Shown in pieces: positions 1 to 64,000 of a stretch of DNA of 64,000 nucleotides. Position numbers and translations under genes: made by a program. The stretch lies in NCBI GenBank assembly GCA_002748705.1, contig PDSZ01000015.1, positions 30,829 to 94,828 on the forward strand. The letters run 5' to 3'. Positions within the stretch are counted from its first letter, which is position 1, and each line of letters opens with the position of its first letter. The DNA is from Candidatus Fermentibacterota bacterium. Its GTDB lineage: Bacteria; Fermentibacterota; Fermentibacteria; Fermentibacterales; Fermentibacteraceae. The notes under the pieces were generated by a model. The model was not told where the DNA came from. It did no database searches and saw only the letters and a program-made list of their open reading frames with translations.

Positions 1-1
1 T

Positions 2-709
2 TCTATGATAAAACTGTTTCTGGACGGTTCATTCGGAGCAGGGACAGCAGCACTTGACCTGAAGTCAGGTGAACACCTGCTCTTCACGGATCAGGAGCTT
101 TTTGATGCACTTGCCGTATGTTTTAACCAGGGGCTTACTCCGGTGATTCATGCAATAGGCGGTGCTGCGCTGGAGCAGATAGACAGGGTTACCGGAAGGG
201 TTTTTGAAGCTGCGGGAGGCGGTTTTCCTGTAAGGATAGAGCACGGGGAAGACCTGCTCAGGGTCTGGCCAGGGCATTTTGATCCTGAATACCATTCATT
301 TTCCATGCAGCCCAACTTTGTCGAGAGGTGGCAGAGACAAGGCGGAATGTATGACAGGCTGCTCGGAGCTTGCCATTCTTCTTTCCTGAATCCTTTCAGG
401 TCGATTCTTTCTGCAGGTTTCTCACTCTGTTTCGGAAGTGATTCCATGCCTGCAGGGCCGCTCTATGGTCTGAAGGGAGCCTGGCGGCACAGGAATCCTG
501 CTGAGAGCCTTTCAGTGGAAGATGCTCTCCGGTTATACTCCATTGAGGCTGCGAGAATGTCTGAATGCATGGCTCTTTCTTCTCCTCTGGAGCCGGGAAG
601 ACCTGCGGATATGGTTTTTCTCAGCGGGAATCCGTTCAAATGTATTGATGGTTTGCAAGTTGTTTCTACCTTCAGAGGAGGCAGAGAGGTATTTGGATCA
701 GGGGGATGA
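2..709 (+). CDS. Amidohydrolase family 3 (YtcJ-like), 5'-truncated by window edge
   Basis: C-terminal part of a metal-dependent amidohydrolase of the YtcJ/amidohydrolase-3 type. The reading frame is already open at the window edge, and the first methionine (position 5) falls inside the conserved K-(L/I)-F-x-DGS-x-GA-x-TAAL segment, which in this family lies well inside the protein. The true start is therefore upstream. Visible family features are the metal-ligand region VIHAIGGAA, the R-I-E-H-G-E segment, the late GSDSMPAGPLYG motif carrying the catalytic Asp, and a C-terminal beta-sandwich return ending in GRPADMVFLSGNPF. Family members hydrolyse amide or related bonds in varied substrates, and the substrate here cannot be read from sequence. 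The stop codon lies 4 nt before nadC, so the two are probably co-transcribed. Confidence 0.75.
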   Translation, partial: SMIKLFLDGSFGAGTAALDLKSGEHLLFTDQELFDALAVCFNQGLTPVIHAIGGAALEQIDRVTGRVFEAAGGGFPVRIEHGEDLLRVWPGHFDPEYHSFSMQPNFVERWQRQGGMYDRLLGACHSSFLNPFRSILSAGFSLCFGSDSMPAGPLYGLKGAWRHRNPAESLSVEDALRLYSIEAARMSECMALSSPLEPGRPADMVFLSGNPFKCIDGLQVVSTFRGGREVFGSGG

Positions 710-713
710 GCAT

Positions 714-1607
714 ATGACAGTTACCGACTGGAAAGATCCGGATCAGGTGGCCGAAGAGGTTATCAGGTGTGCTCTCATTGAAGACAGGGCACTTGAAGAT
801 GCTGCAACAGGAGCCCTTGGAAATAACGGTCTCACGATGGCATCCTGCGATGTGAATGCCAGAGAGAATCTTGTAGTGGCTGGAATACCATTTGCAGCAA
901 AGGCTTTTCATATGCTTTCTGATCGGGTATCAGTGGAAATACTCACTGAAGAAGGGCAAAAGGTTCCTTCAGGAACCACTCTTGCTGTGATTTATGGAAG
1001 AGTGTCTGATATTCTCAGAGGAGAGAGGATTTTTCTAAACCTTCTTGGAAGAATGTGCGGAATCGCAACCCTCACATCAGAGTATGTGAGTCTTGTCCGG
1101 AAATACGGCACTGAGATACTTGATACAAGGAAGACAACCCCCTGTCTTCGGGGGCTGGAAAAGTACTCTGTAAAAGCAGGCGGCGGTGTAAATCACCGTT
1201 TTTCGCTGGCTGATATGGCCATGATAAAGGACAACCACATAGCTGCCGCAGGAGGCGTTGAGAATCTCGGCCCTGTAATGAACCGCCTTAAATCTCAGGG
1301 GATTCCTGTGGAGATAGAGGTTGACAGTCTCAGCCAGCTCAGGGTTGTATTGCCCCTTGCCCCTCACAGGATACTCCTTGACAACATGGATACTGACACC
1401 CTCAGAGAAGCTGTGAAGATTTCAGGTGATTCAGGTGTTTATCTTGAGGCATCAGGAGGAATAAACCTGAAGACAGTGGCAGCAGTGGCAGCCACCGGAG
1501 TAAACGGTATCTCTTCAGGCGCGCTGACTCACTCTGCCGAAAGTTCAGACATAGGTATGGACTGGAGTTACCATGGAGGAGAGAACAATGGACAGGCTTG
1601 CTTTTGA
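714..1607 (+). CDS. nadC: Nicotinate-nucleotide pyrophosphorylase (carboxylating)
   Basis: Quinolinate phosphoribosyltransferase. It converts quinolinate and PRPP to nicotinate mononucleotide, CO2 and PPi in de novo NAD synthesis. The protein is 297 aa, normal for the family. Diagnostic motifs are ILDTRKTTPCLRGLEKYSVK at about residue 135, then GGGVNHR and MIKDNHI, which bind the substrate phosphates and quinolinate. The C-terminal barrel segments EIEVDSL, ILLDNM and LEASGGI follow in order. The frame stays open upstream to 522, but the ATG at 714 is preceded by a strong GGGGGATGAG Shine-Dalgarno and gives the family's usual N-terminus. No nadA or nadB lies in the window. The 3' end overlaps coaX by 20 nt. 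Confidence 0.95.
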   Translation: MTVTDWKDPDQVAEEVIRCALIEDRALEDAATGALGNNGLTMASCDVNARENLVVAGIPFAAKAFHMLSDRVSVEILTEEGQKVPSGTTLAVIYGRVSDILRGERIFLNLLGRMCGIATLTSEYVSLVRKYGTEILDTRKTTPCLRGLEKYSVKAGGGVNHRFSLADMAMIKDNHIAAAGGVENLGPVMNRLKSQGIPVEIEVDSLSQLRVVLPLAPHRILLDNMDTDTLREAVKISGDSGVYLEASGGINLKTVAAVAATGVNGISSGALTHSAESSDIGMDWSYHGGENNGQACF

Positions 1608-2361
1608 TGTAGGCAACACAAAAACCGCCCTTGCTGTGTTCCGTAACGGAAAGCTGATGAAACAGTGGCGAATACGGACGCAGCACTGGACTGCAGATGA
1701 GCTGTGGATAACTGTGAAGGCGCTTCTGGATGCAGACGGGTTTGATACTCCAGGGGATGCGGCTTTTGCTTCTGTTGTGCCCCAGGTTCGCCACACACTT
1801 GTAAAGATGTCTCAAAGACGCCTTGGAGTAACTCCTGTGATAGTCGGGCCGGATACTGCAGGAATAGAACTTGAGTACCTGTTTCCCCATGAAGTCGGGC
1901 CTGACCGGCTGGCAAACGCAGTGGCGGCAATTATGTCCGGGGGGCTTCCTGCCATAGTGGCAGATTTCGGTACAGCAACAACATTCGATGTTATAGATTC
2001 TGCAGGCAGGTACTGCGGAGGAGCAATCTGCCCCGGTGTTGGAACCGCTGCAGGTGAGCTGTTCAAGAAAGCTGAAAGACTGAATCCCATTGATCTGAAG
2101 TTTCCAGACAAGGTGATAGGAAGAACAACTGCTGATGCGGTAAGGGCAGGGGTTCTCTATGGAGCAGCCGGCGGTGCTGACCGTATGATTGACATGATAA
2201 CAGGGGAACTGGGAACTGAGCCTGTTCTCTGGGCCACCGGCGGCTGGGCTCCATCTCTGACTGTCCGGTGTCTTCACGAGTTTACAGTTTCTCCGGAACT
2301 TACCCTTCGGGGTATTGACGAAATAGGAAGAAAAAACAGGGAGGAGGTGACTGATGGCTGA
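1588..2361 (+). CDS. coaX: Type III pantothenate kinase
   Basis: ATP-dependent phosphorylation of pantothenate, the first committed step to coenzyme A. The protein is 257 aa from the ATG at 1588, which has a GGAGGAGAG ribosome site just upstream. An in-frame ATG at 1573 is possible but leaves no room for that site. ASKHA-fold motifs in order: FDVGNTKTAL (phosphate-1 loop), GPDRLANAVA (the G-x-D-R-x-x-N signature of CoaX), DFGTATTFDVI, GGAICPGV and LWATGGWA. It overlaps the 3' end of nadC and is followed by a CoaC-type decarboxylase, so two CoA-pathway steps are adjacent. Type III kinases are not feedback-inhibited by CoA; that is family knowledge and not visible here. Confidence 0.95.
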   Translation: MDRLAFDVGNTKTALAVFRNGKLMKQWRIRTQHWTADELWITVKALLDADGFDTPGDAAFASVVPQVRHTLVKMSQRRLGVTPVIVGPDTAGIELEYLFPHEVGPDRLANAVAAIMSGGLPAIVADFGTATTFDVIDSAGRYCGGAICPGVGTAAGELFKKAERLNPIDLKFPDKVIGRTTADAVRAGVLYGAAGGADRMIDMITGELGTEPVLWATGGWAPSLTVRCLHEFTVSPELTLRGIDEIGRKNREEVTDG

Positions 2362-2890
2362 TATACTCATGGGGGTTACCGGAGGCGCAGCTGCTTTCAA
2401 GGCGGTTTCTCTGGCATCAATGCTGAGAAAAGCAGGGCACAGTGTAAAATCCGTACTTTCCCCTGGAGGTATGAAATTCATCACTCCGATACAGCTTTCT
2501 GCTGTTACCGGCGAACCTTGCCATACAGAGCTTTTCAGCGGTGACAATTTGATACCCCATATATCCCTTACAGATCACCTTGACCTTATGATTGTGGCGC
2601 CTGCCACTGCCCACTTTATTGCAAGGGCGGCACAGGGGTTGGCAGATGATTTGCTCACAGCTTCTTTTCTTGCCTGTTCAGCGCCTGTGGTTATTGCGCC
2701 TGCAATGAACACCAGAATGTGGGAGAATCCGGCTGTGGTCCGTAATGTTTCAGTTCTGAAGGAACGGGGTATTGTTTTCGCAGGGCCTGCTCAGGGTAAA
2801 CTTGCCTGCGGGACAACAGGTGCCGGCAGGCTCATGGAACCTGCGGATATTTACAGAATCTGCTGCGATGTTCTGAAAGGAGACAGATGA
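2354..2890 (+). CDS. coaC: Phosphopantothenoylcysteine decarboxylase domain (CoaC), stand-alone
   Basis: FMN-dependent flavoprotein of the HFCD family. It decarboxylates 4'-phosphopantothenoylcysteine to 4'-phosphopantetheine. At 178 aa it contains only the CoaC half of the usual bifunctional CoaBC; no CoaB (synthetase) domain follows in this window. Visible motifs are the GVTGGAAAFKA flavin-binding N-terminus, the active-site His in IPHISL, APATA, the PAMNTRMWENP substrate clamp, and LACGTTGAGRL with the catalytic Cys. The start overlaps coaX by 8 nt with GGAGGTGACTG upstream. The preceding kinase fits a CoA role, but a general HFCD flavoprotein cannot be excluded. Confidence 0.85.
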   Translation: MADILMGVTGGAAAFKAVSLASMLRKAGHSVKSVLSPGGMKFITPIQLSAVTGEPCHTELFSGDNLIPHISLTDHLDLMIVAPATAHFIARAAQGLADDLLTASFLACSAPVVIAPAMNTRMWENPAVVRNVSVLKERGIVFAGPAQGKLACGTTGAGRLMEPADIYRICCDVLKGDR

Positions 2891-3906
2891 TTCCGGTTCC
2901 CACTATGGAGTGGAAAGAAGGCAGACTGGTACTTCTGGACCAGAGGGAGCTTCCAGGCAGGGAAATATATTTTTCCTGCGATACTGTGGAGATACTTGCA
3001 GACTCCATCAGAACACTGGCTGTACGGGGAGCCCCTGCCATAGGTATTGCCGCTGCCTACGGCGCTGTTACTGCAATGAAAGAGGCAGGGGAGGGGGAAA
3101 ACTTCAGAGAGAAGACCCTGGAGCTGGTGGATGTGCTTGCAAAAACCAGGCCTACAGCTGTTAATCTCTTTAACTGTCTTGATATTCAGAGGAAGATTAT
3201 CAGAGAATGCAATACCAGAAAAGAGGGGCTTTCAGAACTTCTTCTCAGTGCTGAAAGAATGTTCTCTGAAGACCTGAAAGCCAGCATGGAAATGGGCAGA
3301 CTGGGAGCAGCACTTCTTCCTGACAACTGTACTGTTCTCACCCACTGCAACGCCGGCGGACTTGCCACTGCCGGTCTGGGGACAGCTCTTTCGGTTATCT
3401 ACAAAGCCTTTGAGAACGGAAAGCTCAAAGAAGTCTATGCAGACGAAACCAGACCTCTTCTGCAGGGGGCCCGGTTAACCTCATGGGAGCTTTCTAAAGC
3501 CGGTATACCTGTTAAGGTTATTCCAGACTCTGCTGCCGCTTCTCTGATAGCTTCCGGCAGAATTGATGCAGTAATTACAGGGGCAGACAGAATAGCAATG
3601 AACGGCGATTCAGCCAACAAGATAGGAACCCTCTCCCTTGCGGTAAACGCAGGAAGAGCCGGTATTCCATTCTACATAGTCGCGCCTGTTACCACTTTTG
3701 ATTCTGAAGCACAGACAGGGAAAGAGATAGTAATAGAGGAACGGGGAAGAGGAGAACTGGCATCACTGGGAGACCGTCAGCTGCTTCCTGAGGGGGTTGG
3801 CGTCTTCAATCCTGCATTCGATGTAACTCCTGTGGAGCTGATCACTGCAATTGTCTGCGAGAGAGGCGTAATAAGCTCTCCTGAGAAGCTTCTTAGGCAA
3901 GGTTGA
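2887..3906 (+). CDS. mtnA: S-methyl-5-thioribose-1-phosphate isomerase
   Basis: Aldose-ketose isomerase of the methionine salvage pathway, eIF2B-alpha-like fold. The protein is 339 aa, the usual length. It shows RGAPAIGIAAAYG near residue 50, the catalytic Cys in THCNAGGLAT, ADETRPLLQGARLTSWEL, and the catalytic Asp in ITGADRIA followed by NKIGT. The start overlaps the coaC stop by 4 nt (ATGA), so translation is probably coupled. No other salvage gene is in the window. Homologues also act on 5-deoxyribose-1-phosphate or ribose-1,5-bisphosphate, so the physiological substrate is not certain. The stop codon overlaps the candidate dnaK promoter. Confidence 0.93.
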   Translation: MIPVPTMEWKEGRLVLLDQRELPGREIYFSCDTVEILADSIRTLAVRGAPAIGIAAAYGAVTAMKEAGEGENFREKTLELVDVLAKTRPTAVNLFNCLDIQRKIIRECNTRKEGLSELLLSAERMFSEDLKASMEMGRLGAALLPDNCTVLTHCNAGGLATAGLGTALSVIYKAFENGKLKEVYADETRPLLQGARLTSWELSKAGIPVKVIPDSAAASLIASGRIDAVITGADRIAMNGDSANKIGTLSLAVNAGRAGIPFYIVAPVTTFDSEAQTGKEIVIEERGRGELASLGDRQLLPEGVGVFNPAFDVTPVELITAIVCERGVISSPEKLLRQG

Positions 3907-3931
3907 CATGCCGGATAACAGGAGATACTTT
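3903..3931 (+). promoter_or_regulatory. Candidate sigma-70-type promoter for dnaK
   Basis: A perfect TTGACA at 3903-3908 is followed by 17 nt and TACTTT at 3926-3931, within the 79-bp gap before dnaK. The -35 match and spacing are ideal; the -10 matches only three of six positions. No CIRCE inverted repeat (TTAGCACTC-N9-GAGTGCTAA) is visible, so HrcA control is not supported. Confidence 0.35.
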
Positions 3932-3985
3932 TAACAGCTGAAATTACTTCACATATATACCTGTGAATCATATAGGGGGATAATA

Positions 3986-5854
3986 ATGGGAAGAACCATT
4001 GGAATAGACCTTGGTACCACCAACTCATGCATTGCCTTTAGTGATGGGGGGCATCCTACGGTTATTCAGTCTAAGAGCGGTGCCAGGGTAATGCCCTCTG
4101 TGGTGGCATTCTCAGCAAAAGGAGAACGACTGGTAGGCCTTGTTGCAAGACGACAGGCCATAACCAACCCCCGAAATACCATTTCCAGTGTGAAAAGGCT
4201 GATGGGTAGAAAGTACTCAGAGATAGCCGACGGCATTGACAATGTTTCCTACGAGATTGTTGAGAACACAAATGGAGATGCTGCTGTGCGAATAATGGAT
4301 CGTATCTATACCCCTCCTGAGATATCTGCCATCATCCTTCAGAAACTCAGGCAGACAGCTGAAGAGTTCCTTGGTGAAGAGGTAACAGAAGCTGTAATAA
4401 CCGTTCCTGCTTATTTCAATGAGGTGCAGCGGGAAGCCACAAAAGCAGCAGGCAAGATAGCAGGTCTGAACATCAAACGGGTACTCAATGAGCCCACCGC
4501 AGCCGCACTGGCGTTTCTGGAGCCCAGGGGAAAATCAAAAATAGCTGTTTACGACTTCGGAGGAGGTACTTTTGACATAAGTGTTCTTCAGGTGGTTGAA
4601 GGTGTTTTTGAGGTTAAAGCCACACTGGGGGATACTTCACTTGGCGGTGACGACCTGGATACACAGCTGGTGAACTGGATTATGGCAGAGTTCCTGTCTG
4701 ATACAGGCATTGACCTTAACAATGACACTATAGCTCCTCAGAGGGTAAGGGAGGCCGCGGAGAGGGCTAAATGCGAGCTTTCAATGGCACAGGAGACCGA
4801 TATCAACCTGCCGTTCATTGCCACAGGAGAATCAGGACCTGTTCACCTGGAGATAAAGGTAACCAGGAAACTATTCGAAGAGCTTGCAGGTGATCTGATA
4901 AGAAAGACAATGCCCCTTTGCCAGGAGGCTGTTTCAGAGGCCGGTATGAAGATGGAGGATCTGGACCATGTGGTTCTTGTGGGCGGTTCAACCAGAATAC
5001 CAATGGTGCAGGAACTTGTTGAGGAGCTTTTCGGCAAAAAACCGGCACAGTCGGTGAATCCTGATGAAGTGGTTGCTCTCGGGGCAGCAATAGAGAGTTC
5101 AGTTCTCACCGGACAGAGAAAGGACCTGGTGCTCATAGATGTTACTCCGCTTACACTGGGGCTTGAAACGCTGGGGGGCGTTATGACGCCTATCATTGAC
5201 AGGAACAGCCCTGTTCCCACAAGAAACAGCAGAGTTTTCACAACTGCCAGCGATAACCAGTCTGTGGTAAGTGTGCATGTAGCCCAGGGAGAGAGGGATC
5301 TTGTTGACGGTAACAGGAGTCTTGGAGTCTTTGAGCTTCGCGGTATAAAACCTGCCAGGAGGGGAGAACCCAGAATAGAAGTAACCTTTGAGATAGATGC
5401 CAGCGGTATTCTCAATGTCTCCGCGAAGGATAACAATACCGGTCAGGAACAGAGCATCAAGGTTAATCCAAGCGGCGGTCTTTCAAGCGGCGATATTGAA
5501 AGACTCCGTAAAGAAGCTGCAGCTAATGCGGAAGCTGATAAGAGGCGCATGAAGCTTGTAGGTCTCCGCAACGAAGCTGATGAGGCTTTGTACAGGGCCT
5601 CAAAAATTCTTAAAACCGCAATGGAAGAGGTTGAAAAAGAGTCCCTGGAGGAGCTTGAAAACGCCGTCAGGGAACTTAAGAAGCTCAGAAACGATGATGA
5701 TGCCCTTCTTCTGGGTAAATCCATCAGCAGTGTACGAGCCCAGACTGATTCTCTTTCCAAACTTGTGGAGGCTTTTAACAGCGTTGATGATGAGTCTGAC
5801 TCTGAGTTCCTTGATTCTATCGGTGGTATTGCTTCAGAGAGCGATGAGCCCTGA
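3986..5854 (+). CDS. dnaK: Molecular chaperone DnaK (Hsp70)
   Basis: ATP-dependent chaperone that binds unfolded peptides and cycles with DnaJ and GrpE. The protein is 622 aa. The ATPase domain (about 1-375) starts with GIDLGTTNSC and carries TVPAYFNE, LNEPTAAALAF, VYDFGGGTFD and VVLVGGSTRIP. The substrate domain begins with DVTPLTLGLETLGG and NSPVPT. The C-terminal lid is acidic and ends DEP without the EEVKDDK-type tail of E. coli. The start has a GGGGGATAATA upstream region. dnaJ follows after 58 nt. grpE and hrcA are not adjacent, unlike in many bacteria. Confidence 0.97.
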   Translation: MGRTIGIDLGTTNSCIAFSDGGHPTVIQSKSGARVMPSVVAFSAKGERLVGLVARRQAITNPRNTISSVKRLMGRKYSEIADGIDNVSYEIVENTNGDAAVRIMDRIYTPPEISAIILQKLRQTAEEFLGEEVTEAVITVPAYFNEVQREATKAAGKIAGLNIKRVLNEPTAAALAFLEPRGKSKIAVYDFGGGTFDISVLQVVEGVFEVKATLGDTSLGGDDLDTQLVNWIMAEFLSDTGIDLNNDTIAPQRVREAAERAKCELSMAQETDINLPFIATGESGPVHLEIKVTRKLFEELAGDLIRKTMPLCQEAVSEAGMKMEDLDHVVLVGGSTRIPMVQELVEELFGKKPAQSVNPDEVVALGAAIESSVLTGQRKDLVLIDVTPLTLGLETLGGVMTPIIDRNSPVPTRNSRVFTTASDNQSVVSVHVAQGERDLVDGNRSLGVFELRGIKPARRGEPRIEVTFEIDASGILNVSAKDNNTGQEQSIKVNPSGGLSSGDIERLRKEAAANAEADKRRMKLVGLRNEADEALYRASKILKTAMEEVEKESLEELENAVRELKKLRNDDDALLLGKSISSVRAQTDSLSKLVEAFNSVDDESDSEFLDSIGGIASESDEP

Positions 5855-5912
5855 CAGTATTCAGACCTCCTGATTTGTTGGTGCGCTGTTCCGGCAGGAG
5901 TATATTCCCGAA

Positions 5913-6995
5913 ATGAATCCATACGAAGTACTGGGCGTGGCAAGAAACGCCTCTGCGGAAGAAATCAAGAAGGCCTACCGGACTGCTGCGATGAAGAACC
6001 ATCCAGACAGGAATCCTGGAGATAAACAGGCTGAAGAGCGTTTCAAGGAAGCAGCCAGAGCTTACGAAATTCTAAGCAATCCTTCCAGAAGGGATGCCTA
6101 TGACAGGTTCGGCACCACAGGAGAACCTGGAGCCGGAGGCATGGGCGGTATGGAGGATGTCTTCGGCGGATTTGGACTGGATGACGCCCTGAGAGCATTC
6201 ATGGAAAACTTCGGCTTTGCATCAGGAGGTCGCAGTCGCACAGTTGTTCAAGGTGAAGACCTTACGGTTAAGGTTGATCTTGACCTTAACGAAGCTGCCC
6301 TGGGCGGCAGACGGGAAATTAAAGTTGAAAAGAACACTGCATGTGAGTGCTGTGATGGTTCAGGAGCCGATCCTGATGCAGGTATGGAGACCTGCAGGCA
6401 GTGCGATGGAACCGGTCGCATAGCTTCAACCAGAAACACCCTTCTTGGAAGCTTCAGAACGGTCAAGCAGTGTCCTGTATGCAGAGGCGCAGGAAAAGTA
6501 CCTAAGAAAATGTGCAGAGAGTGCGGCGGCAAAGGGTACAGGAAAAAGAAAACTTCCATTGCAGTTGAACTCCCTGCAGGGCTCTCCAGAGGTCACTACA
6601 TCAGGCTTCGGGGGCAGGGCAACCATCCTGGAATGGGAGGTGTTCCCGGAGACCTGAGGCTTCTGGTGAACAATGTGAATTACGGCCCATTTCAGAGAGA
6701 AGACGACGATCTTGTTTTTCCCCTTGTTATTTCCTATTCTGCAGCGGTTTTGGGAGACGAGTTCAGCATACCGTCTCCTGACGGTGAAGAGGTCAGAATC
6801 AAGGTTCCTTCAGGTACCCAGGCAGGTACCAGAATACACCACCGCAACATGGGTATGGGAAGGCTGAACAGGCGTGGAAGAGGTGACCTGATAGCAGAAA
6901 TTCAGATATTCGTGCCATCAAAAGTTAAGAAAAAAGACAAGGAGCTGCTGAAGAAGCTGGAGGAATCTTCCTCATTCAGCATTCGGAAGAAATAA
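5913..6995 (+). CDS. dnaJ: Co-chaperone DnaJ (Hsp40, type I)
   Basis: Stimulates the DnaK ATPase and delivers substrates. The protein is 360 aa, type I architecture. The J domain has the essential HPD (in NHPDRNPG, about residue 33). A Gly-rich linker lies around residues 70-100. Four CxxCxGxG zinc motifs follow (CECCDGSG, CRQCDGTG, CPVCRGAG, CRECGGKG) and then two C-terminal substrate domains. Its stop TAA shares one base with the mutS2 start, indicating one transcript with dnaK, dnaJ and mutS2. Confidence 0.96.
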   Translation: MNPYEVLGVARNASAEEIKKAYRTAAMKNHPDRNPGDKQAEERFKEAARAYEILSNPSRRDAYDRFGTTGEPGAGGMGGMEDVFGGFGLDDALRAFMENFGFASGGRSRTVVQGEDLTVKVDLDLNEAALGGRREIKVEKNTACECCDGSGADPDAGMETCRQCDGTGRIASTRNTLLGSFRTVKQCPVCRGAGKVPKKMCRECGGKGYRKKKTSIAVELPAGLSRGHYIRLRGQGNHPGMGGVPGDLRLLVNNVNYGPFQREDDDLVFPLVISYSAAVLGDEFSIPSPDGEEVRIKVPSGTQAGTRIHHRNMGMGRLNRRGRGDLIAEIQIFVPSKVKKKDKELLKKLEESSSFSIRKK

Positions 6996-9310
6996 TGAAA
7001 GTTTCTCTTGAGAAACTGGATTTTTCAGGGATACTCAGAAGGGTTTCCGAGTACACTTCCACTCAGCAGGGAAAAGATAAGGTTCTTTCTATCCTTCCTG
7101 CTGAAAACAGGAATGATGCTTCCCTTCTGCAAAGTGAAACCATTCACGCGGCGCTGCTTTCAGGCTCTTCTGTGAAGCCTTCACTTGGTGGAGTTGACAT
7201 TGCAAACACTGCCATGAATCAACTGGCAAAGGGCGCTATAGCCCTTGAACCGATTCACCTGAGAGGCGCAGGCATACTTCTCAGAGATGTTCGGGAATTC
7301 TCACAGAAGCTTGAAGAAGTAAAGGATGACGCGCCAGGTGTTCTTCACCGGAGGCTGCCTGATGTGTCAGCGCTGGTTACCTTTTCAGAGAAGCTCTTAA
7401 GAATAACAACTCCAGACGGTGAGCTTTCTTCGTGCGCTTCACCGGAACTGAAAAAGCTCTCTTCAAGACTTGAGTCTCTCCGTTCAGGCATTTCATCCAG
7501 GCTCAATGCCATTGCAGCCCGTTACGCAGGTTCGGGAACTCTGCGAGATTCACCTCCCACTATCCGTTCAGGCAGATTTGTTCTGCCTGTAGCCTCAGGG
7601 GCCAGAAAAAGGGTCAAGGGCATTGTTCACGATAGATCAGAGAGCGGCGCAACCTTTTTTATCGAGCCTTCCGAGCTTGTTGAAGCAGGGAATCTTCTTC
7701 AGGAGACAGCTCTTGATCTGGAACAGGAAAAGAGAAGAATACTCCGTGAAGCCACTTTACAGGTTCGTGAATATTCATCGGAGATAATGGAATGCATTCA
7801 GGTGTTCACTTCTCTTGATGTTATCTATGCCAGAGCGGCATACCACTCCAGATGGGGTACTGTTTTTCCTGAAGAGGGGCCTTTGAACCTTAAAGGGCTT
7901 GTTCATCCGCTGCTTCCTGTGAAAACAGCAGTCAGAAGTGATATCAAGCTTGATGAAAGCTGGCGAGTTCTTGTTGTTTCAGGGCCTAATGCAGGGGGAA
8001 AGAGTGTTCTTCTGAAGGCTGCGGCACTTGCTTCAGTATGCTCAAGAGCAGGGCTTGGAGCCCATCTTACCGGCCCTTCAACAATGCCCTTTTTCAGCAG
8101 AGTTATGGTTTGCATGGGGGACAATCAGTCCATAGCCATGCACCTCAGTACTTACTCCGCCAGGCTTTCAGAACAGATAAAGATTCTCAGAGAAGGCAAT
8201 GCCGAAACACTCTCTATTGTGGATGAACCGGCAGGGGGCACCGATCCAGTCACAGGAGCTGCCCTTGCAGCTGTGTTTCTGGAGAGAACTGCGGATATGG
8301 GGGTGCGTACCATGGTAAGTACCCACATGGGTCAGCTGAAGCTTCTGGCAATGGAGAAGGCTGGATTTATAAACGGTTCCATGTCCTTTGATACTGCTAC
8401 CCTTACACCTGGTTTCAGATTCATTCCTGATCTTCCAGGGGCTTCCTGCACCCTTGAAGCCGCGGCAATAGCAGGTTTTCCTGAAGATATCCTTTCCGAG
8501 GCTTCCAGACTGGCAGGTGACTCTTTCAGCCTTGACAGTCTGGTGGTAAATCTCAGGGAGCTGGAAGAGATAAAAGGCAGAGAAGTTGAAGCCCTGAAGA
8601 TACAGCGGCGAAAGGCAGGGAAGAACCGGCGGGAAATGGAGCGAAAGTTACGCCGTCAGCGCAGAGAGCTGGATGAAATAAGAAAGCAGACAGAGATGGA
8701 CAGGGAACGGGAACTGAAACGAATAAGATCTGAAGCAGATTCACTTCTTGTTGTTCTGGCCAACTCACCAACCAGAGAGAAAAGGCTTGAAACCAGAAAA
8801 AAGCTTGCCGAACTTACAGGCGCTGCATTGAAAAAGCCTGAAGGGGAGTTCAGGGAAAGGGCTGTCTCATCCGGTTCAGTTCAGCTTGCTCCCGGTGTGA
8901 GGGTTTCTGTAAAAGGCTGGCCGGACCCTGGTACAGTTGAGAAAGTGAGCAGATCATCGGTAATGGTCAGGGTTGGACCCATGCTTCTCAAGAGAAATTC
9001 TGAAGAACTCAGTATTATTAACGAACCTGAAGCAGAAGCAACTGCAGCAGCTGAATACGAGCCTGTTCAGGAGAATCCTGAGGCAATACTCCTTGGGCAG
9101 ACGGTTGACGAAGCCATTGTTGAACTTGATATAAAACTGGACAACTGTTCAGCCCTGGGGTTGAAAAGGCTTAGAGTTGTTCATGGAAAGGGCCGTCTGA
9201 TGCAGGGAGTAATAGAGTGGCTCAGAAGAGATCGCCGTGTGAGATCGGTTTCAATGGCTCCACCGGAGGAAGGCGGTGTTGGAGCTTCAATTGTTATTTT
9301 GAAGGGATAG
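6995..9310 (+). CDS. mutS2: MutS2 family ATPase with degenerate Smr domain
   Basis: MutS2 proteins act in recombination suppression and in rescue of collided ribosomes. The 771-aa length is normal. The clamp/lever regions (1-300) lead to the ATPase with Walker A GPNAGGKSV, the ABC-like STYSARLSEQI, Walker B LSIVDEPAGGTDP and the switch His in STHMGQ. A charged coiled coil (about 510-610) and a KOW-like segment follow, then a C-terminal Smr domain. In the Smr domain the HGKG motif (VVHGKGRL) is intact, but the LDLR motif expected just before T-V-D-E-A reads A-I-L-L-G, so its Asp and Arg are absent. Start overlaps the dnaJ stop; dnaG follows after 4 nt. Confidence 0.93.
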   Translation: MKVSLEKLDFSGILRRVSEYTSTQQGKDKVLSILPAENRNDASLLQSETIHAALLSGSSVKPSLGGVDIANTAMNQLAKGAIALEPIHLRGAGILLRDVREFSQKLEEVKDDAPGVLHRRLPDVSALVTFSEKLLRITTPDGELSSCASPELKKLSSRLESLRSGISSRLNAIAARYAGSGTLRDSPPTIRSGRFVLPVASGARKRVKGIVHDRSESGATFFIEPSELVEAGNLLQETALDLEQEKRRILREATLQVREYSSEIMECIQVFTSLDVIYARAAYHSRWGTVFPEEGPLNLKGLVHPLLPVKTAVRSDIKLDESWRVLVVSGPNAGGKSVLLKAAALASVCSRAGLGAHLTGPSTMPFFSRVMVCMGDNQSIAMHLSTYSARLSEQIKILREGNAETLSIVDEPAGGTDPVTGAALAAVFLERTADMGVRTMVSTHMGQLKLLAMEKAGFINGSMSFDTATLTPGFRFIPDLPGASCTLEAAAIAGFPEDILSEASRLAGDSFSLDSLVVNLRELEEIKGREVEALKIQRRKAGKNRREMERKLRRQRRELDEIRKQTEMDRERELKRIRSEADSLLVVLANSPTREKRLETRKKLAELTGAALKKPEGEFRERAVSSGSVQLAPGVRVSVKGWPDPGTVEKVSRSSVMVRVGPMLLKRNSEELSIINEPEAEATAAAEYEPVQENPEAILLGQTVDEAIVELDIKLDNCSALGLKRLRVVHGKGRLMQGVIEWLRRDRRVRSVSMAPPEEGGVGASIVILKG

Positions 9311-9314
9311 AAAA

Positions 9315-11015
9315 TTGGGATACGATCCTATTGATATTCAAAGAGTAAAAGAAGCTTCAGATATTGTTTTTGTTGTACGACAGTTTGTAGACTTAAAAAG
9401 GGCAGGAAGTTCATGGAAGGGGCTTTGCCCCTTTCACAATGAGAAAACTCCAAGTTTTACAGTTTCTCCTTCTAAAGGCACATGGAAATGCTTCGGCTGC
9501 GACAAAGGAGGGGATGTATTCACTTTCCTCATGGAGCAGCAGAACCTGACCTTTCCCGAGGTTGTCAGGCAGCTTGCTGAAGAGAACGGCATAGACCTGA
9601 AGGAAACAGGCTCTTCAGGTGCAGGTTATGAGCGAAGAAAGATACTCTTCAACATAGTTCAGGAGTGTCAGGATTTCTACCTTGCCTCCATTAAAAAAGA
9701 TGCAGGCTTTGAGTGTCGCAAATACCTTGAGAGCAGAAAAATAAACGATAATGAACTGGCTCTGGGTATCGGCTATGCCCCTGGAGGAAATGCAACGCTG
9801 AGACACCTTTCAGACAAGGGTTATTCCGTTTCTACAATGTGTGAGGCAGGGGTTGTTTTACAGAGGGATGGCCAGGAGCCCTATGACAGGTTCAGAAACA
9901 GGCTGACATTTCCAATATGTGACCGGAGAGGCAGAGTGGTATCGTTCGGCGCCAGGGCAATGGACGATTCTCAGCCTAAATACCTCAACGGACCTGAGAC
10001 AGGTATCTACAGCAAAGGCTCTATTCTATACGGTTACAGCAGAGCTCAGAAAGCTGCCCGTAACAGTGGAAGGGTCATTCTTGTTGAAGGCTACTTTGAT
10101 CATGCCAGACTTGCAGCTTCAGCGGTGGAAGAGGCTGTTGCAGCCAGTGGAACAGCATTCACAGAGAAGCAGGCTAGAAGCCTTCTGGGCATGGCAGACA
10201 GTGTTTTTATCTGCTTCGACGGCGACAGTGCAGGAAGCTCAGCTGCGGTAAAAGTTGCCAAAATCCTTCTGGCTCAGGGGGGATATCCTTCTATTATACG
10301 GCTACCTTCAGGGCAGGATCCCGATGACTACATATCTGCAAAGGGTATAAATGCATTCAGTGATCTCCTGAAGAATGCTGTTGATCCCATAACCTTCTGT
10401 ATGGGGCTTGTCGCTCCCCGGGAACAGGGAGGGCCTTCCAGGGTCAAGGTTGCCAGAAGACTTCTTGAGGTGGCCTCCTGCGCTTCTGATGCTCTGATTG
10501 AGGAAGACCTTAAGGAAAAGGTTGAGAAGTTTACAGGGTTCTCAAGAACCTCTCTCAGCAGAGCCATTGCTGATAAGAGGCAGGAGAGTGAGAGAAGAAA
10601 TACTCCTCGAGTCGCAGACAGACTTTCTCCGGCAGACAAATCGATTCTCAGAGCCGCAACTGCAGGCGGTTTTCTTCACGGAGAACTTCTGGAGCATCTC
10701 AGAGCAGAAGACCTTGATTCAGAGCAGGGCAGAGATATGTTTATTCAGCTTGCGGATCAGCTGAGAAGAGGATACACATCGGTGATTCTGGCTGAACTGA
10801 CAGGGGATACAGCCAGGCTGGCGCTTGATATCGTTGGTGAACTGGAATCCGTAACCTCGGAAGATCTTGTTATGCTGAGAAAAAGCATTGAACGGGAAAG
10901 AAGGGAAATACCCAGAAGGCGGCAGTTGAGGCAAAGACTGCAGGAAGCAGACGAGGAGGAGAAGGCTATCATACTGGAAGATCTCAGAGACTTAGGCGGT
11001 CTCCATGAGAGCTAG
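9315..11015 (+). CDS. dnaG: DNA primase
   Basis: Synthesises RNA primers at the replication fork. The protein is 566 aa. The N-terminal CHC2 zinc finger shows CPFHNEKTPSF and WKCFGCDKGGD. The RNA-polymerase core follows, and the TOPRIM metal site is seen in ILVEGYFD and VFICFDGDSAGS. The C-terminal DnaB-interacting region is poorly conserved. The start is TTG at 9315 with GAAGGGAT upstream inside the mutS2 3' end; no better ATG exists before the conserved N-terminus. It overlaps the next gene, a sigma factor, by 11 nt, the classic dnaG-rpoD arrangement. Confidence 0.96.
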   Translation: MGYDPIDIQRVKEASDIVFVVRQFVDLKRAGSSWKGLCPFHNEKTPSFTVSPSKGTWKCFGCDKGGDVFTFLMEQQNLTFPEVVRQLAEENGIDLKETGSSGAGYERRKILFNIVQECQDFYLASIKKDAGFECRKYLESRKINDNELALGIGYAPGGNATLRHLSDKGYSVSTMCEAGVVLQRDGQEPYDRFRNRLTFPICDRRGRVVSFGARAMDDSQPKYLNGPETGIYSKGSILYGYSRAQKAARNSGRVILVEGYFDHARLAASAVEEAVAASGTAFTEKQARSLLGMADSVFICFDGDSAGSSAAVKVAKILLAQGGYPSIIRLPSGQDPDDYISAKGINAFSDLLKNAVDPITFCMGLVAPREQGGPSRVKVARRLLEVASCASDALIEEDLKEKVEKFTGFSRTSLSRAIADKRQESERRNTPRVADRLSPADKSILRAATAGGFLHGELLEHLRAEDLDSEQGRDMFIQLADQLRRGYTSVILAELTGDTARLALDIVGELESVTSEDLVMLRKSIERERREIPRRRQLRQRLQEADEEEKAIILEDLRDLGGLHES

Positions 11016-11979
11016 TCCCCCTGAACTTCCACAGAGCTTCAGTTCCAGGGTCAGTGCTGCTCCCTCATTCGGAGCTGAACAGAACAATGCTCACGCAAGT
11101 CGAATAATAGAGTGCAGGAATGAACTGGTAAGTATTCTTCAACTGCCTGAGGAAATCTCAGGCTGCGGAAACTGGAACATTATCCGAAGGGAGATATATG
11201 CCAGGCTGGAGCAGGACCTTTGCAGTCATGTCAGAAAAGCTGCCGAATCCCTCGTGGAAAAGATTATGGATATTGAAGAAGACCTTATTGAAGGCAATAT
11301 GCGCTTTGTGCTCATGCTGGTCAGAAGATATTCCAGAGAGGGAATGGGAGCCATGGAAGAGATGGATTTCATTCAGGAGGGCTGCGAGGGGCTGCTTGAT
11401 GCAGTAAGAAGATTTGATTTTTCCGGCAGAGGCAGTTTTCTCTCTTATGCCCTTTTGCGAATAAGGAAAAGGGTTCTTCTGGCAATGGAGAGACAGCAGC
11501 GTCTGGTCCGTATTCCTGCACATGTACTCAGAAAAGGTTTCTATCTTCGGGAGGTTATCAGTGATTTCAGCAACCGACATGGCAGGTATCCCACTCCGGA
11601 AGAGGTAGACAGGGAGACAGACGGCTGCATAAGCCGCTCCATGATTCTTAACCTTACTGAAACGGTTCTTCCATTGCATGGAACAACTGACGGCAGCGGT
11701 ATTCCGCTTGAGGAAAAGATACCTGCAGACGAATATAAGAATGACAGTGAACTCAGCGAAGCGGTTCAGGAGGCACTGACACATCTTGACAGCAGGTCAA
11801 GGTTTATTCTTGTTATGCACTACGGGCTTGCAGACGGAGAAACCGCCAGCCTTTCCGAAATAGGTCAAGTACTGGGAATTTCGTATGAAAGGGTAAGACA
11901 AATTGAAAAAGCTTCTATCGCTATCCTGGCTGAGCATTTCAGCGGTTTTACTGTTACTGACTGGCTGCGGGAAGAGTAA
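11005..11979 (+). CDS. Sigma-70 family factor in the rpoD position, divergent region 2.3
   Basis: RNA polymerase sigma subunit, 324 aa, directly after dnaG as primary sigma factors often are. Region 2 spans about 92-172 (GNMRFVLMLVRRYS, DFIQEG, ARGSF-like GRGSFLSYAL, RIPAHV). Region 3 covers about 175-250 with PTPEEV. Region 4 (about 255-315) ends in a helix-turn-helix LSEIGQVLGISYERVRQIEK. The protein lacks a long region 1.1; the first 60 residues are unlike family. The W-W pair of region 2.3, which helps melt the -10 element in RpoD, is replaced by Leu151-Arg152. A short insertion (GAMEEM) lies before DFIQEG. It could be the housekeeping factor of a divergent lineage or an alternative factor. 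The 3' end overlaps btuF by 77 nt. Confidence 0.85.
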   Translation: MRASPPELPQSFSSRVSAAPSFGAEQNNAHASRIIECRNELVSILQLPEEISGCGNWNIIRREIYARLEQDLCSHVRKAAESLVEKIMDIEEDLIEGNMRFVLMLVRRYSREGMGAMEEMDFIQEGCEGLLDAVRRFDFSGRGSFLSYALLRIRKRVLLAMERQQRLVRIPAHVLRKGFYLREVISDFSNRHGRYPTPEEVDRETDGCISRSMILNLTETVLPLHGTTDGSGIPLEEKIPADEYKNDSELSEAVQEALTHLDSRSRFILVMHYGLADGETASLSEIGQVLGISYERVRQIEKASIAILAEHFSGFTVTDWLREE

Positions 11980-12736
11980 GAGTGAACCTTCTTCAGAACT
12001 TCAGAATCCAGATACTGCGGCAGTGGTATTCGGGCCTTCCCTGGCAGAACTTTTTGTGGCAGGCGGCATTGATTACAGGCTTGCTGCTGTGGACAGGTTT
12101 ACCATTCTTCCTGACAGTGTTCAGGTTCAGGTTGCAGGGGATTTCCTCTCACCCTCACTGGAACTGATCTACAGTCTTGGAACAACCTCTATTCATGTGA
12201 TAGGAACCAACCAGTCCCTTGTTGATCTCGCTGACAGGATGGGCATACCGTACTACAACTATTCTTTCGATACCCTTGATGATGTATTTGAAGTTTGCAG
12301 GGAGCTTGAATCACGGTATCCTGATGCAGAGCTTGACGAATTCATCTTTTCTGTTGAGCACAAGCTTGATTCAGTTGCAGGCTCCGGCCTTCCCCGTATC
12401 TCAATCATGCCTGTAATCTATTTTCAGGAGGACGGTGCCATTACTGTGGCAGGCAGAGGCACCTTCTTTGAAGACATAATTACAGGAATAGGCTGTGAGC
12501 ACGCGGCACCGGAGACAGGAACCTATCCCATGGTTTCAGTTGAAGGTGTTATGGAAATGGCCCCTGACATTATCATTGTTTTTGCCCCTGGCGCAGACTC
12601 TGAAGAAATACTGAACAGGTGGGAAGGCTACGGTCTTGGAACAGATAATGTTACAGTTCTCAATGGAGATCATGTTCTCATGCCGGGCAGTCATCTGCCT
12701 GAGCTTATTGTGGAAATAAGCAGGTGTCTTGAATGA
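11903..12736 (+). CDS. Periplasmic-binding lipoprotein of BtuF type
   Basis: Substrate-binding protein of a cobalamin or iron-chelate ABC importer, 277 aa. It has a clear lipoprotein signal, KKLLSL then a hydrophobic stretch ending LLLLTGC, so it should be anchored at Cys22. The mature part shows the two lobes of the helical-backbone (cluster A-II) fold: FGPSLAELFVAGG, IYSLGTTSIHVIG and EMAPDIIIVFAPG. The start is TTG at 11903, inside the sigma-factor gene; any later start would remove the signal peptide. The stop overlaps the ATPase gene by 4 nt. The transported compound is not certain: vitamin B12 is favoured because three B12-type radical SAM genes lie in the window, but heme or siderophore is possible. 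Confidence 0.8.
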   Translation: MKKLLSLSWLSISAVLLLLTGCGKSKSEPSSELQNPDTAAVVFGPSLAELFVAGGIDYRLAAVDRFTILPDSVQVQVAGDFLSPSLELIYSLGTTSIHVIGTNQSLVDLADRMGIPYYNYSFDTLDDVFEVCRELESRYPDAELDEFIFSVEHKLDSVAGSGLPRISIMPVIYFQEDGAITVAGRGTFFEDIITGIGCEHAAPETGTYPMVSVEGVMEMAPDIIIVFAPGADSEEILNRWEGYGLGTDNVTVLNGDHVLMPGSHLPELIVEISRCLE

Positions 12737-13509
12737 AGCTTGCCCGCTTTCAAGCAGGCTACAGCAGGGAGCTGGAAGTGGTTTCAGGAATAAATGTGGT
12801 GTTTCCTGAAGGATCTGTTACAGCGGTACTCGGGCCCAACGGAAGTGGAAAGAGTACTCTTCTCAAGGGCATAATGGGTTTTTCGGGAGTTTCATGCTCA
12901 GGGTCTGTGATGTTCCGGAATACAGATATTCGCAGAATAAGCAGAAAGAAAAGGGCGGAGCTGGTTGGTTATCTGCCCCAGAGTTCGCCGGTTCCAGCAG
13001 GGCTCACTGGTCTTGAAACAGTTCTTCTTGGAAGGCATCCCCACAGGTCTTCGTGGGCAGGAGATTCTCAGAAGGACATAAAGGTTGCAGAAGAGGCACT
13101 TGAACTTGTTGATGCTTCTTATCTTGCGGAAAAGCCTGTGGACAGAATATCAGGAGGGGAGAGGCGGCTGGTGAACCTTGCAGCTGTGCTGGCACAGGAA
13201 ACTCCTGTGATACTACTTGATGAACCTGGCTCATCGCTGGACTACGGTAATGCCGGCCACTTGTGGCAACTGCTTTCAAGGCTTGCAAAAACAGGTAAAA
13301 CCATCATTGCCACCACCCACAGAATAGGTATGGCTGCCGGACACTTTGATCGTGTTCTGCTCATTGCAGGCGGTACCCAGATAGAATACGGTGAACCTGA
13401 GAAGGTTTTTTCCAGTGAAGGCCTTCTCTCTCAGGTTTACGGAACTCCGCTTAGAGCTGTGAAAAATGGTTCGGAAGGCTGGATTGTGGTACCGGAGGTA
13501 ACAGAATGA
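12733..13509 (+). CDS. ABC transporter ATP-binding protein, BtuD/FecE type
   Basis: Energises import by the adjacent permease, 258 aa. Walker A is GPNGSGKST, the Q-loop is in YLPQSS, the ABC signature reads ISGGERRLV (usual LSGGE), Walker B is VILLDEPGSSLDYG, and the switch His is in TTHRIG. The FepC/BtuD subfamily assignment comes from the spacing and from its neighbours. Start overlaps the binding-protein gene by 4 nt (ATGA) and its stop overlaps the permease start by 4 nt, so the three genes form one translationally coupled unit. Confidence 0.9.
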   Translation: MKLARFQAGYSRELEVVSGINVVFPEGSVTAVLGPNGSGKSTLLKGIMGFSGVSCSGSVMFRNTDIRRISRKKRAELVGYLPQSSPVPAGLTGLETVLLGRHPHRSSWAGDSQKDIKVAEEALELVDASYLAEKPVDRISGGERRLVNLAAVLAQETPVILLDEPGSSLDYGNAGHLWQLLSRLAKTGKTIIATTHRIGMAAGHFDRVLLIAGGTQIEYGEPEKVFSSEGLLSQVYGTPLRAVKNGSEGWIVVPEVTE

Positions 13510-14462
13510 AGAACCTTGCCTTTATTCTTCTTCTGCTCCTTGCTGTCGGGCTGGCAGTTTCTGTCTTCAGCGGGCCTATGGGGTTTTCAGCGCCTGAGAG
13601 TGTCGTTCTCAGCCTTCGGCTGCCCAGAGCCCTTCTGGCTGTTCTGGCAGGCACTTCACTTGCTGTTTCAGGATGCGTTCTGCAGGCCATACTGAGAAAT
13701 CCCCTTGCTACACCATACACCCTGGGCATAAGTGCCGGAGCAGGGGTAACTGCAGGAATAATCATACTCACCGGAACTGCTGTTCCTGTTCTTCTTGTGT
13801 ACCTTTCAGGAACTGCAGGAGCCCTGGCCGCAGCGGGATTCACCTGGTTTCTTGCAGGAAGGGCAGTAGGTAACAGGGACGGGGCAACACTTATTCTCGC
13901 CGGTGTAACTGTGAACCTTCTGGGGGCTTCTGTTCTTCTCTTCATAGAATATCTAAGCCCTGCATCCAGACTTATCGAGATAATCAGATGGATGATGGGC
14001 AATCTTTCTGTTGCAGGCTATGGCAGAATAATCTATCTGCTGCCTTTTACCCTGGGAGGGCTGATTTTTCCTTTTCTGAAGACCGGTGTTCTCAATCAGT
14101 TTCTTACAGGTACTGAGATAGCAGAATCAAGAGGCGTGAATACCGCCAGGGAGAAGAAAATACTTCTGGGAGCTGCAGCGCTTCTTGCAGGAGGCGCAGT
14201 GGGAGCTGTGGGGCCTGTTGGATTTGTAGGACTTATGGTTCCCCACATCATCAGAAGGATTGCAGGAGGTGATTACCGGAGGCTGCTCCCTCTCTCTGCT
14301 CTGGGAGGCGCTGTACTGGTTGTGTGGGCTGACATAGTTTCAAGAACCGTACTCTCTCCGGGAGAACTGCCTATAGGAATAATTCTCTCAATGCTGGGCG
14401 GGCCGTTCTTCCTTTATCTTCTTCTGAAAAAGCCTTGTGATTCCGGCTTTCAGGAAACTTAA
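13506..14462 (+). CDS. ABC transporter permease, BtuC/FecCD family
   Basis: Inner-membrane channel of the importer, 318 aa, with about ten predicted membrane helices. Family hallmarks are RLPRALLAVLAGTSLAVSG near residue 38, LRNPLATPYTLGISAGAG, GAVGAVGPVGFVGLMVPHII near 240, and the C-terminal LPIGIILSMLGGPFFLYLL. It is last in the importer operon, and an IS200 element begins about 150 bp downstream. The order binding protein, ATPase, permease differs from the common permease-ATPase order. Confidence 0.92.
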   Translation: MKNLAFILLLLLAVGLAVSVFSGPMGFSAPESVVLSLRLPRALLAVLAGTSLAVSGCVLQAILRNPLATPYTLGISAGAGVTAGIIILTGTAVPVLLVYLSGTAGALAAAGFTWFLAGRAVGNRDGATLILAGVTVNLLGASVLLFIEYLSPASRLIEIIRWMMGNLSVAGYGRIIYLLPFTLGGLIFPFLKTGVLNQFLTGTEIAESRGVNTAREKKILLGAAALLAGGAVGAVGPVGFVGLMVPHIIRRIAGGDYRRLLPLSALGGAVLVVWADIVSRTVLSPGELPIGIILSMLGGPFFLYLLLKKPCDSGFQET

Positions 14463-14492
14463 CCATATCACATAGTTCCTGAGGCAGGCATC

Positions 14493-14556
14493 GGTGTTTT
14501 TCATGGGGAACAGCTCGAATCCATACAACTGCGCCCTCCGACCAGGTTATGTGCAG
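14493..14556. repeat. Dispersed intergenic repeat, copy A
   Basis: About 60 bp downstream of the importer permease resembles a segment at 20180-20252. Both contain CAGCTCGAATCCA (14511-14523 here) followed by CGCCCTCC and preceded by a T-rich run. Same orientation in both. The element is unidentified; it could be a decayed IS end or a small non-autonomous repeat. Confidence 0.45.
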
Positions 14557-14609
14557 ATGAAGGCCGGTGAATGCAGGCAGGGACTCTGATTAATGTCCCG
14601 CTCGGGGAT

Positions 14610-15180
14610 GGGTGAAATCCCTCGCCTTCAGGCGAAGCCTTTAGGAGGCTGCGGTATTATAGTAGAGTCATGAAAGGTTATCGCAAAGGTTCACATACGG
14701 TCTATCGTCTTCACTTTCATTTGGTGTTCATACCGAAATACCGCAAGCCTGTTCTCCGGGGCGAAGTGGGGAAGAGGTTGCGGGAACTAATAATAGAGAT
14801 ATGCAACAGTAAAGACATAGAGATAATCAGTGGTCATATTCGCCCAGGCCATGTTCACATGCTAATCAGTGCTCCTCCATCTCTTGCTCCGAGTCGTATT
14901 GTACAAGCCATCAAAGGTAAAACATCCCATCAACTGCTTCAGGATTTCAGAACATTGCGTAAAGAGTTCTGGGGCCGACACTTCTGGGGGAGGGGTTACT
15001 TCATTGCAACAAGTGGAAATGTAACAGATGAAGTGCTTGAGGACTACATAAAGAATCAGGATGTCGAGCCCCAGAATGAAGAAGTGTTCAAGGTAACAGA
15101 ATGATGGCTTGTGGACGGCGAGGTACTTTAGGCGACTTTAGTCACAGGCGAACCCACCGTCTTCAGACGGTGGCGCTCAG
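14610..15180 (+). mobile_element. IS200/IS605-family insertion sequence (tnpA only)
   Basis: A single Y1 transposase gene flanked by subterminal hairpins. The left hairpin is TCGCC-TTCA-GGCGA at 14622-14635, and a second small stem-loop at 14636-14650 contains an AGGAGG. The right hairpin is an 8-bp stem CCACCGTC/GACGGTGG with the same TTCA loop at 15154-15173. No tnpB accompanies it. Outer limits are estimated: these elements have no inverted repeats or target duplications, and the right end may fall at TCAG (15177-15180). Confidence 0.75.
14670..15104 (+). CDS. tnpA: IS200/IS605 family transposase TnpA (Y1 HUH)
   Basis: Single-strand DNA transposase that acts as a dimer on hairpins at the element ends. 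The protein is 144 aa, normal length. It shows FHLVFIPKYRKPVL near the N-terminus, the HUH metal motif HVHML (GHVHMLIS, about residue 63), and the catalytic Tyr in the C-terminal helix (EDYIKNQ, about residue 129). The start ATG at 14670 has only a weak ribosome site, which is common because these genes are kept translationally silent. All key residues are present, so the element may be functional. Confidence 0.93.
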   Translation: MKGYRKGSHTVYRLHFHLVFIPKYRKPVLRGEVGKRLRELIIEICNSKDIEIISGHIRPGHVHMLISAPPSLAPSRIVQAIKGKTSHQLLQDFRTLRKEFWGRHFWGRGYFIATSGNVTDEVLEDYIKNQDVEPQNEEVFKVTE

Positions 15181-15425
15181 ATATATCCCAGATCACGAAG
15201 TACAGGCGCTACTCGCCAGTTTTCAAGCAGTACAGGGTTCCACAGACGGGGAGAGGCCCAGTAGAGAAGAACTTTACTCAAGAGTTCACTGTCGGCAGGC
15301 ATAGGGTTTAACTCCATAGGATCAGAGATAAGATCATACATTTCGCTTGAGTCGGTATCTGCGTCCCATATTACTTTGATCTTCCCGTCGGTAACAGATG
15401 CCAGATTAAATGATACGCCTGTATT
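15177..15425 (-). pseudogene. 3' remnant of a sulfatase-like gene
   Basis: Reading the minus strand leftwards from the IS edge gives an open frame of about 80 codons ending at TGA (15179-15177). It contains GKIKVIWDADTDSSEMYDL followed by ISDPMELNPM and ends L-R-D-L-G-Y-I. The E-x-Y-D-L-x-x-D-P-x-E-x-N-P pattern is typical of the extreme C-terminus of sulfatases (alkaline-phosphatase superfamily). The catalytic N-terminal part is absent and replaced by the IS, so this is a dead fragment. The stop codon lies at the presumed right end of the IS200 element, so even this end may be altered. The family call rests on the tail pattern only. Confidence 0.65.
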
Positions 15426-15437
15426 TAGGGCTTGATG
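15426..15437. repeat. Left terminal inverted repeat of the IS
   Basis: TAGGGCTTGATG. It is the perfect inverted copy of 17037-17048. It lies next to the sulfatase remnant. Confidence 0.85.
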
Positions 15438-15455
15438 ATCAACCCATCATCCCAC

Positions 15456-16928
15456 TCAGCCCCGGCCATGCATACCTGACCAGTCCAGTTTGACCCAAAG
15501 GACATCCAGTAACAAGCAGGCTTTCAGACTGTGATAAATCCTCATAAGGTATGAGGAAGCACCCTCCCTCAACAGCCTCTCAAGATTCATTACCAGGTAG
15601 ACCATGCTGATCACAGTCTCGCTCGTTTCCCGGAGCTTGGTCATTACCCGGTCGGTTGAATACCTCCGCTTACCTTCTCCTATCTTACCCTCTATTGCGT
15701 TCCTGATGCGCTCATCTTCATAGCGCTGTTGACGAAGTGCCTTCATTACCGCAGGGTCTTCAAAAGGACGACCGAGCTTGCGGCCGGAAATCCGTATCCC
15801 GCGATCCTTACAGAAACGCATGTTCTCTCGCGTCCGGTAGATCCGGTCAGCATGAACTGACTCAGGCCAGCAGCCGAACAGCCGGTGGTACTCCTTGATC
15901 TGACCGATCAGATCAAGACTCTCGTTGAAGTTGTCCCACTCTATCCGATGAATCATCGCAAGACCGGAGGAAAGCCCTATTGATACCTTTGCGCCAAACT
16001 CCCAGACTGCTCCGGCTTTGTTTCGCTTGATGGGACGTACATGCGGCTGTGATATGCTTACTATGCGGTGGGGTATCGTCCGCTTTCTCTCATCATACAT
16101 CTCTTGCTGCTGACGGTATACCTCACGGATGACAAGCAGCTTTCTGTAAAGATCCAGATCCAGTACTCCAAAGCCAACTTCATCAAGCAGGGCATCCACA
16201 TGACCAAGATCCCTGCGCACATAGCCAAGCTGCTTCCTCATTGCCTTTCTGAGTTTTCTGCTGCCGGGCCGTCTGGTTTTCTGCAGGCTAAGGAAAGCTT
16301 TCCGTGCTCTCTTCCGGTAGGTCCGGGGCTTTGTGCTGCCCGGCTCCCGTTCCGAATGGAGTACATCAACCATCTTCTCAAGCAGCTCTCGCCCCTTGTT
16401 CAGCAGTTTCAGGTCTGTGGGGAATGTGATGTCAGCAGGGGTCGCTGTTGCATCAACGATCAACCGGCCTTTATTCACAAAGCCTCCATCATCACTGGAA
16501 GACGATTCATCATCTCTGTGGCGCTTGCGGGCGGCCAGGAGGATTCTCTCGTTTATCTCAGCTATGGCCTGTGCGGGAAATCTCTTCCTGAACCTGCAAA
16601 GCTGTGACTGATCCAACGGAGGCTTGATCTGGAACTCCTGCAATCCTAAGAACCACTGGAGGTAAGGATTCTCTCTGATCGTGTCCACTGTCTCCCTGTC
16701 TGTCAGACCAAGTTTCTCCTGGATCAGTATGGAACCGAACGCGAATCTGCCGGGGAGGGCTCGCTGTCCTTCTTTCTTTCTCCCGAGACTTCGAAGATAA
16801 ACTTCTTCCACGAAATCCCAGGGAACCAGCTTTGCCAGCTTGACCCATCTGTTCTCAGTATCCAGCGGTGTCCTGAATGGAGTCTTGAAGGCCTCAATTT
16901 CCAACTGACGGTTGTTATGCTGATACAA
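15456..16928 (-). CDS. IS5-superfamily DDE transposase
   Basis: Catalyses cut-and-paste or copy-type transposition of the surrounding IS. The protein is 490 aa from a TTG at 16928, chosen because GGAG lies 6 nt upstream and the resulting N-terminus (MYQHNNRQ...) matches related transposases. The frame is open to a second TTG at 16946. The N-terminal InsH-like region (DUF772) contains ENRWVKLAKLVPW and DRETVDTIRENPYLQWF. The catalytic triad is read as Asp in LIVDATATPADI, Asp in SVHADRIYRTREN, and Glu in IEGKIGEGKRRYSTDR. The frame is intact, so the element may still be active. A GTGCAT/ATGCAC stem-loop (16975-16990) lies just upstream. Confidence 0.92.
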   Translation of the reverse strand: MYQHNNRQLEIEAFKTPFRTPLDTENRWVKLAKLVPWDFVEEVYLRSLGRKKEGQRALPGRFAFGSILIQEKLGLTDRETVDTIRENPYLQWFLGLQEFQIKPPLDQSQLCRFRKRFPAQAIAEINERILLAARKRHRDDESSSSDDGGFVNKGRLIVDATATPADITFPTDLKLLNKGRELLEKMVDVLHSEREPGSTKPRTYRKRARKAFLSLQKTRRPGSRKLRKAMRKQLGYVRRDLGHVDALLDEVGFGVLDLDLYRKLLVIREVYRQQQEMYDERKRTIPHRIVSISQPHVRPIKRNKAGAVWEFGAKVSIGLSSGLAMIHRIEWDNFNESLDLIGQIKEYHRLFGCWPESVHADRIYRTRENMRFCKDRGIRISGRKLGRPFEDPAVMKALRQQRYEDERIRNAIEGKIGEGKRRYSTDRVMTKLRETSETVISMVYLVMNLERLLREGASSYLMRIYHSLKACLLLDVLWVKLDWSGMHGRG

Positions 16929-17036
16929 TTGAATCTCCAGGTGCAAGGGTTTTGAGCAAATGTGCTCATATTGCGTGCATTTCTATGCACCTAATATACC
17001 CTCATTCCGTTGCGCTGTAAAGGTTTAAAGCTTCAG

Positions 17037-17048
17037 CATCAAGCCCTA
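17037..17048. repeat. Right terminal inverted repeat of the IS
   Basis: CATCAAGCCCTA, the inverted copy of 15426-15437. Its last three bases (17046-17048) provide the TAG stop codon of the interrupted glycosidase gene. Confidence 0.85.
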
Positions 17049-18770
17049 GATACCTTCCGGAATACCCTCTGAGTCAAGGTTTATAGAGCTTTCTCCCTGT
17101 GGAAAGTGGATTTCGGAGAGAGAAAGCACAACTCTTCCTGAAATGTCTAAAAGATTCATGGAAACTGTTCCTGCTTTCTCCAGGTTCAGTTGAACCTGAA
17201 TCGGTCCGAAAGCAGGAACAGGGCTTGCAATCATTTTAAAACCGTATTGTTCCGGTTCAATACCTGAACCTTCAGGATGAATAACAAGACATGTAACACT
17301 GGCAGCAGGAACTGTTATGGTGAATGAATCTGAGGCTCCCCAGAGGTTTCCTTTGAACTGGACACCTGTTGTGCCGTTATGCGGAGCTTCCATGGGAGCG
17401 TCATTCTCAATACTCCAGACTTGGGCATACCCTGAAGAACAGTAACTGTGAAGGTAAATCTCTGTTTCAAAACTCTCTGTGAGATGCTTGTTCACCAGAA
17501 GCACAGCAAGCTTGCCGTCAGGCCTCAGGGCAGAATGAACATCAAGACCATATCCTCCACCGGACGCATCACTCTCAGAGAAAACCATGGTACCATACAT
17601 CTGCTGATTAAGAAGCTGCATAACATTTCCCGTTGCTCTTACGGACAGAGTGTCGCCTCTGATCATTCCGAAAGAAGTACCGGGATCGGTAGATGATCCT
17701 TCAAATACAGAATAGACACCTCCCATAGGGGTTCCATTCTCAGCAAGATGGCATGCGCAGTCAGCTATGAAAAGGCCGTCTATGTAGTTCCACCAGGTAA
17801 GATCCGAATACGAAACAAGAATATTGTACTCCATTATGCAAACAGGAAGAGGTACTCCCCCGTTGAATAATGTTACCAAATCAGTCATTTCCTGATACCA
17901 GCTGTCAAAGGCTTTAGGGCCTGAATCGGCAGAAGCCAGCCAGTCAATGTAGTCGGTTGTGTCAGGAGGGGTATTCTCCCATGTTCCAGCAGGATAGTAG
18001 TGAATATCCACCCAGTCAGTGTTACCCTGGCATACTTCAAGGGTTTCCTGCATCCATTCCAGATCATCGGAAAGCGATATAGTTGCAATGGCAAGAGGAA
18101 CAGGTGACGCATTTCTCATTGCATCGGCATAACTGTCTGCAAGCTGTGCATACTGATCTGCAGTGGCAAAAACAGAATCGGAATGATGCCACTGATCAAA
18201 GGGAATTCCGAAGTGTCTGTAAAGTGTTAAGTCGTATTCTTCAATCTCAAGAAGCAATCCCGATATGTCCGGCTCGTTGCCTATCTGCCAGTAAATAACA
18301 TTGTAGGGAGCAGGATGCCCACGCTGAGCTCTTATCTGGCCCATGGGGGTGTTCTGATGGCCATTGCAGTACTCAACCAGCCTGGATGCTTTTTCTGAAT
18401 CGTTTATCTGAAAATTTACTGAAAGAACAGGTTCAATTCCGTTCTCTTCACAGATGCCCAGAAAATCATCAAGGCTAGTCTGACAGTTTCCTGCTATGAT
18501 CAGCGTATCTGCAAAATCAAGGTAGAATGTTCCGTTGTAATTATTTCCTTCCCAGTCATAATACTCATTGGCAATACCGCCCATTCTGATCATGGGGATG
18601 CTGGTTTCACCGATAGCTTCAGACACACCTGCCAGAGGAACAAAATCTTCGTTAATCTCATCACCGGCACCGAACACAAAAGGCTGAACCTCTGCAAGAG
18701 GTGTATTGCACCAGACATTCACAGAGGCAGATAACAGAATACACGATAAGGCATTATTGAATATCCACAT
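17046..18770 (-). pseudogene. Secreted clan GH-A glycosidase with T9SS sorting domain, 3' end lost to IS
   Basis: A 574-aa secreted enzyme resembling GH51/GH39-type alpha-L-arabinofuranosidases. An N-terminal signal peptide is followed by a TIM barrel with acid/base Glu166 in YWQIGNEPDISG and probable nucleophile Glu314 in CIMEYNILVS. A beta-sandwich domain comes next, then from about residue 505 a type A T9SS sorting domain (SPVPAFGPIQVQL, LLDISGRVV). It stops at EGIPEGI, where homologues continue with about 20 more residues (Y-F-x-x-L...). The TAG stop lies inside the IS inverted repeat. The catalytic part is whole, but without a complete sorting domain the protein is probably not exported past the outer membrane. 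The start has an AGGAGGGG site 3-4 nt upstream. Confidence 0.75.
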
Positions 18771-19009
18771 AACCCCTCCTGAAACAGAACTATATTGTAC
18801 ATGCTGCCCTGGGCTGGACTATCAGCTATTACTCAGAACTGATTTGACACATACACAGCCCTTTATTACCGAGTCTTCTGTCCTTGTTTCGAACCCCTTT
18901 CAGCTCCTCATAATTACCTGGTATGCCGCTGAAATGTTTGGAGGTTTTACCCTTTCCCTCCTCTAACCTATTCACCAGTAAGAAGAACAGTCAAGGAGGA
19001 GAACAGTTC

Positions 19010-19459
19010 CTAAATCCCGTCTGAAGAAACCTCTTCAACCGCTGCTTCATCTGCTTTCCAGGCAGTGTATTTTTCAAGGTCTCGCCTTATCATGAAAAGA
19101 CATACTGACAGAACTGACGCATCATCAAGAAGGCCGATTCCAGGAATGAAATCCGGAACAATATCCATCGGATCAAGTATATAAAGAAGTGAAGTTGCAG
19201 CAGCGCCTATGGTCCACCAGGGCACCTCAGTATACCGCTTATTCCAGTAATCCCTGATGAGTTCAAAGAGGGTTCTGGCTTCATCTACAAACTTGCCCAG
19301 TGGTCCGCTTAACTTTCTTTTTATCTTCTTTTCCTGTCTCAGAACCTTTTTCAGGTCCTCTGGAGTTACCTCCTCGCCGCCTTCTTCAATTATTCTTCTT
19401 GCGTCATCGTGTGAAATACCAGTGTTATTCAATAGTTTCCTCCTTTCTTGTGAAGCCAT
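19010..19459 (-). CDS. YkvA family protein (DUF1232)
   Basis: 149 aa. The DUF1232 core at about 80-125 reads LLYILDPMDIVPDFIPGIG followed by a hydrophobic helix with DDASVLSVCLFMI. The N-terminal half is charged and probably helical. The biochemical role of this family is unknown; members are small, membrane-associated proteins. The ATG directly follows the stop of the lipoprotein gene upstream (TAAATG), so the two are likely co-transcribed. Confidence 0.8.
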   Translation of the reverse strand: MASQERRKLLNNTGISHDDARRIIEEGGEEVTPEDLKKVLRQEKKIKRKLSGPLGKFVDEARTLFELIRDYWNKRYTEVPWWTIGAAATSLLYILDPMDIVPDFIPGIGLLDDASVLSVCLFMIRRDLEKYTAWKADEAAVEEVSSDGI

Positions 19460-19930
19460 TTAAGCAGTAATCAGAAACGGCCCGTGTTCTGTGGCATGCT
19501 CGGTAAAGCAGTGAGCACAAGCGCTGAAAGTCATCCCAAATACAGCTTCTTCAACTGTGCCGCCACTGATACAATGTGTGCAGGAGTCCAGATAACAATT
19601 TATCTTTGGGAACAGGTCAAGGTCGCCATTCATTGTAAGCCCCAGCACCCGGTTTTCTGAATTGTCAACTTTCTGATACTCAAAACCATTATCGGTTACA
19701 GCAGTATCAAAAGTCCATCCGACAGAGTTGTCGCGGTGTTCATAGAAATCATAATTCATAATGGCAATCAGATCCTTCACAGAACAGCTATTAACGGTAA
19801 AAACAATTCTATTACTATCGTCAGTGGAACCAGACCAGTTTCCCTGCTTAATCACCTGACTTCCATCAGGATCTTTGCCGCATACTGAAAGTGTCAGCAA
19901 AGCGCAGCAGACACCAGACAGAATTCTCAT
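19460..19930 (-). CDS. Hypothetical Cys-rich lipoprotein
   Basis: 156 aa, function not recognised. The N-terminus MRILSGVCCALLTLSVCGK is a plausible lipoprotein signal with Cys17 as anchor. The C-terminal third has a compact set of cysteines (CYLDSCTHC, SACAHC) that could form disulfides or bind metal. It is immediately upstream of the YkvA gene. No homologue comes to mind, so the call rests on signal peptide and intact frame. Confidence 0.6.
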   Translation of the reverse strand: MRILSGVCCALLTLSVCGKDPDGSQVIKQGNWSGSTDDSNRIVFTVNSCSVKDLIAIMNYDFYEHRDNSVGWTFDTAVTDNGFEYQKVDNSENRVLGLTMNGDLDLFPKINCYLDSCTHCISGGTVEEAVFGMTFSACAHCFTEHATEHGPFLITA

Positions 19931-20286
19931 GAAACATCATCTCCGGTTCAGTTAAGGCATTGCATTATACAATATCTGTCCGGTTTTTCAAAGAACTTCC
20001 GGAATTGATTGGTTTCAATCTTTAAAACACCAGCATTTTAATTCTTCCATGTATGCAATCGTCTGTTCAAGCTCATCACTTCAGGTATGATATCGCCTTT
20101 CCTCCTGTAAGAAACAGGACGACGATTTGATAGCAGAAGACACTCATTGGGAATCTTAAAGCCCCTGATTCAGACAGTGCGTTTTTTTCGGAATCAGCTC
20201 GAATCCAGTTGATAGCCCGCTATCGCCCTCCAGACAAGTTACCAACCAGTCAGGCAGGCTTGAAAGATAATGCTAGATAATATCTG
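19931..20286. other. 356-bp intergenic region, no gene seen
   Basis: Lies upstream of the lipoprotein gene and downstream of the NusG_II gene, both minus strand. It should hold the lipoprotein promoter. It contains repeat copy B and a small perfect stem-loop GATAGC-CC-GCTATC at 20211-20224. No convincing reading frame is seen. Confidence 0.5.
20180..20252. repeat. Dispersed intergenic repeat, copy B
   Basis: Shares CAGCTCGAATCCA (20195-20207) and CGCCCTCC with 14493-14556, both downstream of a T-rich run. This copy has an extra stem-loop (GATAGC/GCTATC) between the two blocks. Confidence 0.45.
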
Positions 20287-20640
20287 TTAATATGAGATAA
20301 CATCTGTTTTCGATTCCGTTCCATTACCGAGTATCTGTATGAAGACTCTGTTGGGCATGCATGCGGACAACTGACCTGTTTCTTTCAGCCAGCCGGCTTG
20401 AACACAAAGGCGGTTGGGACAGTCTGAAGCTGTTATTGCCGCCGTTCCATCTTTTATCTCAATGACAACCTGGCCTCTGGTAACAACAGTATCGCAGGAA
20501 AGGAACAGTGTGTCCTCACTCTGTTCAGATACAACTCTCAGGCATTCAGGTTCACCTCTGCTTCTGCTGCCTGATGATGCCCAGAAAACAGTCACTCCTG
20601 CAATAACGAGCAGGATTATAAGATCAGCAGGCTTAAACAT
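20287..20640 (-). CDS. NusG_II (DUF1312) domain membrane-anchored protein
   Basis: 117 aa. One N-terminal membrane helix (LIILLVIAGVTVFWA) is followed by a periplasmic NusG domain II-like fold: VVIEIKDGTAAITASDCPN, then LCVQAGWLKETGQL and C-M-P-N-R-V-F-I-Q-I. The conserved Cys pair (D-C-P-N ... S-A-C-M-P-N) typifies the family. Such proteins are often encoded beside ApbE flavinyltransferases and Rnf or extracellular-electron-transfer genes, and an ApbE gene is two genes upstream here. Start overlaps the radical SAM gene by 8 nt. Confidence 0.85.
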   Translation of the reverse strand: MFKPADLIILLVIAGVTVFWASSGSRSRGEPECLRVVSEQSEDTLFLSCDTVVTRGQVVIEIKDGTAAITASDCPNRLCVQAGWLKETGQLSACMPNRVFIQILGNGTESKTDVISY

Positions 20641-21442
20641 TCCCTGAAATCACATCTGAAAGGTGCTCCCTGAACAGGGAGACAGTTCGTTCAAGAAGGG
20701 AAACCGGAGTTGCCTGAATATCCATTCTGTATTCGGGAAAGTACCTGAGCACATGAAGCGGAGTATCAGGCCCTGCATTCTCCGCTATCCATATGGCAGC
20801 CTCTCTTACTTCACCTGGATAATCATTCATTCCAGGTATGAGAAGCCAGGTCAGTTCCAGGTGACAGTGACTTTCTGCAACCTGTTTTACAGAGTTAAGC
20901 ACAGTGCTCAGATCCCCACCGCATACATCCCTGTAGAAACTGTTAGTAAAAGCCTTAAGATCTATGTTCCAGGCATCGGTTACCTGTATCAGCTCCCTCA
21001 GAGGATCAGGATTCACATATCCATTGGAAACCATCACAGTGTAACCTCCTCCCGATCTCACAAGAGGAGCAGTGTCCAGTATGTATTCGTACCAGAGAAC
21101 AGGTTCAGTGTAGGTAAAGGCAAGACCGTCGCTCTTCGAGAGAGCTGCTTGTGCAAGTTCCTCCGGAGAAAGGTATACGGTTCTTACCTGATGCTGGCTG
21201 CTCCGCCAGTTCTGGCAGTTCATGCATGAGAGATTGCAGCCGTTGGGGCCTGTGGAGAGGACCTTTGTGCCAGGTTTAAATCTGCTGAGAGGTTTCTTTT
21301 CCACCGGATCAACTGCCAGTCCGATACATCTTCCGTATTGGGGATTACCTGCTCCCCTTACCCTGCACAAACCCATTGGATGTTTCTCAGTGAATACACA
21401 TTTTCTTGGGCAGATAAAGCATGTTTTCTCTACTCTGCCCAT
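20633..21442 (-). CDS. Radical SAM protein, AmmeMemoRadiSam (AmrS) type
   Basis: 269 aa. The radical SAM cluster motif is CNLSCMNCQNW (about residue 69). An additional N-terminal cysteine set, CFICPRKC, and G-L-C-R-V-R are typical of AmrS-like pyruvate-formate-lyase-activase relatives. Further markers are GLAFTYTEPVLWYEY and WNIDLKAF, then LIPGMND and HVLRYFPEYRM. The substrate of this family is unknown. It usually associates with Memo and AMMECR1 proteins, neither of which is seen here. It overlaps ApbE by 13 nt and the NusG_II gene by 8 nt, forming a tight operon. Confidence 0.88.
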   Translation of the reverse strand: MGRVEKTCFICPRKCVFTEKHPMGLCRVRGAGNPQYGRCIGLAVDPVEKKPLSRFKPGTKVLSTGPNGCNLSCMNCQNWRSSQHQVRTVYLSPEELAQAALSKSDGLAFTYTEPVLWYEYILDTAPLVRSGGGYTVMVSNGYVNPDPLRELIQVTDAWNIDLKAFTNSFYRDVCGGDLSTVLNSVKQVAESHCHLELTWLLIPGMNDYPGEVREAAIWIAENAGPDTPLHVLRYFPEYRMDIQATPVSLLERTVSLFREHLSDVISGNV

Positions 21443-22419
21443 GGAACCGCACCGAATTCATGAACCTCACATGAACCATCATATTCTTCTGTTATAATGA
21501 TCATACTCTGAAAGAGTTCCCTTGAGAAACCCTCTGCTTTTATCGGGCCGGCCACAGCTGCAGCAGTTGCCATACCGTCAGCAGCTGCACAGTTATCCGC
21601 TACTACTGTGGCCCCTGCAGCCTCTATTGAAGGGTATCCTGTACTGCTGTTCAGCAGATGACTATAACGGACTCCATTCTCTATGAAGAAGCACTCGTAG
21701 TCACCGCTTGTGGCAACAGCTCCCTGGGTGATGGCGATTATTCCAGCCAGAGAGTCTTCTCTGGGGTGCCTTACTCCCACATTCCATGTTCTTCCGGTAA
21801 GGCTTCCGCAGCGAATCTCTCCGCCTGCTTCAACCAGGCACTCTTCTGCACCCATCTCCATAATCAGCTCCCAGGTTCTGTCCACAGCATATCCTTTGGC
21901 AACAGCTCCGAAATCAAGAAGAGCGCCTCTCTGAAGATAAACAGAATCAATGCCCACTGAGACCATTCTATTCCATCCTGTCAACTGAAGCGCCTCCTGT
22001 ATTGCAGAGGAATCTGGAACAGCCCCGGCTTCAGGAAAGCCCCACAGTTCCACCAGAAGCCCGAGGGAAGGATCAAAATAGCCGTCTGTCGCTTGAAACA
22101 GGGTATCTGACAAGAGTATCAGATGACCCAGTTCTGTATCAAGAGATGCGCTGTTTTCAGTATTCAGATCATGCACAGCTCCTGTGTAACTGAATCGCCC
22201 CAGTTCCCTGTCCAGATAACGAAGCAGAGAGTCGGCACAATGGAACATTGCAGGAAGATTTTCTTCTTCAGATGTGATTATTACAGTGGCAAAGGTTCCC
22301 AGCACAGGAAAAGTTTTTTGCTCCTGAACCACAGAAGGCTGATGAAATCGGAAGAGCAAGGATGCTGCAAGGGAAATAACCAGCAGCGCCAGAAGTATTC
22401 GAGGAGGAATACCCCTCAT
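21430..22419 (-). CDS. apbE: FAD:protein FMN transferase (ApbE)
   Basis: Transfers FMN from FAD onto Thr/Ser of target proteins on the outer face of the inner membrane. The protein is 329 aa with an N-terminal membrane anchor (IPPRILLALLVISLAASLLF). Family motifs are GTFATVIITS, GYFDPSLGLLVELWGF, LDFGAVAKGYAVD, RYSHLLNSSTGYP and the metal-site ADGMATAAAV near the C-terminus. The flavinylated target is not in the window; candidates would carry an FMN-binding or (D/S)GA(S/T)AT-type motif. Its tight linkage with NusG_II suggests a redox system. Confidence 0.93.
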   Translation of the reverse strand: MRGIPPRILLALLVISLAASLLFRFHQPSVVQEQKTFPVLGTFATVIITSEEENLPAMFHCADSLLRYLDRELGRFSYTGAVHDLNTENSASLDTELGHLILLSDTLFQATDGYFDPSLGLLVELWGFPEAGAVPDSSAIQEALQLTGWNRMVSVGIDSVYLQRGALLDFGAVAKGYAVDRTWELIMEMGAEECLVEAGGEIRCGSLTGRTWNVGVRHPREDSLAGIIAITQGAVATSGDYECFFIENGVRYSHLLNSSTGYPSIEAAGATVVADNCAAADGMATAAAVAGPIKAEGFSRELFQSMIIITEEYDGSCEVHEFGAVPWAE

Positions 22420-22710
22420 TCAGTATCTGTTGTCCTCTGCTCCGTAACGGGAATGATAACTGCAGAACTCAGAACCGGCAGTTGCAGGCTTGCCGCATAT
22501 TCGGCATTTTCTGCCGCTGCCCTGTACAGTTCTGGTTTTGGGTCTTTTGCCGGGAATGAGAAACTCAACACCACGCAGAAGCAGTGCAAAACCTATAAAA
22601 AAGATGCCAGCCTTGCCCAATACCCAGAAACCGCTTTCAGGGCCAAAATAGAAAGCACAGTTCCACATTACGATTCCAGACATCCACAGAAAATGCTCAA
22701 ATGCTCTCAT
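22420..22710 (-). CDS. Small two-helix membrane protein with zinc-ribbon tail
   Basis: 96 aa, not recognised. Two predicted membrane helices (about 8-25 and 33-52) precede a basic linker and a C-terminal CRICGKPATAGSEFCSYH that looks like a treble-clef or zinc-ribbon fragment (C-x2-C-x9-C-x2-H). Its stop lies immediately before the apbE start, so it is probably in the apbE operon. Confidence 0.65.
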   Translation of the reverse strand: MRAFEHFLWMSGIVMWNCAFYFGPESGFWVLGKAGIFFIGFALLLRGVEFLIPGKRPKTRTVQGSGRKCRICGKPATAGSEFCSYHSRYGAEDNRY

Positions 22711-22724
22711 TAATCACCTTCCCA

Positions 22725-23498
22725 TCAGAGCAAGTCGGTGAAGCTGATAATATGGTTCACAGCGAGAATACCTATACCCGCTTCCTGATAGTCTTCGGTA
22801 AATAGTAGTACAGCTCCTGCAGCCTCAACCAGAATATTTACTACAGGCACACCAATTCCGGAACTCATCTGCCCCCAGCCTGGAAGTATAAGGGACTTCC
22901 ATGCATGGTTCTCCTGAACAACCACCTCTACAGGTTCAGGAAGATCAGGTGCTGCATGTATTTCAGGAAGAGGGCTCATGTTAACCACTGGAAATCCCAG
23001 TGTGCCCACCTCAACTTCCCTTACTGGAGTAACTGCCCAAAAGTCCCCATAGGAGATATCTCCTGCCAGAAGACTGTCCATCCTTGAAAGAGGAACTGAT
23101 ACAGATATCCAGCCCATCTCGTCTCCGGTTATGAAATCCGCCTGAATGGCAGTTATTCCTCCGGAGCCGTGTCTGTCCATGTTATCTCTGATACTCTGAA
23201 AGAAATGCTTGATAATCATGTTATCAAGGCTTGCAGAGTAACATACCTGACCGTCAAGAACCACCTCTGAGAAAGTGGCAGTATCAGCAAGAAGAGAATG
23301 CCTTGTACAGGTAACGCTGATACCTGCACGGGCTGCTATCTGAAGCGTGGTAACTCCATCCATAGAAAGAGTTTTGATGCTGAAAACACTGATTCCCGGC
23401 GTGCCGCCCACCAGATCCTGAACTATTCCGAATTCCAGAGGAGTCTGTGCTGCTCCTGCAACGGCAAGAATAAATATTAGTATTGCTGAGAACTTCAC
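22725..23498 (-). CDS. Secreted protein with C-terminal DUF5683-like segment
   Basis: 257 aa with a signal peptide (KFSAILIFILAVAGAAQ). The middle is a beta-rich region of unknown type. Near residue 205 it has WKSLILPGWGQMSSG followed by hydrophobic helices, the pattern of DUF5683-type proteins. Function unknown. It sits 12 nt downstream of the M19 dipeptidase gene and 14 nt upstream of the small zinc-ribbon gene, so it is in a run of same-strand genes. Confidence 0.6.
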   Translation of the reverse strand: MKFSAILIFILAVAGAAQTPLEFGIVQDLVGGTPGISVFSIKTLSMDGVTTLQIAARAGISVTCTRHSLLADTATFSEVVLDGQVCYSASLDNMIIKHFFQSIRDNMDRHGSGGITAIQADFITGDEMGWISVSVPLSRMDSLLAGDISYGDFWAVTPVREVEVGTLGFPVVNMSPLPEIHAAPDLPEPVEVVVQENHAWKSLILPGWGQMSSGIGVPVVNILVEAAGAVLLFTEDYQEAGIGILAVNHIISFTDLL

Positions 23499-23510
23499 CT
23501 GAATCCTCCG

Positions 23511-24374
23511 TCAGTCTTCTTTATTCAGCTTGAAAAATCTCTGCCAGTTTTCACCGGCAACTTTCTTTATGTCCTCTTCCGGCCAGCCACGATTTACAAA
23601 TGCGTCTATGACCTGCTTCCAGCTTTCGGCTCCGCTGATTCCCCCGGGAAGAGCATCCACTCCGTCAAAATCGCTTCCAAAGGCCACTGTTTCCAGAGAG
23701 GTCAGTTCAGCAATGTATTCAACATGGTTCACAATAGCCTCAATGGTGGCATCTTCTCTGTTATCCGCAAGGAAGTCAGGTACAAAGGTAACTCCCACAA
23801 CACCTCCCCTGGCAGCAATTTCCCTAAGGTCTTCGTCAGGCAGATTCCTGTTCATACCTGTACAGAGAGCCCTGGCGTTACAGTGTGTGGCGCAGACGGG
23901 AAACCCAAGCTTCATAAGGCTTTTTCGTGACCTGTCATTAAGATGAGACACATCAAGAGCAGTTCCCTCTGAATGAAGCCTTACCGCAAGCCTTTTTCCT
24001 TCTTCAGTCAGGTTCATGGAAGAGCCAATACCCCCTGCATAGGGATTATCTCCGTTCCATGTAAGGCTGGCTACAAGTGGAACTGCAGGAATACTCCATC
24101 CTTCATATATTGCAAGACAGCCCTCAAGGGCAAAGTGCAGAACAGGTTTCTCAGTTGCCTGCAACTCTCTGAAAAAAGCTGCGCTTCTGTTCCATACCTC
24201 TTTTTCATTCCCTCTGTGTGCTTCACAGCATACAGCCATTATCTGATGGCTGACACCGGATTCCAGAAGCCTTGGCAAATCAAGATGAAAATCATCCCTG
24301 CCATGAATAAACTCATCGGCAGAACTAAGTCTTGCAAGGGTATCACAATGGGCATCAACAATACTGACTCTCAT
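23511..24374 (-). CDS. Dipeptidase, peptidase M19 (renal dipeptidase) family
   Basis: Zinc dipeptidase, 287 aa, cytoplasmic (no signal). Metal-binding and family motifs are VDAHCDTL at the N-terminus, FALEGCLAIYEG, VASLTWNGDNPYAGG, TALDVSHLND, PVCATHCNARALC, NRNLPDEDLREIAARGGVVG and FGSDFDGVDALPGG. Family members cleave dipeptides, including D-amino-acid-containing ones. It is shorter than many M19 proteins but has all the catalytic blocks. The start overlaps the stop of the small membrane-protein gene by 4 nt. Confidence 0.92.
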   Translation of the reverse strand: MRVSIVDAHCDTLARLSSADEFIHGRDDFHLDLPRLLESGVSHQIMAVCCEAHRGNEKEVWNRSAAFFRELQATEKPVLHFALEGCLAIYEGWSIPAVPLVASLTWNGDNPYAGGIGSSMNLTEEGKRLAVRLHSEGTALDVSHLNDRSRKSLMKLGFPVCATHCNARALCTGMNRNLPDEDLREIAARGGVVGVTFVPDFLADNREDATIEAIVNHVEYIAELTSLETVAFGSDFDGVDALPGGISGAESWKQVIDAFVNRGWPEEDIKKVAGENWQRFFKLNKED

Positions 24375-24550
24375 ATATCCTCTGTTTCTCCAGCAGCAGG
24401 AGTCAGGAAAATCTCTGTAAACTGTCTGGAAAAATCACCTGCCCTTGCAATAAGCAGAATTATCACCAGAAGGAGAATAAGGTAAACTATAACCTTTCCT
24501 CCTGACTGTTTTGGCCCATGTCTTTCCCTCCAGTCGTCAGAGAGACTCAT
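24371..24550 (-). CDS. 59-aa single-helix membrane protein
   Basis: Starts MSLSDDWRERHG, then one membrane helix (VIVYLILLLVIILLIARAG) and a short tail. The ATG at 24550 overlaps the TGA of the upstream gene (TGATGA), and the stop overlaps the M19 dipeptidase start, so it is translationally coupled on both sides. The frame extends further upstream but that part is antisense-like and lacks a start site. Function unknown. Confidence 0.6.
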   Translation of the reverse strand: MSLSDDWRERHGPKQSGGKVIVYLILLLVIILLIARAGDFSRQFTEIFLTPAAGETEDI

Positions 24551-24885
24551 CAGCGAACCAGTTTCCTGAGCACGAAATTGTGAGAAATAGAAGGGAATAC
24601 AGGAACATGCAGGGTATCCCTCCACTGTACAATGAAGGAATCGCCTCTGAAGCCGGTAAAGTCAAAACTGACTTCGCTGTCTCTCTCGAACTCTGACCAC
24701 CTGGCGTTGAACTCAACCTGCTTTGCGGAAACAGTCTGTGCAGGACTGACAGAATCCATTGTCTCATTAAGCATCTTCTTCACCATAGAAGGCTTAAGTA
24801 AATAGAAATCCACCATTTTCCAGCCCCATAGAAGCAGCATACAAAAGAGAATTATCCACATTATGCAGCCGGTTTTGTTATTCAT
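24550..24885 (-). CDS. 111-aa membrane-anchored hypothetical protein
   Basis: One N-terminal membrane helix (IMWIILFCMLLLWGW) followed by a soluble domain of about 80 residues with alternating beta pattern. No family recognised. It lies between lptE and the 59-aa membrane protein, all on the minus strand. The lptE neighbourhood may hint at an envelope role, but there is no direct evidence. Confidence 0.6.
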   Translation of the reverse strand: MNNKTGCIMWIILFCMLLLWGWKMVDFYLLKPSMVKKMLNETMDSVSPAQTVSAKQVEFNARWSEFERDSEVSFDFTGFRGDSFIVQWRDTLHVPVFPSISHNFVLRKLVR

Positions 24886-24924
24886 TTCTCCCCAATCAGT
24901 TTCTTTCAGTATCTTCGCCGATAC

Positions 24925-25413
24925 TTACCAGCCTGAAAGACATCTTCGGACAATCTCCTCGGAAACATCCTCTACCAGACGGTCTCTTGCTGACTTGAAG
25001 GTTTCTGCAGAAGGATCATACAGAATCCATTCTGACACACTCTCGTCCCTGATAATGTACTCATTACCTGAATTCCTATCCATAGAGACGGTGACCCGAA
25101 TTTCAAGCCTGTACTGCTCTACCTCTTCAGAACCTGTATAAGTAGCTGCAGTACGGCTGAAATAGGATACAGAACCCTCTATGTTCGCGTCAGGATTATC
25201 ATTATTGATGTCGAGACGACCGTCTCTTACAATAGCGGAAGCTACCAGATCAGTAATTTCCTGTTCAAGACCATACTCTGTAACACTGCTTCTGAATTGC
25301 CTGATTCGCACAGTCTTCAGATTGTCCGGAAGAGAACCGGTGAAACTGTATGCGCACCCTGCTGTAACAATAAGCGCTGCAACAGCCAGCAGCCTAAATA
25401 CCTGAGTGGCCAA
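24925..25413 (-). CDS. lptE: LptE-like LPS-assembly lipoprotein
   Basis: Small outer-membrane lipoprotein that plugs the LptD barrel in LPS transport. The protein is 162 aa. The signal peptide ends VTAGCAYSF, giving lipidated Cys. The body has the family's SLPDNLKTVRI, then EQEITDLVASAIVRDGRL and a beta-alternating middle (IEGSVSYFSR, YRLEIRVTVSM), as in the DUF4136-like/LptE fold. The start is taken as TTG at 25413, with GGGGAGAAGG upstream and inside the 3' end of dut (20-nt overlap); the longer frame has no ribosome site. No lptD is in the window. Confidence 0.75.
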   Translation of the reverse strand: MATQVFRLLAVAALIVTAGCAYSFTGSLPDNLKTVRIRQFRSSVTEYGLEQEITDLVASAIVRDGRLDINNDNPDANIEGSVSYFSRTAATYTGSEEVEQYRLEIRVTVSMDRNSGNEYIIRDESVSEWILYDPSAETFKSARDRLVEDVSEEIVRRCLSGW

Positions 25414-25837
25414 AGCCGCCTTCTCCCCTTTCAGTATCATCAAGAATATCCACAGAGCAAAGCTCCACAGGCTCAACCTTTGCCAGAACAGCCTGAGCTA
25501 TTCTGTCACCTCTGAACACAGTAAAAGGCTCAGATCCGTGATTAATCAGAATAACACCTACAGGGCCTCTGTAGTCCGAATCGATGGTTCCAGGAGAGTT
25601 GAGAACTGTGATTCCCTTCTTAAGCGCAAGACCGCTTCTGGGTCTTATCTGCCACTCGTAACCTTCGGGAATGGCAACCTTGATTCCTGCCGGTATAAGA
25701 ACCCTTTCTCCGGGATTGACAGTCACCGGATCATGAACAGCTGCTCTGAGGTCCACACCTGCTGAATGCGCAGTTGCAGGTTCAGGCAGCAAAAGCCCCT
25801 GGAACTCCGGAAGAGTCTTGACCTTTACAGTAGCCAT
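25394..25837 (-). CDS. dut: dUTP diphosphatase
   Basis: Hydrolyses dUTP to dUMP and PPi, limiting uracil in DNA. The protein is 147 aa, the usual trimeric form. All five motifs are visible: AGVDLRAA, PRSGLALKKGI, GTIDSDYRGPVGVILIN, RGDRIAQAVL, and a C-terminal RGEGGFGHSG (usual R-G-x-x-G-F-G-S-T-G). The ATG at 25837 has AGAGGTG upstream; an in-frame GTG two codons earlier is part of that site. It lies after the pnp terminator and overlaps lptE. Confidence 0.95.
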   Translation of the reverse strand: MATVKVKTLPEFQGLLLPEPATAHSAGVDLRAAVHDPVTVNPGERVLIPAGIKVAIPEGYEWQIRPRSGLALKKGITVLNSPGTIDSDYRGPVGVILINHGSEPFTVFRGDRIAQAVLAKVEPVELCSVDILDDTERGEGGFGHSGI

Positions 25838-25848
25838 TATCACCTCTG

Positions 25849-25872
25849 AAAAGGGGCAGCCTGTGCCGCCCC
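25849..25872 (-). terminator. Intrinsic terminator after pnp
   Basis: On the minus strand a GC-rich hairpin (GGGGCGGC / GCTGCCCC, one mismatch, ACAG loop) is followed by TTTT, just after the pnp stop and before the dut ribosome site. The short T-run suggests partial termination. Confidence 0.5.
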
Positions 25873-25878
25873 GTCAAC

Positions 25879-27987
25879 TTACTCTGCAGTTCCGTTCTGA
25901 TCAATATCCTTCATTATAAGGTCTATCTTTCCGTCATCGCGGATTTTGTTCACCTTTACCATAACCTTCTGCCCCCTCTTGAGAACAGAAGATACATCAC
26001 TGATCCGTTCATTACTGATGTTACTGATATGTACCAGTCCATCGGTTCCCGGCATTATTTCAACAAATGCTCCGAAGGTCTGAATACTCACAACTGTACC
26101 CTCGTAGATCTTACCTATCTTGGGAACACCTACAAACTGGTCTATAAGGTGAAGAGCCTTATCTGCCTTTTCTCCGTCGTTGGTCAGAATAGTAACGGTA
26201 CCATCGTCATCAATATTGATCTCAGCCCCTGATTCTTCAGTGACATACCTGATGTTTTTGCCGCCGGGACCTATGAGCTTACCTATCTTGTCCTTCTCAA
26301 TCTGCATGGTGATAATTCTGGGAGCATACTGACTCAGCTCCTCTCTGGGCTTATCGATACAGGCATTCATCTTCTCTATGATGTGAAGCCTGTTTTCTCT
26401 CGCCTGCCGAAATGCCCCTGCAAGAAGCTCCTGAGAAACACCTTCAACCTTAAGGTCCATCTGAATGGCATTTACTCCTTTGACTGTTCCTGCAATCTTG
26501 AGATCCATGTCACCCAGGTGATCCTCCACGCCTGCTATATCAGAGAGAACGATTGAACGCTCTCCATCGGTAATAAGCCCCAGAGCAATTCCTGCCACAT
26601 GGCTTTTTACTGGAACACCTGCGTCCATCAGGCAGAGTGATGCTCCGCAGATGGTTGCCTGAGAGGAAGAACCGTTGGACTCAAGAATGTCCGATACCAC
26701 TCTGACTGTGTAAGGGAACTCTTCAGGTATAATCTCTTTTACAGCAGTCTCTGCCAGATGACCGTGGCCTATTTCGCGCCTTCCAGGGCCTCTTACAGGC
26801 CTTACTTCACCAACACTGAAACTGGGGAAGTTGTAGTGAAGCATGAAGTTCTTCTTGTATTCCCCCATAAGGTCGTCTATACGCTGCTCATCCCTGTCAC
26901 CGCCGAGGGTCGAAGCGCAGAGAGACTGTGTTTCTCCCCTTGTGAAAAGTGCAGAACCGTGGGTTCTGGGCAGAACACCAACTTCGCACTCAATGTTTCT
27001 GACCTCTGTTCTCGCCCTGCCGTCATACCTGACACCGTCAGTGAGGAGCCTTGAACGGACATATTCCTTCTCGGCTCTGTAAATGGCTGCGCTGGTGTGT
27101 GCGGCATACTCAGAGTGTTCCTCAGTTCCTTCTTCCAGGCCGAACTTTTCAGCTACTGCAGCTTCTGCTCTTTCCTTTGAGGCATTTACAGCAGCAGCCA
27201 TGTTCTCCTTGTTGCCCTTACCATAAACCTTTGACATCTCTTCAGAAAGAATCTCATAAACAATCTCATAGAGACCTTCAGGAAGAACCGGTGCCTGGAA
27301 TTCCTTCTTCTCTCTGCCTACTATCTGCTGAAGCTTGATCTGAAGGTCGTTTATCTTTGCAGCCTCTTCAGCAGCCATGGCTATTGCATCTGCAATTACT
27401 TCCTCAGAAAGCTCGCTGCAGTGCCCTTCAAGCATTACCACATCCTTGCCCTGAACTGCCACAACAAGCTCCAGATCGCTCTCTTCCATCTGGGCAACAG
27501 TAGGGTTGAGAATTATTTCGCCATTGACTCTTCCTGCTCTGATGGCACTTACAGGTCCATCCCATGGAATGTCGGAAATCATAAGAGCAGCAGAACCTCC
27601 CACCATTCCGAGAAGGTTAGGGTCATTCTCACCATCTGAACTGAGTACAAGACAATAGACCTGTGTCTCATCCTTGAAACCTTCAGGGAAAAGGGGTCTG
27701 AGAGGTCTGTCTATGAGGCGGGCTGTGAGAATTTCCTTCTCGCTGGGACGCCCTTCTCTTTTGAAAAAGCCGCCTGGAATCTTGCCGGCGGCGTAAGTTC
27801 TTTCGCGATACTCAATGGTAAGGGGGAAAAATCCCATGTCTCTGGACGCAGGTTCACTGCATGCAGCAACAAGCACAGCTGATCCCCCGTACTGCACATA
27901 AACAGCTCCGTGGGCCTGCCTGGCCATTCTGCCTGTCTCAATTGTCAGTTTTCTTCCGGCTATTATCTCTTCAACGATTGTTTTCAT
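25879..27987 (-). CDS. pnp: Polynucleotide phosphorylase
   Basis: 3'-5' phosphorolytic exoribonuclease of the RNA degradosome. The protein is 702 aa. The first RNase PH domain includes [11 protein letters not shown] and [20 protein letters not shown]. The second includes [29 protein letters not shown] and [10 protein letters not shown], with the catalytic region [16 protein letters not shown]. Then come KH ([12 protein letters not shown]) and S1 ([17 protein letters not shown]) domains. The ATG at 27987 (MKTIVEE) has GAAGGAAAG upstream; an ATG four codons earlier at 27999 is the alternative. It follows rpsO, the classic rpsO-pnp pair, after 71 nt. Confidence 0.96.
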
Positions 27988-28058
27988 ACTTTCCTTCATC
28001 ACTTAATCAGTTCCGAACCGTCATTCGGAACCGGGATGGAGCTGTTTACAGAGGCTAC

Positions 28059-28328
28059 TTACCTTCTGAGTCCCAGTTCCTTAACGATAGTTCTGTATCT
28101 CTCAACATCCCTTGCCTCAAGGTAATTGAGAAGCCTGCGCCTCTGGCCTACAAGTTTGAGAAGACCCCTTCTGAAGTTATTGTCCTTGGGGTTAGCCTTG
28201 GCGTGTTCTGTGAGCTGCTTGATACGCTCGGTGTGAATAGCAATCTGAACCTCGGTCTTGCCGGTGTTTTCTTCGCTGCCGCCAAACTGAATTGCCAGCT
28301 CTTTCTTTCTTTCGCTGCTTACTGCCAT
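28059..28328 (-). CDS. rpsO: 30S ribosomal protein S15
   Basis: Binds 16S rRNA helices 20-22 and helps form the central domain. It is 89 aa, the normal size. Conserved regions are [20 protein letters not shown], then [20 protein letters not shown] and [17 protein letters not shown] with LGLRR at the end. The start overlaps the ribF stop by 10 nt. It is upstream of pnp, as in most bacteria, where S15 represses its own mRNA; that regulation is not visible here. Confidence 0.97.
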
Positions 28329-29164
28329 TCTTTCAGTACCTCCATCGAGATTTCAAGATCTTCGCTGATCTTCTTTTTCAGTTTTTCCTTTGACCGAAAC
28401 GAGTCCGGTTTTCGAACGAAGGACACGAACTCCACAGAAGCAGATGCTCCGTAGATATCCCCTTCAAGACCAGGTACATGCACCTCTACCAGACACCTTT
28501 CAGGGCTGGTAAATGCCACTGCTTTCATACGCCTGCAACCGATACCGGCGAAGGCTGCATAGCTTCCTGAAGGAAGAATGAGCTTTGAGGAGGGCACCCT
28601 GATATTCAGAGTGGGAAACCCCAGCTTTCTGCCCAGACCCCGCCCTCTGGAAACAACACCGGTTGCTCCATAGACCCGGCCCAGAAGTCCGGAAGCCTTT
28701 TTCAGTTCCCTCTGAAGAAGAAGCTCCCTTATCCTGCCGCTCTTTACCGTTTCGGAACCTGCGGAAAACCTTCCGGCAATCCTTAATTCAAGCCCTCTTG
28801 ATCTCAGAAGTTCCCTGAGATCCTCAGGAGTGCCTGAAGCGCCTTTTCCGAAGCGGAAGTCGTACCCTACTACAAAACCGTCGAACAGACCAATATCAGC
28901 AAGTAAACCGGAGAAAGCCTCCGACGACATCGCCTCTGTGGTTCTATCAAACGGCAGGGTGATTATACTTGTTATTCCATTGGCTCGCAACAGCTCATGG
29001 CGTTCCTGAACTGTGGTAAGCCTCTTTCTCCATGTTTTTCCTGTAAAATACTGTTTGGGAACAGGCTCAAAGAGAATGACACCGGGACTGCTGCCTGCTG
29101 ATTTGATTACACTTCTGTGCCCCAGGTGAAGTCCGTCAAAGGCTCCAATTGCTGCAAATCTCAT
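28319..29164 (-). CDS. ribF: Bifunctional riboflavin kinase / FAD synthetase
   Basis: Makes FMN and then FAD from riboflavin. The protein is 281 aa, slightly short. The N-terminal adenylyltransferase has [15 protein letters not shown] and [14 protein letters not shown]. The C-terminal kinase domain has [15 protein letters not shown] and the E-V-H-V-P-G segment. It sits between truB and rpsO with overlaps of 4 and 10 nt. It supplies flavin cofactors relevant to CoaC and ApbE in this window. Confidence 0.93.
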
Positions 29165-30003
29165 GTTGCAAAAACCACAACCGGCCTTATCTCCGAGCCC
29201 AGTCCCTTTCCGATTGCTGCTACTTCTCCGCTCTTGTTCAGAAGAACTGAAATACCTTCAATCTCTGCCTCTATGCTCATGCCGTGGGAAACTCTCTTAA
29301 CATCATCATTAGAGAGAACCAGGGCAGGGTAGCTTTTCAGAGCCTCACCCATTGAAAGAAGTGAATCTGAACTGTCAGGATTGCAGGAGGCCTGCTTCAC
29401 AGAGAAAGAACCTGAACAGGTTCTTCTTATGCTGTCTGCCACAGCAGGAATACCTATGGCCTTACCTATATCCCTTGCAAGCGCTCTTATGTAGGTGCCC
29501 GAGGAAACAGTTGCCTCAAGGCTTATTCTGCCGTTATTCATCTTGCCGCATTTCCACCGGGAAACAGTAACTTCCCTGAACGGCATATCAGGTTTTCTAC
29601 CCTCTCTGGCAAGCCTGTATCCCCTTTTACCGTTCACCCTGACAGCACTGAACAGAGGAACCTGCTGGCTGAAAGTTCCTGTGAAGTCCCGAAGCGCTTT
29701 TCTTACTGAGTCTGAAGTAACAGACGATGAGTCCACCTTTTCGAGTACTTCGCCGCTCATGTCCAGAGTATCTGTCATAATACCTGTGACAAGCTGAAAG
29801 GAATACCTTTTTGTCTCTCCGGCAATATAGGAGGCCAGTCTGGTGGCTTTGCCCAGAAGAACAACCAGAAGCCCTGAGGCATCTGGATCAAGTGTTCCAC
29901 AGTGGCCGTATTTCGTGAATCCGAATGATTTTGCCACCTGGGCTGCAGCTTTGCGTGAGGTTATTCCAGACTGCTTGTCAAGCAGATAGACAGCACCGGT
30001 CAA
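29161..30003 (-). CDS. truB: tRNA pseudouridine(55) synthase
   Basis: Converts U55 of the tRNA T-loop to pseudouridine. The protein is 280 aa. The catalytic Asp is in GHCGTLDPDASGLLVVLLG near residue 40, preceded by LLDKQSGITS. Further motifs are ATRLASYIAGETKRY and the SSGTYIRALARDIG block. A C-terminal PUA-like part follows. Start overlaps rbfA stop by 4 nt, and its stop overlaps ribF by 4 nt. Confidence 0.95.
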   Translation of the reverse strand: MTGAVYLLDKQSGITSRKAAAQVAKSFGFTKYGHCGTLDPDASGLLVVLLGKATRLASYIAGETKRYSFQLVTGIMTDTLDMSGEVLEKVDSSSVTSDSVRKALRDFTGTFSQQVPLFSAVRVNGKRGYRLAREGRKPDMPFREVTVSRWKCGKMNNGRISLEATVSSGTYIRALARDIGKAIGIPAVADSIRRTCSGSFSVKQASCNPDSSDSLLSMGEALKSYPALVLSNDDVKRVSHGMSIEAEIEGISVLLNKSGEVAAIGKGLGSEIRPVVVFAT

Positions 30004-30353
30004 TTCCGGCCGTCCTCCAATGACCGGAGAAGGGAAAGAACCTGCTCTCCCTCCTTAACCGAATCGTCCCAGATGAATCTCAGCTCAGGAACGGTTCTGA
30101 TTTCCATCCTGCGGGATAGGAGATGACGAATGTATCCTGCTGCCTTCTTAAGCGGTTTAACCCTTTCAGAAACGGACAGATCTGACTCTGAATAGGATGA
30201 GACGAAAATCTTTGCAAAGGAACCGTCTGACGCAAGCTCCACCCTGTTGACTGAAATGCAGGAAAGCCTGGGATCGGATATCTCCCGGCTGAGAATGTCA
30301 GCCAGGAGCATCCTTATTCTTCCGGAGAGCTGTTCGACTTTTCTTGAATTCAC
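30000..30353 (-). CDS. rbfA: Ribosome-binding factor A
   Basis: Assists late 30S maturation near the 16S 5' end. The protein is 117 aa with a KH-like fold. Visible family blocks are LADILSREISDPRLSCISV near residue 20, LKKAAGYIRHLLSRRMEIR and the C-terminal PELRFIWDDSV. Its start overlaps infB by 4 nt and its stop overlaps truB. Confidence 0.94.
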   Translation of the reverse strand: MNSRKVEQLSGRIRMLLADILSREISDPRLSCISVNRVELASDGSFAKIFVSSYSESDLSVSERVKPLKKAAGYIRHLLSRRMEIRTVPELRFIWDDSVKEGEQVLSLLRSLEDGRN

Positions 30354-32494
30354 TCCAGTTCTCTCGCAATCTTGACAATCTGGAAGCTCTCAATAGTGTC
30401 GCCGACCTTGATGTCGTTGTATTTTTCAAGACCTATACCGCACTCAAAACCTGCAACCATTTCCCTGCGGTCCTCCTTGAAGTGTTTCAGAGAGGAGATC
30501 TCCCCCTCCCAGAGGACTACACCGTTTCTTACAAGTCTGGCTCTGGCATTTCTCTTGATCTTGCCTGCTACAATATAGGAACCGGCAATAACACCGATTT
30601 TAGGCACCTTGAAGGTATCCCTGACCTCAGCAGACCCCAGGAACTCTTCCTTTTCCTCAGGCTTGAGCAGCCCTCCGAGAGCCTTCTTGACTGTGTTCTC
30701 AAGGTCGTAGATAACATTGAATGTGCTTATCTCAACACCTTCTTCAGCAGCCTTTTCTCTGGCCCTCTGATCGGGCCTTACCTTGAATCCCAGAATAACC
30801 GCATTGGATGCCGACGCAAGGTCTACATCACTTTCAGTTATTCCTCCGGCACCACTGAGTATCACACTGACACCGACCTCTTCGTTCTGAAGTTTTGACA
30901 GGGTATCAACAATGGCCTCAGCTGAACCGGAAACATCGGATTTAACGATGATGTTGAGAACCCTCTCACCTTCTTCCGAACTTGCCCAGAAGTCTTCAAG
31001 GGATACTTTGCGCCTGGCGTGCAGGACTCTTTCCCGTTCCACTATCTGTCGCCTGAGAGCAACCTTCTTAGCTTCTGATTCATTCTCTACGCTGACAAAG
31101 GAATCACCTGCTCCCGGCACTCCAGGAGAGCCAAGAAGCTGAACAGGATATCCAGGGGGAACCTCTGAAACCTCTTCATCGTTCTCATCGAAAAGGGCTC
31201 TTGCTCTTCCTGCAAACTGTCCTGCAACAAAGAAGTCCCCTTCTCTCAGGGTTCCGTCCTGAACCAGAATATTCACAATAGAGCCTCTGCGGGGATCTAC
31301 CCTGCCTTCGAGGACAGTTCCCTTTGCAAGCCTGTCAGGCACCGCTGTGAGTTCCATAAGTTCTGCCTGAAGAAGTATTTTTTCCAGAAGGTCATCTATA
31401 CCCTCTCCGGTCATTGCCGACACCTGAGCGCACTGGACATTACCGCTCCACTCTTCAACTAGAACATTGTTTGCGGAAAGGTCCTGCTTGATGAAGTCCG
31501 GATTGGCTGTCGGTAGGTCCATCTTGGTTATGGCTACAATTATGGGAATACCTGCTGCCCTTGCATGCTCAATGGACTCTTTGGTCTGGGGCATCACCCT
31601 GCTGTCTGCAGCAACCACCAGAACAACAATGTCTGTAACCATTGCTCCTCTGGCCCTCATTGCTGTGAATGCAGCATGACCCGGGGTATCAATAAAGGTA
31701 ATCTGCCTGTCATCATCAACTGTGGCCACATAAGCGCCTATGTGCTGGGTGATGCCGCCTGACTCTGTGGAAATCACATTTGATGAACGAATACGGTCAA
31801 GAAGAGCTGTCTTTCCATGGTCAACATGACCCATGATTGTAACCACAGGAGGTCTCTCTTCAGCTTCACTGTCACCGGTGGCTACTCTGGCCTCTTCCAG
31901 AGCCTCTGCTCCGAACTCTGCCACTTCCCTGACTTTGAAATCGTATTCTTCTGCAACAAGAGCAATTGTATCTGAATCAAGTCTCTGGTTGGCAGTTGCC
32001 ATTACTCCAAGACCCATACAGGTTGCAATAACGCTGTTCACAGGAATGCCTATCTGGGCAGAAAGCTCCGCAGGACTGGTGAACTCGGCAATGTTCACTA
32101 CTTTGTCTTCCCCTGGCTGAACTGCTTTCTGTTCGTGCCTCTCCTGCTTCTCACGGCGATACCTGGTTTTTCTGGACTTGCGGCTTTTAGATTTCCCTGC
32201 ATCCATTTTTGCCAGGGTTTTCTTTACATTCTTTACAGTTTCAGCAGAGACAACGGTCTTTTTCTTCCGCCTTCTGCGCTTTCTCTTTCTGGTTGCCCTT
32301 GTCTTGGCTTCGTTCTTCTGTTTTTCAAACTGATTGATTACCCTGGAGGTATCAGCAGGAGCAAGTGTGCTCATGTGGCTCTTGGCTGGTATCTCAAGCT
32401 CGGCAAGTACCTTCAGAAGAGCTTCACTGGAAATATTCAGCTCTCTGGCCAGCTCGTATACCCGCTGTTTTCTCACTGTTTTCTTCTCAGTCAA
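30350..32494 (-). CDS. infB: Translation initiation factor IF-2
   Basis: GTPase that places initiator tRNA on the 30S subunit. The protein is 714 aa. An IF2_N domain ([20 protein letters not shown]) is followed by a highly basic Lys/Arg linker (about 65-125), a second IF2_N-like part, then the G domain with [17 protein letters not shown] and TKMDL. Domains II to IV follow, with the C-terminal fMet-tRNA-binding region containing [12 protein letters not shown] at the end. The gene lies 21 nt downstream of nusA. IF-2 start selection is of interest because several genes here seem to use TTG or CTG. Confidence 0.96.
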
Positions 32495-32515
32495 CTGAAA
32501 TCACCTCTTCCCGTG

Positions 32516-33895
32516 CTATTCCTCAACGCTACTGTTCTGTTCCGCTTCTTCTTCGGATTTCAGTGAATTTTTTTCCTCCAGTTTTCTGGCTTCTTCTATC
32601 TGGTGCACCCGCTTCTCAACCAGTTCCTCGGCTTCACTGCGAATCTGAGTTGCCTTAACCGGCCCAACACCCTGAACATCAAGAAGTTCTTCATCAGTGG
32701 AATCAATTATCATCTGTGCTGAGTCGTAACCGGCTCTGATAAGCCTCTCAGCCAGTTTCTCGTTAACTCCTGGAAGCTCGCTGACATCCACTCTCAGCAT
32801 GTTCTTCCAGCGGTTTTCTTCTTCCCACTGGCTCTGTGTCTTAAGATCAATCCTGCGCTCCACCAGGTTTCCCGCCAGCCGTACATTATGGCCGTTTCTG
32901 CCGATGGCGAGGGAGAGGTGGTCGTCAGGAACCACTGCGATAAAAACCTCTTCCATCTCACCGGTTTCTCTGTTGAAACTGTTTGCTTTTTCCATATGAA
33001 GCACTGTGGCAGGAGAAAGGGCCTGAGAAGCAAGCACAAGCCTGTCCCTTGTCCAGGGAAGAATGTCGATTCGTTCACCGTTAAGCTCTCTCATCACAGC
33101 CTGAACCCTGCTGCCTTTCATTCCAACGAAAGCCCCTACTGCGTCAATTCGCATATCGGTACTTGTTACAGCAATCTTTGACCTTACTCCTGCTTCCCTG
33201 GCTATAGTCTTAATCTGAACAACGCCTTCTTCTATCTCAGGAGCCTCTCTCTCAAAAAGCCTTTTAACCAGATCAGGAGCAGCTCTGGAAAGGACAAGCT
33301 GGGGATCAAGGCTTTCCGGTTTCTCCACCTTTATCAGAACAGGAGTTATGGAATCACCCTGATCGTATCTCTCACCTCTGGCCCTCTCTTCCGCTGGAAC
33401 CACCGCTTCAATTTTACCTGCAACCTGAACCAGAATGCGATTCCTGTATACCTGCTGAACCCTGCATCTGGGAATGATTTGCCCGATACGGTCACTGAAA
33501 TCTTTCCAAACCTGATTTCTCTCTGCTGACTTAACAAGAAGCAAAAACTCACTTCTGAATTCGTTCACAGCAGCACGGCCATAATCAACAATGTTTACCG
33601 GAACAGCAATTGAATCCCCCAACCGGCAGTCAGGATCAATCTTCTTTGCAGCCCTCAGAGAAACTTCCTTGTGGAGACGATCAGGATCGGTTTTCTCAAC
33701 AACTGTCTTGATAGCTTCCATTCGAATATCACCTTTTCCCTGTTCCCAGGTAACCTTGATATCCTGCTCTTCCCCGTACTCTTTCAGCGAAGCCTTGATC
33801 AGGCCGGCATGAAGACTTTTAAGAAGAATCTCCCTGTTGACCTTCTTCTCAGTAACAAGATCACTAAGGGCCTCTATCCTTTCATAATCAGACAA
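32516..33895 (-). CDS. nusA: Transcription termination/antitermination factor NusA
   Basis: RNA polymerase-associated factor in pausing, termination and antitermination. The protein is 459 aa. The N-terminal domain is followed by S1 (about 140-205), and two KH domains include VGAFVGMKGSRVQAVMREL and LAIGRNGHNVRLAGNLV. A C-terminal helix-hairpin-helix (LLDVQGVGPVKATQIRSEAE) and an acidic tail follow. The start is TTG at 33895 because a perfect GGAGG lies 8 nt upstream and the protein then begins M-S-D-Y-E-R. The longer open frame has no support. It is 13 nt after rimP. Confidence 0.95.
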   Translation of the reverse strand: MSDYERIEALSDLVTEKKVNREILLKSLHAGLIKASLKEYGEEQDIKVTWEQGKGDIRMEAIKTVVEKTDPDRLHKEVSLRAAKKIDPDCRLGDSIAVPVNIVDYGRAAVNEFRSEFLLLVKSAERNQVWKDFSDRIGQIIPRCRVQQVYRNRILVQVAGKIEAVVPAEERARGERYDQGDSITPVLIKVEKPESLDPQLVLSRAAPDLVKRLFEREAPEIEEGVVQIKTIAREAGVRSKIAVTSTDMRIDAVGAFVGMKGSRVQAVMRELNGERIDILPWTRDRLVLASQALSPATVLHMEKANSFNRETGEMEEVFIAVVPDDHLSLAIGRNGHNVRLAGNLVERRIDLKTQSQWEEENRWKNMLRVDVSELPGVNEKLAERLIRAGYDSAQMIIDSTDEELLDVQGVGPVKATQIRSEAEELVEKRVHQIEEARKLEEKNSLKSEEEAEQNSSVEE

Positions 33896-33908
33896 TTTAT
33901 TCCTCCTG

Positions 33909-34328
33909 TCACAAGACTTCCCTGGCGGAGAGAATACAGCTCTGATCAACAGTTCCGCCATCATCCATTGTTAGTATACCGTTGTTATAACCGGTAAGAA
34001 CTGCAGTAAGCTTACCCTCTTTGGTCTCAATCTCAATCCTGCGGCCTGTGCATCTTATCCAGTCAATCTCTGAGGTAAGCGGTCTGCCTATTCCCGGTGA
34101 ACTTACCTCAAGGGTGTAAGAGCCGTCTATAAGACCCAGAGTTTCTATAACATTGCCTGCAGCCCTTGAAACCTCTGCGCATTCATCCAGTCCCACTCTG
34201 CCTGGTTTATCCACCAGAATTCTGAGAACCTTCCGTCTGCCTGCCTGAAAAAGGTTTATGTCAACCAGAAGCAGACCCTTCTCTTCTACAACTTTCTCAA
34301 CATGCTGTAACACTTCATCACAGGACAA
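33909..34328 (-). CDS. rimP: Ribosome maturation factor RimP
   Basis: Needed for 30S subunit assembly. The protein is 139 aa, normal length. It shows LLLVDINLFQAGRRKVLRIL, DKPGRVGLDECAEVSR and the family signature YTLEVSSPGIGRPL. The start is TTG at 34328 with GGAGG seven bases upstream; the frame runs further upstream through a terminator hairpin, which cannot be coding. It is first in the nusA-infB operon. Confidence 0.92.
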   Translation of the reverse strand: MSCDEVLQHVEKVVEEKGLLLVDINLFQAGRRKVLRILVDKPGRVGLDECAEVSRAAGNVIETLGLIDGSYTLEVSSPGIGRPLTSEIDWIRCTGRRIEIETKEGKLTAVLTGYNNGILTMDDGGTVDQSCILSAREVL

Positions 34329-34365
34329 TGAAAACCTCCAGGCACGGAAAGACCCGCCGTTTATA

Positions 34366-34391
34366 GTAAAAAATGGGCGCAACGCGCCCAT
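34366..34391 (-). terminator. Strong intrinsic terminator before rimP
   Basis: On the minus strand, ATGGGCGC-GTT-GCGCCCAT forms an 8-bp perfect stem with a 3-nt loop (34391-34373), followed by TTTTTT within the same run. It ends transcription of the polysaccharide cluster. Only about 38 bp separate it from the rimP start. A TATAAA just after the T-run could be the operon's -10 element, but no good -35 is placed. Confidence 0.8.
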
Positions 34392-34447
34392 GCTCTTCAG
34401 CACAAGTGGAGATAATCTACAACATGCTAACTGATTTATCAAGTAGC

Positions 34448-37324
34448 TCAGCTGGGAGGTCTTTCAACTCCTGACAGCAGATCATCCTTAAGAATCTGAA
34501 TGTTGATATGGCATTCAGGAATCCATGGAAGAAACGCCTGCTCAGCCCCTTCAAAGATATTCCTGCAGAGATACTGCCAGGAATTCGGGCTTATCTCCCT
34601 GAGTTTGTTTCTGCAGAAAAAGATACGATTCAGAAGATACTGATTGTGGCCTGTGGTAAACAGGTTATCCTCCAACCAGTATGAATGAATAAGAATAAAT
34701 TCAAGCTGCATCTCGAGACTGTACCAGTCAGGATTCAAAGAATCAGCTCTCTGAAGTCGCTGAAGGGTATCAACAAGAACACCGGCAAAACTGCCTTCCA
34801 GCCAGGGCATCTCAATACCTGTCCGCATGGCGGCTCTGCTGCCTCCACAGGCCTGGCGTAAAAGCTCAATACGGCTAGAAACATCTTTATCTATTTTATC
34901 AGCATACCTATCACTTAAGGATAGTATATATATCTGATCAAGATACTTTTCAAGCATAGTATTGGCAGCAAATATCCTGAGAAGGTCAGGAAGGTATTCA
35001 CTATCAAAGCCTGAACTTATAAAAAGCTCTGCACTTGCTCTGTAGAACTCAGGATCAACAGGAAAAACTGATGGAAAGAACCTGCCTGAGAATACTGAAG
35101 TTACTGCCATCTCATTGTAAAGCCTGAACTGCTCTGAAATGGCTGCTTCACCAATAGATCCGTTATGCCATAACAGAAACGGATGCTCACTTTCTGCGGA
35201 GAACTGATCTGTATAGTCGTTGATTATTCCTTCCAGCTCAGTACCTTCAAGATACTCTGAATTAATACTCTGAAGTACCGGTTTAAGCGATTCATGATCA
35301 AGTCCGGGAATGCTGAGGATGTATGCTATCTGGTTCTTTATTTCCTCTGCCCCATATTCAGTCTTGCTTTGTTCTATGTGAGAAGCATCAGCAATTGACA
35401 TTTGGTAAAGAATATAGATACCACTCTTCGACTGCGGTGAGAGAGGAGCAATAAAAGAAGCTTGACGGTAGTAATCATCCCTTCGGTGACCATGGAGACG
35501 ATATGACCTGTACAGCTCATCAAGAGCCTTGTCTATATCACCCATGTTGCTGTATCCAAGGGCAAGATTGTTGTGTATTTCTGCATAGTTCGGAGCTTTG
35601 ACAATCAGTGAATCATAGGACTGAATACCCAGTTTCAACTCTTCTTCCAGTGCTTCTGCAGATAAATCAGGCAACATTCCGCTATGCTCAAGAGCATTAC
35701 TCATTGCAGTTACCGGAGGATTCAGCACCATGTATCTGGTAAGATGAGAACTTCCAAGCGCATACCATGCGCCCAGATCATTGGGATACACTTCAGTAGC
35801 AAGTTTTGAATAGTATACTGAGCTGTCTGCGCACATGGAAGCGTAACTCCAGGCGTTAACCGCTGATTCCAGCTGTTCCTGTTCTCCTGTGTTCTGCCAA
35901 TTCAAGGCTGCTGCATAGGCTGAATTAAGCGCATTCTCGGCTCTGGAGAGGAAAATATCCTTACCGTGGAAAACAAGCACTGAAGACTTTGCCGCAGGTA
36001 TGTAGTGGACAAAGAAGCCCCATACAAAAATTCCGGAAGCCAGGAATAAAAGCACAGCTGCCGGTTTTGCCCATCTGCCCGGTCTGCCTGCATCTGCATC
36101 CCTGACCATCGCAACCACAACAAATACTGAAAAGAGCCATGCAGTAGGCGGCCACCTCAGGTGAACCGAAACCAGAGCTTCAGCCATCATTGCACAGATT
36201 CCTGCAACTGCCGCAGCATTTATCATGTTTCCCGGAATACCGGAAGCTCCCCGAATGGTGAAAAAAGCCAGCAACACCCATAGGACAAGACCTATGAGGC
36301 CAAGATCAGTTAATATCTCAAGGTATTCGCAATGAACATGAAGGGTATTGTGACTTACGCCGAGAAGACTGTAATTCGGATTTCTGTACTGCGGAAAGAG
36401 TATCTGGAACGAACCTGGACCGCTTCCTGCAACGGGATTCTGCATAAATAAAGAGACTGCTCCTGACCAGATAGTCTTTCTAACCTGAAGAGTCCCATGA
36501 TCTTCGGCAGACATGGCTAGTTCCTCAAGTCTTGAGGACATAGGCACAGCAGAACCAACCATAACAGCAGCGAGTACCATTGTTGCAATAAGAATCCTGA
36601 ATAAACCTGAACCTGAAGAGCGAAGGTAAACAACTGCCAGGAAAACAGAACCCACAGCAAGGCCAGCTAAGCTTCCTCTGGTTCCGCTGGCAACAACAGC
36701 CAGTACTGAAAGAAGAACAAATAACCCTGCTGTTACTCTCTTAAGCAGAACTGATCCTCTCCTGAACCACAGAATTCTTACAACGCCAAGGGGAAGAAAA
36801 GCAGATGCAAAACCACCAAGCAGATTTGGATTGCCAAGACTTCCGGTACTCCTTCCGGTTCTTGTAAGCCATACATCCCAGGGAAAGATATATATTCCCT
36901 GCCACTGGAGTATTGCATAAATGTAAATAAGAGCAGCAGAGCCCACGAGTACTGCAAGATAAAACATCATGTGCTTTCTCTCAAGAAAGGACACCGCAAC
37001 AGCCACAGTTACAGCAAGGGAAAAGAACATTAATATTGTAAAAGGCCCGTTTACACTGCCTATACCTGTAAAATGCCTGAAAACCATGTAGAGGGTAAGA
37101 AATGCTGCTGTAAGAAGTGAAGGCATGCTCAGTCTGCTGTAATAACCATTACTGCCCAGAAGAAGGAAAACTCCACTAATTGCAGCCAGAACTGCAGCTC
37201 CTGCAACATAGATTATCTCTTTTACAAGTATACTATTGCGACTTTCTGTAAGAATACCGAAAACCACACCTAAAAGCACAGCAATTAGTATTGTCGCAGG
37301 TAGAAAAGAGGTTTTTGGCTTCAT
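34448..37324 (-). CDS. O-antigen ligase / polymerase-like membrane protein with TPR domain
   Basis: 958 aa. The first about 430 residues contain a dozen or so membrane helices and the Wzy_C region, with NPVAGSGPGSFQILFP and VSHNTLHVHCEYLEILTDLG, the periplasmic loop typical of O-antigen ligases (WaaL) and related polymerases. A periplasmic part of about 500 residues follows; residues 480-650 include TPR-like helices (YAEIHNNLALGYSNMGDIDK). The rest is unassigned. Such fusions occur in lineages with polysaccharide- or glycoprotein-modifying ligases. Start overlaps the WecA-like gene by 4 nt; a strong terminator follows. Ligase versus polymerase cannot be settled from sequence. Confidence 0.8.
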   Translation of the reverse strand: MKPKTSFLPATILIAVLLGVVFGILTESRNSILVKEIIYVAGAAVLAAISGVFLLLGSNGYYSRLSMPSLLTAAFLTLYMVFRHFTGIGSVNGPFTILMFFSLAVTVAVAVSFLERKHMMFYLAVLVGSAALIYIYAILQWQGIYIFPWDVWLTRTGRSTGSLGNPNLLGGFASAFLPLGVVRILWFRRGSVLLKRVTAGLFVLLSVLAVVASGTRGSLAGLAVGSVFLAVVYLRSSGSGLFRILIATMVLAAVMVGSAVPMSSRLEELAMSAEDHGTLQVRKTIWSGAVSLFMQNPVAGSGPGSFQILFPQYRNPNYSLLGVSHNTLHVHCEYLEILTDLGLIGLVLWVLLAFFTIRGASGIPGNMINAAAVAGICAMMAEALVSVHLRWPPTAWLFSVFVVVAMVRDADAGRPGRWAKPAAVLLFLASGIFVWGFFVHYIPAAKSSVLVFHGKDIFLSRAENALNSAYAAALNWQNTGEQEQLESAVNAWSYASMCADSSVYYSKLATEVYPNDLGAWYALGSSHLTRYMVLNPPVTAMSNALEHSGMLPDLSAEALEEELKLGIQSYDSLIVKAPNYAEIHNNLALGYSNMGDIDKALDELYRSYRLHGHRRDDYYRQASFIAPLSPQSKSGIYILYQMSIADASHIEQSKTEYGAEEIKNQIAYILSIPGLDHESLKPVLQSINSEYLEGTELEGIINDYTDQFSAESEHPFLLWHNGSIGEAAISEQFRLYNEMAVTSVFSGRFFPSVFPVDPEFYRASAELFISSGFDSEYLPDLLRIFAANTMLEKYLDQIYILSLSDRYADKIDKDVSSRIELLRQACGGSRAAMRTGIEMPWLEGSFAGVLVDTLQRLQRADSLNPDWYSLEMQLEFILIHSYWLEDNLFTTGHNQYLLNRIFFCRNKLREISPNSWQYLCRNIFEGAEQAFLPWIPECHINIQILKDDLLSGVERPPS

Positions 37325-38385
37325 TGCTGGCCGGTTCCTTTCTCTCCATGAACAATGAACAGTGCAAATACAGTAATAACCCCTCCTGCATTAATAAAGG
37401 CCAGTACTGCCTGATAAGGTCTCAAAGTAGGCAGAAGCAGTGCAGTGGTACCCATGACAATGGAGATCAGATAAAGCATCAGCACCGATGTTTTTTTGGA
37501 ATATCCCATTCTCATAAGCCTGTGAGTCAGATGATTCTTGTCTCCCTGAAATAGAGGTTTTCCCAGTTTTCTCCTGTAAAGCAGAACCATTACTGTATCC
37601 ACCAGAGGTACAGCAAGTATCAGAAGCGGTGACATCACTGCCAGCCATGGAATTTCTCCGCCGGGAGTATAGACTCCGAGAATTGCCGCAATCCCCAGCA
37701 TAAATCCAAGGAAGTTTGAACCGCAGTCCCCCATGTAAATACTGGCAGGTGGAAAGTTATAGAAAAGGAATCCAAGTGAAGCACCTGCAATGGAAACACT
37801 AATGTAGGCAACAGGCGGATTGCCGTTTATGTAATTAAGCGCAGCAAAGAACAAGGCTGCGATGGCGGCAATTCCTGAAGTAACGCCGTCTGCGTGGTCC
37901 AGCAGGTTCATTGAATTGGTTATTCCAAGAAGCCAGAAAAGAGTAACAGGAGCAGCCAGCCAGTTTACTCCTATACCCTCCAGAAAAAGCCTCACCTGGG
38001 CACCTTTTACCATAAAGAACACTCCTGCGGCCACCACAACTGCAGAATGAAGAAAAAGCTTAGTTACAGGGCTGAGCACCTTTCGGTCATCTACGAAACC
38101 GGTTAGGGTCATCAGCGCACCTGAACCTGTCATGAGGAGACAAAGTGAACTCCATGGAATAGCTGTATCCGCAACGGCCTGGCCTGGAAGATGGGGAAAA
38201 ATAATAAGCCCGAGTGCCATTGAAACAGCAAAGCCCAGAAAAATAGCAACGCCACCGATAACCGGTATTCCGGTTGTGGAAGTCTCCTTATCCACCAGTT
38301 GAAGTTTCTCGGCAATTCTGCTTGCAAGAGGAGTACAAATCAGGGCGATAACCAGACTTATCATAAAGGCACTGAAAAGAATCAT
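37321..38385 (-). CDS. Undecaprenyl-phosphate GlcNAc-1-phosphate transferase, WecA/TagO type
   Basis: Polytopic phosphoglycosyltransferase that links a HexNAc-1-P to undecaprenyl phosphate, starting glycan assembly. The protein is 354 aa with about 10 helices. Motifs are TTGIPVIGGVAIFLGF near the N-terminus, the catalytic region MNLLDHADGVTSGIAA (usual D-N-x-D-G), IYMGDCGSNFLGFMLG, and GDKNHLTHRLMRMG in the last cytoplasmic loop. It lies between the ABC ATPase and the ligase-like gene with 4-nt overlaps. A second initiating enzyme of a different family is encoded at 41722-43110. Confidence 0.88.
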   Translation of the reverse strand: MILFSAFMISLVIALICTPLASRIAEKLQLVDKETSTTGIPVIGGVAIFLGFAVSMALGLIIFPHLPGQAVADTAIPWSSLCLLMTGSGALMTLTGFVDDRKVLSPVTKLFLHSAVVVAAGVFFMVKGAQVRLFLEGIGVNWLAAPVTLFWLLGITNSMNLLDHADGVTSGIAAIAALFFAALNYINGNPPVAYISVSIAGASLGFLFYNFPPASIYMGDCGSNFLGFMLGIAAILGVYTPGGEIPWLAVMSPLLILAVPLVDTVMVLLYRRKLGKPLFQGDKNHLTHRLMRMGYSKKTSVLMLYLISIVMGTTALLLPTLRPYQAVLAFINAGGVITVFALFIVHGEKGTGQQ

Positions 38386-39431
38386 ATACGAGGTTCCCCT
38401 TCAGCGGTGGAGAATAGATGGATTTTCTCTGAATCAAGGGAGAAGTTCATGGAATCCCCCGGCTTTACCTTTATGTCCGGATCTGTTCTGGCGGTAAGCT
38501 GCTCACCTGAAGCTGCCGTCCCGATAACAATCTTCTCGTTACCCAGGGTTTCAACAACTTCCACCGAACAGACAAGCCGACCTTTCGGGTCGGCAATAAC
38601 ATCCTCCGGCCTTACACCCAGTGTGCAGGTTCCATCAGGCAGAGATGAGTTTTCTATTTGATATCCCGCTGCTGTAAGAATCCCTCCTGTTACATCAGCC
38701 TTGAAGAAATTCATAGCAGGGCTTCCAATGAAACCTGCTACAAATCTGTTGCAGGGGCTGTCGTAGACTTCAAGGGGAGGTGCCACCTGCTGTACTAAAC
38801 CATCCTTAAGCACCACAATTCTGTCCCCCAGAGTCATGGCTTCAGCCTGATCATGGGTTACATAAATCATGGTTGCCTTGAGCCTGCTGTGAAGCCTTGC
38901 AAGCTCATTTCTCATCTGAACCCTCAGTTTTGCATCAAGGTTTGACAGAGGCTCATCAAAGAGGAAAACCTTTGGATGCCTTACTATCGCCCGGCCTACG
39001 GCAACCCGCTGCCTCTGACCTCCGGAAAGCTCTCTGGGCTTTCTGAGCAGATAGTCGGTAATGCCAAGTATATCAGCTGCTTCCTCTACTGCCCTCTTTA
39101 TTTCAGAACCGTGAACTTTCTTCATCTTCAGCGAGAAAGCCATATTGTCAAAAACAGTCATGTGGGGGTATAGCGCGTAATTCTGAAATACCATTGCAAT
39201 GTCCCTGTCAGAAGGGTTAACACCGGTAACATCGCTGGTTCCTATAAACACCTTTCCTGAGGTTGGCTCCTCAAGACCTGCCAGAATACGAAGGGTAGTT
39301 GACTTGCCGCAGCCGCTGGGGCCCACAAGTACCAGAAACTCACCGTCTTCTATCTCAAGGCTGAAGTCGGAGAGGGCCTTTGAAGTTGAATCATAAACCT
39401 TACTCACTGCATCAAATGTAACGGAAGCCAA
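38382..39431 (-). CDS. ABC transporter ATP-binding protein, UgpC/MalK type
   Basis: 349 aa. Walker A is GPSGCGKST, the signature is LSGGQRQRVAVGRAIVRHP, Walker B is VFLFDEPLSNLDA, and the switch is YVTHDQAEAMTLGDRIV. The C-terminal TOBE/OB regulatory domain contains LGVRPEDV. This subfamily drives import of sugars and glycerophosphodiesters. No permease or binding-protein gene is adjacent, so it probably serves one or more transporters encoded elsewhere. Its stop overlaps the WecA-like start. Confidence 0.9.
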   Translation of the reverse strand: MASVTFDAVSKVYDSTSKALSDFSLEIEDGEFLVLVGPSGCGKSTTLRILAGLEEPTSGKVFIGTSDVTGVNPSDRDIAMVFQNYALYPHMTVFDNMAFSLKMKKVHGSEIKRAVEEAADILGITDYLLRKPRELSGGQRQRVAVGRAIVRHPKVFLFDEPLSNLDAKLRVQMRNELARLHSRLKATMIYVTHDQAEAMTLGDRIVVLKDGLVQQVAPPLEVYDSPCNRFVAGFIGSPAMNFFKADVTGGILTAAGYQIENSSLPDGTCTLGVRPEDVIADPKGRLVCSVEVVETLGNEKIVIGTAASGEQLTARTDPDIKVKPGDSMNFSLDSEKIHLFSTAEGEPRI

Positions 39432-39456
39432 GTTTTGCCCCTTTCAGTAAGTATCA

Positions 39457-39813
39457 TCAGTCAACCGTAAGCAGTGAAACCCTGCTATTCTTGAAAACAG
39501 CTTCATCGGGATTCAGAGGGTCATGAACCAGCTCTGTTCCGTTGATCAGAAACCCGTACCTGTAACAGCCCCTTCTCAGGTCTGAAGGAAAGTCCAGAGT
39601 CCAGTACTCTCCGTTCTGTTCCATCAGCCCGCTTCGGGGATCAACTATTCCAAGGGGGCCAGTCATGCCGCCCCAACTGTTCCAGTCCCCTACCAGCTGT
39701 ACAGAGGCGGCCCAGGGACAGTGGTAAAGAGCATCTTCACCCTCCGGTTTCTCCGCAGGAATAAAGACGGCACAGGAACAGAACAGCAAAGATAATGCAA
39801 TCAGTCTATCCAT
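39457..39813 (-). CDS. Secreted CBM48-like (glycogen-binding E-set) small protein
   Basis: 118 aa. A signal peptide or lipoprotein signal (LIALSLLFCSCAVF) is followed by a single E-set domain of the CBM48/AMPK-beta type: ASVQLVGDWNSWGG, the G-E-Y-W-T-L strand, G-C-Y-R-Y-G-F-L-I-N-G and the terminal H-D-P-L-N-P-D. Such domains bind alpha-glucans. It has no catalytic domain. The 5' end overlaps the 3' end of the beta-rich protein gene upstream by 13 nt. A surface glycan-binding role is inference. Confidence 0.75.
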   Translation of the reverse strand: MDRLIALSLLFCSCAVFIPAEKPEGEDALYHCPWAASVQLVGDWNSWGGMTGPLGIVDPRSGLMEQNGEYWTLDFPSDLRRGCYRYGFLINGTELVHDPLNPDEAVFKNSRVSLLTVD

Positions 39814-40982
39814 GCGGATACCCCCAGCTCAAGAATGGCAGCTTCTCCGTCCCATGCTGCAGACACATTGGCAAACCCTCTGCGGAATCCCCCTGAAATA
39901 CTCAGCTCACAACATGGATCAGGCGAGCTGGCATTCAGGTCTGAGGTGACTGACAGTTTTGAAGTAACATGACCTACAGGAGAATATATTCCAGTGGCTG
40001 TGAGGGAAAGGCTGTCCCCTTCAAGGTTCAGTGCCCCTCCGAAACCTGCCGGTGCCGCAGAGTAAAGGCCTGAGATTTCCCCTGAGAATTCCTCCATTCC
40101 GGCCAGATTACCGAAAAACTCCCACTCTATTCCTTCTCTTGAGAGCATGTAGAACCTGCCGAACAAAGTGGCTGAATCAATGTTCTCTGCAGAAGCAGAT
40201 ACTCCTGCAGAACCGGTGACTGCAGCTGTTCTGCCTGACACAAGCCCTGAAAGGGACACTGTGGTTGAATCATCACACCAGACAACCCCTGGAACTATCT
40301 CCAGTCTGAAGAGAGATGAAACATCAGGCTGCCATCCTCTGAGCTGAACCTCTCCTGTGGAAATACTGTCACTCTTTTCAAAAAGGAACCAGGGCTGCAC
40401 TGACCTGAGATCTGCAAAACCCCTGATAAAGTCTGTGCCGGTGGAATCCATATCAATCTTCTCCCAGGATATCTGACCGAACCCCAGCCATGGAGAGTGA
40501 ACCCCATACCAGGAAAGACTCTCTCCGTACTGGTTCCAGAAACCGTCAAATCCCAGAATGCCTCCAGCTTTAAGCGCCATGCCGGTTGAATCGCTCGCAT
40601 CAACTTCTCCCCAGTCCGACAGGGGCGTTCCAATACCGCTGATGAACGGCTGATTTAAACCGTAGAATACACCAGCAGATATCCACGGAGACCCGGGCCA
40701 GGTGAAGGAACAACCGGCGGATACAGGACGAAATGTTTCTCCAGTTGAATCAGCTATAAAGTCAGTCACTCCTGCTGCTTCAACACTGAAGTGCTCATCA
40801 GTATAGGATGCAACAGGAAAAGCATGAAGTGTATCAGCTTCAGCGGTAGAGAGACCGGATTCAGGATCTGCGTTACCTGTACCTCTTACCAGTATTCCCC
40901 TGCGGAACCTCTCCGTATTCTCTCCTGTTTCTTCAGGAGCGAGAAGAAGAGTAAGCACGATAAGCGCTGTAATCATTCCCAC
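39801..40982 (-). CDS. Secreted beta-rich (barrel-like) hypothetical protein
   Basis: 393 aa with a weak N-terminal signal (MITALIVLTLLLAPEETG). The sequence is dominated by short alternating beta segments with Gly/Ser/Trp turns (SWYGVHSPWLGFGQISW, GGALNLEGDSLSLTATG) and ends in an aromatic-poor strand. This suggests an outer-membrane barrel or large beta-sandwich. No family recognised. It overlaps the neighbouring beta-rich gene by 10 nt and the CBM48 gene by 13 nt, so the three secreted proteins are made together. Confidence 0.6.
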   Translation of the reverse strand: MGMITALIVLTLLLAPEETGENTERFRRGILVRGTGNADPESGLSTAEADTLHAFPVASYTDEHFSVEAAGVTDFIADSTGETFRPVSAGCSFTWPGSPWISAGVFYGLNQPFISGIGTPLSDWGEVDASDSTGMALKAGGILGFDGFWNQYGESLSWYGVHSPWLGFGQISWEKIDMDSTGTDFIRGFADLRSVQPWFLFEKSDSISTGEVQLRGWQPDVSSLFRLEIVPGVVWCDDSTTVSLSGLVSGRTAAVTGSAGVSASAENIDSATLFGRFYMLSREGIEWEFFGNLAGMEEFSGEISGLYSAAPAGFGGALNLEGDSLSLTATGIYSPVGHVTSKLSVTSDLNASSPDPCCELSISGGFRRGFANVSAAWDGEAAILELGVSAWID

Positions 40983-41725
40983 CTCCTTAAGATTCCCATT
41001 GAATGGGATACAGTATCAGAAGAAAGTGATGCGCTGTAGGAAACCTGCCAGTTCCCTCCTGTCCATGAAAGCCCGCTGTTCAGCAGTTCTCCGTCAGTTC
41101 CGGCAGTAAGGCTGAGAACACTTGAAACATGAAGCTCTGCGCCTCCCTGCCACTGACTTTTTCCGTAATTCACATGTGCTGTCATATACCTGTTAAAGAC
41201 ATGGCTGAATCCTGCTCTTAGTATTCGGTCATCTGTAACATCCTCAAGTGTCATTCCAAGGGCAAAGGAAGGAAAGAGCGAAAACTGAAATCCGCAGTCC
41301 AGGTTTTCCCTGATGCTATCTGCTTCTGTATAATAATCAGCGCCAGCCGAAAAGCCTGCGGTTATGCTCGGTCCGAAAAGCCCCTCCATGAATCCTATGG
41401 GATCACCTGTTATCACATATGCGCCAGCCAGACGAAACCTAACACAGTCACTGTTGCCGTCCAGGTGGAACCCTGCCCCGAGCCCGTACTTTCTCCCGTT
41501 AAAGGGAAGCACAGCTGCAGCTGAATAAGCAGATTCTCCGTGAATGTATGCTCCTGCCAACTGGACTGTCAGTCTTTCTATTCTGCACAGCCCTGCAGGA
41601 GCCGACATGCAGGAGACAGGTGTCCTGCTCCATGAAGCAGGATGCACCCCCAGACCGGTCTCCACAGGTCCGCTGAATCCGGAGAACCAGACCAGTGCAG
41701 TGAGAATGATGGTTGAATAGATCAG
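40973..41725 (-). CDS. Secreted beta-barrel-like protein with apparent CTG start
   Basis: 250 aa from a CTG at 41725. Starting there gives a good signal peptide, (M)IYSTIILTALVWFSGFSG, and the codon overlaps the stop of the upstream gene as CTGA, exactly where ATGA couplings occur elsewhere in this window; GAGGAAGAGGTG lies upstream. No ATG, GTG or TTG occurs in frame before the signal peptide; the next usable start (GTG) would delete it. The mature part has repeated beta strands (SITAGFSAGADYYTEAD, FALGMTLEDVTDDRILRAGF) like a PorV-type or other outer-membrane barrel. Function unknown. Confidence 0.6.
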   Translation of the reverse strand: MIYSTIILTALVWFSGFSGPVETGLGVHPASWSRTPVSCMSAPAGLCRIERLTVQLAGAYIHGESAYSAAAVLPFNGRKYGLGAGFHLDGNSDCVRFRLAGAYVITGDPIGFMEGLFGPSITAGFSAGADYYTEADSIRENLDCGFQFSLFPSFALGMTLEDVTDDRILRAGFSHVFNRYMTAHVNYGKSQWQGGAELHVSSVLSLTAGTDGELLNSGLSWTGGNWQVSYSASLSSDTVSHSMGILRRWE

Positions 41726-43110
41726 TATGCACCTCTTCCTCTGAGTACAGTAACAACCGTTCTGGCCATGATGGCAAAGTCAAGCATCAGTGACCTGTTC
41801 CTCATGTAATAAAAATCATATTCGAGGTTCTCATGAAGAGGCAGGTCTTTCCTGCCCATTATCTGCCAGAGTCCTGTTATTCCGGGTTTTACATCAAGGC
41901 GTCTCTTCTGCCAGGCATTGTATTCCCGAACTATGAAGTCCATTTCAGGCCTTGGCCCTACAAGGCTCATTCTGCCTGTTAGCACATTGAACAGCTGGGG
42001 CAGTTCGTCAAAGCTTGTTCTTCGAAGAAATCTTCCAAGTGCAGTAATTCGCGGATCGCCTTTTCCAACAGGCGATACCTCATACTCACCTGTTTCAGGC
42101 TTCATGGTTCTGAACTTATAAAGGGTGAACGGAACACCGTTTCTTCCAATTCTGCTCTGTGCAAATACAGGAGACCCCTTTCCTGCCACAAGCAGCAAAA
42201 GCCAGATAAGCAGCATCAGAGGAGAGAGAAGCAGAATAAGCACTCCAGATACAGCAATATCAATAAGCCTTTTTATACCGCTGTAAAAGCTGCCGGTGCT
42301 GGAGGGCCCTATCTCAACCACTGGAATACTGGAAAGACTGTCCAGACTCTGAAAACCGGAGGCTATCTCAAACAGGTCTGTAACCAGCATGAATACAATG
42401 TCCTCTCTGTTCACAGAATTAACCAGCCTCATCATCTCTGCTCTGCTCATTGATCCGCTGGCAAAGAAGACCTCGTCCACACAACGGCTATCAGAAAGTC
42501 TTGAAAGATCATCAGCCGTTCCTATGACAGGAATGCCTTCTATGCACTCAAGGTCCACCGGACTCTCAGTGAGCACACCGAGTATCCTGTGTCTGGGAGC
42601 AGGCAGGCGCCCCATTGCAGTGATTACCCTTTCCGCAAATTCCCCTGAACCGATAATCAGAGTTGCAGGAGATTCCTTCACAGGAGCAATTCGTCTGGCC
42701 AGCTTTCTGAACAGCCAGCGAAAAAGAATGTTAACCGGTATGGATACGGCCAGAAAAAAGAACACCATAACCCTTGAGTAATCAATTTTCACCAGGTAGC
42801 TCACAGCCATGATGGAGAAAGCAAGATAGAACAGCGCCCTTATTCGCCTGGTAAGGGAACTGAACGGTGTCTGAATATCTGAAAGGGAATACATTCCCGC
42901 TGACCACCAGGATGAAACCAGAAGAATCGCCACAAACGGAATGGTTACAAGGTATGTGTAAACCGTATGGGAGAAACCTGGAAGAATTTCTCTGAGGGGT
43001 TCTGTTCTCACATACCATGTTATGTAGAGAGAAAAGGGAACAGTAAGAATATCCGCAACAGCAAGCGCTCCCAGAAGAACCCTCTGATGCTTTCTGGTAG
43101 GTGCCAGCAT
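41722..43110 (-). CDS. Polyprenyl glycosylphosphotransferase (WcaJ/WbaP type)
   Basis: Transfers a sugar-1-phosphate to undecaprenyl phosphate. The protein is 462 aa. Four N-terminal membrane helices and a Rossmann-like CoA_binding_3 region (ATLIIGSGEFAERVITAMG) are followed by the catalytic bac_transf domain: YSGIKRLIDIAVSG, a re-entrant helix, SRIGRNGVPFTLYKFRTM, RRTSFDELPQLFNVLTG, MSLVGPRPE and KPGITGLWQI. The second initiating transferase of the cluster; it differs in fold from the WecA-like enzyme. It lies 2 nt after the GT2 gene. Confidence 0.93.
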   Translation of the reverse strand: MLAPTRKHQRVLLGALAVADILTVPFSLYITWYVRTEPLREILPGFSHTVYTYLVTIPFVAILLVSSWWSAGMYSLSDIQTPFSSLTRRIRALFYLAFSIMAVSYLVKIDYSRVMVFFFLAVSIPVNILFRWLFRKLARRIAPVKESPATLIIGSGEFAERVITAMGRLPAPRHRILGVLTESPVDLECIEGIPVIGTADDLSRLSDSRCVDEVFFASGSMSRAEMMRLVNSVNREDIVFMLVTDLFEIASGFQSLDSLSSIPVVEIGPSSTGSFYSGIKRLIDIAVSGVLILLLSPLMLLIWLLLLVAGKGSPVFAQSRIGRNGVPFTLYKFRTMKPETGEYEVSPVGKGDPRITALGRFLRRTSFDELPQLFNVLTGRMSLVGPRPEMDFIVREYNAWQKRRLDVKPGITGLWQIMGRKDLPLHENLEYDFYYMRNRSLMLDFAIMARTVVTVLRGRGAY

Positions 43111-43112
43111 GA

Positions 43113-44057
43113 CTACCTGCCGCCTGTCAGGCCGAGAAGGGCACCTGCATCAAGGGCCAGAGCCCTCCAGAAACAGAATACAGGAACTGCAGCTGCTGTC
43201 ACCGGATCGAATGCAATGGAAACAGAGATAAGAGAAATACAGCTTGCAAGAAACAGTACCATCAGAACAGCCATAAGCAGCGGTGAGAGAAACAGCAGAA
43301 AAACAGAGGCAAGAATTACAGGTGCCAGAAGCATCTGAAACTTGAGCATCTGCGGTGTATATCCATCAGATATAATCATGCTCGGAAAGTTCTTAACCAG
43401 AATAATCCTCCATTTTCCCCTGCTCATCTTCATTCTGAAGTATGATTTCCAGGTGGAACGGTGAGTATGTCTGACCCTTGCATCTGGAACAAAAGCAATT
43501 CTGCCGCCGGAGCCTGTGAGTCTCCAGGAAAGATCTACATCCTCATGGTCCGGCAAAGGAAAGGTTTCGTCGAACCCATCAAGCCTTTCAAGGCAGCTTC
43601 TTCTGAAACCGGCGGAATATGTATCAGCAAGAAGCACTGTATCACGGCGGGCCATTATTCTGTACCTCTCCTGAAACTCAATCTGGGCCAGCCGCTGAAT
43701 CAGCTTTGTGCCGCCTTCAGAATATACCCCCTTTGAAGCCTCATACTCACCCCTGAGAGGAGCCAGCATTCGTTCAGCCCATCTGGCATCAGGAACACAG
43801 TCAGCGTCTGTAAAGAGAATGAATTCAGCCTTACTGCTCCGCCATCCTCTGTTTCTTGTCATTGCAGGGCCGCCTGCCGGGCCTTTCACCACCTTATCTG
43901 CCAAGGAAGCAATTTCTTCCTCAGGCCCTTCCAATCCGTCAATACTCAGGATTATCTCAAGATTCCTGCGAATGGTCTGCCTGTTCAGCGCCTGAAGCAC
44001 ACAGTTCAGAACAGATGAATCACCTCTGAAAGGAATCACAACAGCAGCATCAGCCAT
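43113..44057 (-). CDS. Family 2 glycosyltransferase
   Basis: 314 aa. The GT-A fold starts ADAAVVIPFRGDSSVLNCVL, with the sugar-nucleotide site FILFTDADCVPDARW (D-x-D-like) and GFDETFPLPDHEDVDLSWRL containing the catalytic-base region. Two C-terminal membrane helices follow. ATG at 44057 overlaps the radical SAM gene stop by 8 nt; the open frame continues upstream but is only that gene's other frame. Donor and acceptor are unknown. Confidence 0.88.
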   Translation of the reverse strand: MADAAVVIPFRGDSSVLNCVLQALNRQTIRRNLEIILSIDGLEGPEEEIASLADKVVKGPAGGPAMTRNRGWRSSKAEFILFTDADCVPDARWAERMLAPLRGEYEASKGVYSEGGTKLIQRLAQIEFQERYRIMARRDTVLLADTYSAGFRRSCLERLDGFDETFPLPDHEDVDLSWRLTGSGGRIAFVPDARVRHTHRSTWKSYFRMKMSRGKWRIILVKNFPSMIISDGYTPQMLKFQMLLAPVILASVFLLFLSPLLMAVLMVLFLASCISLISVSIAFDPVTAAAVPVFCFWRALALDAGALLGLTGGR

Positions 44058-45495
44058 TTTTACCCTTGAACAGGTACTTTCTGAAAGTTCTGAAAGCAAG
44101 CATGGTTCTGTGTCGCTCATTGGAATCAATAAGGCTTCTCCAGATTTTCCTGAGAATATAAACCGGTCTCAGGTAGAACTTTCTTCGGCAGTGGTCACAG
44201 AACTCAACAAGCTCCTCAGGAGTCATGTCTTCAGTTCGCACTACACAGGCGTGTGTCCCATCTGCCTTAAGCCAGTCACGCCAGCTTGATGCTGCCAGAA
44301 GCCCCTCATCTGAAACCTTCCGATAGGCATCTGTACCGGGATAGACCATAAGAGGATAAAACTGCGCAGTATCAGGATTAAGTTCCAATGCAAACTTCAG
44401 TGTTTCTGCAGCAGTTTCCCTGGTCTCCCCTGGAATACCGAAAAGAAAACACCCGTGAACAAGTATTTTTGCTTTGGAAGCATCCTTCTTGAATTGCTTC
44501 ATACGCTCTACGGTGATGCCTTTGTGCATTGAGGCCAGTATTCGGTCTGAACCGCTTTCAAACCCAACGCACACCGACCTGAGCCCTGCACTTCTGCAAA
44601 TCTTAAGGGTCTCAAGATCAACTGAAGCACGCATGTTGCAAGTCCACGAAATACTTACATTTCTGCGAATCATCTCTTCAGCAAGCTCCCTGAGCCTTCC
44701 GGTATCCGCTGCAATCGTGTCGTCTTCAAAGAACACAGCCTTTACTTCAGGCATGTTCTCCTCTACCCAGAGCATTTCATCCACAACACTGGAGGCGGAT
44801 CTGCTTCGATATCTTCGTCCTGTGAGGGTCTGAGGGAAAACACAGAAGGAACACATATTGGGACAGCCTCTGCCGCCCATGAGCATTACCTGAGGGTGAA
44901 GGGCATTGGGATTGTTGTACCGTTCAACTGGAAGATGTCTTTTGTAAACACTGCTCACAAAAGGCAGTGAATCAAGGTCATCAAGAAATCCTGACGGCGG
45001 AGTAACGATAACAGCATCACCGCTTCGAACAGCAGTGCCGGAAATACCCTCAATATTCCCGCCCTGCTCAATTGCTTCACAAACTGCAAGCAGCGGAAGC
45101 TCATACTCACCCAGTACTGCCCCCTTGAAAGAGTTTCCAAGAGCAATTGTTTCTTTCGGAAGAGCCGATGGATGAGTGCCGGTCAGGAAAACATCAAACC
45201 CTTTGTCCTGAATTATGTCCGCAATCTGAACATCATTGATAATGGAAGGAGTGGATGTTTCCACTATCACCAGCGCCGGATTGAATTCACTGATATTCTT
45301 CAGGACTTCAGTCTCATCTTTATTCATTGCAGGAGCGTCAATGAGCTGAACCACATGGTCTGCCTGCTCAAGTGCACCTGCAGCATAAGAGAGCCATATC
45401 GGATAGTACATTGTACCGCTTCTTGTTACAGCAGGGCTTCGCTGACCTCTGCTGAAGTGGGGAAGAAAAGGAGGGTTGAGAGCGGTTATCTTCAT
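44050..45495 (-). CDS. B12-binding-domain radical SAM protein (1 of 3)
   Basis: 481 aa. The N-terminal cobalamin-binding-like domain (about 1-150) lacks a clear D-x-H-x-x-G, as in many members. The radical SAM barrel has GGRGCPNMCSFCVFPQ (C-x3-C-x2-C, about residue 213), then FFEDDTIAAD, GFESGSDRILASMHKG and FGIPGETRET. A basic helical C-terminal tail (RPVYILRKIWRSL) may contact the membrane. Family members do methylations and C-C or ring chemistry on lipids and small molecules. Its place between GT2 and GT9 genes suggests modification of a lipid-linked glycan or lipid carrier, which is inference. It overlaps both neighbours. Confidence 0.88.
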   Translation of the reverse strand: MKITALNPPFLPHFSRGQRSPAVTRSGTMYYPIWLSYAAGALEQADHVVQLIDAPAMNKDETEVLKNISEFNPALVIVETSTPSIINDVQIADIIQDKGFDVFLTGTHPSALPKETIALGNSFKGAVLGEYELPLLAVCEAIEQGGNIEGISGTAVRSGDAVIVTPPSGFLDDLDSLPFVSSVYKRHLPVERYNNPNALHPQVMLMGGRGCPNMCSFCVFPQTLTGRRYRSRSASSVVDEMLWVEENMPEVKAVFFEDDTIAADTGRLRELAEEMIRRNVSISWTCNMRASVDLETLKICRSAGLRSVCVGFESGSDRILASMHKGITVERMKQFKKDASKAKILVHGCFLFGIPGETRETAAETLKFALELNPDTAQFYPLMVYPGTDAYRKVSDEGLLAASSWRDWLKADGTHACVVRTEDMTPEELVEFCDHCRRKFYLRPVYILRKIWRSLIDSNERHRTMLAFRTFRKYLFKGKNG

Positions 45496-46436
45496 TTTGA
45501 AAGAATCTCCTCCAGTTTTCCGGTTACCTGACCTGTATCAATTGATGTCATGCAGTCACCGGCACCTGTACACCTGCGGAACACACTGTTCGAATAGCAG
45601 GGTGAACATGATACAGACGCGGTAACTGGAGAAACAGTCCCCCTGGCAAAAAGCGCATCAGGATCTGAAGGACCGAAAAGTACCACAGCAGGGGTTGAAG
45701 ACGCAACTGCCAGGTGAGCAGGACCGCTGTCGTTTCCGGCAAACGCAGCAGCACCTTTTATCAAAGCGCCTGTCTCTCCCCATGTCAGCTTACCGGCAAG
45801 GTTCTCACAGGGCAGCTGCGAGAAATAGGATGACTCATCCCTGCCGCCTACCGCAAAGGTTCTGAACCCCTTCTGTAAAGCAAATTCCATAACCTTCTTC
45901 CATCTTTCAACGGGCCACCTTTTTTCCGGCACAAATTCTCTGGGGTTTCTGCCGCCACCTGGAGCAAAAACCACATAAGGTTCATCCCCTGTAATATTAT
46001 ACGCTAACTCCATTTCCTCAGAAGTGATTGGAAACACAGGCTTTAAGTCGACTGCCCTCACCTCTGCTATTCTGCAGTAATCAGCAGCTGCAGGTAGCGT
46101 CCTTCCAAAACCGGTGTCTGAAAAGGCGCCGCTTGTAACAGAGCATCCAGCGATATAACCGGACCACCTGGCAGCAAGCTGTGACGAACCAAAATGAATT
46201 GCCCGGTCAAACCCTTTCTGACGGTTACTCACAGACCAAAAAAGAAGCTTGGGAATAGAACATGGCGCCGGTGAAGCAATAACTCCCTCCAGTCCGGGAA
46301 ACCGCTGCCACACAGGAAGCGAGGAAGGACCTGCCAGTACTGTAACCCTGTGCCCTGAAGCAACCAGACCGGAAACTGCAGGAGTGGTCAGCAGAGCATC
46401 ACCAAAGGCATGGGTCTTTACTGCAAGTATTCTCAT
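45492..46436 (-). CDS. Family 9 glycosyltransferase (heptosyltransferase-like)
   Basis: 314 aa. GT-B fold with VKTHAFGDALLTTPAVSGL at the N-terminus and the donor-site block AFAGNDSGPAHLAVASSTPA followed by VVLFGPSDP. A C-terminal Cys-rich segment (SCSPCYSN, CTGAGDC) is typical of the ADP-heptose:LPS transferases. ATG at 46436 shares a base with the stop of the upstream membrane GT gene (TGATG). The donor may be heptose, but that is not certain. It fits core or O-chain assembly. Confidence 0.88.
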   Translation of the reverse strand: MRILAVKTHAFGDALLTTPAVSGLVASGHRVTVLAGPSSLPVWQRFPGLEGVIASPAPCSIPKLLFWSVSNRQKGFDRAIHFGSSQLAARWSGYIAGCSVTSGAFSDTGFGRTLPAAADYCRIAEVRAVDLKPVFPITSEEMELAYNITGDEPYVVFAPGGGRNPREFVPEKRWPVERWKKVMEFALQKGFRTFAVGGRDESSYFSQLPCENLAGKLTWGETGALIKGAAAFAGNDSGPAHLAVASSTPAVVLFGPSDPDALFARGTVSPVTASVSCSPCYSNSVFRRCTGAGDCMTSIDTGQVTGKLEEILSK

Positions 46437-47782
46437 CACTTCCGCCGAAGCAGCCCTGCCCTTAAGCAAAAGTGACGAAGACCGGTCATTGCCGCTATAA
46501 AAAGAGGAATGTCCAGTGCAACTCTGTGGGGCGTTCCTGAAGCGGTGATAAGATGCATAAGTATGTAACCGGCCATTACACCACTGAGAAAGATGCCCTG
46601 CCCTTTTCTGTAAAGGAACAGGAAAATTCCTGCAAGAAAGAAAATACCCACCCAGAAGAATGACATGAATCCTGGAATGGTATGCAAAAGGGAAAAGCTG
46701 TTCAGCGGAAATGGCTTGAAGAACTCTGCAAACCGGCAGCAGCTCAGGTGAAGGTAAAGAAGAGGATTGGCCATAAGGAATTCTGACTGCCTTTCATAGA
46801 GAATACTGTCTCTCTGAAACTCCGTTTCACAGGTAAACTGAGGGAATTCAGCCAGTTCCGGCTTTGCAAGGCGGTTAAGCCATGTTTCTCTCACAGGACC
46901 GTAAAGGACCTTAGCTCCCTGCTGATCATTTAAAAAAGCATCAGTGAAGATTCTACCGTTGTACTCCCACATCTGAACACCACCCTGAAGAGGAAGCAGC
47001 TGATACCTGCCCATAACATTCCTGTTTCTTAGCATCCACGGCGTAAGAAGTCCGAAGAAAACAATAACCATAAGGGAGGAATAAAGGATTTTTCTCACTT
47101 CCGGTCTTCCTGTAAACAGAATGAGCACCACCGCCAGCCAGAGTATCATTGGAAGAGAAGCAGGTCTTACCATGAACGATGCGGACCAGACAATTCCTGC
47201 CAGAATTGCCCTGCTCCACCCGGGTTTTTCAATGAGCCTGACCGACATGAGAAGTCCTGCGATAAAAAGAAATGAAAAAAGAGCCTGTGTTACCGGAATA
47301 GCCTGATAGTAAAGCTCAAAAGGATCAACAGCCATAAGAAATCCGCAGGCTGTGTACCACCATCCAGTAAGAAATCTGGAAGCAAGCCTCAGCCCCATAA
47401 ACACTGTCAGAATACCTAAAAGAAGCTGTACACCAATTACTGCAGTAAGATTTCCAGGGGAGAATAAGCTGAAAATAAACGCTTCAAATAGTATATAGCC
47501 GGGAACAAAAAAGGATGTAGGCCTCTCCGGAATAAGAGTCCCGTAAAATCCACCGGCTTCCCGAAAAAACTCCAGACTTGCATCTCTTCTTGGATCAGTA
47601 TCATGCATCATGGACTCTGAAAGCATACAACCTCTGCCGGAAAGAATGTTGCCGGCAATGTTGGCCTGAACCATTCCCTCACCTACCAGAAAAAAACCTC
47701 CGGCAGCAAGAAAGAAAATGAATACCCTTACCGCAAAGGCGACAGGAAGTATCAGCCGGTTCAGTTTTTTCCGCTGCACCAT
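46436..47782 (-). CDS. GT39-like (ArnT/PMT superfamily) membrane glycosyltransferase, copy 1
   Basis: 448 aa with about 10-11 membrane helices. The first periplasmic loop carries acidic residues (SMMHDTDPRRDASLE), and ERPTSFFVPGYILFEAFIF resembles the R-x-P-x-Y-P-x-x-x-x family region. FVRPASLPM and TPWMLRNRN follow. Such enzymes use polyprenyl-phosphate sugars on the periplasmic side. It is similar in plan to the protein at 49850-51148 (both have W-x-x-R-N and a late L-x-H-x-x-A segment), suggesting paralogues. The start overlaps the YdjC gene by 22 nt. Confidence 0.75.
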   Translation of the reverse strand: MVQRKKLNRLILPVAFAVRVFIFFLAAGGFFLVGEGMVQANIAGNILSGRGCMLSESMMHDTDPRRDASLEFFREAGGFYGTLIPERPTSFFVPGYILFEAFIFSLFSPGNLTAVIGVQLLLGILTVFMGLRLASRFLTGWWYTACGFLMAVDPFELYYQAIPVTQALFSFLFIAGLLMSVRLIEKPGWSRAILAGIVWSASFMVRPASLPMILWLAVVLILFTGRPEVRKILYSSLMVIVFFGLLTPWMLRNRNVMGRYQLLPLQGGVQMWEYNGRIFTDAFLNDQQGAKVLYGPVRETWLNRLAKPELAEFPQFTCETEFQRDSILYERQSEFLMANPLLYLHLSCCRFAEFFKPFPLNSFSLLHTIPGFMSFFWVGIFFLAGIFLFLYRKGQGIFLSGVMAGYILMHLITASGTPHRVALDIPLFIAAMTGLRHFCLRAGLLRRK

Positions 47783-48492
47783 TTACCGAACCATTCAGAA
47801 AGCATCAGTTCCATTTCACCCTTCTGCCCGTCAGACCAAACCTTTTCCGCCGCAGGGTGCATCACAATCTCTGTAAAACCTTCTGAACACTGACTGGTGT
47901 ACTTTTCAAGGTACTTCCTGCTTATTCTGCCTGACTTGCCGAAGCCCAGCATTCTGTCTGTTGTGAAAAGACCTTCTTTGATCAGCCGGTCTCTGAACTT
48001 TTCTCCCATGTGATTCAGTTTCAACCCCAGAGGGAAGCGCATCATTTTGTCCGGCATGATAGCAGAACGGACTGTGCTGATGCCATACTCCTTAGCTATG
48101 GAGATGATCACATCCTGAAGAGGAGGCAGATGGTGAAGATGCTTATGGCTGTCCAGAGCGGTGACCATGCCACCTGCTGAGAGTATTGCTTCTATCTGAG
48201 CCGACCACTCATTCCTGACCTTGTCAGCCAGAGCAGAAGATCGCTTCATCCATACTGCGAAAGAATCAGGAAATTCACTTTCCCTGAGCAAAAAAGGACC
48301 CTGACAGCAGTCAAGATGGGCTCCCATTCTAACACCGCCAACCATGCAGGTCACTATTGCTTCAGAATAAAGGCTACCTGTTGCCATGATTCCAACCCTG
48401 CTCACATAGCCCCCGGCAATACAATTTTCTATTGCAGTGTTGACAGCTTGATGCATTCCGCCATCATCAATTGTCACGGTTATCTCTCTCAT
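47761..48492 (-). CDS. YdjC/ChbG-like polysaccharide deacetylase
   Basis: 243 aa. Metal-dependent deacetylase of the ChbG/HpnK group. Motifs are TIDDGGMHQAVN at the N-terminus (metal Asp), MGAHLDCCQGP, DSHKHLHHLPPLQDV (His ligands) and EIVMHPA near the C-terminus. HpnK-type members sit in hopanoid clusters with B12 radical SAM enzymes; here it is also between membrane glycosyltransferases and B12-type radical SAM genes. The substrate is probably an N-acetyl sugar in the glycan or glycolipid. Starts ATGA-overlapped with the radical SAM gene upstream. Confidence 0.85.
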   Translation of the reverse strand: MREITVTIDDGGMHQAVNTAIENCIAGGYVSRVGIMATGSLYSEAIVTCMVGGVRMGAHLDCCQGPFLLRESEFPDSFAVWMKRSSALADKVRNEWSAQIEAILSAGGMVTALDSHKHLHHLPPLQDVIISIAKEYGISTVRSAIMPDKMMRFPLGLKLNHMGEKFRDRLIKEGLFTTDRMLGFGKSGRISRKYLEKYTSQCSEGFTEIVMHPAAEKVWSDGQKGEMELMLSEWFGKWCSGKN

Positions 48493-49862
48493 ACTCTCCT
48501 CACCTTCAGCAATGTTCTTCTGAAGTTCCTGGGCCCCAGGACTGTTTTAAGAGTTTTGAGAATACGGGCTGGATGAGCATAAAACTTCCAGAAAGCATTT
48601 TTCTTGAGCTTCTCCACCTGATCCGGAGTGATACCATCCAGTTTGTAAACACTCTTGTGAAAACAGTCAAATTCCGAATAATCAGCTTCAATGAGATCCC
48701 TGGACATCTCCCAGAGACCTGTATGCGGAAAGGGTGTTGTAATATCAAAGAGTGCATCATCGAAAGGTTCTTTTGCTGCGAAAGCAATGGTTTTCTTCAT
48801 CTCTTCAATGGTTTCGCCAGGGGCTCCCAGCATGAAGTAACCCTGAACAAATAGCCCCCTGGAACGGCACATTCTGACAGCCCTTCTCACCCCTTCAACG
48901 GTTATTCCCTTCCTGTAGATTTCATCCAGCACCCTCTGAGATGCTGATTCAACGCCCATGTTCACCTTGGAGAGACCTGCTGCCACCATGGTATCCAGTA
49001 ATTTCTCTGTAAGAAGGTCGGCACGGACATTACAGCACCACCTGAGCTTCAGCTCTCTGTTAAGCATTCTCCTGCATATCTCTGTTACCCACTTGTGATC
49101 CACTATGAATGTGGAATCTTCAAACATGAATGCATTTATTGAATACTTTTCAACCAGATGTTCCAGTTCATCCACCACCGATCCAGGGGATCTTTTTCGC
49201 ATCTTCTTTCCAAATATTTCCGACAGTGTGGGCTGACAAAAGGTGCACCTGTACGGACAGCCTCTTGTTGCCATAATGGTGGTACCTCTCAGAGTAGAAT
49301 CCACTCTGTCCATGGAATACCAGTTCCTGAAATAGGTTTCCATATCATAAATATCTCTGTCTGGAAGGGGCAGGTCATCAAGGTCGTTTACGATAAGCCT
49401 TCCTGGAACCCTGAACGGAACTCCGTCCCTGTAAAAACACGCACCGGGAATCTGTTCATACGGAATTCCGTCAATCAGCATTTCCATTGCCCGTTCCCCT
49501 TCCCCTGCGTACACCAGATCTGCACCGGTGCCTTCAAGGGTTTCTTCAGGAAGTACCGTTGCATGGGGACCGCCTATGAGCAGTGTTGCCTCAGGAGCAT
49601 TTTTTCTGATTACTTCACAGGAATCAAGCGTAGCTCTTATCTGTGGCGTTACCAATGAGATGCATACTATATCCGGATGGAAATCCTTTATATATCTCTC
49701 CAGGTCCCCCATAGGGTCAGAACTGTAAGACATATCACACAATGCCGTTTCAGCACCTTTGCCTTTTGCAACAGCAGAGAGCATGGCGATGCCGAGATTC
49801 GGCTGTCCTGAAGGGTATCTGGTTTCCGGAAACACAAAGAGAATCCGCTTTATATTCTGCAG
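48489..49862 (-). CDS. B12-binding-domain radical SAM protein (2 of 3), probable CTG start
   Basis: 457 aa from CTG at 49862. The conserved first strand of the B12-binding domain, K-R-I-L-F-V-F-P-E-T-R-Y-P, requires a start upstream of the first GTG (49835), and the only candidate with a ribosome site (GGAG, 6 nt before) is this CTG. The radical SAM motif is CPYRCTFCQPTL, with AFMFEDSTFIVD, NMGVESASQRVLDEIYRKG and FMLGAPGETIEE. A basic C-terminal tail (KTVLGPRNFRRTLLKVRRV) is like those of the other two copies. It overlaps the upstream gene by 13 nt and YdjC by 4 nt. Substrate unknown. Confidence 0.85.
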   Translation of the reverse strand: MQNIKRILFVFPETRYPSGQPNLGIAMLSAVAKGKGAETALCDMSYSSDPMGDLERYIKDFHPDIVCISLVTPQIRATLDSCEVIRKNAPEATLLIGGPHATVLPEETLEGTGADLVYAGEGERAMEMLIDGIPYEQIPGACFYRDGVPFRVPGRLIVNDLDDLPLPDRDIYDMETYFRNWYSMDRVDSTLRGTTIMATRGCPYRCTFCQPTLSEIFGKKMRKRSPGSVVDELEHLVEKYSINAFMFEDSTFIVDHKWVTEICRRMLNRELKLRWCCNVRADLLTEKLLDTMVAAGLSKVNMGVESASQRVLDEIYRKGITVEGVRRAVRMCRSRGLFVQGYFMLGAPGETIEEMKKTIAFAAKEPFDDALFDITTPFPHTGLWEMSRDLIEADYSEFDCFHKSVYKLDGITPDQVEKLKKNAFWKFYAHPARILKTLKTVLGPRNFRRTLLKVRRV

Positions 49863-51148
49863 GTTCCGCTCCTTCCACAGCAGACTCCCAGGGCAGTTCC
49901 TATAAGGAATACAGAATCCACAGGAAGTCTGTATCTGGCACCGCCGTGGGCAGCGGCATGTATCAGAAGATACAAAATGAATACTGAAATGAGAAACACT
50001 GTCTCAGGAGAAAAACGATTTCTCCAGAAGCCCACAAGTCCGAAAACCATAAGCGGATAGATAATTAGCCCTGCCAACATACCCCTGGTTCCCAGTGTAT
50101 CTCCTCCAGGGCCGAGGAAATGAACTGCTCTGTGCCAGCCCAGCCAGAGCATCAGTCTGGGATTGGCAACTATAAAGCTTCTTGAAGCCCTGGAGAGCAC
50201 AGCACTTCTATCAAGTTCCCCAGGCAGAGAATCCATTGCCGGATACTCAAGCAGTTCCGGAGAGTTTACAGGAATATCTTCGGGCACATGAATGCCTTCT
50301 ATGTCAAGCACATCAGGATTGTTGCGCATCCACAGGTTAAGAGAACCCTTGGTGGGCATCAGTACTGGAGAACCGAGTTCCACATAGTTTCTTACCACCC
50401 ATGGTGAAACTGCTGCAGCAAACCCGAGAATGATAAAGAGGAGGGATTTCCATCTTCTCTGCCATGCCAGCCAGGCCATTTCCAGAGGAAGAAGGAACAG
50501 AGCAGTAGCCCTGACCAGGAAGAATAAACCTGTTGCAGCGCCTGCTGTGAATCCGTTCCCCTTTCCCCTTCCTGCAGAAAGAACCAATAGTGCAGTGACC
50601 ATTAGAAGCGCTGAATGGGCGGTCTCCGTCATTGCATGACCACTGAAATAGATATATGGCGGATACAGAGCCCAGAGAACTCCTGCCATAGTTCCCTTCA
50701 CCCTGCCCCAGGAATCTGAAACCAGCTTCATAACTGCAAAGGCTCCTGCTGCAGCAAAGATCAGATTAAGCAGAAAAACCGCACCGGTAACAGGGCCTAA
50801 CAACCGAAACATCAGAGAGAGAAGAAATGGATACCCTGGTTCCATGACAGCTGTGGGTTCTTCCACAGGGGCAAGACCGAACAGATAATCAGGGTCTGCA
50901 GTCCATGCTCTCTGTGCTCCTTCCGAATCGTTTCTCAGGTTCTTGAGAGTACCGATCGCTTCCGAAAATGAGAATCCGTATCCCTCTGCCATTCTTCCTG
51001 CAACATGAATATAGAGAGCCTGATCTCTTACAGGCTGCGGAAGAGCGCCGCCCAGATAGAAAAACCACAAAATTCTGGGAAGTATCACAGAGGCAAGCAG
51101 AATTGGAACTGCATGCTTTTCAAGACTGTTAATGAATCGGAATATCAT
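49850..51148 (-). CDS. GT39-like membrane glycosyltransferase, copy 2
   Basis: 432 aa with about 10-11 predicted helices. After the first helix comes a periplasmic loop with RDQALYIHVAGRMAEGYGF, then EPTAVMEPGYPFLLSLMF, which matches the E-P-x-Y-P region of the ArnT/PMT superfamily. PWVVRNYVELGSPVLMPTKG is the common late motif. The C-terminal SSxAHGGARYRLPVD-like end (AAHGGARYRLPVDSVFL) is typical. Uses a polyprenyl-linked donor in the periplasm. Its start overlaps the stop of the third radical SAM gene by one base. Confidence 0.78.
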   Translation of the reverse strand: MIFRFINSLEKHAVPILLASVILPRILWFFYLGGALPQPVRDQALYIHVAGRMAEGYGFSFSEAIGTLKNLRNDSEGAQRAWTADPDYLFGLAPVEEPTAVMEPGYPFLLSLMFRLLGPVTGAVFLLNLIFAAAGAFAVMKLVSDSWGRVKGTMAGVLWALYPPYIYFSGHAMTETAHSALLMVTALLVLSAGRGKGNGFTAGAATGLFFLVRATALFLLPLEMAWLAWQRRWKSLLFIILGFAAAVSPWVVRNYVELGSPVLMPTKGSLNLWMRNNPDVLDIEGIHVPEDIPVNSPELLEYPAMDSLPGELDRSAVLSRASRSFIVANPRLMLWLGWHRAVHFLGPGGDTLGTRGMLAGLIIYPLMVFGLVGFWRNRFSPETVFLISVFILYLLIHAAAHGGARYRLPVDSVFLIGTALGVCCGRSGTCRI

Positions 51149-52566
51149 CAGGTCTCTCTGCCTCCTGTAATTGAAATCATAAAAGCCTTTGCATCATGAA
51201 GTATTCCTTTGAAACCAGCCAGTTTGAAGTGCTTCCATATAAGTGCCGGTATCCGTTTGAAGGGTTTACGGAGAAGGTAGCTCCTTCCCACTGTTCCCTG
51301 TGCCCAGTCACGAAGCTCATGGAGTTCCTGATCGGTAAAATCTGTAAGATTTATAAGCAGCTCATCTGCAGCGTTCATTTTCATAATAAAAGACTCCAGA
51401 TCTCCAATAAGCCCCTTGTCCATCGCTTCCTGAAAAATCGCAGTTCCCGGATACGGTGTAACAAACAGCATGGGTACGGTAATATCAGCTTTTATACAGA
51501 AATCCACAGTGGCTTTAACCGATTCCCTGGTTTCACCGAACATACCGATAATGAAACTGCCCTCTGCATGAATACCAACTGATTCTGTAAGCTTGAGAGC
51601 ATCCAGACACTGCTTTGAGGTAACTCCCCTTTTAAGTCTTTTCAGCATTGCATCGTCACCGGATTCTATTCCATAGGATATCCAGTCACATCCTGCATCT
51701 TTCATGGTCTCCAGCATTTCTCTGTCCACAGTGTTCACTCTGCCGAGACAGGACCACTTCATGCCTGGAACCTTCTCCTTTATCAGTTCGCAGGTCCTCA
51801 TTACGAATTTTCTGTCACTTGTGAACAGGTCGTCTGGAAAACCGGTGTACTTTATGTCAAACCTTCTGACCAGTTCGCAGATCTCGTTAACAATAGACTC
51901 TGGAGAACGACGACGCACCCTTCTACCATAGATTCGATAGCAGTAGACACAGTTATATGGACAGCCTCTGCTTGCCACTACCTCAAGATGCCTGACCCTC
52001 TTCTGTCTGTGATCCATGCTGGATATGTAGTTTTCAACTGGAAACAAATCCCAGGCAGGCCATGGAAGAGTGTCCAGATCAGCAATCATCTCTCTTGGTG
52101 CGGAACGCGCCAGATTGTTATCTTCATCAAGCCAGGCAATACCTGGAACTTCATGCCAGTCACCGGAAGAATCCAGTGTTTCCGCCAGTTCCACAGAGGT
52201 TCTCTCCCCTTCGCCAAGCACAACGCAGTCAAGGTCACACCCTCTCAGATAAAGCTCAGGAATTGTTGTGGCACCTGTGTTGCCTGCACAGATGAATACA
52301 CCTGGAATAAGCGACCTGATAATGCCGGACATGGCCTTAACCATACGATACCTGGTTACCATGCCTCCAAAAGCCACCATATCCGGCGATGAAGAGACAA
52401 TACGCTCCAACGCCTCATCAGAGGTAAGTGCATCACCCTCCATATCAACAACATGCACATCATACCCCGCATCCCTCAGCGAAGCTGCTATGTAAGCAAG
52501 ACCAAAGGGAAAGTACAGTGAATGAATGTCCTCACCGTACCTGGGATACACCAGGGTTATCTTCAA
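51148..52566 (-). CDS. B12-binding-domain radical SAM protein (3 of 3)
   Basis: 472 aa. The B12-binding-like domain begins LKITLVYPRYGEDIHSLYFP. The radical SAM motif is SRGCPYNCVYCYRIYG (about residue 215), followed by YTGFPDDLFTSD, GIESGDDAMLKRLKRG and GSFIIGMFGETRES. A basic helical C-terminus (RKPFKRIPALIWKHFKLAG) may bind membrane. The start is TTG at 52566 with AAAGGA 7 nt upstream; a longer frame to 52590 is possible. The first gene of the run that continues to the ligase-like gene. Confidence 0.87.
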   Translation of the reverse strand: MKITLVYPRYGEDIHSLYFPFGLAYIAASLRDAGYDVHVVDMEGDALTSDEALERIVSSSPDMVAFGGMVTRYRMVKAMSGIIRSLIPGVFICAGNTGATTIPELYLRGCDLDCVVLGEGERTSVELAETLDSSGDWHEVPGIAWLDEDNNLARSAPREMIADLDTLPWPAWDLFPVENYISSMDHRQKRVRHLEVVASRGCPYNCVYCYRIYGRRVRRRSPESIVNEICELVRRFDIKYTGFPDDLFTSDRKFVMRTCELIKEKVPGMKWSCLGRVNTVDREMLETMKDAGCDWISYGIESGDDAMLKRLKRGVTSKQCLDALKLTESVGIHAEGSFIIGMFGETRESVKATVDFCIKADITVPMLFVTPYPGTAIFQEAMDKGLIGDLESFIMKMNAADELLINLTDFTDQELHELRDWAQGTVGRSYLLRKPFKRIPALIWKHFKLAGFKGILHDAKAFMISITGGRET

Positions 52567-52724
52567 GCCGATTCCTTTCTGTCCAGCCAATAATCTTGAA
52601 TTATTCAGGCCAGGTCAAAGGCTTTCTGTTACATTGGGCCAAAACCTCAACTCAGGACAGCGGCAGAATCAGAAACCGGAGTGTTAATAATGTGCAGCAA
52701 ACTGCCGGGTTTTGAGAGCTGAAC

Positions 52725-53828
52725 TCATTCAACACCGATCAGCAGAACTCTCTGAACCATGAAAGGATCTTCATGCACAGCAAGGAAATCTCTGCACCAT
52801 GGTGTTATGTAGAATGTGAGCAACTCATCAGGAGGAAGTTCCAGATCAAGTTCTGCTGTGAAAAGATACTCCCCTTCCGGTACCTGCCACACATCAAAAA
52901 CAGGTTTCTCTGTGTATCCTCTGAGTACCCACAGATTATTCTCCCAGCCAAGCCACAAACCGGCAATAGCAGGCTTTACAGGATCAGGTTCGTAAACCCA
53001 TTCAAGAACATTTGAAGTACCCATACCTGTAAGGTAGTCTTCTATATAGGCCTTCTCTATCTCCATCTCTTCCGGAGACTTGTATACAGTGGGCACTTCA
53101 ATTGAAAGGGTGTCGAAGGGAACCCCGTCACTATCCAGACAGAAAACACTGTAACCAGGTTGAGACCTCCTGACCATGTAGAGGTTCCCATTCAGGTCTC
53201 CGGCAAAATAATGGGAGAAAAAAGATCTGTTAAGAGCGTCATTGTTCTCTTCAGGCGCCACAGGAAGTGAAATCGGATCCGACATGTATTCTGTTACCAT
53301 CTCTCCCTGGAGATCGTATGAAGCAATGAACTGTCTGAGAACATTGGAATTCCCATGGACAAACTCGTGCCACCTGACGGCAAATATGCTGTCCCCCATT
53401 ATGGTGTGCTGAGAAGGCCAGTTGCCTGAGTGTGTGAGAATGTGGCTCTGCCATTCTCCGTCAGGAGAATAAAGCCCCAGATCCATCACATCCTGAATCA
53501 GAAAAGAGCCGTCCGGCAGCATCTCAATACAATGGGGCATGAGAAGCTCTCCAGGCCCCTGACCGCCTCCCCCTGCGAACCCATAGTATGAACCGTCAGG
53601 ATAATACATCTGGAGTTTTGCTCTGGACATATCAAGTATGTAGATCAGACTGTCTGTGCGAACACAGTCAACTGCATAGCCGAACACATAGCTGGAATCA
53701 CCAAGTTCAACTCCGATTGTATCGGTAATAATGAGAGAAACACTTGATACCGATTCGGTGAATTGCACAGGCTCATCTCTGCAACCGGCAGCAACCAGAA
53801 TAAAAAAACAGCAGCATATTTCCACCAC
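52725..53828 (-). CDS. Six-bladed beta-propeller lipoprotein with 7-T tract in signal peptide
   Basis: About 367 aa, propeller of the 6-bladed (DUF4934/NHL-like) kind with GGGGQGPGELLMPH near the N-terminus and repeated Y-D-L/G-D-L strands. The lipobox is ILVAAGC in this frame. The in-frame GTG at 53828 gives a signal peptide with no positive charge (MVEICCCFFILVAAGC). The better-placed ATG at 53830 (GGAGG 7 nt upstream) is in another frame and reads MWWKYAAVF; one extra T in the TTTTTTT run would join it to the lipobox. Function is unknown. The gene stands alone, divergent from the lipoprotein at 54162. Confidence 0.75.
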   Translation of the reverse strand: MVEICCCFFILVAAGCRDEPVQFTESVSSVSLIITDTIGVELGDSSYVFGYAVDCVRTDSLIYILDMSRAKLQMYYPDGSYYGFAGGGGQGPGELLMPHCIEMLPDGSFLIQDVMDLGLYSPDGEWQSHILTHSGNWPSQHTIMGDSIFAVRWHEFVHGNSNVLRQFIASYDLQGEMVTEYMSDPISLPVAPEENNDALNRSFFSHYFAGDLNGNLYMVRRSQPGYSVFCLDSDGVPFDTLSIEVPTVYKSPEEMEIEKAYIEDYLTGMGTSNVLEWVYEPDPVKPAIAGLWLGWENNLWVLRGYTEKPVFDVWQVPEGEYLFTAELDLELPPDELLTFYITPWCRDFLAVHEDPFMVQRVLLIGVE

Positions 53829-54161
53829 ATGAATGAACCTCCAAATATATTTAAGCATTCTCAACTTATAATACATAAACTGGATAGTGTTTTCAAAATA
53901 GTCCATAGTTCTTCTTTTTCCAATGCCGTATCAGACAAGATTCATTAGCTGATTGTAATCTCAACGCAATTCTTTTGTTTCATATTTAACCGGATGAGCT
54001 GGAGATAATTAGAAAAGCAGGTGTTTGGGAAGCGGTCTTCGCCTGGGGCCAAATATTATCTGCCCGAAATCCATACATTCCAAGAATGCCCTGAAACTGC
54101 AATGCTGTGGAACAAACGACGAGAGTCGGACTACAATGGTTAAACTCAAGGAGGTCATCGT

Positions 54162-54668
54162 ATGAAAAGAATCATGGCAACTACGGCTCTCGCCGCACTT
54201 ATCTTTACCGGCTGCGGAACAGGCCCTGATAACACTGAAGCTCCCTACAATCCTGTTGATGAAAGCTGGAAGGCAGTTGAAAATTTCATTTTCGCATGGA
54301 ACACCAGAGACCAGGATCTGCTTTCTGAAACACTCTCCGATGACTTTGAAATGCCCCTTTCAGAAGAAGACTGGGCTGACTACAACGGTGACGGAATCAT
54401 CGATAAAAGCCTGCCAGAAAACATATATCTGAATGTTGCTTCAGTCATTTTCTCCTCTTACAGTCATGTTGAACTTCTGGTTGACTACAGTGCAGGCCAG
54501 AGCAATGAGTTCACTGGAGACTGGAACATGAAGGTCTACAATATTGAAGGCGGTGAACAGACAGGGTGGAGTGCTTCAGGAGAAACTGTTATAGTCTGCG
54601 CTGAAAACGGTTCCGGTCAGTGGAATGTTATCAGTGTTACCGAAATACCTGCTCCGCCTGAAGAATAG
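54162..54668 (+). CDS. Lipoprotein with NTF2-like pattern and one EF-hand-like loop
   Basis: 168 aa. Signal peptide KRIMATTALAALIFTGC with lipid-anchor Cys18. The mature part, SWKAVENFIFAWNTRDQDLL onwards, resembles SnoaL/NTF2-like small domains. DYNGDGIIDKS is a Ca2+-binding-loop-like sequence (D-x-N-x-D-G-x-I-D). The start has AAGGAGG upstream. It is the only plus-strand gene between 15104 and 59164. Function not recognised. Confidence 0.65.
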   Translation: MKRIMATTALAALIFTGCGTGPDNTEAPYNPVDESWKAVENFIFAWNTRDQDLLSETLSDDFEMPLSEEDWADYNGDGIIDKSLPENIYLNVASVIFSSYSHVELLVDYSAGQSNEFTGDWNMKVYNIEGGEQTGWSASGETVIVCAENGSGQWNVISVTEIPAPPEE

Positions 54669-55228
54669 AATATCTGTTCCGAAGCTGCGCCAAAATAGAC
54701 TGTGAGAATCTGTTTCCGTCAGGTGCTTTCATGAAGAATCCCTGTTCCAGTAAACCGCATCTCCCTTCTGCTTAGAATGTGGTTTTTGGCTGAAACTTCA
54801 TAACGAATGCTCCAAAAAGTTGATTATGTCATAGTTTTCTTTCTGTGTGACAGATATTAGCTTTATAAAGCTCCACTTGAAATTCGGTATATTGAAACTG
54901 CCCCACAAGCTGGAGAACCGGACGAAAGAAGGTGAGATAAGGGAAATCCGCGGCGAATCGTGAACGGTTTGCTGTCATATCTCTTCCGGCGACCATTCTG
55001 CTCACTGTTACACAACAAAAACCTGTCCCTGGTATTTAATTACAGTTACCGTTGCTGCAAGACTTATACATATGACGCAACCACTTCCAGGCTCAGTGGT
55101 TGCCTGGAACGGATAGCGAATCAGTACAACAGGTGCTGACAAGGAAAAAGATATGGAGTGAAGCAGAATTTCCTTCCATGCTGTGAACTCACTGTAAGGA
55201 CAAAACTGTTTAAGATCAAACTCAGGAT
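54669..55228. other. 560-bp intergenic region
   Basis: Between the plus-strand lipoprotein and the minus-strand wzt gene (convergent ends). No convincing gene. At 55078-55107 there are two overlapping hairpins: CAACCACT/AGTGGTTG (55078-55085, 55095-55102) and CCAGGC/GCCTGG (55087-55092, 55102-55107). No T-run follows, so neither is a classic terminator. Confidence 0.5.
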
Positions 55229-56422
55229 TTATCTCTTCTGTATTGAAAGGGAGTTCATTCGGAGAGGAGTTTCCTTTCTCTCTCCAAGAAACGAGAGTGG
55301 ATAAAGAAAGTCCTGCCAGTGATAATCGGTATCGTTTCCTGTGAGCGAAACAGATAGAAGGTAATTTCCCGGTTCCAGAACCTCCGGCTCAATAACAATC
55401 TCTGCAGCGGTTTCCCCTTCCACGGCAAGAAGAGGTTCTCCATTTTCCAGATTGTTGGAAGCAAGAACAGTTTCGCCGTCAGGTCTGTGGATTGAAAAGC
55501 CCAGAATCACATTCTCTGTGCGCCTGCTCTCCCTGCTGTCGGCAGTAATCCTGATAACTACCCTGTCATTCTGCCTGAATGTACGGGATGGAATTCCGTC
55601 TTGGTTCTGAATTGAGACACTGCTGAAAAAGACCTCCCTTGTACCCCATTCTCTCGGAGCTGCCGATGCTGCATGATGGGTGAGCCTTCCAGCGTTCTGC
55701 TCAAGATATGCTCCCAGCACATCGTCAACAGGACCGTCCATTCTTATTCTGCCGCAGTCAAGCCACAAAGCTCGCTCACAGAGCCTTCTCACAGCCTCGT
55801 GGTCGTGGCTTACAAAAACTATTGTCTTTCCTGACTCCCGAAAGCCGAAGATTCTGTCGTAACACTTCTCCTGAAAAGCAGAATCTCCCACTGCAAGAAC
55901 CTCATCTATAAGAAGAATATCAGGATCAACACTTGTGGCCAGTGCAAATCCAAGCCTCATGAACATTCCTGACGAGAAATACTTCACAGGGGTATCCATG
56001 AACCTCTCCAGCATTGAGAACCGGGCTATTTCAGAAAGAAGCCGGTCCATCTCAGACCTTCCCAGACCAAGCATTGCACCGTTCAGATAGACATTTTCCG
56101 CTCCTGTGAGTTCAGGGTGAAACCCTACTCCAAGATCCAGAAGAGAGGCTGTTCTGCCTGCGGTTTCAACCTTGCCTGAAGTAGGGCTGTAGATTCCTGC
56201 AAGGAGCTTGAGGGTGGTTGACTTGCCTGCGCCGTTGGAGCCTATAAGGGCAACCGGCTCTCCGGGACTTATCTGAAAAGAGGCGTGATCCAGCGCACGA
56301 AAACTGTCTACTGAAGTTTTTCTTCCGAAGATGTTCATCATGGTCTCCATGATACTCACTGAGCGATCCCTGTACAGACGGTAATCAAGGCAGACATCTG
56401 TGAAACAGACAAGCCCTTTCAT
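55229..56422 (-). CDS. wzt: O-antigen ABC transporter ATPase (Wzt) with C-terminal glycan-binding domain
   Basis: 397 aa. Exports undecaprenyl-linked polysaccharide with Wzm. The ATPase has Walker A GSNGAGKST, the signature YFSSGMFMRLGFALA (typical of Wzt), Walker B ILLIDEVLAVGD and FVSHDHEAVRRLCERALWL. After about residue 245 comes a beta-sandwich Wzt_C domain (VVIRITADSRESRRTENVIL), which in known systems recognises the glycan's end. Start overlaps the wzm stop by one base. This implies ABC-dependent export for at least one glycan of the island. Confidence 0.92.
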   Translation of the reverse strand: MKGLVCFTDVCLDYRLYRDRSVSIMETMMNIFGRKTSVDSFRALDHASFQISPGEPVALIGSNGAGKSTTLKLLAGIYSPTSGKVETAGRTASLLDLGVGFHPELTGAENVYLNGAMLGLGRSEMDRLLSEIARFSMLERFMDTPVKYFSSGMFMRLGFALATSVDPDILLIDEVLAVGDSAFQEKCYDRIFGFRESGKTIVFVSHDHEAVRRLCERALWLDCGRIRMDGPVDDVLGAYLEQNAGRLTHHAASAAPREWGTREVFFSSVSIQNQDGIPSRTFRQNDRVVIRITADSRESRRTENVILGFSIHRPDGETVLASNNLENGEPLLAVEGETAAEIVIEPEVLEPGNYLLSVSLTGNDTDYHWQDFLYPLSFLGERKETPLRMNSLSIQKR

Positions 56423-57189
56423 CAGAGTTCCTTTACCACTGCAGGTTCAGCCTGTCTGAATATCAGAAAGCCTGCAACACCTGTGAGAACAGCCCAGCCG
56501 AAAAGGGATACCCATGTCCACAGTTCAGGCCAGGTACCGGAATACATAATCGAGTGAAATATCTCCATGGCCCCTGAAACAGGATTCCAGCGGATAAACG
56601 CCTCCATCCTTTCAGGAATAAGCCCCATTCCAAGAGGATAGATAACCGGACTTGCATAAAACCATGCAAGAAGTATCACTTCCAGAAACTGGGAGACATC
56701 TCTGTAGTACACATTTCCCACCGAAATCATCATTGCGAAACCGGAGGTCATTACCGCCAGAAGAATCACAGCCGCAGGAATAAGAAGCAGTGATGCTGAA
56801 GGAGTGTGTCCGGCGACAGCAAGTATCACTTCAAGAACACACATGGCCATCAGCATGTGTACAGCGTTGGCAATAACAGATGATACAGGCAGCGCCGCTC
56901 TGGGAAAATAGATGGACCTTATCAGTTTCTGGTTATCAAGCAGCGTTCTTGATGAGGCTGACAGTGACGCTGAGAAGAAGTTCCATGGCAGAAGCCCTGT
57001 CAGAAGAAAAAGAGAGAAGTGTTCAATGGCTCCGCCGAACCGCAGTATCCTTGTAAATACAACAGTGTACACCGCCATGCTGAACAGAGGCTTCAGGAGA
57101 AACCATAGAAACCCCAGCATGCTTCGCTTGTAGCGAACCTTAAGATCCTTCTCAACAAGGCTGCGCATGAGCAGGAAAGCTCCTGTCAT
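56422..57189 (-). CDS. wzm: O-antigen ABC transporter permease (Wzm)
   Basis: ABC-2 type permease, 255 aa, six membrane helices. N-terminal RYKRSMLGFLWFLLKPLFSM is the family signature, and F-S-A-S-L-S-A-S-S-R-T-L-L-D-N-Q follows. The C-terminal part has YASPVIYPLGMGLIPERM and WNPVSGAMEIF. The start overlaps plsY by 4 nt, linking the polysaccharide island to plsY and der. Confidence 0.92.
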   Translation of the reverse strand: MTGAFLLMRSLVEKDLKVRYKRSMLGFLWFLLKPLFSMAVYTVVFTRILRFGGAIEHFSLFLLTGLLPWNFFSASLSASSRTLLDNQKLIRSIYFPRAALPVSSVIANAVHMLMAMCVLEVILAVAGHTPSASLLLIPAAVILLAVMTSGFAMMISVGNVYYRDVSQFLEVILLAWFYASPVIYPLGMGLIPERMEAFIRWNPVSGAMEIFHSIMYSGTWPELWTWVSLFGWAVLTGVAGFLIFRQAEPAVVKEL

Positions 57190-57773
57190 CGGCCTTCAAG
57201 CTTCCTTTCATTACCGGCAATTATCCTTCTGATATTGGAACGATGGGTTACCAGAATAGCAAGGGCCAGAAGGAGCATCACAGCTTTTTCAAGAACAGGC
57301 ACACTGAAGACAAAACCCCACACAGGAAGAGAAAGCCCTCCCAGTACGCTCCCTGCAGAAATCATTCTTGTCACTGCAACAACAACTATGAAAACTCCAA
57401 GGGCACAGAGTACAGGAAGTGTTGCCAGAACAAGAAGCGCGCCCAGTGCAGTAGCAGCTCCCTTACCGCCTCTGAAACCGAACCAGGGCATCAATACATG
57501 ACCGCAGACTGCCATAACAACAGCAGCAGCAGGAAGCCATAAGAATTCAGGCCCATGGTAAAGAGCGGCATATACAGGAGCAGCACCCTTCAGGGCATCC
57601 AGAAGAAGGCCGGTAATACCCATTCCCTTGCCGCAGGTTCGGAGCAGGTTGGTTGCACCGGGATTCCCTGAGCCATGCTCCCTCAGGTCAACGCCTTTAA
57701 GCCTTCCCAGAATCCAGGAAAAAGGAATGGAGCCGCACAGATATGCCGCAGCAAGATAAAGTACCGGAACCAT
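57186..57773 (-). CDS. plsY: Acyl-phosphate:glycerol-3-phosphate acyltransferase
   Basis: Integral membrane enzyme making lysophosphatidate. The protein is 195 aa. Conserved motifs are YLCGSIPFSWILGRLKGVDL, then EHGSGNPGATNLLRTCGKG, GHVLMPWFGFRGGKGAATALG and THRSNIRRIIAGNE. ATG shares a base with the der stop. Its neighbour der is a common pairing in many genomes. Confidence 0.95.
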   Translation of the reverse strand: MVPVLYLAAAYLCGSIPFSWILGRLKGVDLREHGSGNPGATNLLRTCGKGMGITGLLLDALKGAAPVYAALYHGPEFLWLPAAAVVMAVCGHVLMPWFGFRGGKGAATALGALLVLATLPVLCALGVFIVVVAVTRMISAGSVLGGLSLPVWGFVFSVPVLEKAVMLLLALAILVTHRSNIRRIIAGNERKLEGR

Positions 57774-59071
57774 CAGTGCTCTCTCTTTCTGTAAATAACC
57801 TTGAGCGGAACACCGTTCATGTTGAGTTCTTCTCTCAATCGGTTTTCAAAATATGACTTGTAATTATCCGGAATCAGATCAGGTCTTGAAACAAACACCA
57901 CCATTACCGGAGGCGCAGTTTTTACCTGAGTTATATAAAAGAACCGAAGCATCTTTCCTCTGGGAGCAGGAGGCTGAACCTCGTTGACGATACTGCGCAT
58001 GAGCCTGTTCAGTTTTGATGTTGTGAGTTCCGCTTTCCTTCGCAGGGAAACAGCTTGAACCATGGGAAGAAGCTTGCCTACTCCCTGGCCTTTTGTGGCG
58101 CTTGTGAAGAATATTGGTATCCATCTTGCCAGAGGAAAACGCTGCTTGACACTCCGTATCCACAGAGGACGATCAACACCCATATCAGTCTTGTTCACAC
58201 AGATGAGAAGCCCTTTGCCCATATCCCAGGCCCGCTGGGCAAGCCTTATGTCCTGTGTGGCAGGATACTCGGTACCATCCAGAACAAGAACCACCACATC
58301 TGCGCTGCCTACAGACTTCCATGAGCGAAGTGTACTGTAGAATTCCACATCCTCCATCTTCTTCGTGCGCCTTCTCAGACCGGCGGTATCTATGAGCCTG
58401 AAGTTAATGCCCTGCCACTGCACGAAAGAATCAATTGAATCTCTGGTTGTGCCTGCAACAGGTGTTACAATGTTCCTCTCGTCTCCAAGCAGCCTGTTGG
58501 TAATGGAGCTTTTTCCAACATTGGGACGACCGATAACAGCAACTGAGACCCCGTCAAAATCAACAGCTTCAACAGAGGGCAGGTGTCCTGTTATTTCATC
58601 AAGAAGATCACCTACGCCCAGACCGTGAGAAGCACTTACCGGCCATGGTGTTCCAAGACCAAGTGCATTGAATTCATGAATAAGGTCAATACGGTCGGCA
58701 GAATCTATCTTGTTAACAGCCAGATAAGCTGGAATACCGCTCTTTCGAACCATTTCAACAGCTGCCTGATCGAAAGGATGTATTCCCTCTGTTCCGTCAA
58801 CCAGAACGATTATTGCCGCTGCTTCCTGAACTGCAAGTCTTACCTGTTTCTCTATCGATTCCTGAAAAGGGTCGTCACTCCCTGGAGCAAGACCTCCTGT
58901 ATCAACTGCGATAAAGCTGGTGCCGGTCCACTCGCCTGTACCTATTTTACGGTCACGGGTAACACCTGCCATGTCGTCCACTATGGCGGCTCGTCCCCCT
59001 GTGAGCCTGTTGAAAAGCGAAGACTTTCCAACATTTACCCTGCCTACAATGGCCACTACTGGCAGATTCAA
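57773..59071 (-). CDS. der: Ribosome biogenesis GTPase Der (EngA)
   Basis: Double-G-domain GTPase for 50S assembly. The protein is 432 aa. G domain 1: GRVNVGKSSLFNRLTG (V in place of the usual P), DTGGL and NKID. G domain 2: GRPNVGKSSITNRLLG, DTAGLRRR and NKTD. A C-terminal KH-like domain follows, with YITQVKTAPPVMVVFVSRPD. Divergent from the cyclase operon with only 92 bp between the genes. Confidence 0.96.
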   Translation of the reverse strand: MNLPVVAIVGRVNVGKSSLFNRLTGGRAAIVDDMAGVTRDRKIGTGEWTGTSFIAVDTGGLAPGSDDPFQESIEKQVRLAVQEAAAIIVLVDGTEGIHPFDQAAVEMVRKSGIPAYLAVNKIDSADRIDLIHEFNALGLGTPWPVSASHGLGVGDLLDEITGHLPSVEAVDFDGVSVAVIGRPNVGKSSITNRLLGDERNIVTPVAGTTRDSIDSFVQWQGINFRLIDTAGLRRRTKKMEDVEFYSTLRSWKSVGSADVVVLVLDGTEYPATQDIRLAQRAWDMGKGLLICVNKTDMGVDRPLWIRSVKQRFPLARWIPIFFTSATKGQGVGKLLPMVQAVSLRRKAELTTSKLNRLMRSIVNEVQPPAPRGKMLRFFYITQVKTAPPVMVVFVSRPDLIPDNYKSYFENRLREELNMNGVPLKVIYRKREH

Positions 59072-59163
59072 ACTTATCTCCTTGCTGTTTCATGGGTTTG
59101 CCCGGTGGAAATATAATTTCCAGCGAGTGTCCTGCGTTAACTGTAAGGTTATATTAAGAACTA

Positions 59164-61194
59164 ATGAAAAAGCATCTTTTTATCATTGCAGCTGCAGCAG
59201 CACTGATTGGGTCTGCTGTGCATCTGTCAGGTATGGATAGTAATCTTGAGAACCTCACTCTGGACATGAGGTTCCGCATGAATCCGGCTGATGCATCCAA
59301 CGAAATAATAATAATCGGTGTGGATCAGGCTTCCCTTGAATCAATGGACTGGCTGGGCTGGCCATGGCCCAGACAGATATGGTCAGACATGACAGGCTGG
59401 CTGCAGAGTTCCGGTGCCAGTGTTGTCTACTTCGATATAACCTTCACAGGAAGCTCAACCTTCTCGGCAATGGAAGACAGCGTATTCGGAGCTGCGGCAT
59501 CCGAGGGAAACACAGTTTTTATAACAGGCCTTGGCAGAGATGAAGGAAACCCTTTGCCGGAAAATGCCCTGCTGAATATTCCAGGCGCTTCAGGAACCCC
59601 GTATATCTACGCCTCCCCTCCTGTTGAGCCAATAGCATCAGGCGCAACGCTTCTAGCGGCTCCCTACGCCTTCCCTGATCCTGACGGAACATTCAGAAGC
59701 ATACCTCTGCTTTTTCCTGCTGAAGGAGGCTCTGTACCTTCAGCTCCACTGGCCATAGCCATGCTTGCTTCAGGAGCTGAACCTTCTGTATCTGAAGGCA
59801 GACTTCATCTGGGGGAACACACCTTTCCACTCAATGACAGAAACGAAATGCAGGTTCGTTTTGCCGGTCCGGCAGGAACCTACAGAACTGTTTCTGTGGG
59901 AGATGTTCTCAATGCAATGACCGGTACTGAAAGCAGTGTCAGAACAGAGGACTTCAGTGATGCAGTGGTTCTGATCGGGTATACAGCAAGCGATCTCATG
60001 GACCTTAAACCGATGCCCTATTCCGCCAGATGCCCTGGTGTGGAGGTAATAGCCAATACAGTTGACAACCTTCTCTCAGGCAGGTTTGTGAACAAGCTGG
60101 GAACCCTTTCTGCTGTTCTTCTTTCCATTTTTGCTGCCGCAGGGGTTGCTGCGGCACTTTCATTTATTCCCGGGGTTATACCTGCGTCATTTACAGGCTT
60201 TTCAGTTGTTTTACTCTACTGGACTGTTACACTTGTTTCTTTCAGTAACTGGAATATCTGGCTGCCCCAGGTCCCTCCTGTACTCTCCGGCCTCCTTACA
60301 CTTCTGGCAGGCTCGGTAATCGCATACAGATTCGCAACCAGGGAAAAGCGGTTTCTGAGAGAAGCATTCTCCCAGTACCTCTCTCCTGCTGTGGTGGCCC
60401 AGGTTGCCGCCAACCCTGAAACCCTCAGACTCGGTGGAGAAAAAAGGGTAATGACCGCTTTCTTCAGTGATGTGGCAGGCTTTACCTCAATAAGCGAGCA
60501 ACTGGACCCGTCTGATCTGGTTACTCTGCTCAATACCTACCTTTCTGAGATGACTGATATCATTCTTGAATCCGAAGGAACAGTGGACAAGTTCGAAGGA
60601 GACGCAATCATAGCTTTCTGGGGTGCCCCTGTAAGCATGGAAGACCACGCGGAAAAGGCTGTGAGAGCTGCAATTGCCTGCAGAGACCGGCACCTTGACC
60701 TTAACCGGAGACTGAGAGAAAAGGGATTCCCTGAACTGCATACCAGAATAGGTCTTGCAAGCGGACCTATGGTGGTGGGCAACATGGGCAGTGAGAAAAG
60801 GTTTGACTACACCATAATGGGCAGTGATGTTAACCTGGCCAGCAGACTTGAGGGAGTAAACAAATTCTACGGAACTGAGATACTCATGGCAGGAGCAACA
60901 AGGGCATATCTTCCGGAAAACATCATAACAAGAAAGATAGACACTGTGCTTGTGGTTGGTCAGAAGAAACCTGTTACCATATGGGAACCGATTTCCTCGC
61001 TGGAGCCGGTTCACACCGACTATGAAGCTGCCATGGATCTGTACCGGAAAGGACTGTTCGAGGAGGCGGAAAGAGTCTTCAGTGCCCACCCTGAAGATCC
61101 GCCTTCATGTGTACTGGCAGATCGGTGCAGGAAGCTGGCTGAAAAAGGATGTCCCCACAGCTGGAACGGCATCTGGAAACTTACATCTAAATAG
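59164..61194 (+). CDS. CHASE2-domain class III adenylate cyclase
   Basis: 676 aa. One N-terminal helix, an extracytoplasmic CHASE2 sensor (about 25-310: FRMNPADASNEIIIIGVDQ, VVYFDITFTGSS), then three membrane helices (about 315-395) and a class III cyclase domain (about 430-600). Metal Asp residues are in FFSDVAGFTSI and FEGDAIIAFWG; the purine-binding Lys is in TVDKFEGD, which favours ATP; transition-state Asn/Arg lie in DVNLASRLEG. A short TPR-like tail follows (YEAAMDLYRKGLFEEAERVF). It likely turns an envelope signal into cAMP; the ligand is unknown. It leads an operon of secreted proteins. Confidence 0.9.
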   Translation: MKKHLFIIAAAAALIGSAVHLSGMDSNLENLTLDMRFRMNPADASNEIIIIGVDQASLESMDWLGWPWPRQIWSDMTGWLQSSGASVVYFDITFTGSSTFSAMEDSVFGAAASEGNTVFITGLGRDEGNPLPENALLNIPGASGTPYIYASPPVEPIASGATLLAAPYAFPDPDGTFRSIPLLFPAEGGSVPSAPLAIAMLASGAEPSVSEGRLHLGEHTFPLNDRNEMQVRFAGPAGTYRTVSVGDVLNAMTGTESSVRTEDFSDAVVLIGYTASDLMDLKPMPYSARCPGVEVIANTVDNLLSGRFVNKLGTLSAVLLSIFAAAGVAAALSFIPGVIPASFTGFSVVLLYWTVTLVSFSNWNIWLPQVPPVLSGLLTLLAGSVIAYRFATREKRFLREAFSQYLSPAVVAQVAANPETLRLGGEKRVMTAFFSDVAGFTSISEQLDPSDLVTLLNTYLSEMTDIILESEGTVDKFEGDAIIAFWGAPVSMEDHAEKAVRAAIACRDRHLDLNRRLREKGFPELHTRIGLASGPMVVGNMGSEKRFDYTIMGSDVNLASRLEGVNKFYGTEILMAGATRAYLPENIITRKIDTVLVVGQKKPVTIWEPISSLEPVHTDYEAAMDLYRKGLFEEAERVFSAHPEDPPSCVLADRCRKLAEKGCPHSWNGIWKLTSK

Positions 61195-61211
61195 AATATC
61201 AGGAGGTACAT

Positions 61212-61679
61212 ATGCGTACAATTCTCATTCTGTGCATACTGCTTACAGCCTCAGTAACAGCAGATGACACACCGGTACAGACAGGCGGGCAGGCAACAGT
61301 GAAGATACAGGAACAGCATCTTTTCCCTTCACCTGTGTTCTATGCTCAGCCTGTTGCAGAACTTTCCTTCGGTCAGGTTGTGAATGTGACAGGCAGGCAG
61401 GGGGACTGGTTCAGTGTTGAAACAGAAGGTCAGGAAGGCTGGGTTCACAGCACCGCCCTTACCGGAGCACTGCTCTCTCAGGGTTCCAGATCAACTGACG
61501 ACAGCGACATGATAATGCTTGCAGGACGGGGCTTCAACAGCTCTGTTGAGGACGCTTATTCCCAGGGTAAGAACCTTCCATGGGATAAGGTGGATGCCAT
61601 TGAGGCGATAGAGGTGTCACCTGCCTCAATACTTCACTTTCTCACTGAAGGCCTGCTTATTCAGGAAGGAGCAGAGTGA
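61212..61679 (+). CDS. Secreted SH3b-domain protein
   Basis: 155 aa. Signal peptide RTILILCILLTASVTAD. The SH3b domain at about 30-85 reads LFPSPVFYAQPVAELSFG and EGQEGWVHSTALTG. The C-terminal part is helical without known domain. SH3b domains bind cell-wall peptides. AGGAGG lies upstream of the ATG. Its stop overlaps the M48 gene start by 4 nt. Confidence 0.8.
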   Translation: MRTILILCILLTASVTADDTPVQTGGQATVKIQEQHLFPSPVFYAQPVAELSFGQVVNVTGRQGDWFSVETEGQEGWVHSTALTGALLSQGSRSTDDSDMIMLAGRGFNSSVEDAYSQGKNLPWDKVDAIEAIEVSPASILHFLTEGLLIQEGAE

Positions 61680-62647
61680 TGACAATACTTATACTCTCTG
61701 CGCTTCTGGGGTTCGGACTGAACGATTTGACAGACATAGTTGAAAGTGACGAACTGCAGAGCGCAGTTACAGTTTATGAGGCCTTCGACCAGGCAGGCAG
61801 GGAGATAACTGAAACAGAAGAGTACTACATAGGCAGAGCAGTGGCTGCCAACATACTTGCATCTTCATCGCCTATGATGAACTGGAACGGAGTTACCTAT
61901 GTAAACATGGTGGGAGCAGTTATCGCAGGCTTCTCACCGAGACCGTCAACCTACGGCGGCTGGCATTTCATGATTCTTGACGACATGAATATTAACGCCC
62001 TCTCCTGCCCTGGAGGCATCGTTCTTCTTAACAGAGGTCTCTGCGATCTCGCCGGGAACGAAGATGAACTGGCAGCCATCATCGCCCACGAAGCAGCTCA
62101 CATAGTTCTCAGACACGGCATACAGTCAGTTGAAAAGGCAAAGCTGGCACGAGCATGGACAACTCTCGGACATGAAGGAGCACAGCACCTGGGTTCAGAT
62201 GAAATTCAGGAGCTGTCTGACAACTACAGTGATGTTGTGAATGACATTACAATGAATCTGGTTACAAGGGGGTACAGCAGAGACTCGGAACAGCAGGCGG
62301 ACAGCCTGGCTGTACATATACTGGCACAGGCAGGATATGATCCAATGGCCCTTGCAGTTATCCTTGACAGAATGAATGCCCTGACTGAACGGAGCGGTCC
62401 CGGTTTCTGGCAGACACATCCTGATCCCGGACAGAGAGCCAGATGGGTAAGGGAAGAGATAGCAGCATCCGGGCTTGCTTCTCCTGATCCTTCAGCAATA
62501 GCCGCCAGAGCAGACCGTTTTCAGAACCTTTATACAGAATCAACTCCACCGGCAGCTGAATCTGCCGGAGAAAACCATAACACGGAGAATCGACGCTCCA
62601 ACACTTCATCAGGAGCATCAAGAGGCTCTGCAGGAGGAAGAATCTGA
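61676..62647 (+). CDS. Secreted M48-family metalloprotease
   Basis: 323 aa. An N-terminal signal segment (TILILSALLGFGLND) is followed by the BepA/LoiP-like protease domain. The zinc motif is IIAHEAAHIVLRHG (HExxH), with the third ligand Glu in SEQQADSLAVHIL; INALSCPGGIVLLNRGL precedes it. The C-terminal 40 residues are low-complexity, rich in Ser/Gly/Asn/Arg. Related proteins degrade misfolded outer-membrane proteins. It lacks the TPR tail of BepA. Overlaps the SH3b gene and, as CTGA, the cyclotransferase gene. Confidence 0.88.
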   Translation: MMTILILSALLGFGLNDLTDIVESDELQSAVTVYEAFDQAGREITETEEYYIGRAVAANILASSSPMMNWNGVTYVNMVGAVIAGFSPRPSTYGGWHFMILDDMNINALSCPGGIVLLNRGLCDLAGNEDELAAIIAHEAAHIVLRHGIQSVEKAKLARAWTTLGHEGAQHLGSDEIQELSDNYSDVVNDITMNLVTRGYSRDSEQQADSLAVHILAQAGYDPMALAVILDRMNALTERSGPGFWQTHPDPGQRARWVREEIAASGLASPDPSAIAARADRFQNLYTESTPPAAESAGENHNTENRRSNTSSGASRGSAGGRI

Positions 62648-63354
62648 ACAGCCTTCTTGTGCTTTTGGCTGCCGTATCTGCTCCGGTTCTCAGAGGTGTT
62701 ATTCCCCATGATCCTGGAGCCTTTACACAGGGGCTGGAATACAGAAACGACATACTCTGGGAAACAACAGGTGTATACGGTTCTTCCACATTCAGAGCCA
62801 CATCACCACTGACAGGTGAGGTAATCGGTATTCTGCAACTCCCTGACTCTGTCTTTGCCGAAGGATTAACCTTTATCAATGACTCAACAGCATTCGTACT
62901 CACCTGGCGTGAAGGAACAGCTTATCTGATTGATACAGGTACAATGGCTATAGCACAAGAGTTCACCCTTGAGAATGAAGGGTGGGGGCTCGCTCTTGCA
63001 GGGGATACCCTGTGGCAGAGCAACGGGTCATCAATGCTGTACATGAGAGACAAAACAACCTTCGCTCTCATGGATTCAGTGGAAGTTACTCTGAACGGTA
63101 TTCCACAGGGCAATCTGAATGAACTGGAGTTTACTGGAGGTCTTATACTGGCTAATCAATGGCAGACCTCCAGAATACTCTTTATTAACAGGCACACAGG
63201 TACTGTAGAGCGAGTACTTAATCTGTCAGATTACCATCCAGGCACTGGAGGGGTACTTAACGGTATTGCTGCAGGAGATAATGGAGAGCTTTTCTGCACA
63301 GGAAAAAATTGGCCTGTAACCCTTATCATAGGGGGTTTGGACAGCTCCGATTGA
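62644..63354 (+). CDS. Glutaminyl-peptide cyclotransferase (plant-type), apparent CTG start
   Basis: 236 aa. Secreted five-bladed-propeller enzyme converting N-terminal Gln to pyroglutamate. Family blocks are HDPGAFTQGLEY, WETTGVYGSSTF, VFAEGLTFINDSTAFVLTWR, NEGWGLALAGDTLW and NELEFTGGLILANQW, ending GTGGVLNGIAAG. CTG at 62644 gives the signal peptide (M)NSLLVLLAAVSAP and overlaps the M48 stop as CTGA, with GGAGGAAGAAT just upstream. The next start, GTG at 62659, would cut the signal peptide. The pairing with a secreted protease suggests processing of exported proteins. Confidence 0.8.
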   Translation: MNSLLVLLAAVSAPVLRGVIPHDPGAFTQGLEYRNDILWETTGVYGSSTFRATSPLTGEVIGILQLPDSVFAEGLTFINDSTAFVLTWREGTAYLIDTGTMAIAQEFTLENEGWGLALAGDTLWQSNGSSMLYMRDKTTFALMDSVEVTLNGIPQGNLNELEFTGGLILANQWQTSRILFINRHTGTVERVLNLSDYHPGTGGVLNGIAAGDNGELFCTGKNWPVTLIIGGLDSSD

Positions 63355-63416
63355 CCCGTTTCAGGAAACACATTAGGTTATAGTCTAAGTGATTGTTGAA
63401 CAACAAGGAGGTACTA

Positions 63417-64000
63417 TTGCGCAAGATAATGCTACTTCTTCTGATACTGGCTTCTGCTGCATCAGCCAGGGCTATAGTTCAAACCCTGAATGCTCCAGAT
63501 ACCAATATCTCCGGTCTTGCCTGGGGAGATGGCAGTCTTTGGGCAATGGATGCTCTGACTGACATGGTATTCCAGCTGGATCCTGCAACTGGAGCAGTAC
63601 AGAACAGTTTCTATTTTAACCACCAGGTAAATGTAACACCTACAGGTCTTGCTTACTCAGCTTCCCTGGATATGGTCTACTGCGGTGGATGGTACAACAC
63701 AAACGGATACATTTACAAATACACCAGCTCTGGTGAATACAAGGGCATGGTGGATATGTGCGGTGGTTGAGGAAACCCTGTCTCGTCGGTGACGGGACTC
63801 AGTGTCTGGGGTAACCACATTTACCTCTCCTCAAGAAATCAGAACCGTTCGTATCGTTACACTCTTCCTAACATCATATCAAGGACTCCTTTCACCTATT
63901 ACACAGGTGCTTCTATGACCTGTGACATAGCTGTAAATATTGCCGACAGCATAGTATGGGTAGCATCTGAAAGCACAGTAATACCTATCAGATGCTATGA
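63417..64000 (+). pseudogene. Secreted beta-propeller protein interrupted by in-frame TGA, 3' end beyond window
   Basis: TTG at 63417 follows AAGGAGGT and gives MRKIMLLLLILASAASARA, a good signal peptide. Propeller-like repeats follow (LAWGDGSLWAMDALTDMVF, GLAYSASLDMVYCGGWY). The frame meets TGA at 63768-63770 after C-G-G, then stays open in the same frame to the window end with matching sequence (VTGLSVWGNHIYLSS, IADSIVWVASES). It is therefore one gene with a nonsense codon, a sequencing error, or a read-through site. All other genes here use TGA as a normal stop. Confidence 0.7.

Follow-up and report, generated by a model that had tools for sequence, protein, structure and literature searches.

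An HpnJ-like radical SAM protein and a YdjC-family deacetylase in a Fermentibacterota surface-glycan locus, candidates for the editing of a lipid-linked sugar

What do three B12-type radical SAM proteins do among the glycosyltransferases of a Candidatus Fermentibacterota bacterium? Their genes lie in the window, i.e., the whole 64,000-nucleotide stretch of contig PDSZ01000015.1 that was analysed. A first-pass annotation read them as one pathway editing a lipid carrier, glycan or glycolipid, and likened them to hopanoid clusters, in which an HpnJ-type radical SAM enzyme accompanies an HpnK-type deacetylase. Overall, this interpretation is partly supported: one of the three (rSAM3, HpnJ-like) and the deacetylase (YdjC) probably edit a lipid-linked sugar other than that of hopanoids.

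Gene order and glycan setting

Transcription of the minus strand yields the order rSAM1, GT-C, rSAM2, YdjC, GT-C, GT9, rSAM3, GT2, and WcaJ-type transferase (Table 1), and the ORF coordinates reproduce the alternating order first described. The range originally given, 44050..52566, holds seven of these genes; GT2 and WcaJ, though named, fall outside it. ORFs overlap by 1 nt (rSAM1/GT-C), 4 nt (rSAM2/YdjC), 22 nt (YdjC/GT-C), 34 nt (GT-C/GT9), 4 nt (GT9/rSAM3), and 8 nt (rSAM3/GT2), with gaps of 14 nt at GT-C/rSAM2 and 2 nt at GT2/WcaJ. The proposed coupling of radical SAM genes to glycosyltransferase or deacetylase genes is seen in the overlaps of 1-8 nt. This arrangement is beyond chance, the core genes being conserved phylum-wide. 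Between positions 43000 and 56000, promoter-like sites (16 vs 13.9 in shuffles) and terminator-like sites (13 vs 11.5) are about as numerous as in shuffled sequence, and no Rfam family is found in the window at the gathering score. Repeats in the window are only short; one of them encodes the CxxxCxxC motif of the three radical SAM proteins.

Table 1. Genes of the locus and its surroundings (positions in the window)
Feature	Position	Strand	Remarks
rSAM1, B12-binding/radical SAM	51148-52566	-	TTG start; longest ORF to 52590; optional locus member
GT-C type glycosyltransferase, first copy	49850-51148	-	PMT_2 30.7 bits
rSAM2, B12-binding/radical SAM	48489-49835	-	Pfam
YdjC-family deacetylase, HpnK nearest	47761-48492	-	Pfam YdjC and NCBIfam
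GT-C glycosyltransferase, second copy	46436-47782	-	Predicted fold like Pmt4 and ArnT
GT9, heptosyltransferase-like	45492-46469	-	Pfam GT9 82.2
rSAM3, HpnJ-like B12-binding/radical SAM, core of the finding	44050-45495	-	Pfam and NCBIfam
GT2, C-terminal hydrophobic segments (by eye)	43113-44057	-	ATG inside rSAM3 end
WcaJ-type polyprenyl glycosylphosphotransferase	41722-43110	-	TIGR03025 377.7 bits, cut-off 295.55; Bac_transf 208.4
WecA/MraY-like GT4, in conserved block of locus	37321-38385	-	
Wzy_C (O-antigen ligase/polymerase) with TPR, in conserved block of locus	34448-37324	-	
Wzt with Wzt_C domain	55229-56422	-	
ABC-2 permease	56422-57189	-	

The evidence supports the first description of the locus as one for a lipid-linked glycan, with radical SAM enzymes of the B12 type. 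The label "GT39-like" comes from PMT_2, which scores 30.7 bits for the first GT-C copy and 19.8 bits, under the 26.1 cut-off, for the second. The predicted fold of the second copy is clearly GT-C and resembles ArnT and Pmt4, transferases with polyprenyl-phosphate donors; it is shorter than these, 11-12% identical to them, and without a PDB sequence match at E 0.1. Genes of the kind found in Arn/NaxD-type lipid A modification, in which an undecaprenyl-phosphate sugar is deacetylated and then transferred, are also present. PlsY is encoded upstream in the window.

Families and linkage of the radical SAM proteins

The B12-binding (PF02310) and Radical_SAM (PF04055) domains, over their Pfam cut-offs, and the CxxxCxxC motif are present in all three proteins, in keeping with the B12-type label of the first-pass annotation. 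B12-binding scores are 70.2, 71.4, and 40.5 bits for rSAM1, rSAM2, and rSAM3, respectively (cut-off 32.1). Among the best 25 NCBIfam matches listed for each, none reaches a cut-off, and the grouping of all three in one characterised family, named at the outset as evidence against the proposal, did not occur. In the same order of proteins, the scores are 171.8, 180.1, and 356.3 bits for HpnJ (TIGR03471, cut-off 577.6), 189 (the best NCBIfam match of rSAM1), 167.3, and 150 for BchE (TIGR02026, cut-off 481.35), 117, 117.3, and 74.1 for AprD4 (NF033070, cut-off 500), and 116.3, 150.9, and 137.6 for the ladderane-associated TIGR04072 (cut-off 360), a B12 radical SAM family of the same domain architecture. 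A tree built by a quick method with midpoint rooting, in which long branches were flagged and the HpnJ branch has weak support (72), places them in three separate, distant families.

Linkage was followed in 42 genomes of the phylum, all relatives of the window's own genome, which is not in the set. Of the 34 genomes having both rSAM3 and YdjC, 29 carry them on one contig at a distance of 1.1-2.6 kb, and the two are the only phylum-wide unit among these enzymes. rSAM1 occurs in 28/42 genomes and rSAM2 in 35/42, yet they are linked to rSAM3 in only 7/25 and 16/30 of the genomes with both, some misses being contig breaks. Linkage in relatives is thus close for rSAM3 and YdjC and patchy for the other two, and a single three-enzyme pathway is not supported because of these counts. 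There is an even chance that no pathway is shared at all, with rSAM3, YdjC, and GT2 forming one step and rSAM1 and rSAM2 being mere neighbours with different sugars or lipids as substrates. The distant families and loose linkage favour this separation; against it, the window lineage has all three genes in one tightly packed run, and rSAM2 adjoins YdjC in 23 of the 34 genomes that have both, the rest carrying the two on separate contigs. Such a separation is compatible with the editing step proposed below.

The basic helical tail noted in all three proteins is real, but common to the family: the alignment of rSAM3 to the profile of HpnJ includes the tail, reaching position 468 of 472, and genuine HpnJ has such a tail too. 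The tail is therefore no evidence of shared function, and was rejected as a sign of it.

rSAM3 and YdjC compared with their relatives

By its sequence, rSAM3 can be assigned to an HpnJ-related family without a name. HpnJ and HpnK together remodel a sugar carried by hopanoids, HpnJ being the enzyme of the bacteriohopanetetrol cyclitol ether, made from a glucosaminyl glycolipid. HpnJ and HpnK are the best NCBIfam matches of rSAM3 and YdjC, bearing out the resemblance first noted. With HpnJ, rSAM3 shares its architecture, 65 near-invariant positions, and the same kind of C-terminal tail, and the Fermentibacterota locus has a YdjC deacetylase nearby. R306, H347, and Q378 of rSAM3 are shared with HpnJ. 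However, rSAM3 is ~34% identical to HpnJ on average, genuine HpnJ scores 685-736 on TIGR03471, and rSAM3 departs at 21 HpnJ-fixed positions (two being gaps there), many of them N-terminal. These departures and the sub-cut-off score suggest that its substrate differs. Furthermore, the GT2 of the locus has no HpnI match at E 0.01 in NCBIfam.

YdjC exceeds the cut-off of its Pfam family (PF04794, 129.4 bits, cut-off 29.7) and stays below that of HpnK (TIGR03473, 98.6 bits, cut-off 232.6). It is 24-26% identical to four aligned HpnK, with which it shares family and catalytic residues: D9, D10, H59, H116, and H212, which we take to have metal-binding or catalytic roles, are invariant across 20 aligned sequences. 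NaxD, of the YdjC superfamily, acts on a lipid-linked HexNAc before its transfer, according to the available part of PMC11279074.

Hopene cyclase (PF13249) was found in none of the 42 phylum genomes (the B. subtilis control was detected), and the product is therefore probably not a hopanoid, in line with the different product anticipated at first pass. TIGR01507 exceeds its cut-off in none of 27 genomes, with one weak match (G027, E 4e-4); both controls also score below cut-off. Among genomes carrying the rSAM3 family, 12/47 exceed the cut-off for a hopene cyclase domain (seven at >360 bits, five weak or short), and a hopanoid link may hold in those 12.

Outside the Fermentibacterota set, 54 loci of the rSAM3 family were compared, including one (L069) titled Fermentibacteria whose genome is not among the 42. 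Glycosyltransferases are the steadiest neighbours, and GT2, found <=6 kb from the rSAM3-family gene in 38/54 loci, is a conserved partner of rSAM3 across phyla. A profile search finds YdjC in 0/54 of these loci; the same profile detects HpnK beside genuine HpnJ in 3/3 wide loci, and the rSAM3-family reaction therefore needs no YdjC partner. The view that the whole family inherited an ancient HpnK-HpnJ pair as a unit is hence unsupported. A crude motif scan for another deacetylase gives matches in 27 of the 54 loci, none convincing, nearly all being GT2 itself by position and length.

A candidate editing step and its alternatives

The reading that we tentatively prefer, at slightly below even probability, is that a lipid-linked surface-glycan sugar undergoes HpnK/HpnJ-like editing. 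The locus, which includes an ABC exporter, would serve a Fermentibacterota glycan of LPS/O-antigen type, with editing of its lipid-linked sugar once this has been laid down. GT2 would put a sugar on a membrane-bound lipid or glycolipid, and YdjC, judging from its family and catalytic residues, would take the N-acetyl off a HexNAc. rSAM3 may then form a substrate radical on the deacetylated sugar and rearrange it; its family position and shared residues point to an HpnJ-like ring contraction as the most likely outcome, giving a cyclopentitol or aminocyclopentitol. On the outer side, the GT-C enzymes, one with a predicted fold, could attach units from presumed polyprenyl-phosphate-linked sugars, rSAM1 and rSAM2 adding optional tailoring steps, each from its own family. 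Counted against this reading were the sub-cut-off HpnJ score of rSAM3 and its 21 departures, YdjC missing outside the phylum set, the cyclase in 12 family genomes, the GT2 unmatched by HpnI, and a dehydratase as closest fold.

This closest relative of rSAM3 in solved fold (from its predicted structure) and in sequence is AprD4 (PDB 6fd2, solved with paromamine), a radical SAM 1,2-diol dehydratase acting on paromamine, a soluble antibiotic precursor. AprD4 is not known to need cobalamin, the cofactor on which the chemistry of the locus would depend in the first-pass reading. The likeness to AprD4 raises the possibility, unlikely but of real weight, that rSAM3 edits the lipid-linked sugar by AprD4-like deoxygenation (diol dehydration) or by C-methylation like that of the aminoglycoside enzymes GenD1 and GenK, not ring contraction. 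Indeed, methylation predominates among cobalamin-type radical SAM enzymes (PMC13142503, available part), and GenD1 and GenK methylate sugars, while AprD4 with AprD3 deoxygenates paromamine (PMC5461906, available part). Against this, rSAM3 keeps HpnJ-specific positions, and its profile is clearly nearer HpnJ than AprD4 (356 vs 74 bits).

It is improbable that the target is instead the hydrophobic moiety of a lipid, an acyl or polyprenyl chain. A role of cobalamin-type radical SAM enzymes has been proposed for ladderane and tetraether rings (PMC13142503, available part). In 16/54 outside loci, the rSAM3 homologue has in its vicinity a member of a protein cluster from which the single protein scanned is an LpxL-type acyltransferase, and the upstream PlsY would fit, but the low TIGR04072 score of rSAM3 and the steadiness of its glycosyltransferase neighbours speak against lipid chains. 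A hopanoid cluster fragment, with rSAM3 as HpnJ and YdjC as HpnK, was rejected as highly improbable: both top matches are sub-cut-off, none of the 42 phylum genomes shows a hopene cyclase, and three genomes carry genuine HpnJ together with an rSAM3-type protein.

To our knowledge, HpnJ-type chemistry has been described only for hopanoids. No description of an HpnJ-like enzyme in a glycan cluster was found in the open-licence literature searched, including the available parts of PMC13331322, PMC13142503, and PMC12583986; those of PMC11868695 and PMC2649909 hold nothing on the rSAM3 family, and these searches revealed no family member with an assayed activity. Extending HpnJ-like sugar editing to the family is doubtful, yet would be far-reaching: a large HpnJ-like family without a name, present in LPS/polysaccharide loci of several phyla, would remodel lipid-linked sugar rings, acting in Fermentibacterota after an HpnK/NaxD-like deacetylase to yield a surface cyclopentitol or aminocyclopentitol. 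If HpnJ relatives act on surface glycans, radical sugar rearrangement would be a wider route to diverse bacterial surfaces, and a concrete, testable substrate class is offered for many uncharacterised enzymes. Among 7998 scored proteins, 5230 match at E 1e-20 or better, a count that takes in more distant relatives.

Gene run and surroundings

The minus-strand run carries three proteins with B12-binding and radical SAM domains (rSAM1, rSAM2, and rSAM3). Its gene order, established by ORF and domain reading of the window, is that described in the first-pass annotation, in which radical SAM genes are interleaved with glycosyltransferases (two GT-C, GT9, and GT2), a WcaJ-type transferase, and YdjC, a putative deacetylase nearest HpnK. 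The run sits inside a larger gene block. Upstream are found Der, PlsY, an ABC-2 permease, and Wzt; downstream, the WcaJ-type gene is followed by three genes with no Pfam hit, a UgpC/MalK-like ATPase, a WecA-like GT4, and Wzy_C-TPR, after which comes RimP-NusA-IF2. The three genes without Pfam match are kept in the block throughout Fermentibacterota. In the window, rSAM1 and Wzt are set apart by a protein that matches no Pfam family together with a region devoid of clear genes; among 26 Fermentibacterota relatives, no equivalent of comparable length was detected.

Features of the window and their positions
Feature	Position	Strand	Remarks
rSAM1	51148-52566	minus	start refined to TTG 52566
GT-C	49850-51148	minus	
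rSAM2	48489-49835	minus	
YdjC	47761-48492	minus	
GT-C	46436-47782	minus	
rSAM3	44050-45495	minus	
GT2		minus	start refined to ATG 44057
Three genes without Pfam match	39457-41665		by eye, two resemble outer-membrane barrels and one a carbohydrate-binding lipoprotein
Region between rSAM1 and Wzt	52725-55229		
Protein without Pfam match within this region	52725-53906		
AmmeMemoRadiSam-type radical SAM	20633-22419		238.4 bits (cut-off 220); adjoins ApbE
DDE transposase beside an arabinofuranosidase-like protein	15456-18770		coding strand and GC skew switch sign here

Conservation within Fermentibacterota

Among the matches listed, the closest relative of rSAM3 shares 92% identity, and the named relatives at 60-71% identity all belong to Candidatus Fermentibacterota (Sabulitectum, Aegiribacteria, Fermentibacteraceae, and Fermentibacteria). 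A genome scan for rSAM3 loci, limited to the best 80 of 260 confirmed stretches, yielded 26 loci from this phylum (L001-L026) and 54 others. The Der-to-RimP order is largely maintained in the 26 Fermentibacterota loci, as far as their contigs extend, with one locus (L021) devoid of both GT-C genes. GT2 is present in 25/26 loci, GT9 in 26/26, and WcaJ in 24/26 within 6 kb. YdjC is found in 21 of them; in the five YdjC-less loci, the sequence on the upstream side of rSAM3, the expected site of YdjC, is shorter than 2.4 kb. rSAM2 and rSAM1 are encountered in 11 and 6 of the 26 loci, respectively.

At the level of whole genomes, all 42 genomes of the phylum encode an rSAM3-family protein, the main copy being present in 36; YdjC occurs in 38/42, LpxC in 37/42, rSAM2 in 35/42, and rSAM1 in 28/42. 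YdjC shares a contig with rSAM3 in 29/34 cases and with rSAM2 in 23/34, while rSAM3 shares one with rSAM2 in 16/30 cases and with rSAM1 in 7/25. From this presence and linkage, YdjC, GT-C, GT9, rSAM3, GT2, and WcaJ form the core set, and rSAM1 and rSAM2 are optional members.

Most of the 42 genomes also harbor a second rSAM3-family protein (~44% identical). In the eight such loci fetched (L094-L101, e.g., L095:8001-9452), it belongs to another polysaccharide locus, where it usually stands behind a GT4, with a WcaJ-type transferase close by.

rSAM3 family in other phyla

The 54 other loci include Riflebacteria, Planctomycetota, Nitrospirae, Deltaproteobacteria, and Chloroflexi, together with one locus titled Fermentibacteria (L069). 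GT2 lies within 6 kb of rSAM3 in 38 of these loci, directly behind it in 32, and GT9 lies within 4 kb in 24. Also frequent nearby are a DUF362 protein carrying iron-sulphur motifs (27/54), an LpxL-type acyltransferase (16/54), and a molybdopterin oxidoreductase (13/54), the name of each being taken from a single scanned member; these neighbors suggest an LPS context outside the phylum.

A recurring set in Nitrospirae and Deltaproteobacteria associates the DUF362 protein, rSAM3, GT2, and the molybdopterin oxidoreductase, with GT9 and the LpxL-type acyltransferase. The set is complete in L043, L044, L046, L052, and L074, and lacks one part in L045, L062, L072, L075, and L077; it forms a putative redox-linked module of LPS character. 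Further B12-type radical SAM proteins, falling into two clusters of neighbor proteins (c9 and c10), occur near rSAM3 in other phyla (L029, L042, L044-L046, L055, L057, L064, L065, L067, and L070); one member is nearest BzaD, at 275.7 bits, below the cut-off of 450.

A YdjC profile search of the 54 loci returned no YdjC. Sensitivity alone does not account for this absence, since the same profile detects HpnK beside genuine HpnJ, at 69-85 bits and within 2 kb in 3/3 wide loci; it found HpnK in 3/20 further HpnJ loci having only 1.5 kb of flank. The rSAM3 family thus works without YdjC in other phyla, and an amine may therefore not be required.

Precedents and proposed function

Two precedents are documented. 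In the hopanoid pathway, HpnI adds GlcNAc to bacteriohopanetetrol, HpnK deacetylates it, and HpnJ forms the cyclitol ether (PMC12583986). NaxD, of the YdjC superfamily, deacetylates undecaprenyl-phosphate-GalNAc before its transfer to lipid A (PMC11279074). The locus combines parts of both systems. Gene content, conservation, family position, and folds are observed, and substrate, order of steps, reaction, and cobalamin use are inferred: rSAM3 would edit a lipid-linked aminosugar, putatively through cobalamin-dependent chemistry. Because of the family position of rSAM3, ring contraction is favored, though only moderately, over deoxygenation or methylation.

Hopene cyclase (PF13249) is found in none of the 42 phylum genomes. 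Among 47 genomes bearing rSAM3 loci outside the Fermentibacterota set, the domain was not found in 35 and was present in 12, seven of them above 360 bits. No NCBIfam family is listed for rSAM3 at or above cut-off among the matches listed, and the literature searched yielded no published description of such an enzyme; rSAM3 would be a variation on HpnJ-type chemistry and not a separate kind of chemistry. Genuine HpnJ and an rSAM3-type protein coexist in three genomes, one each from Kuenenia, Nitrospira, and Planctomycetota; these are the genomes of rSAM3 loci L055, L042, and L067 (also L102, L104, and L103, respectively).
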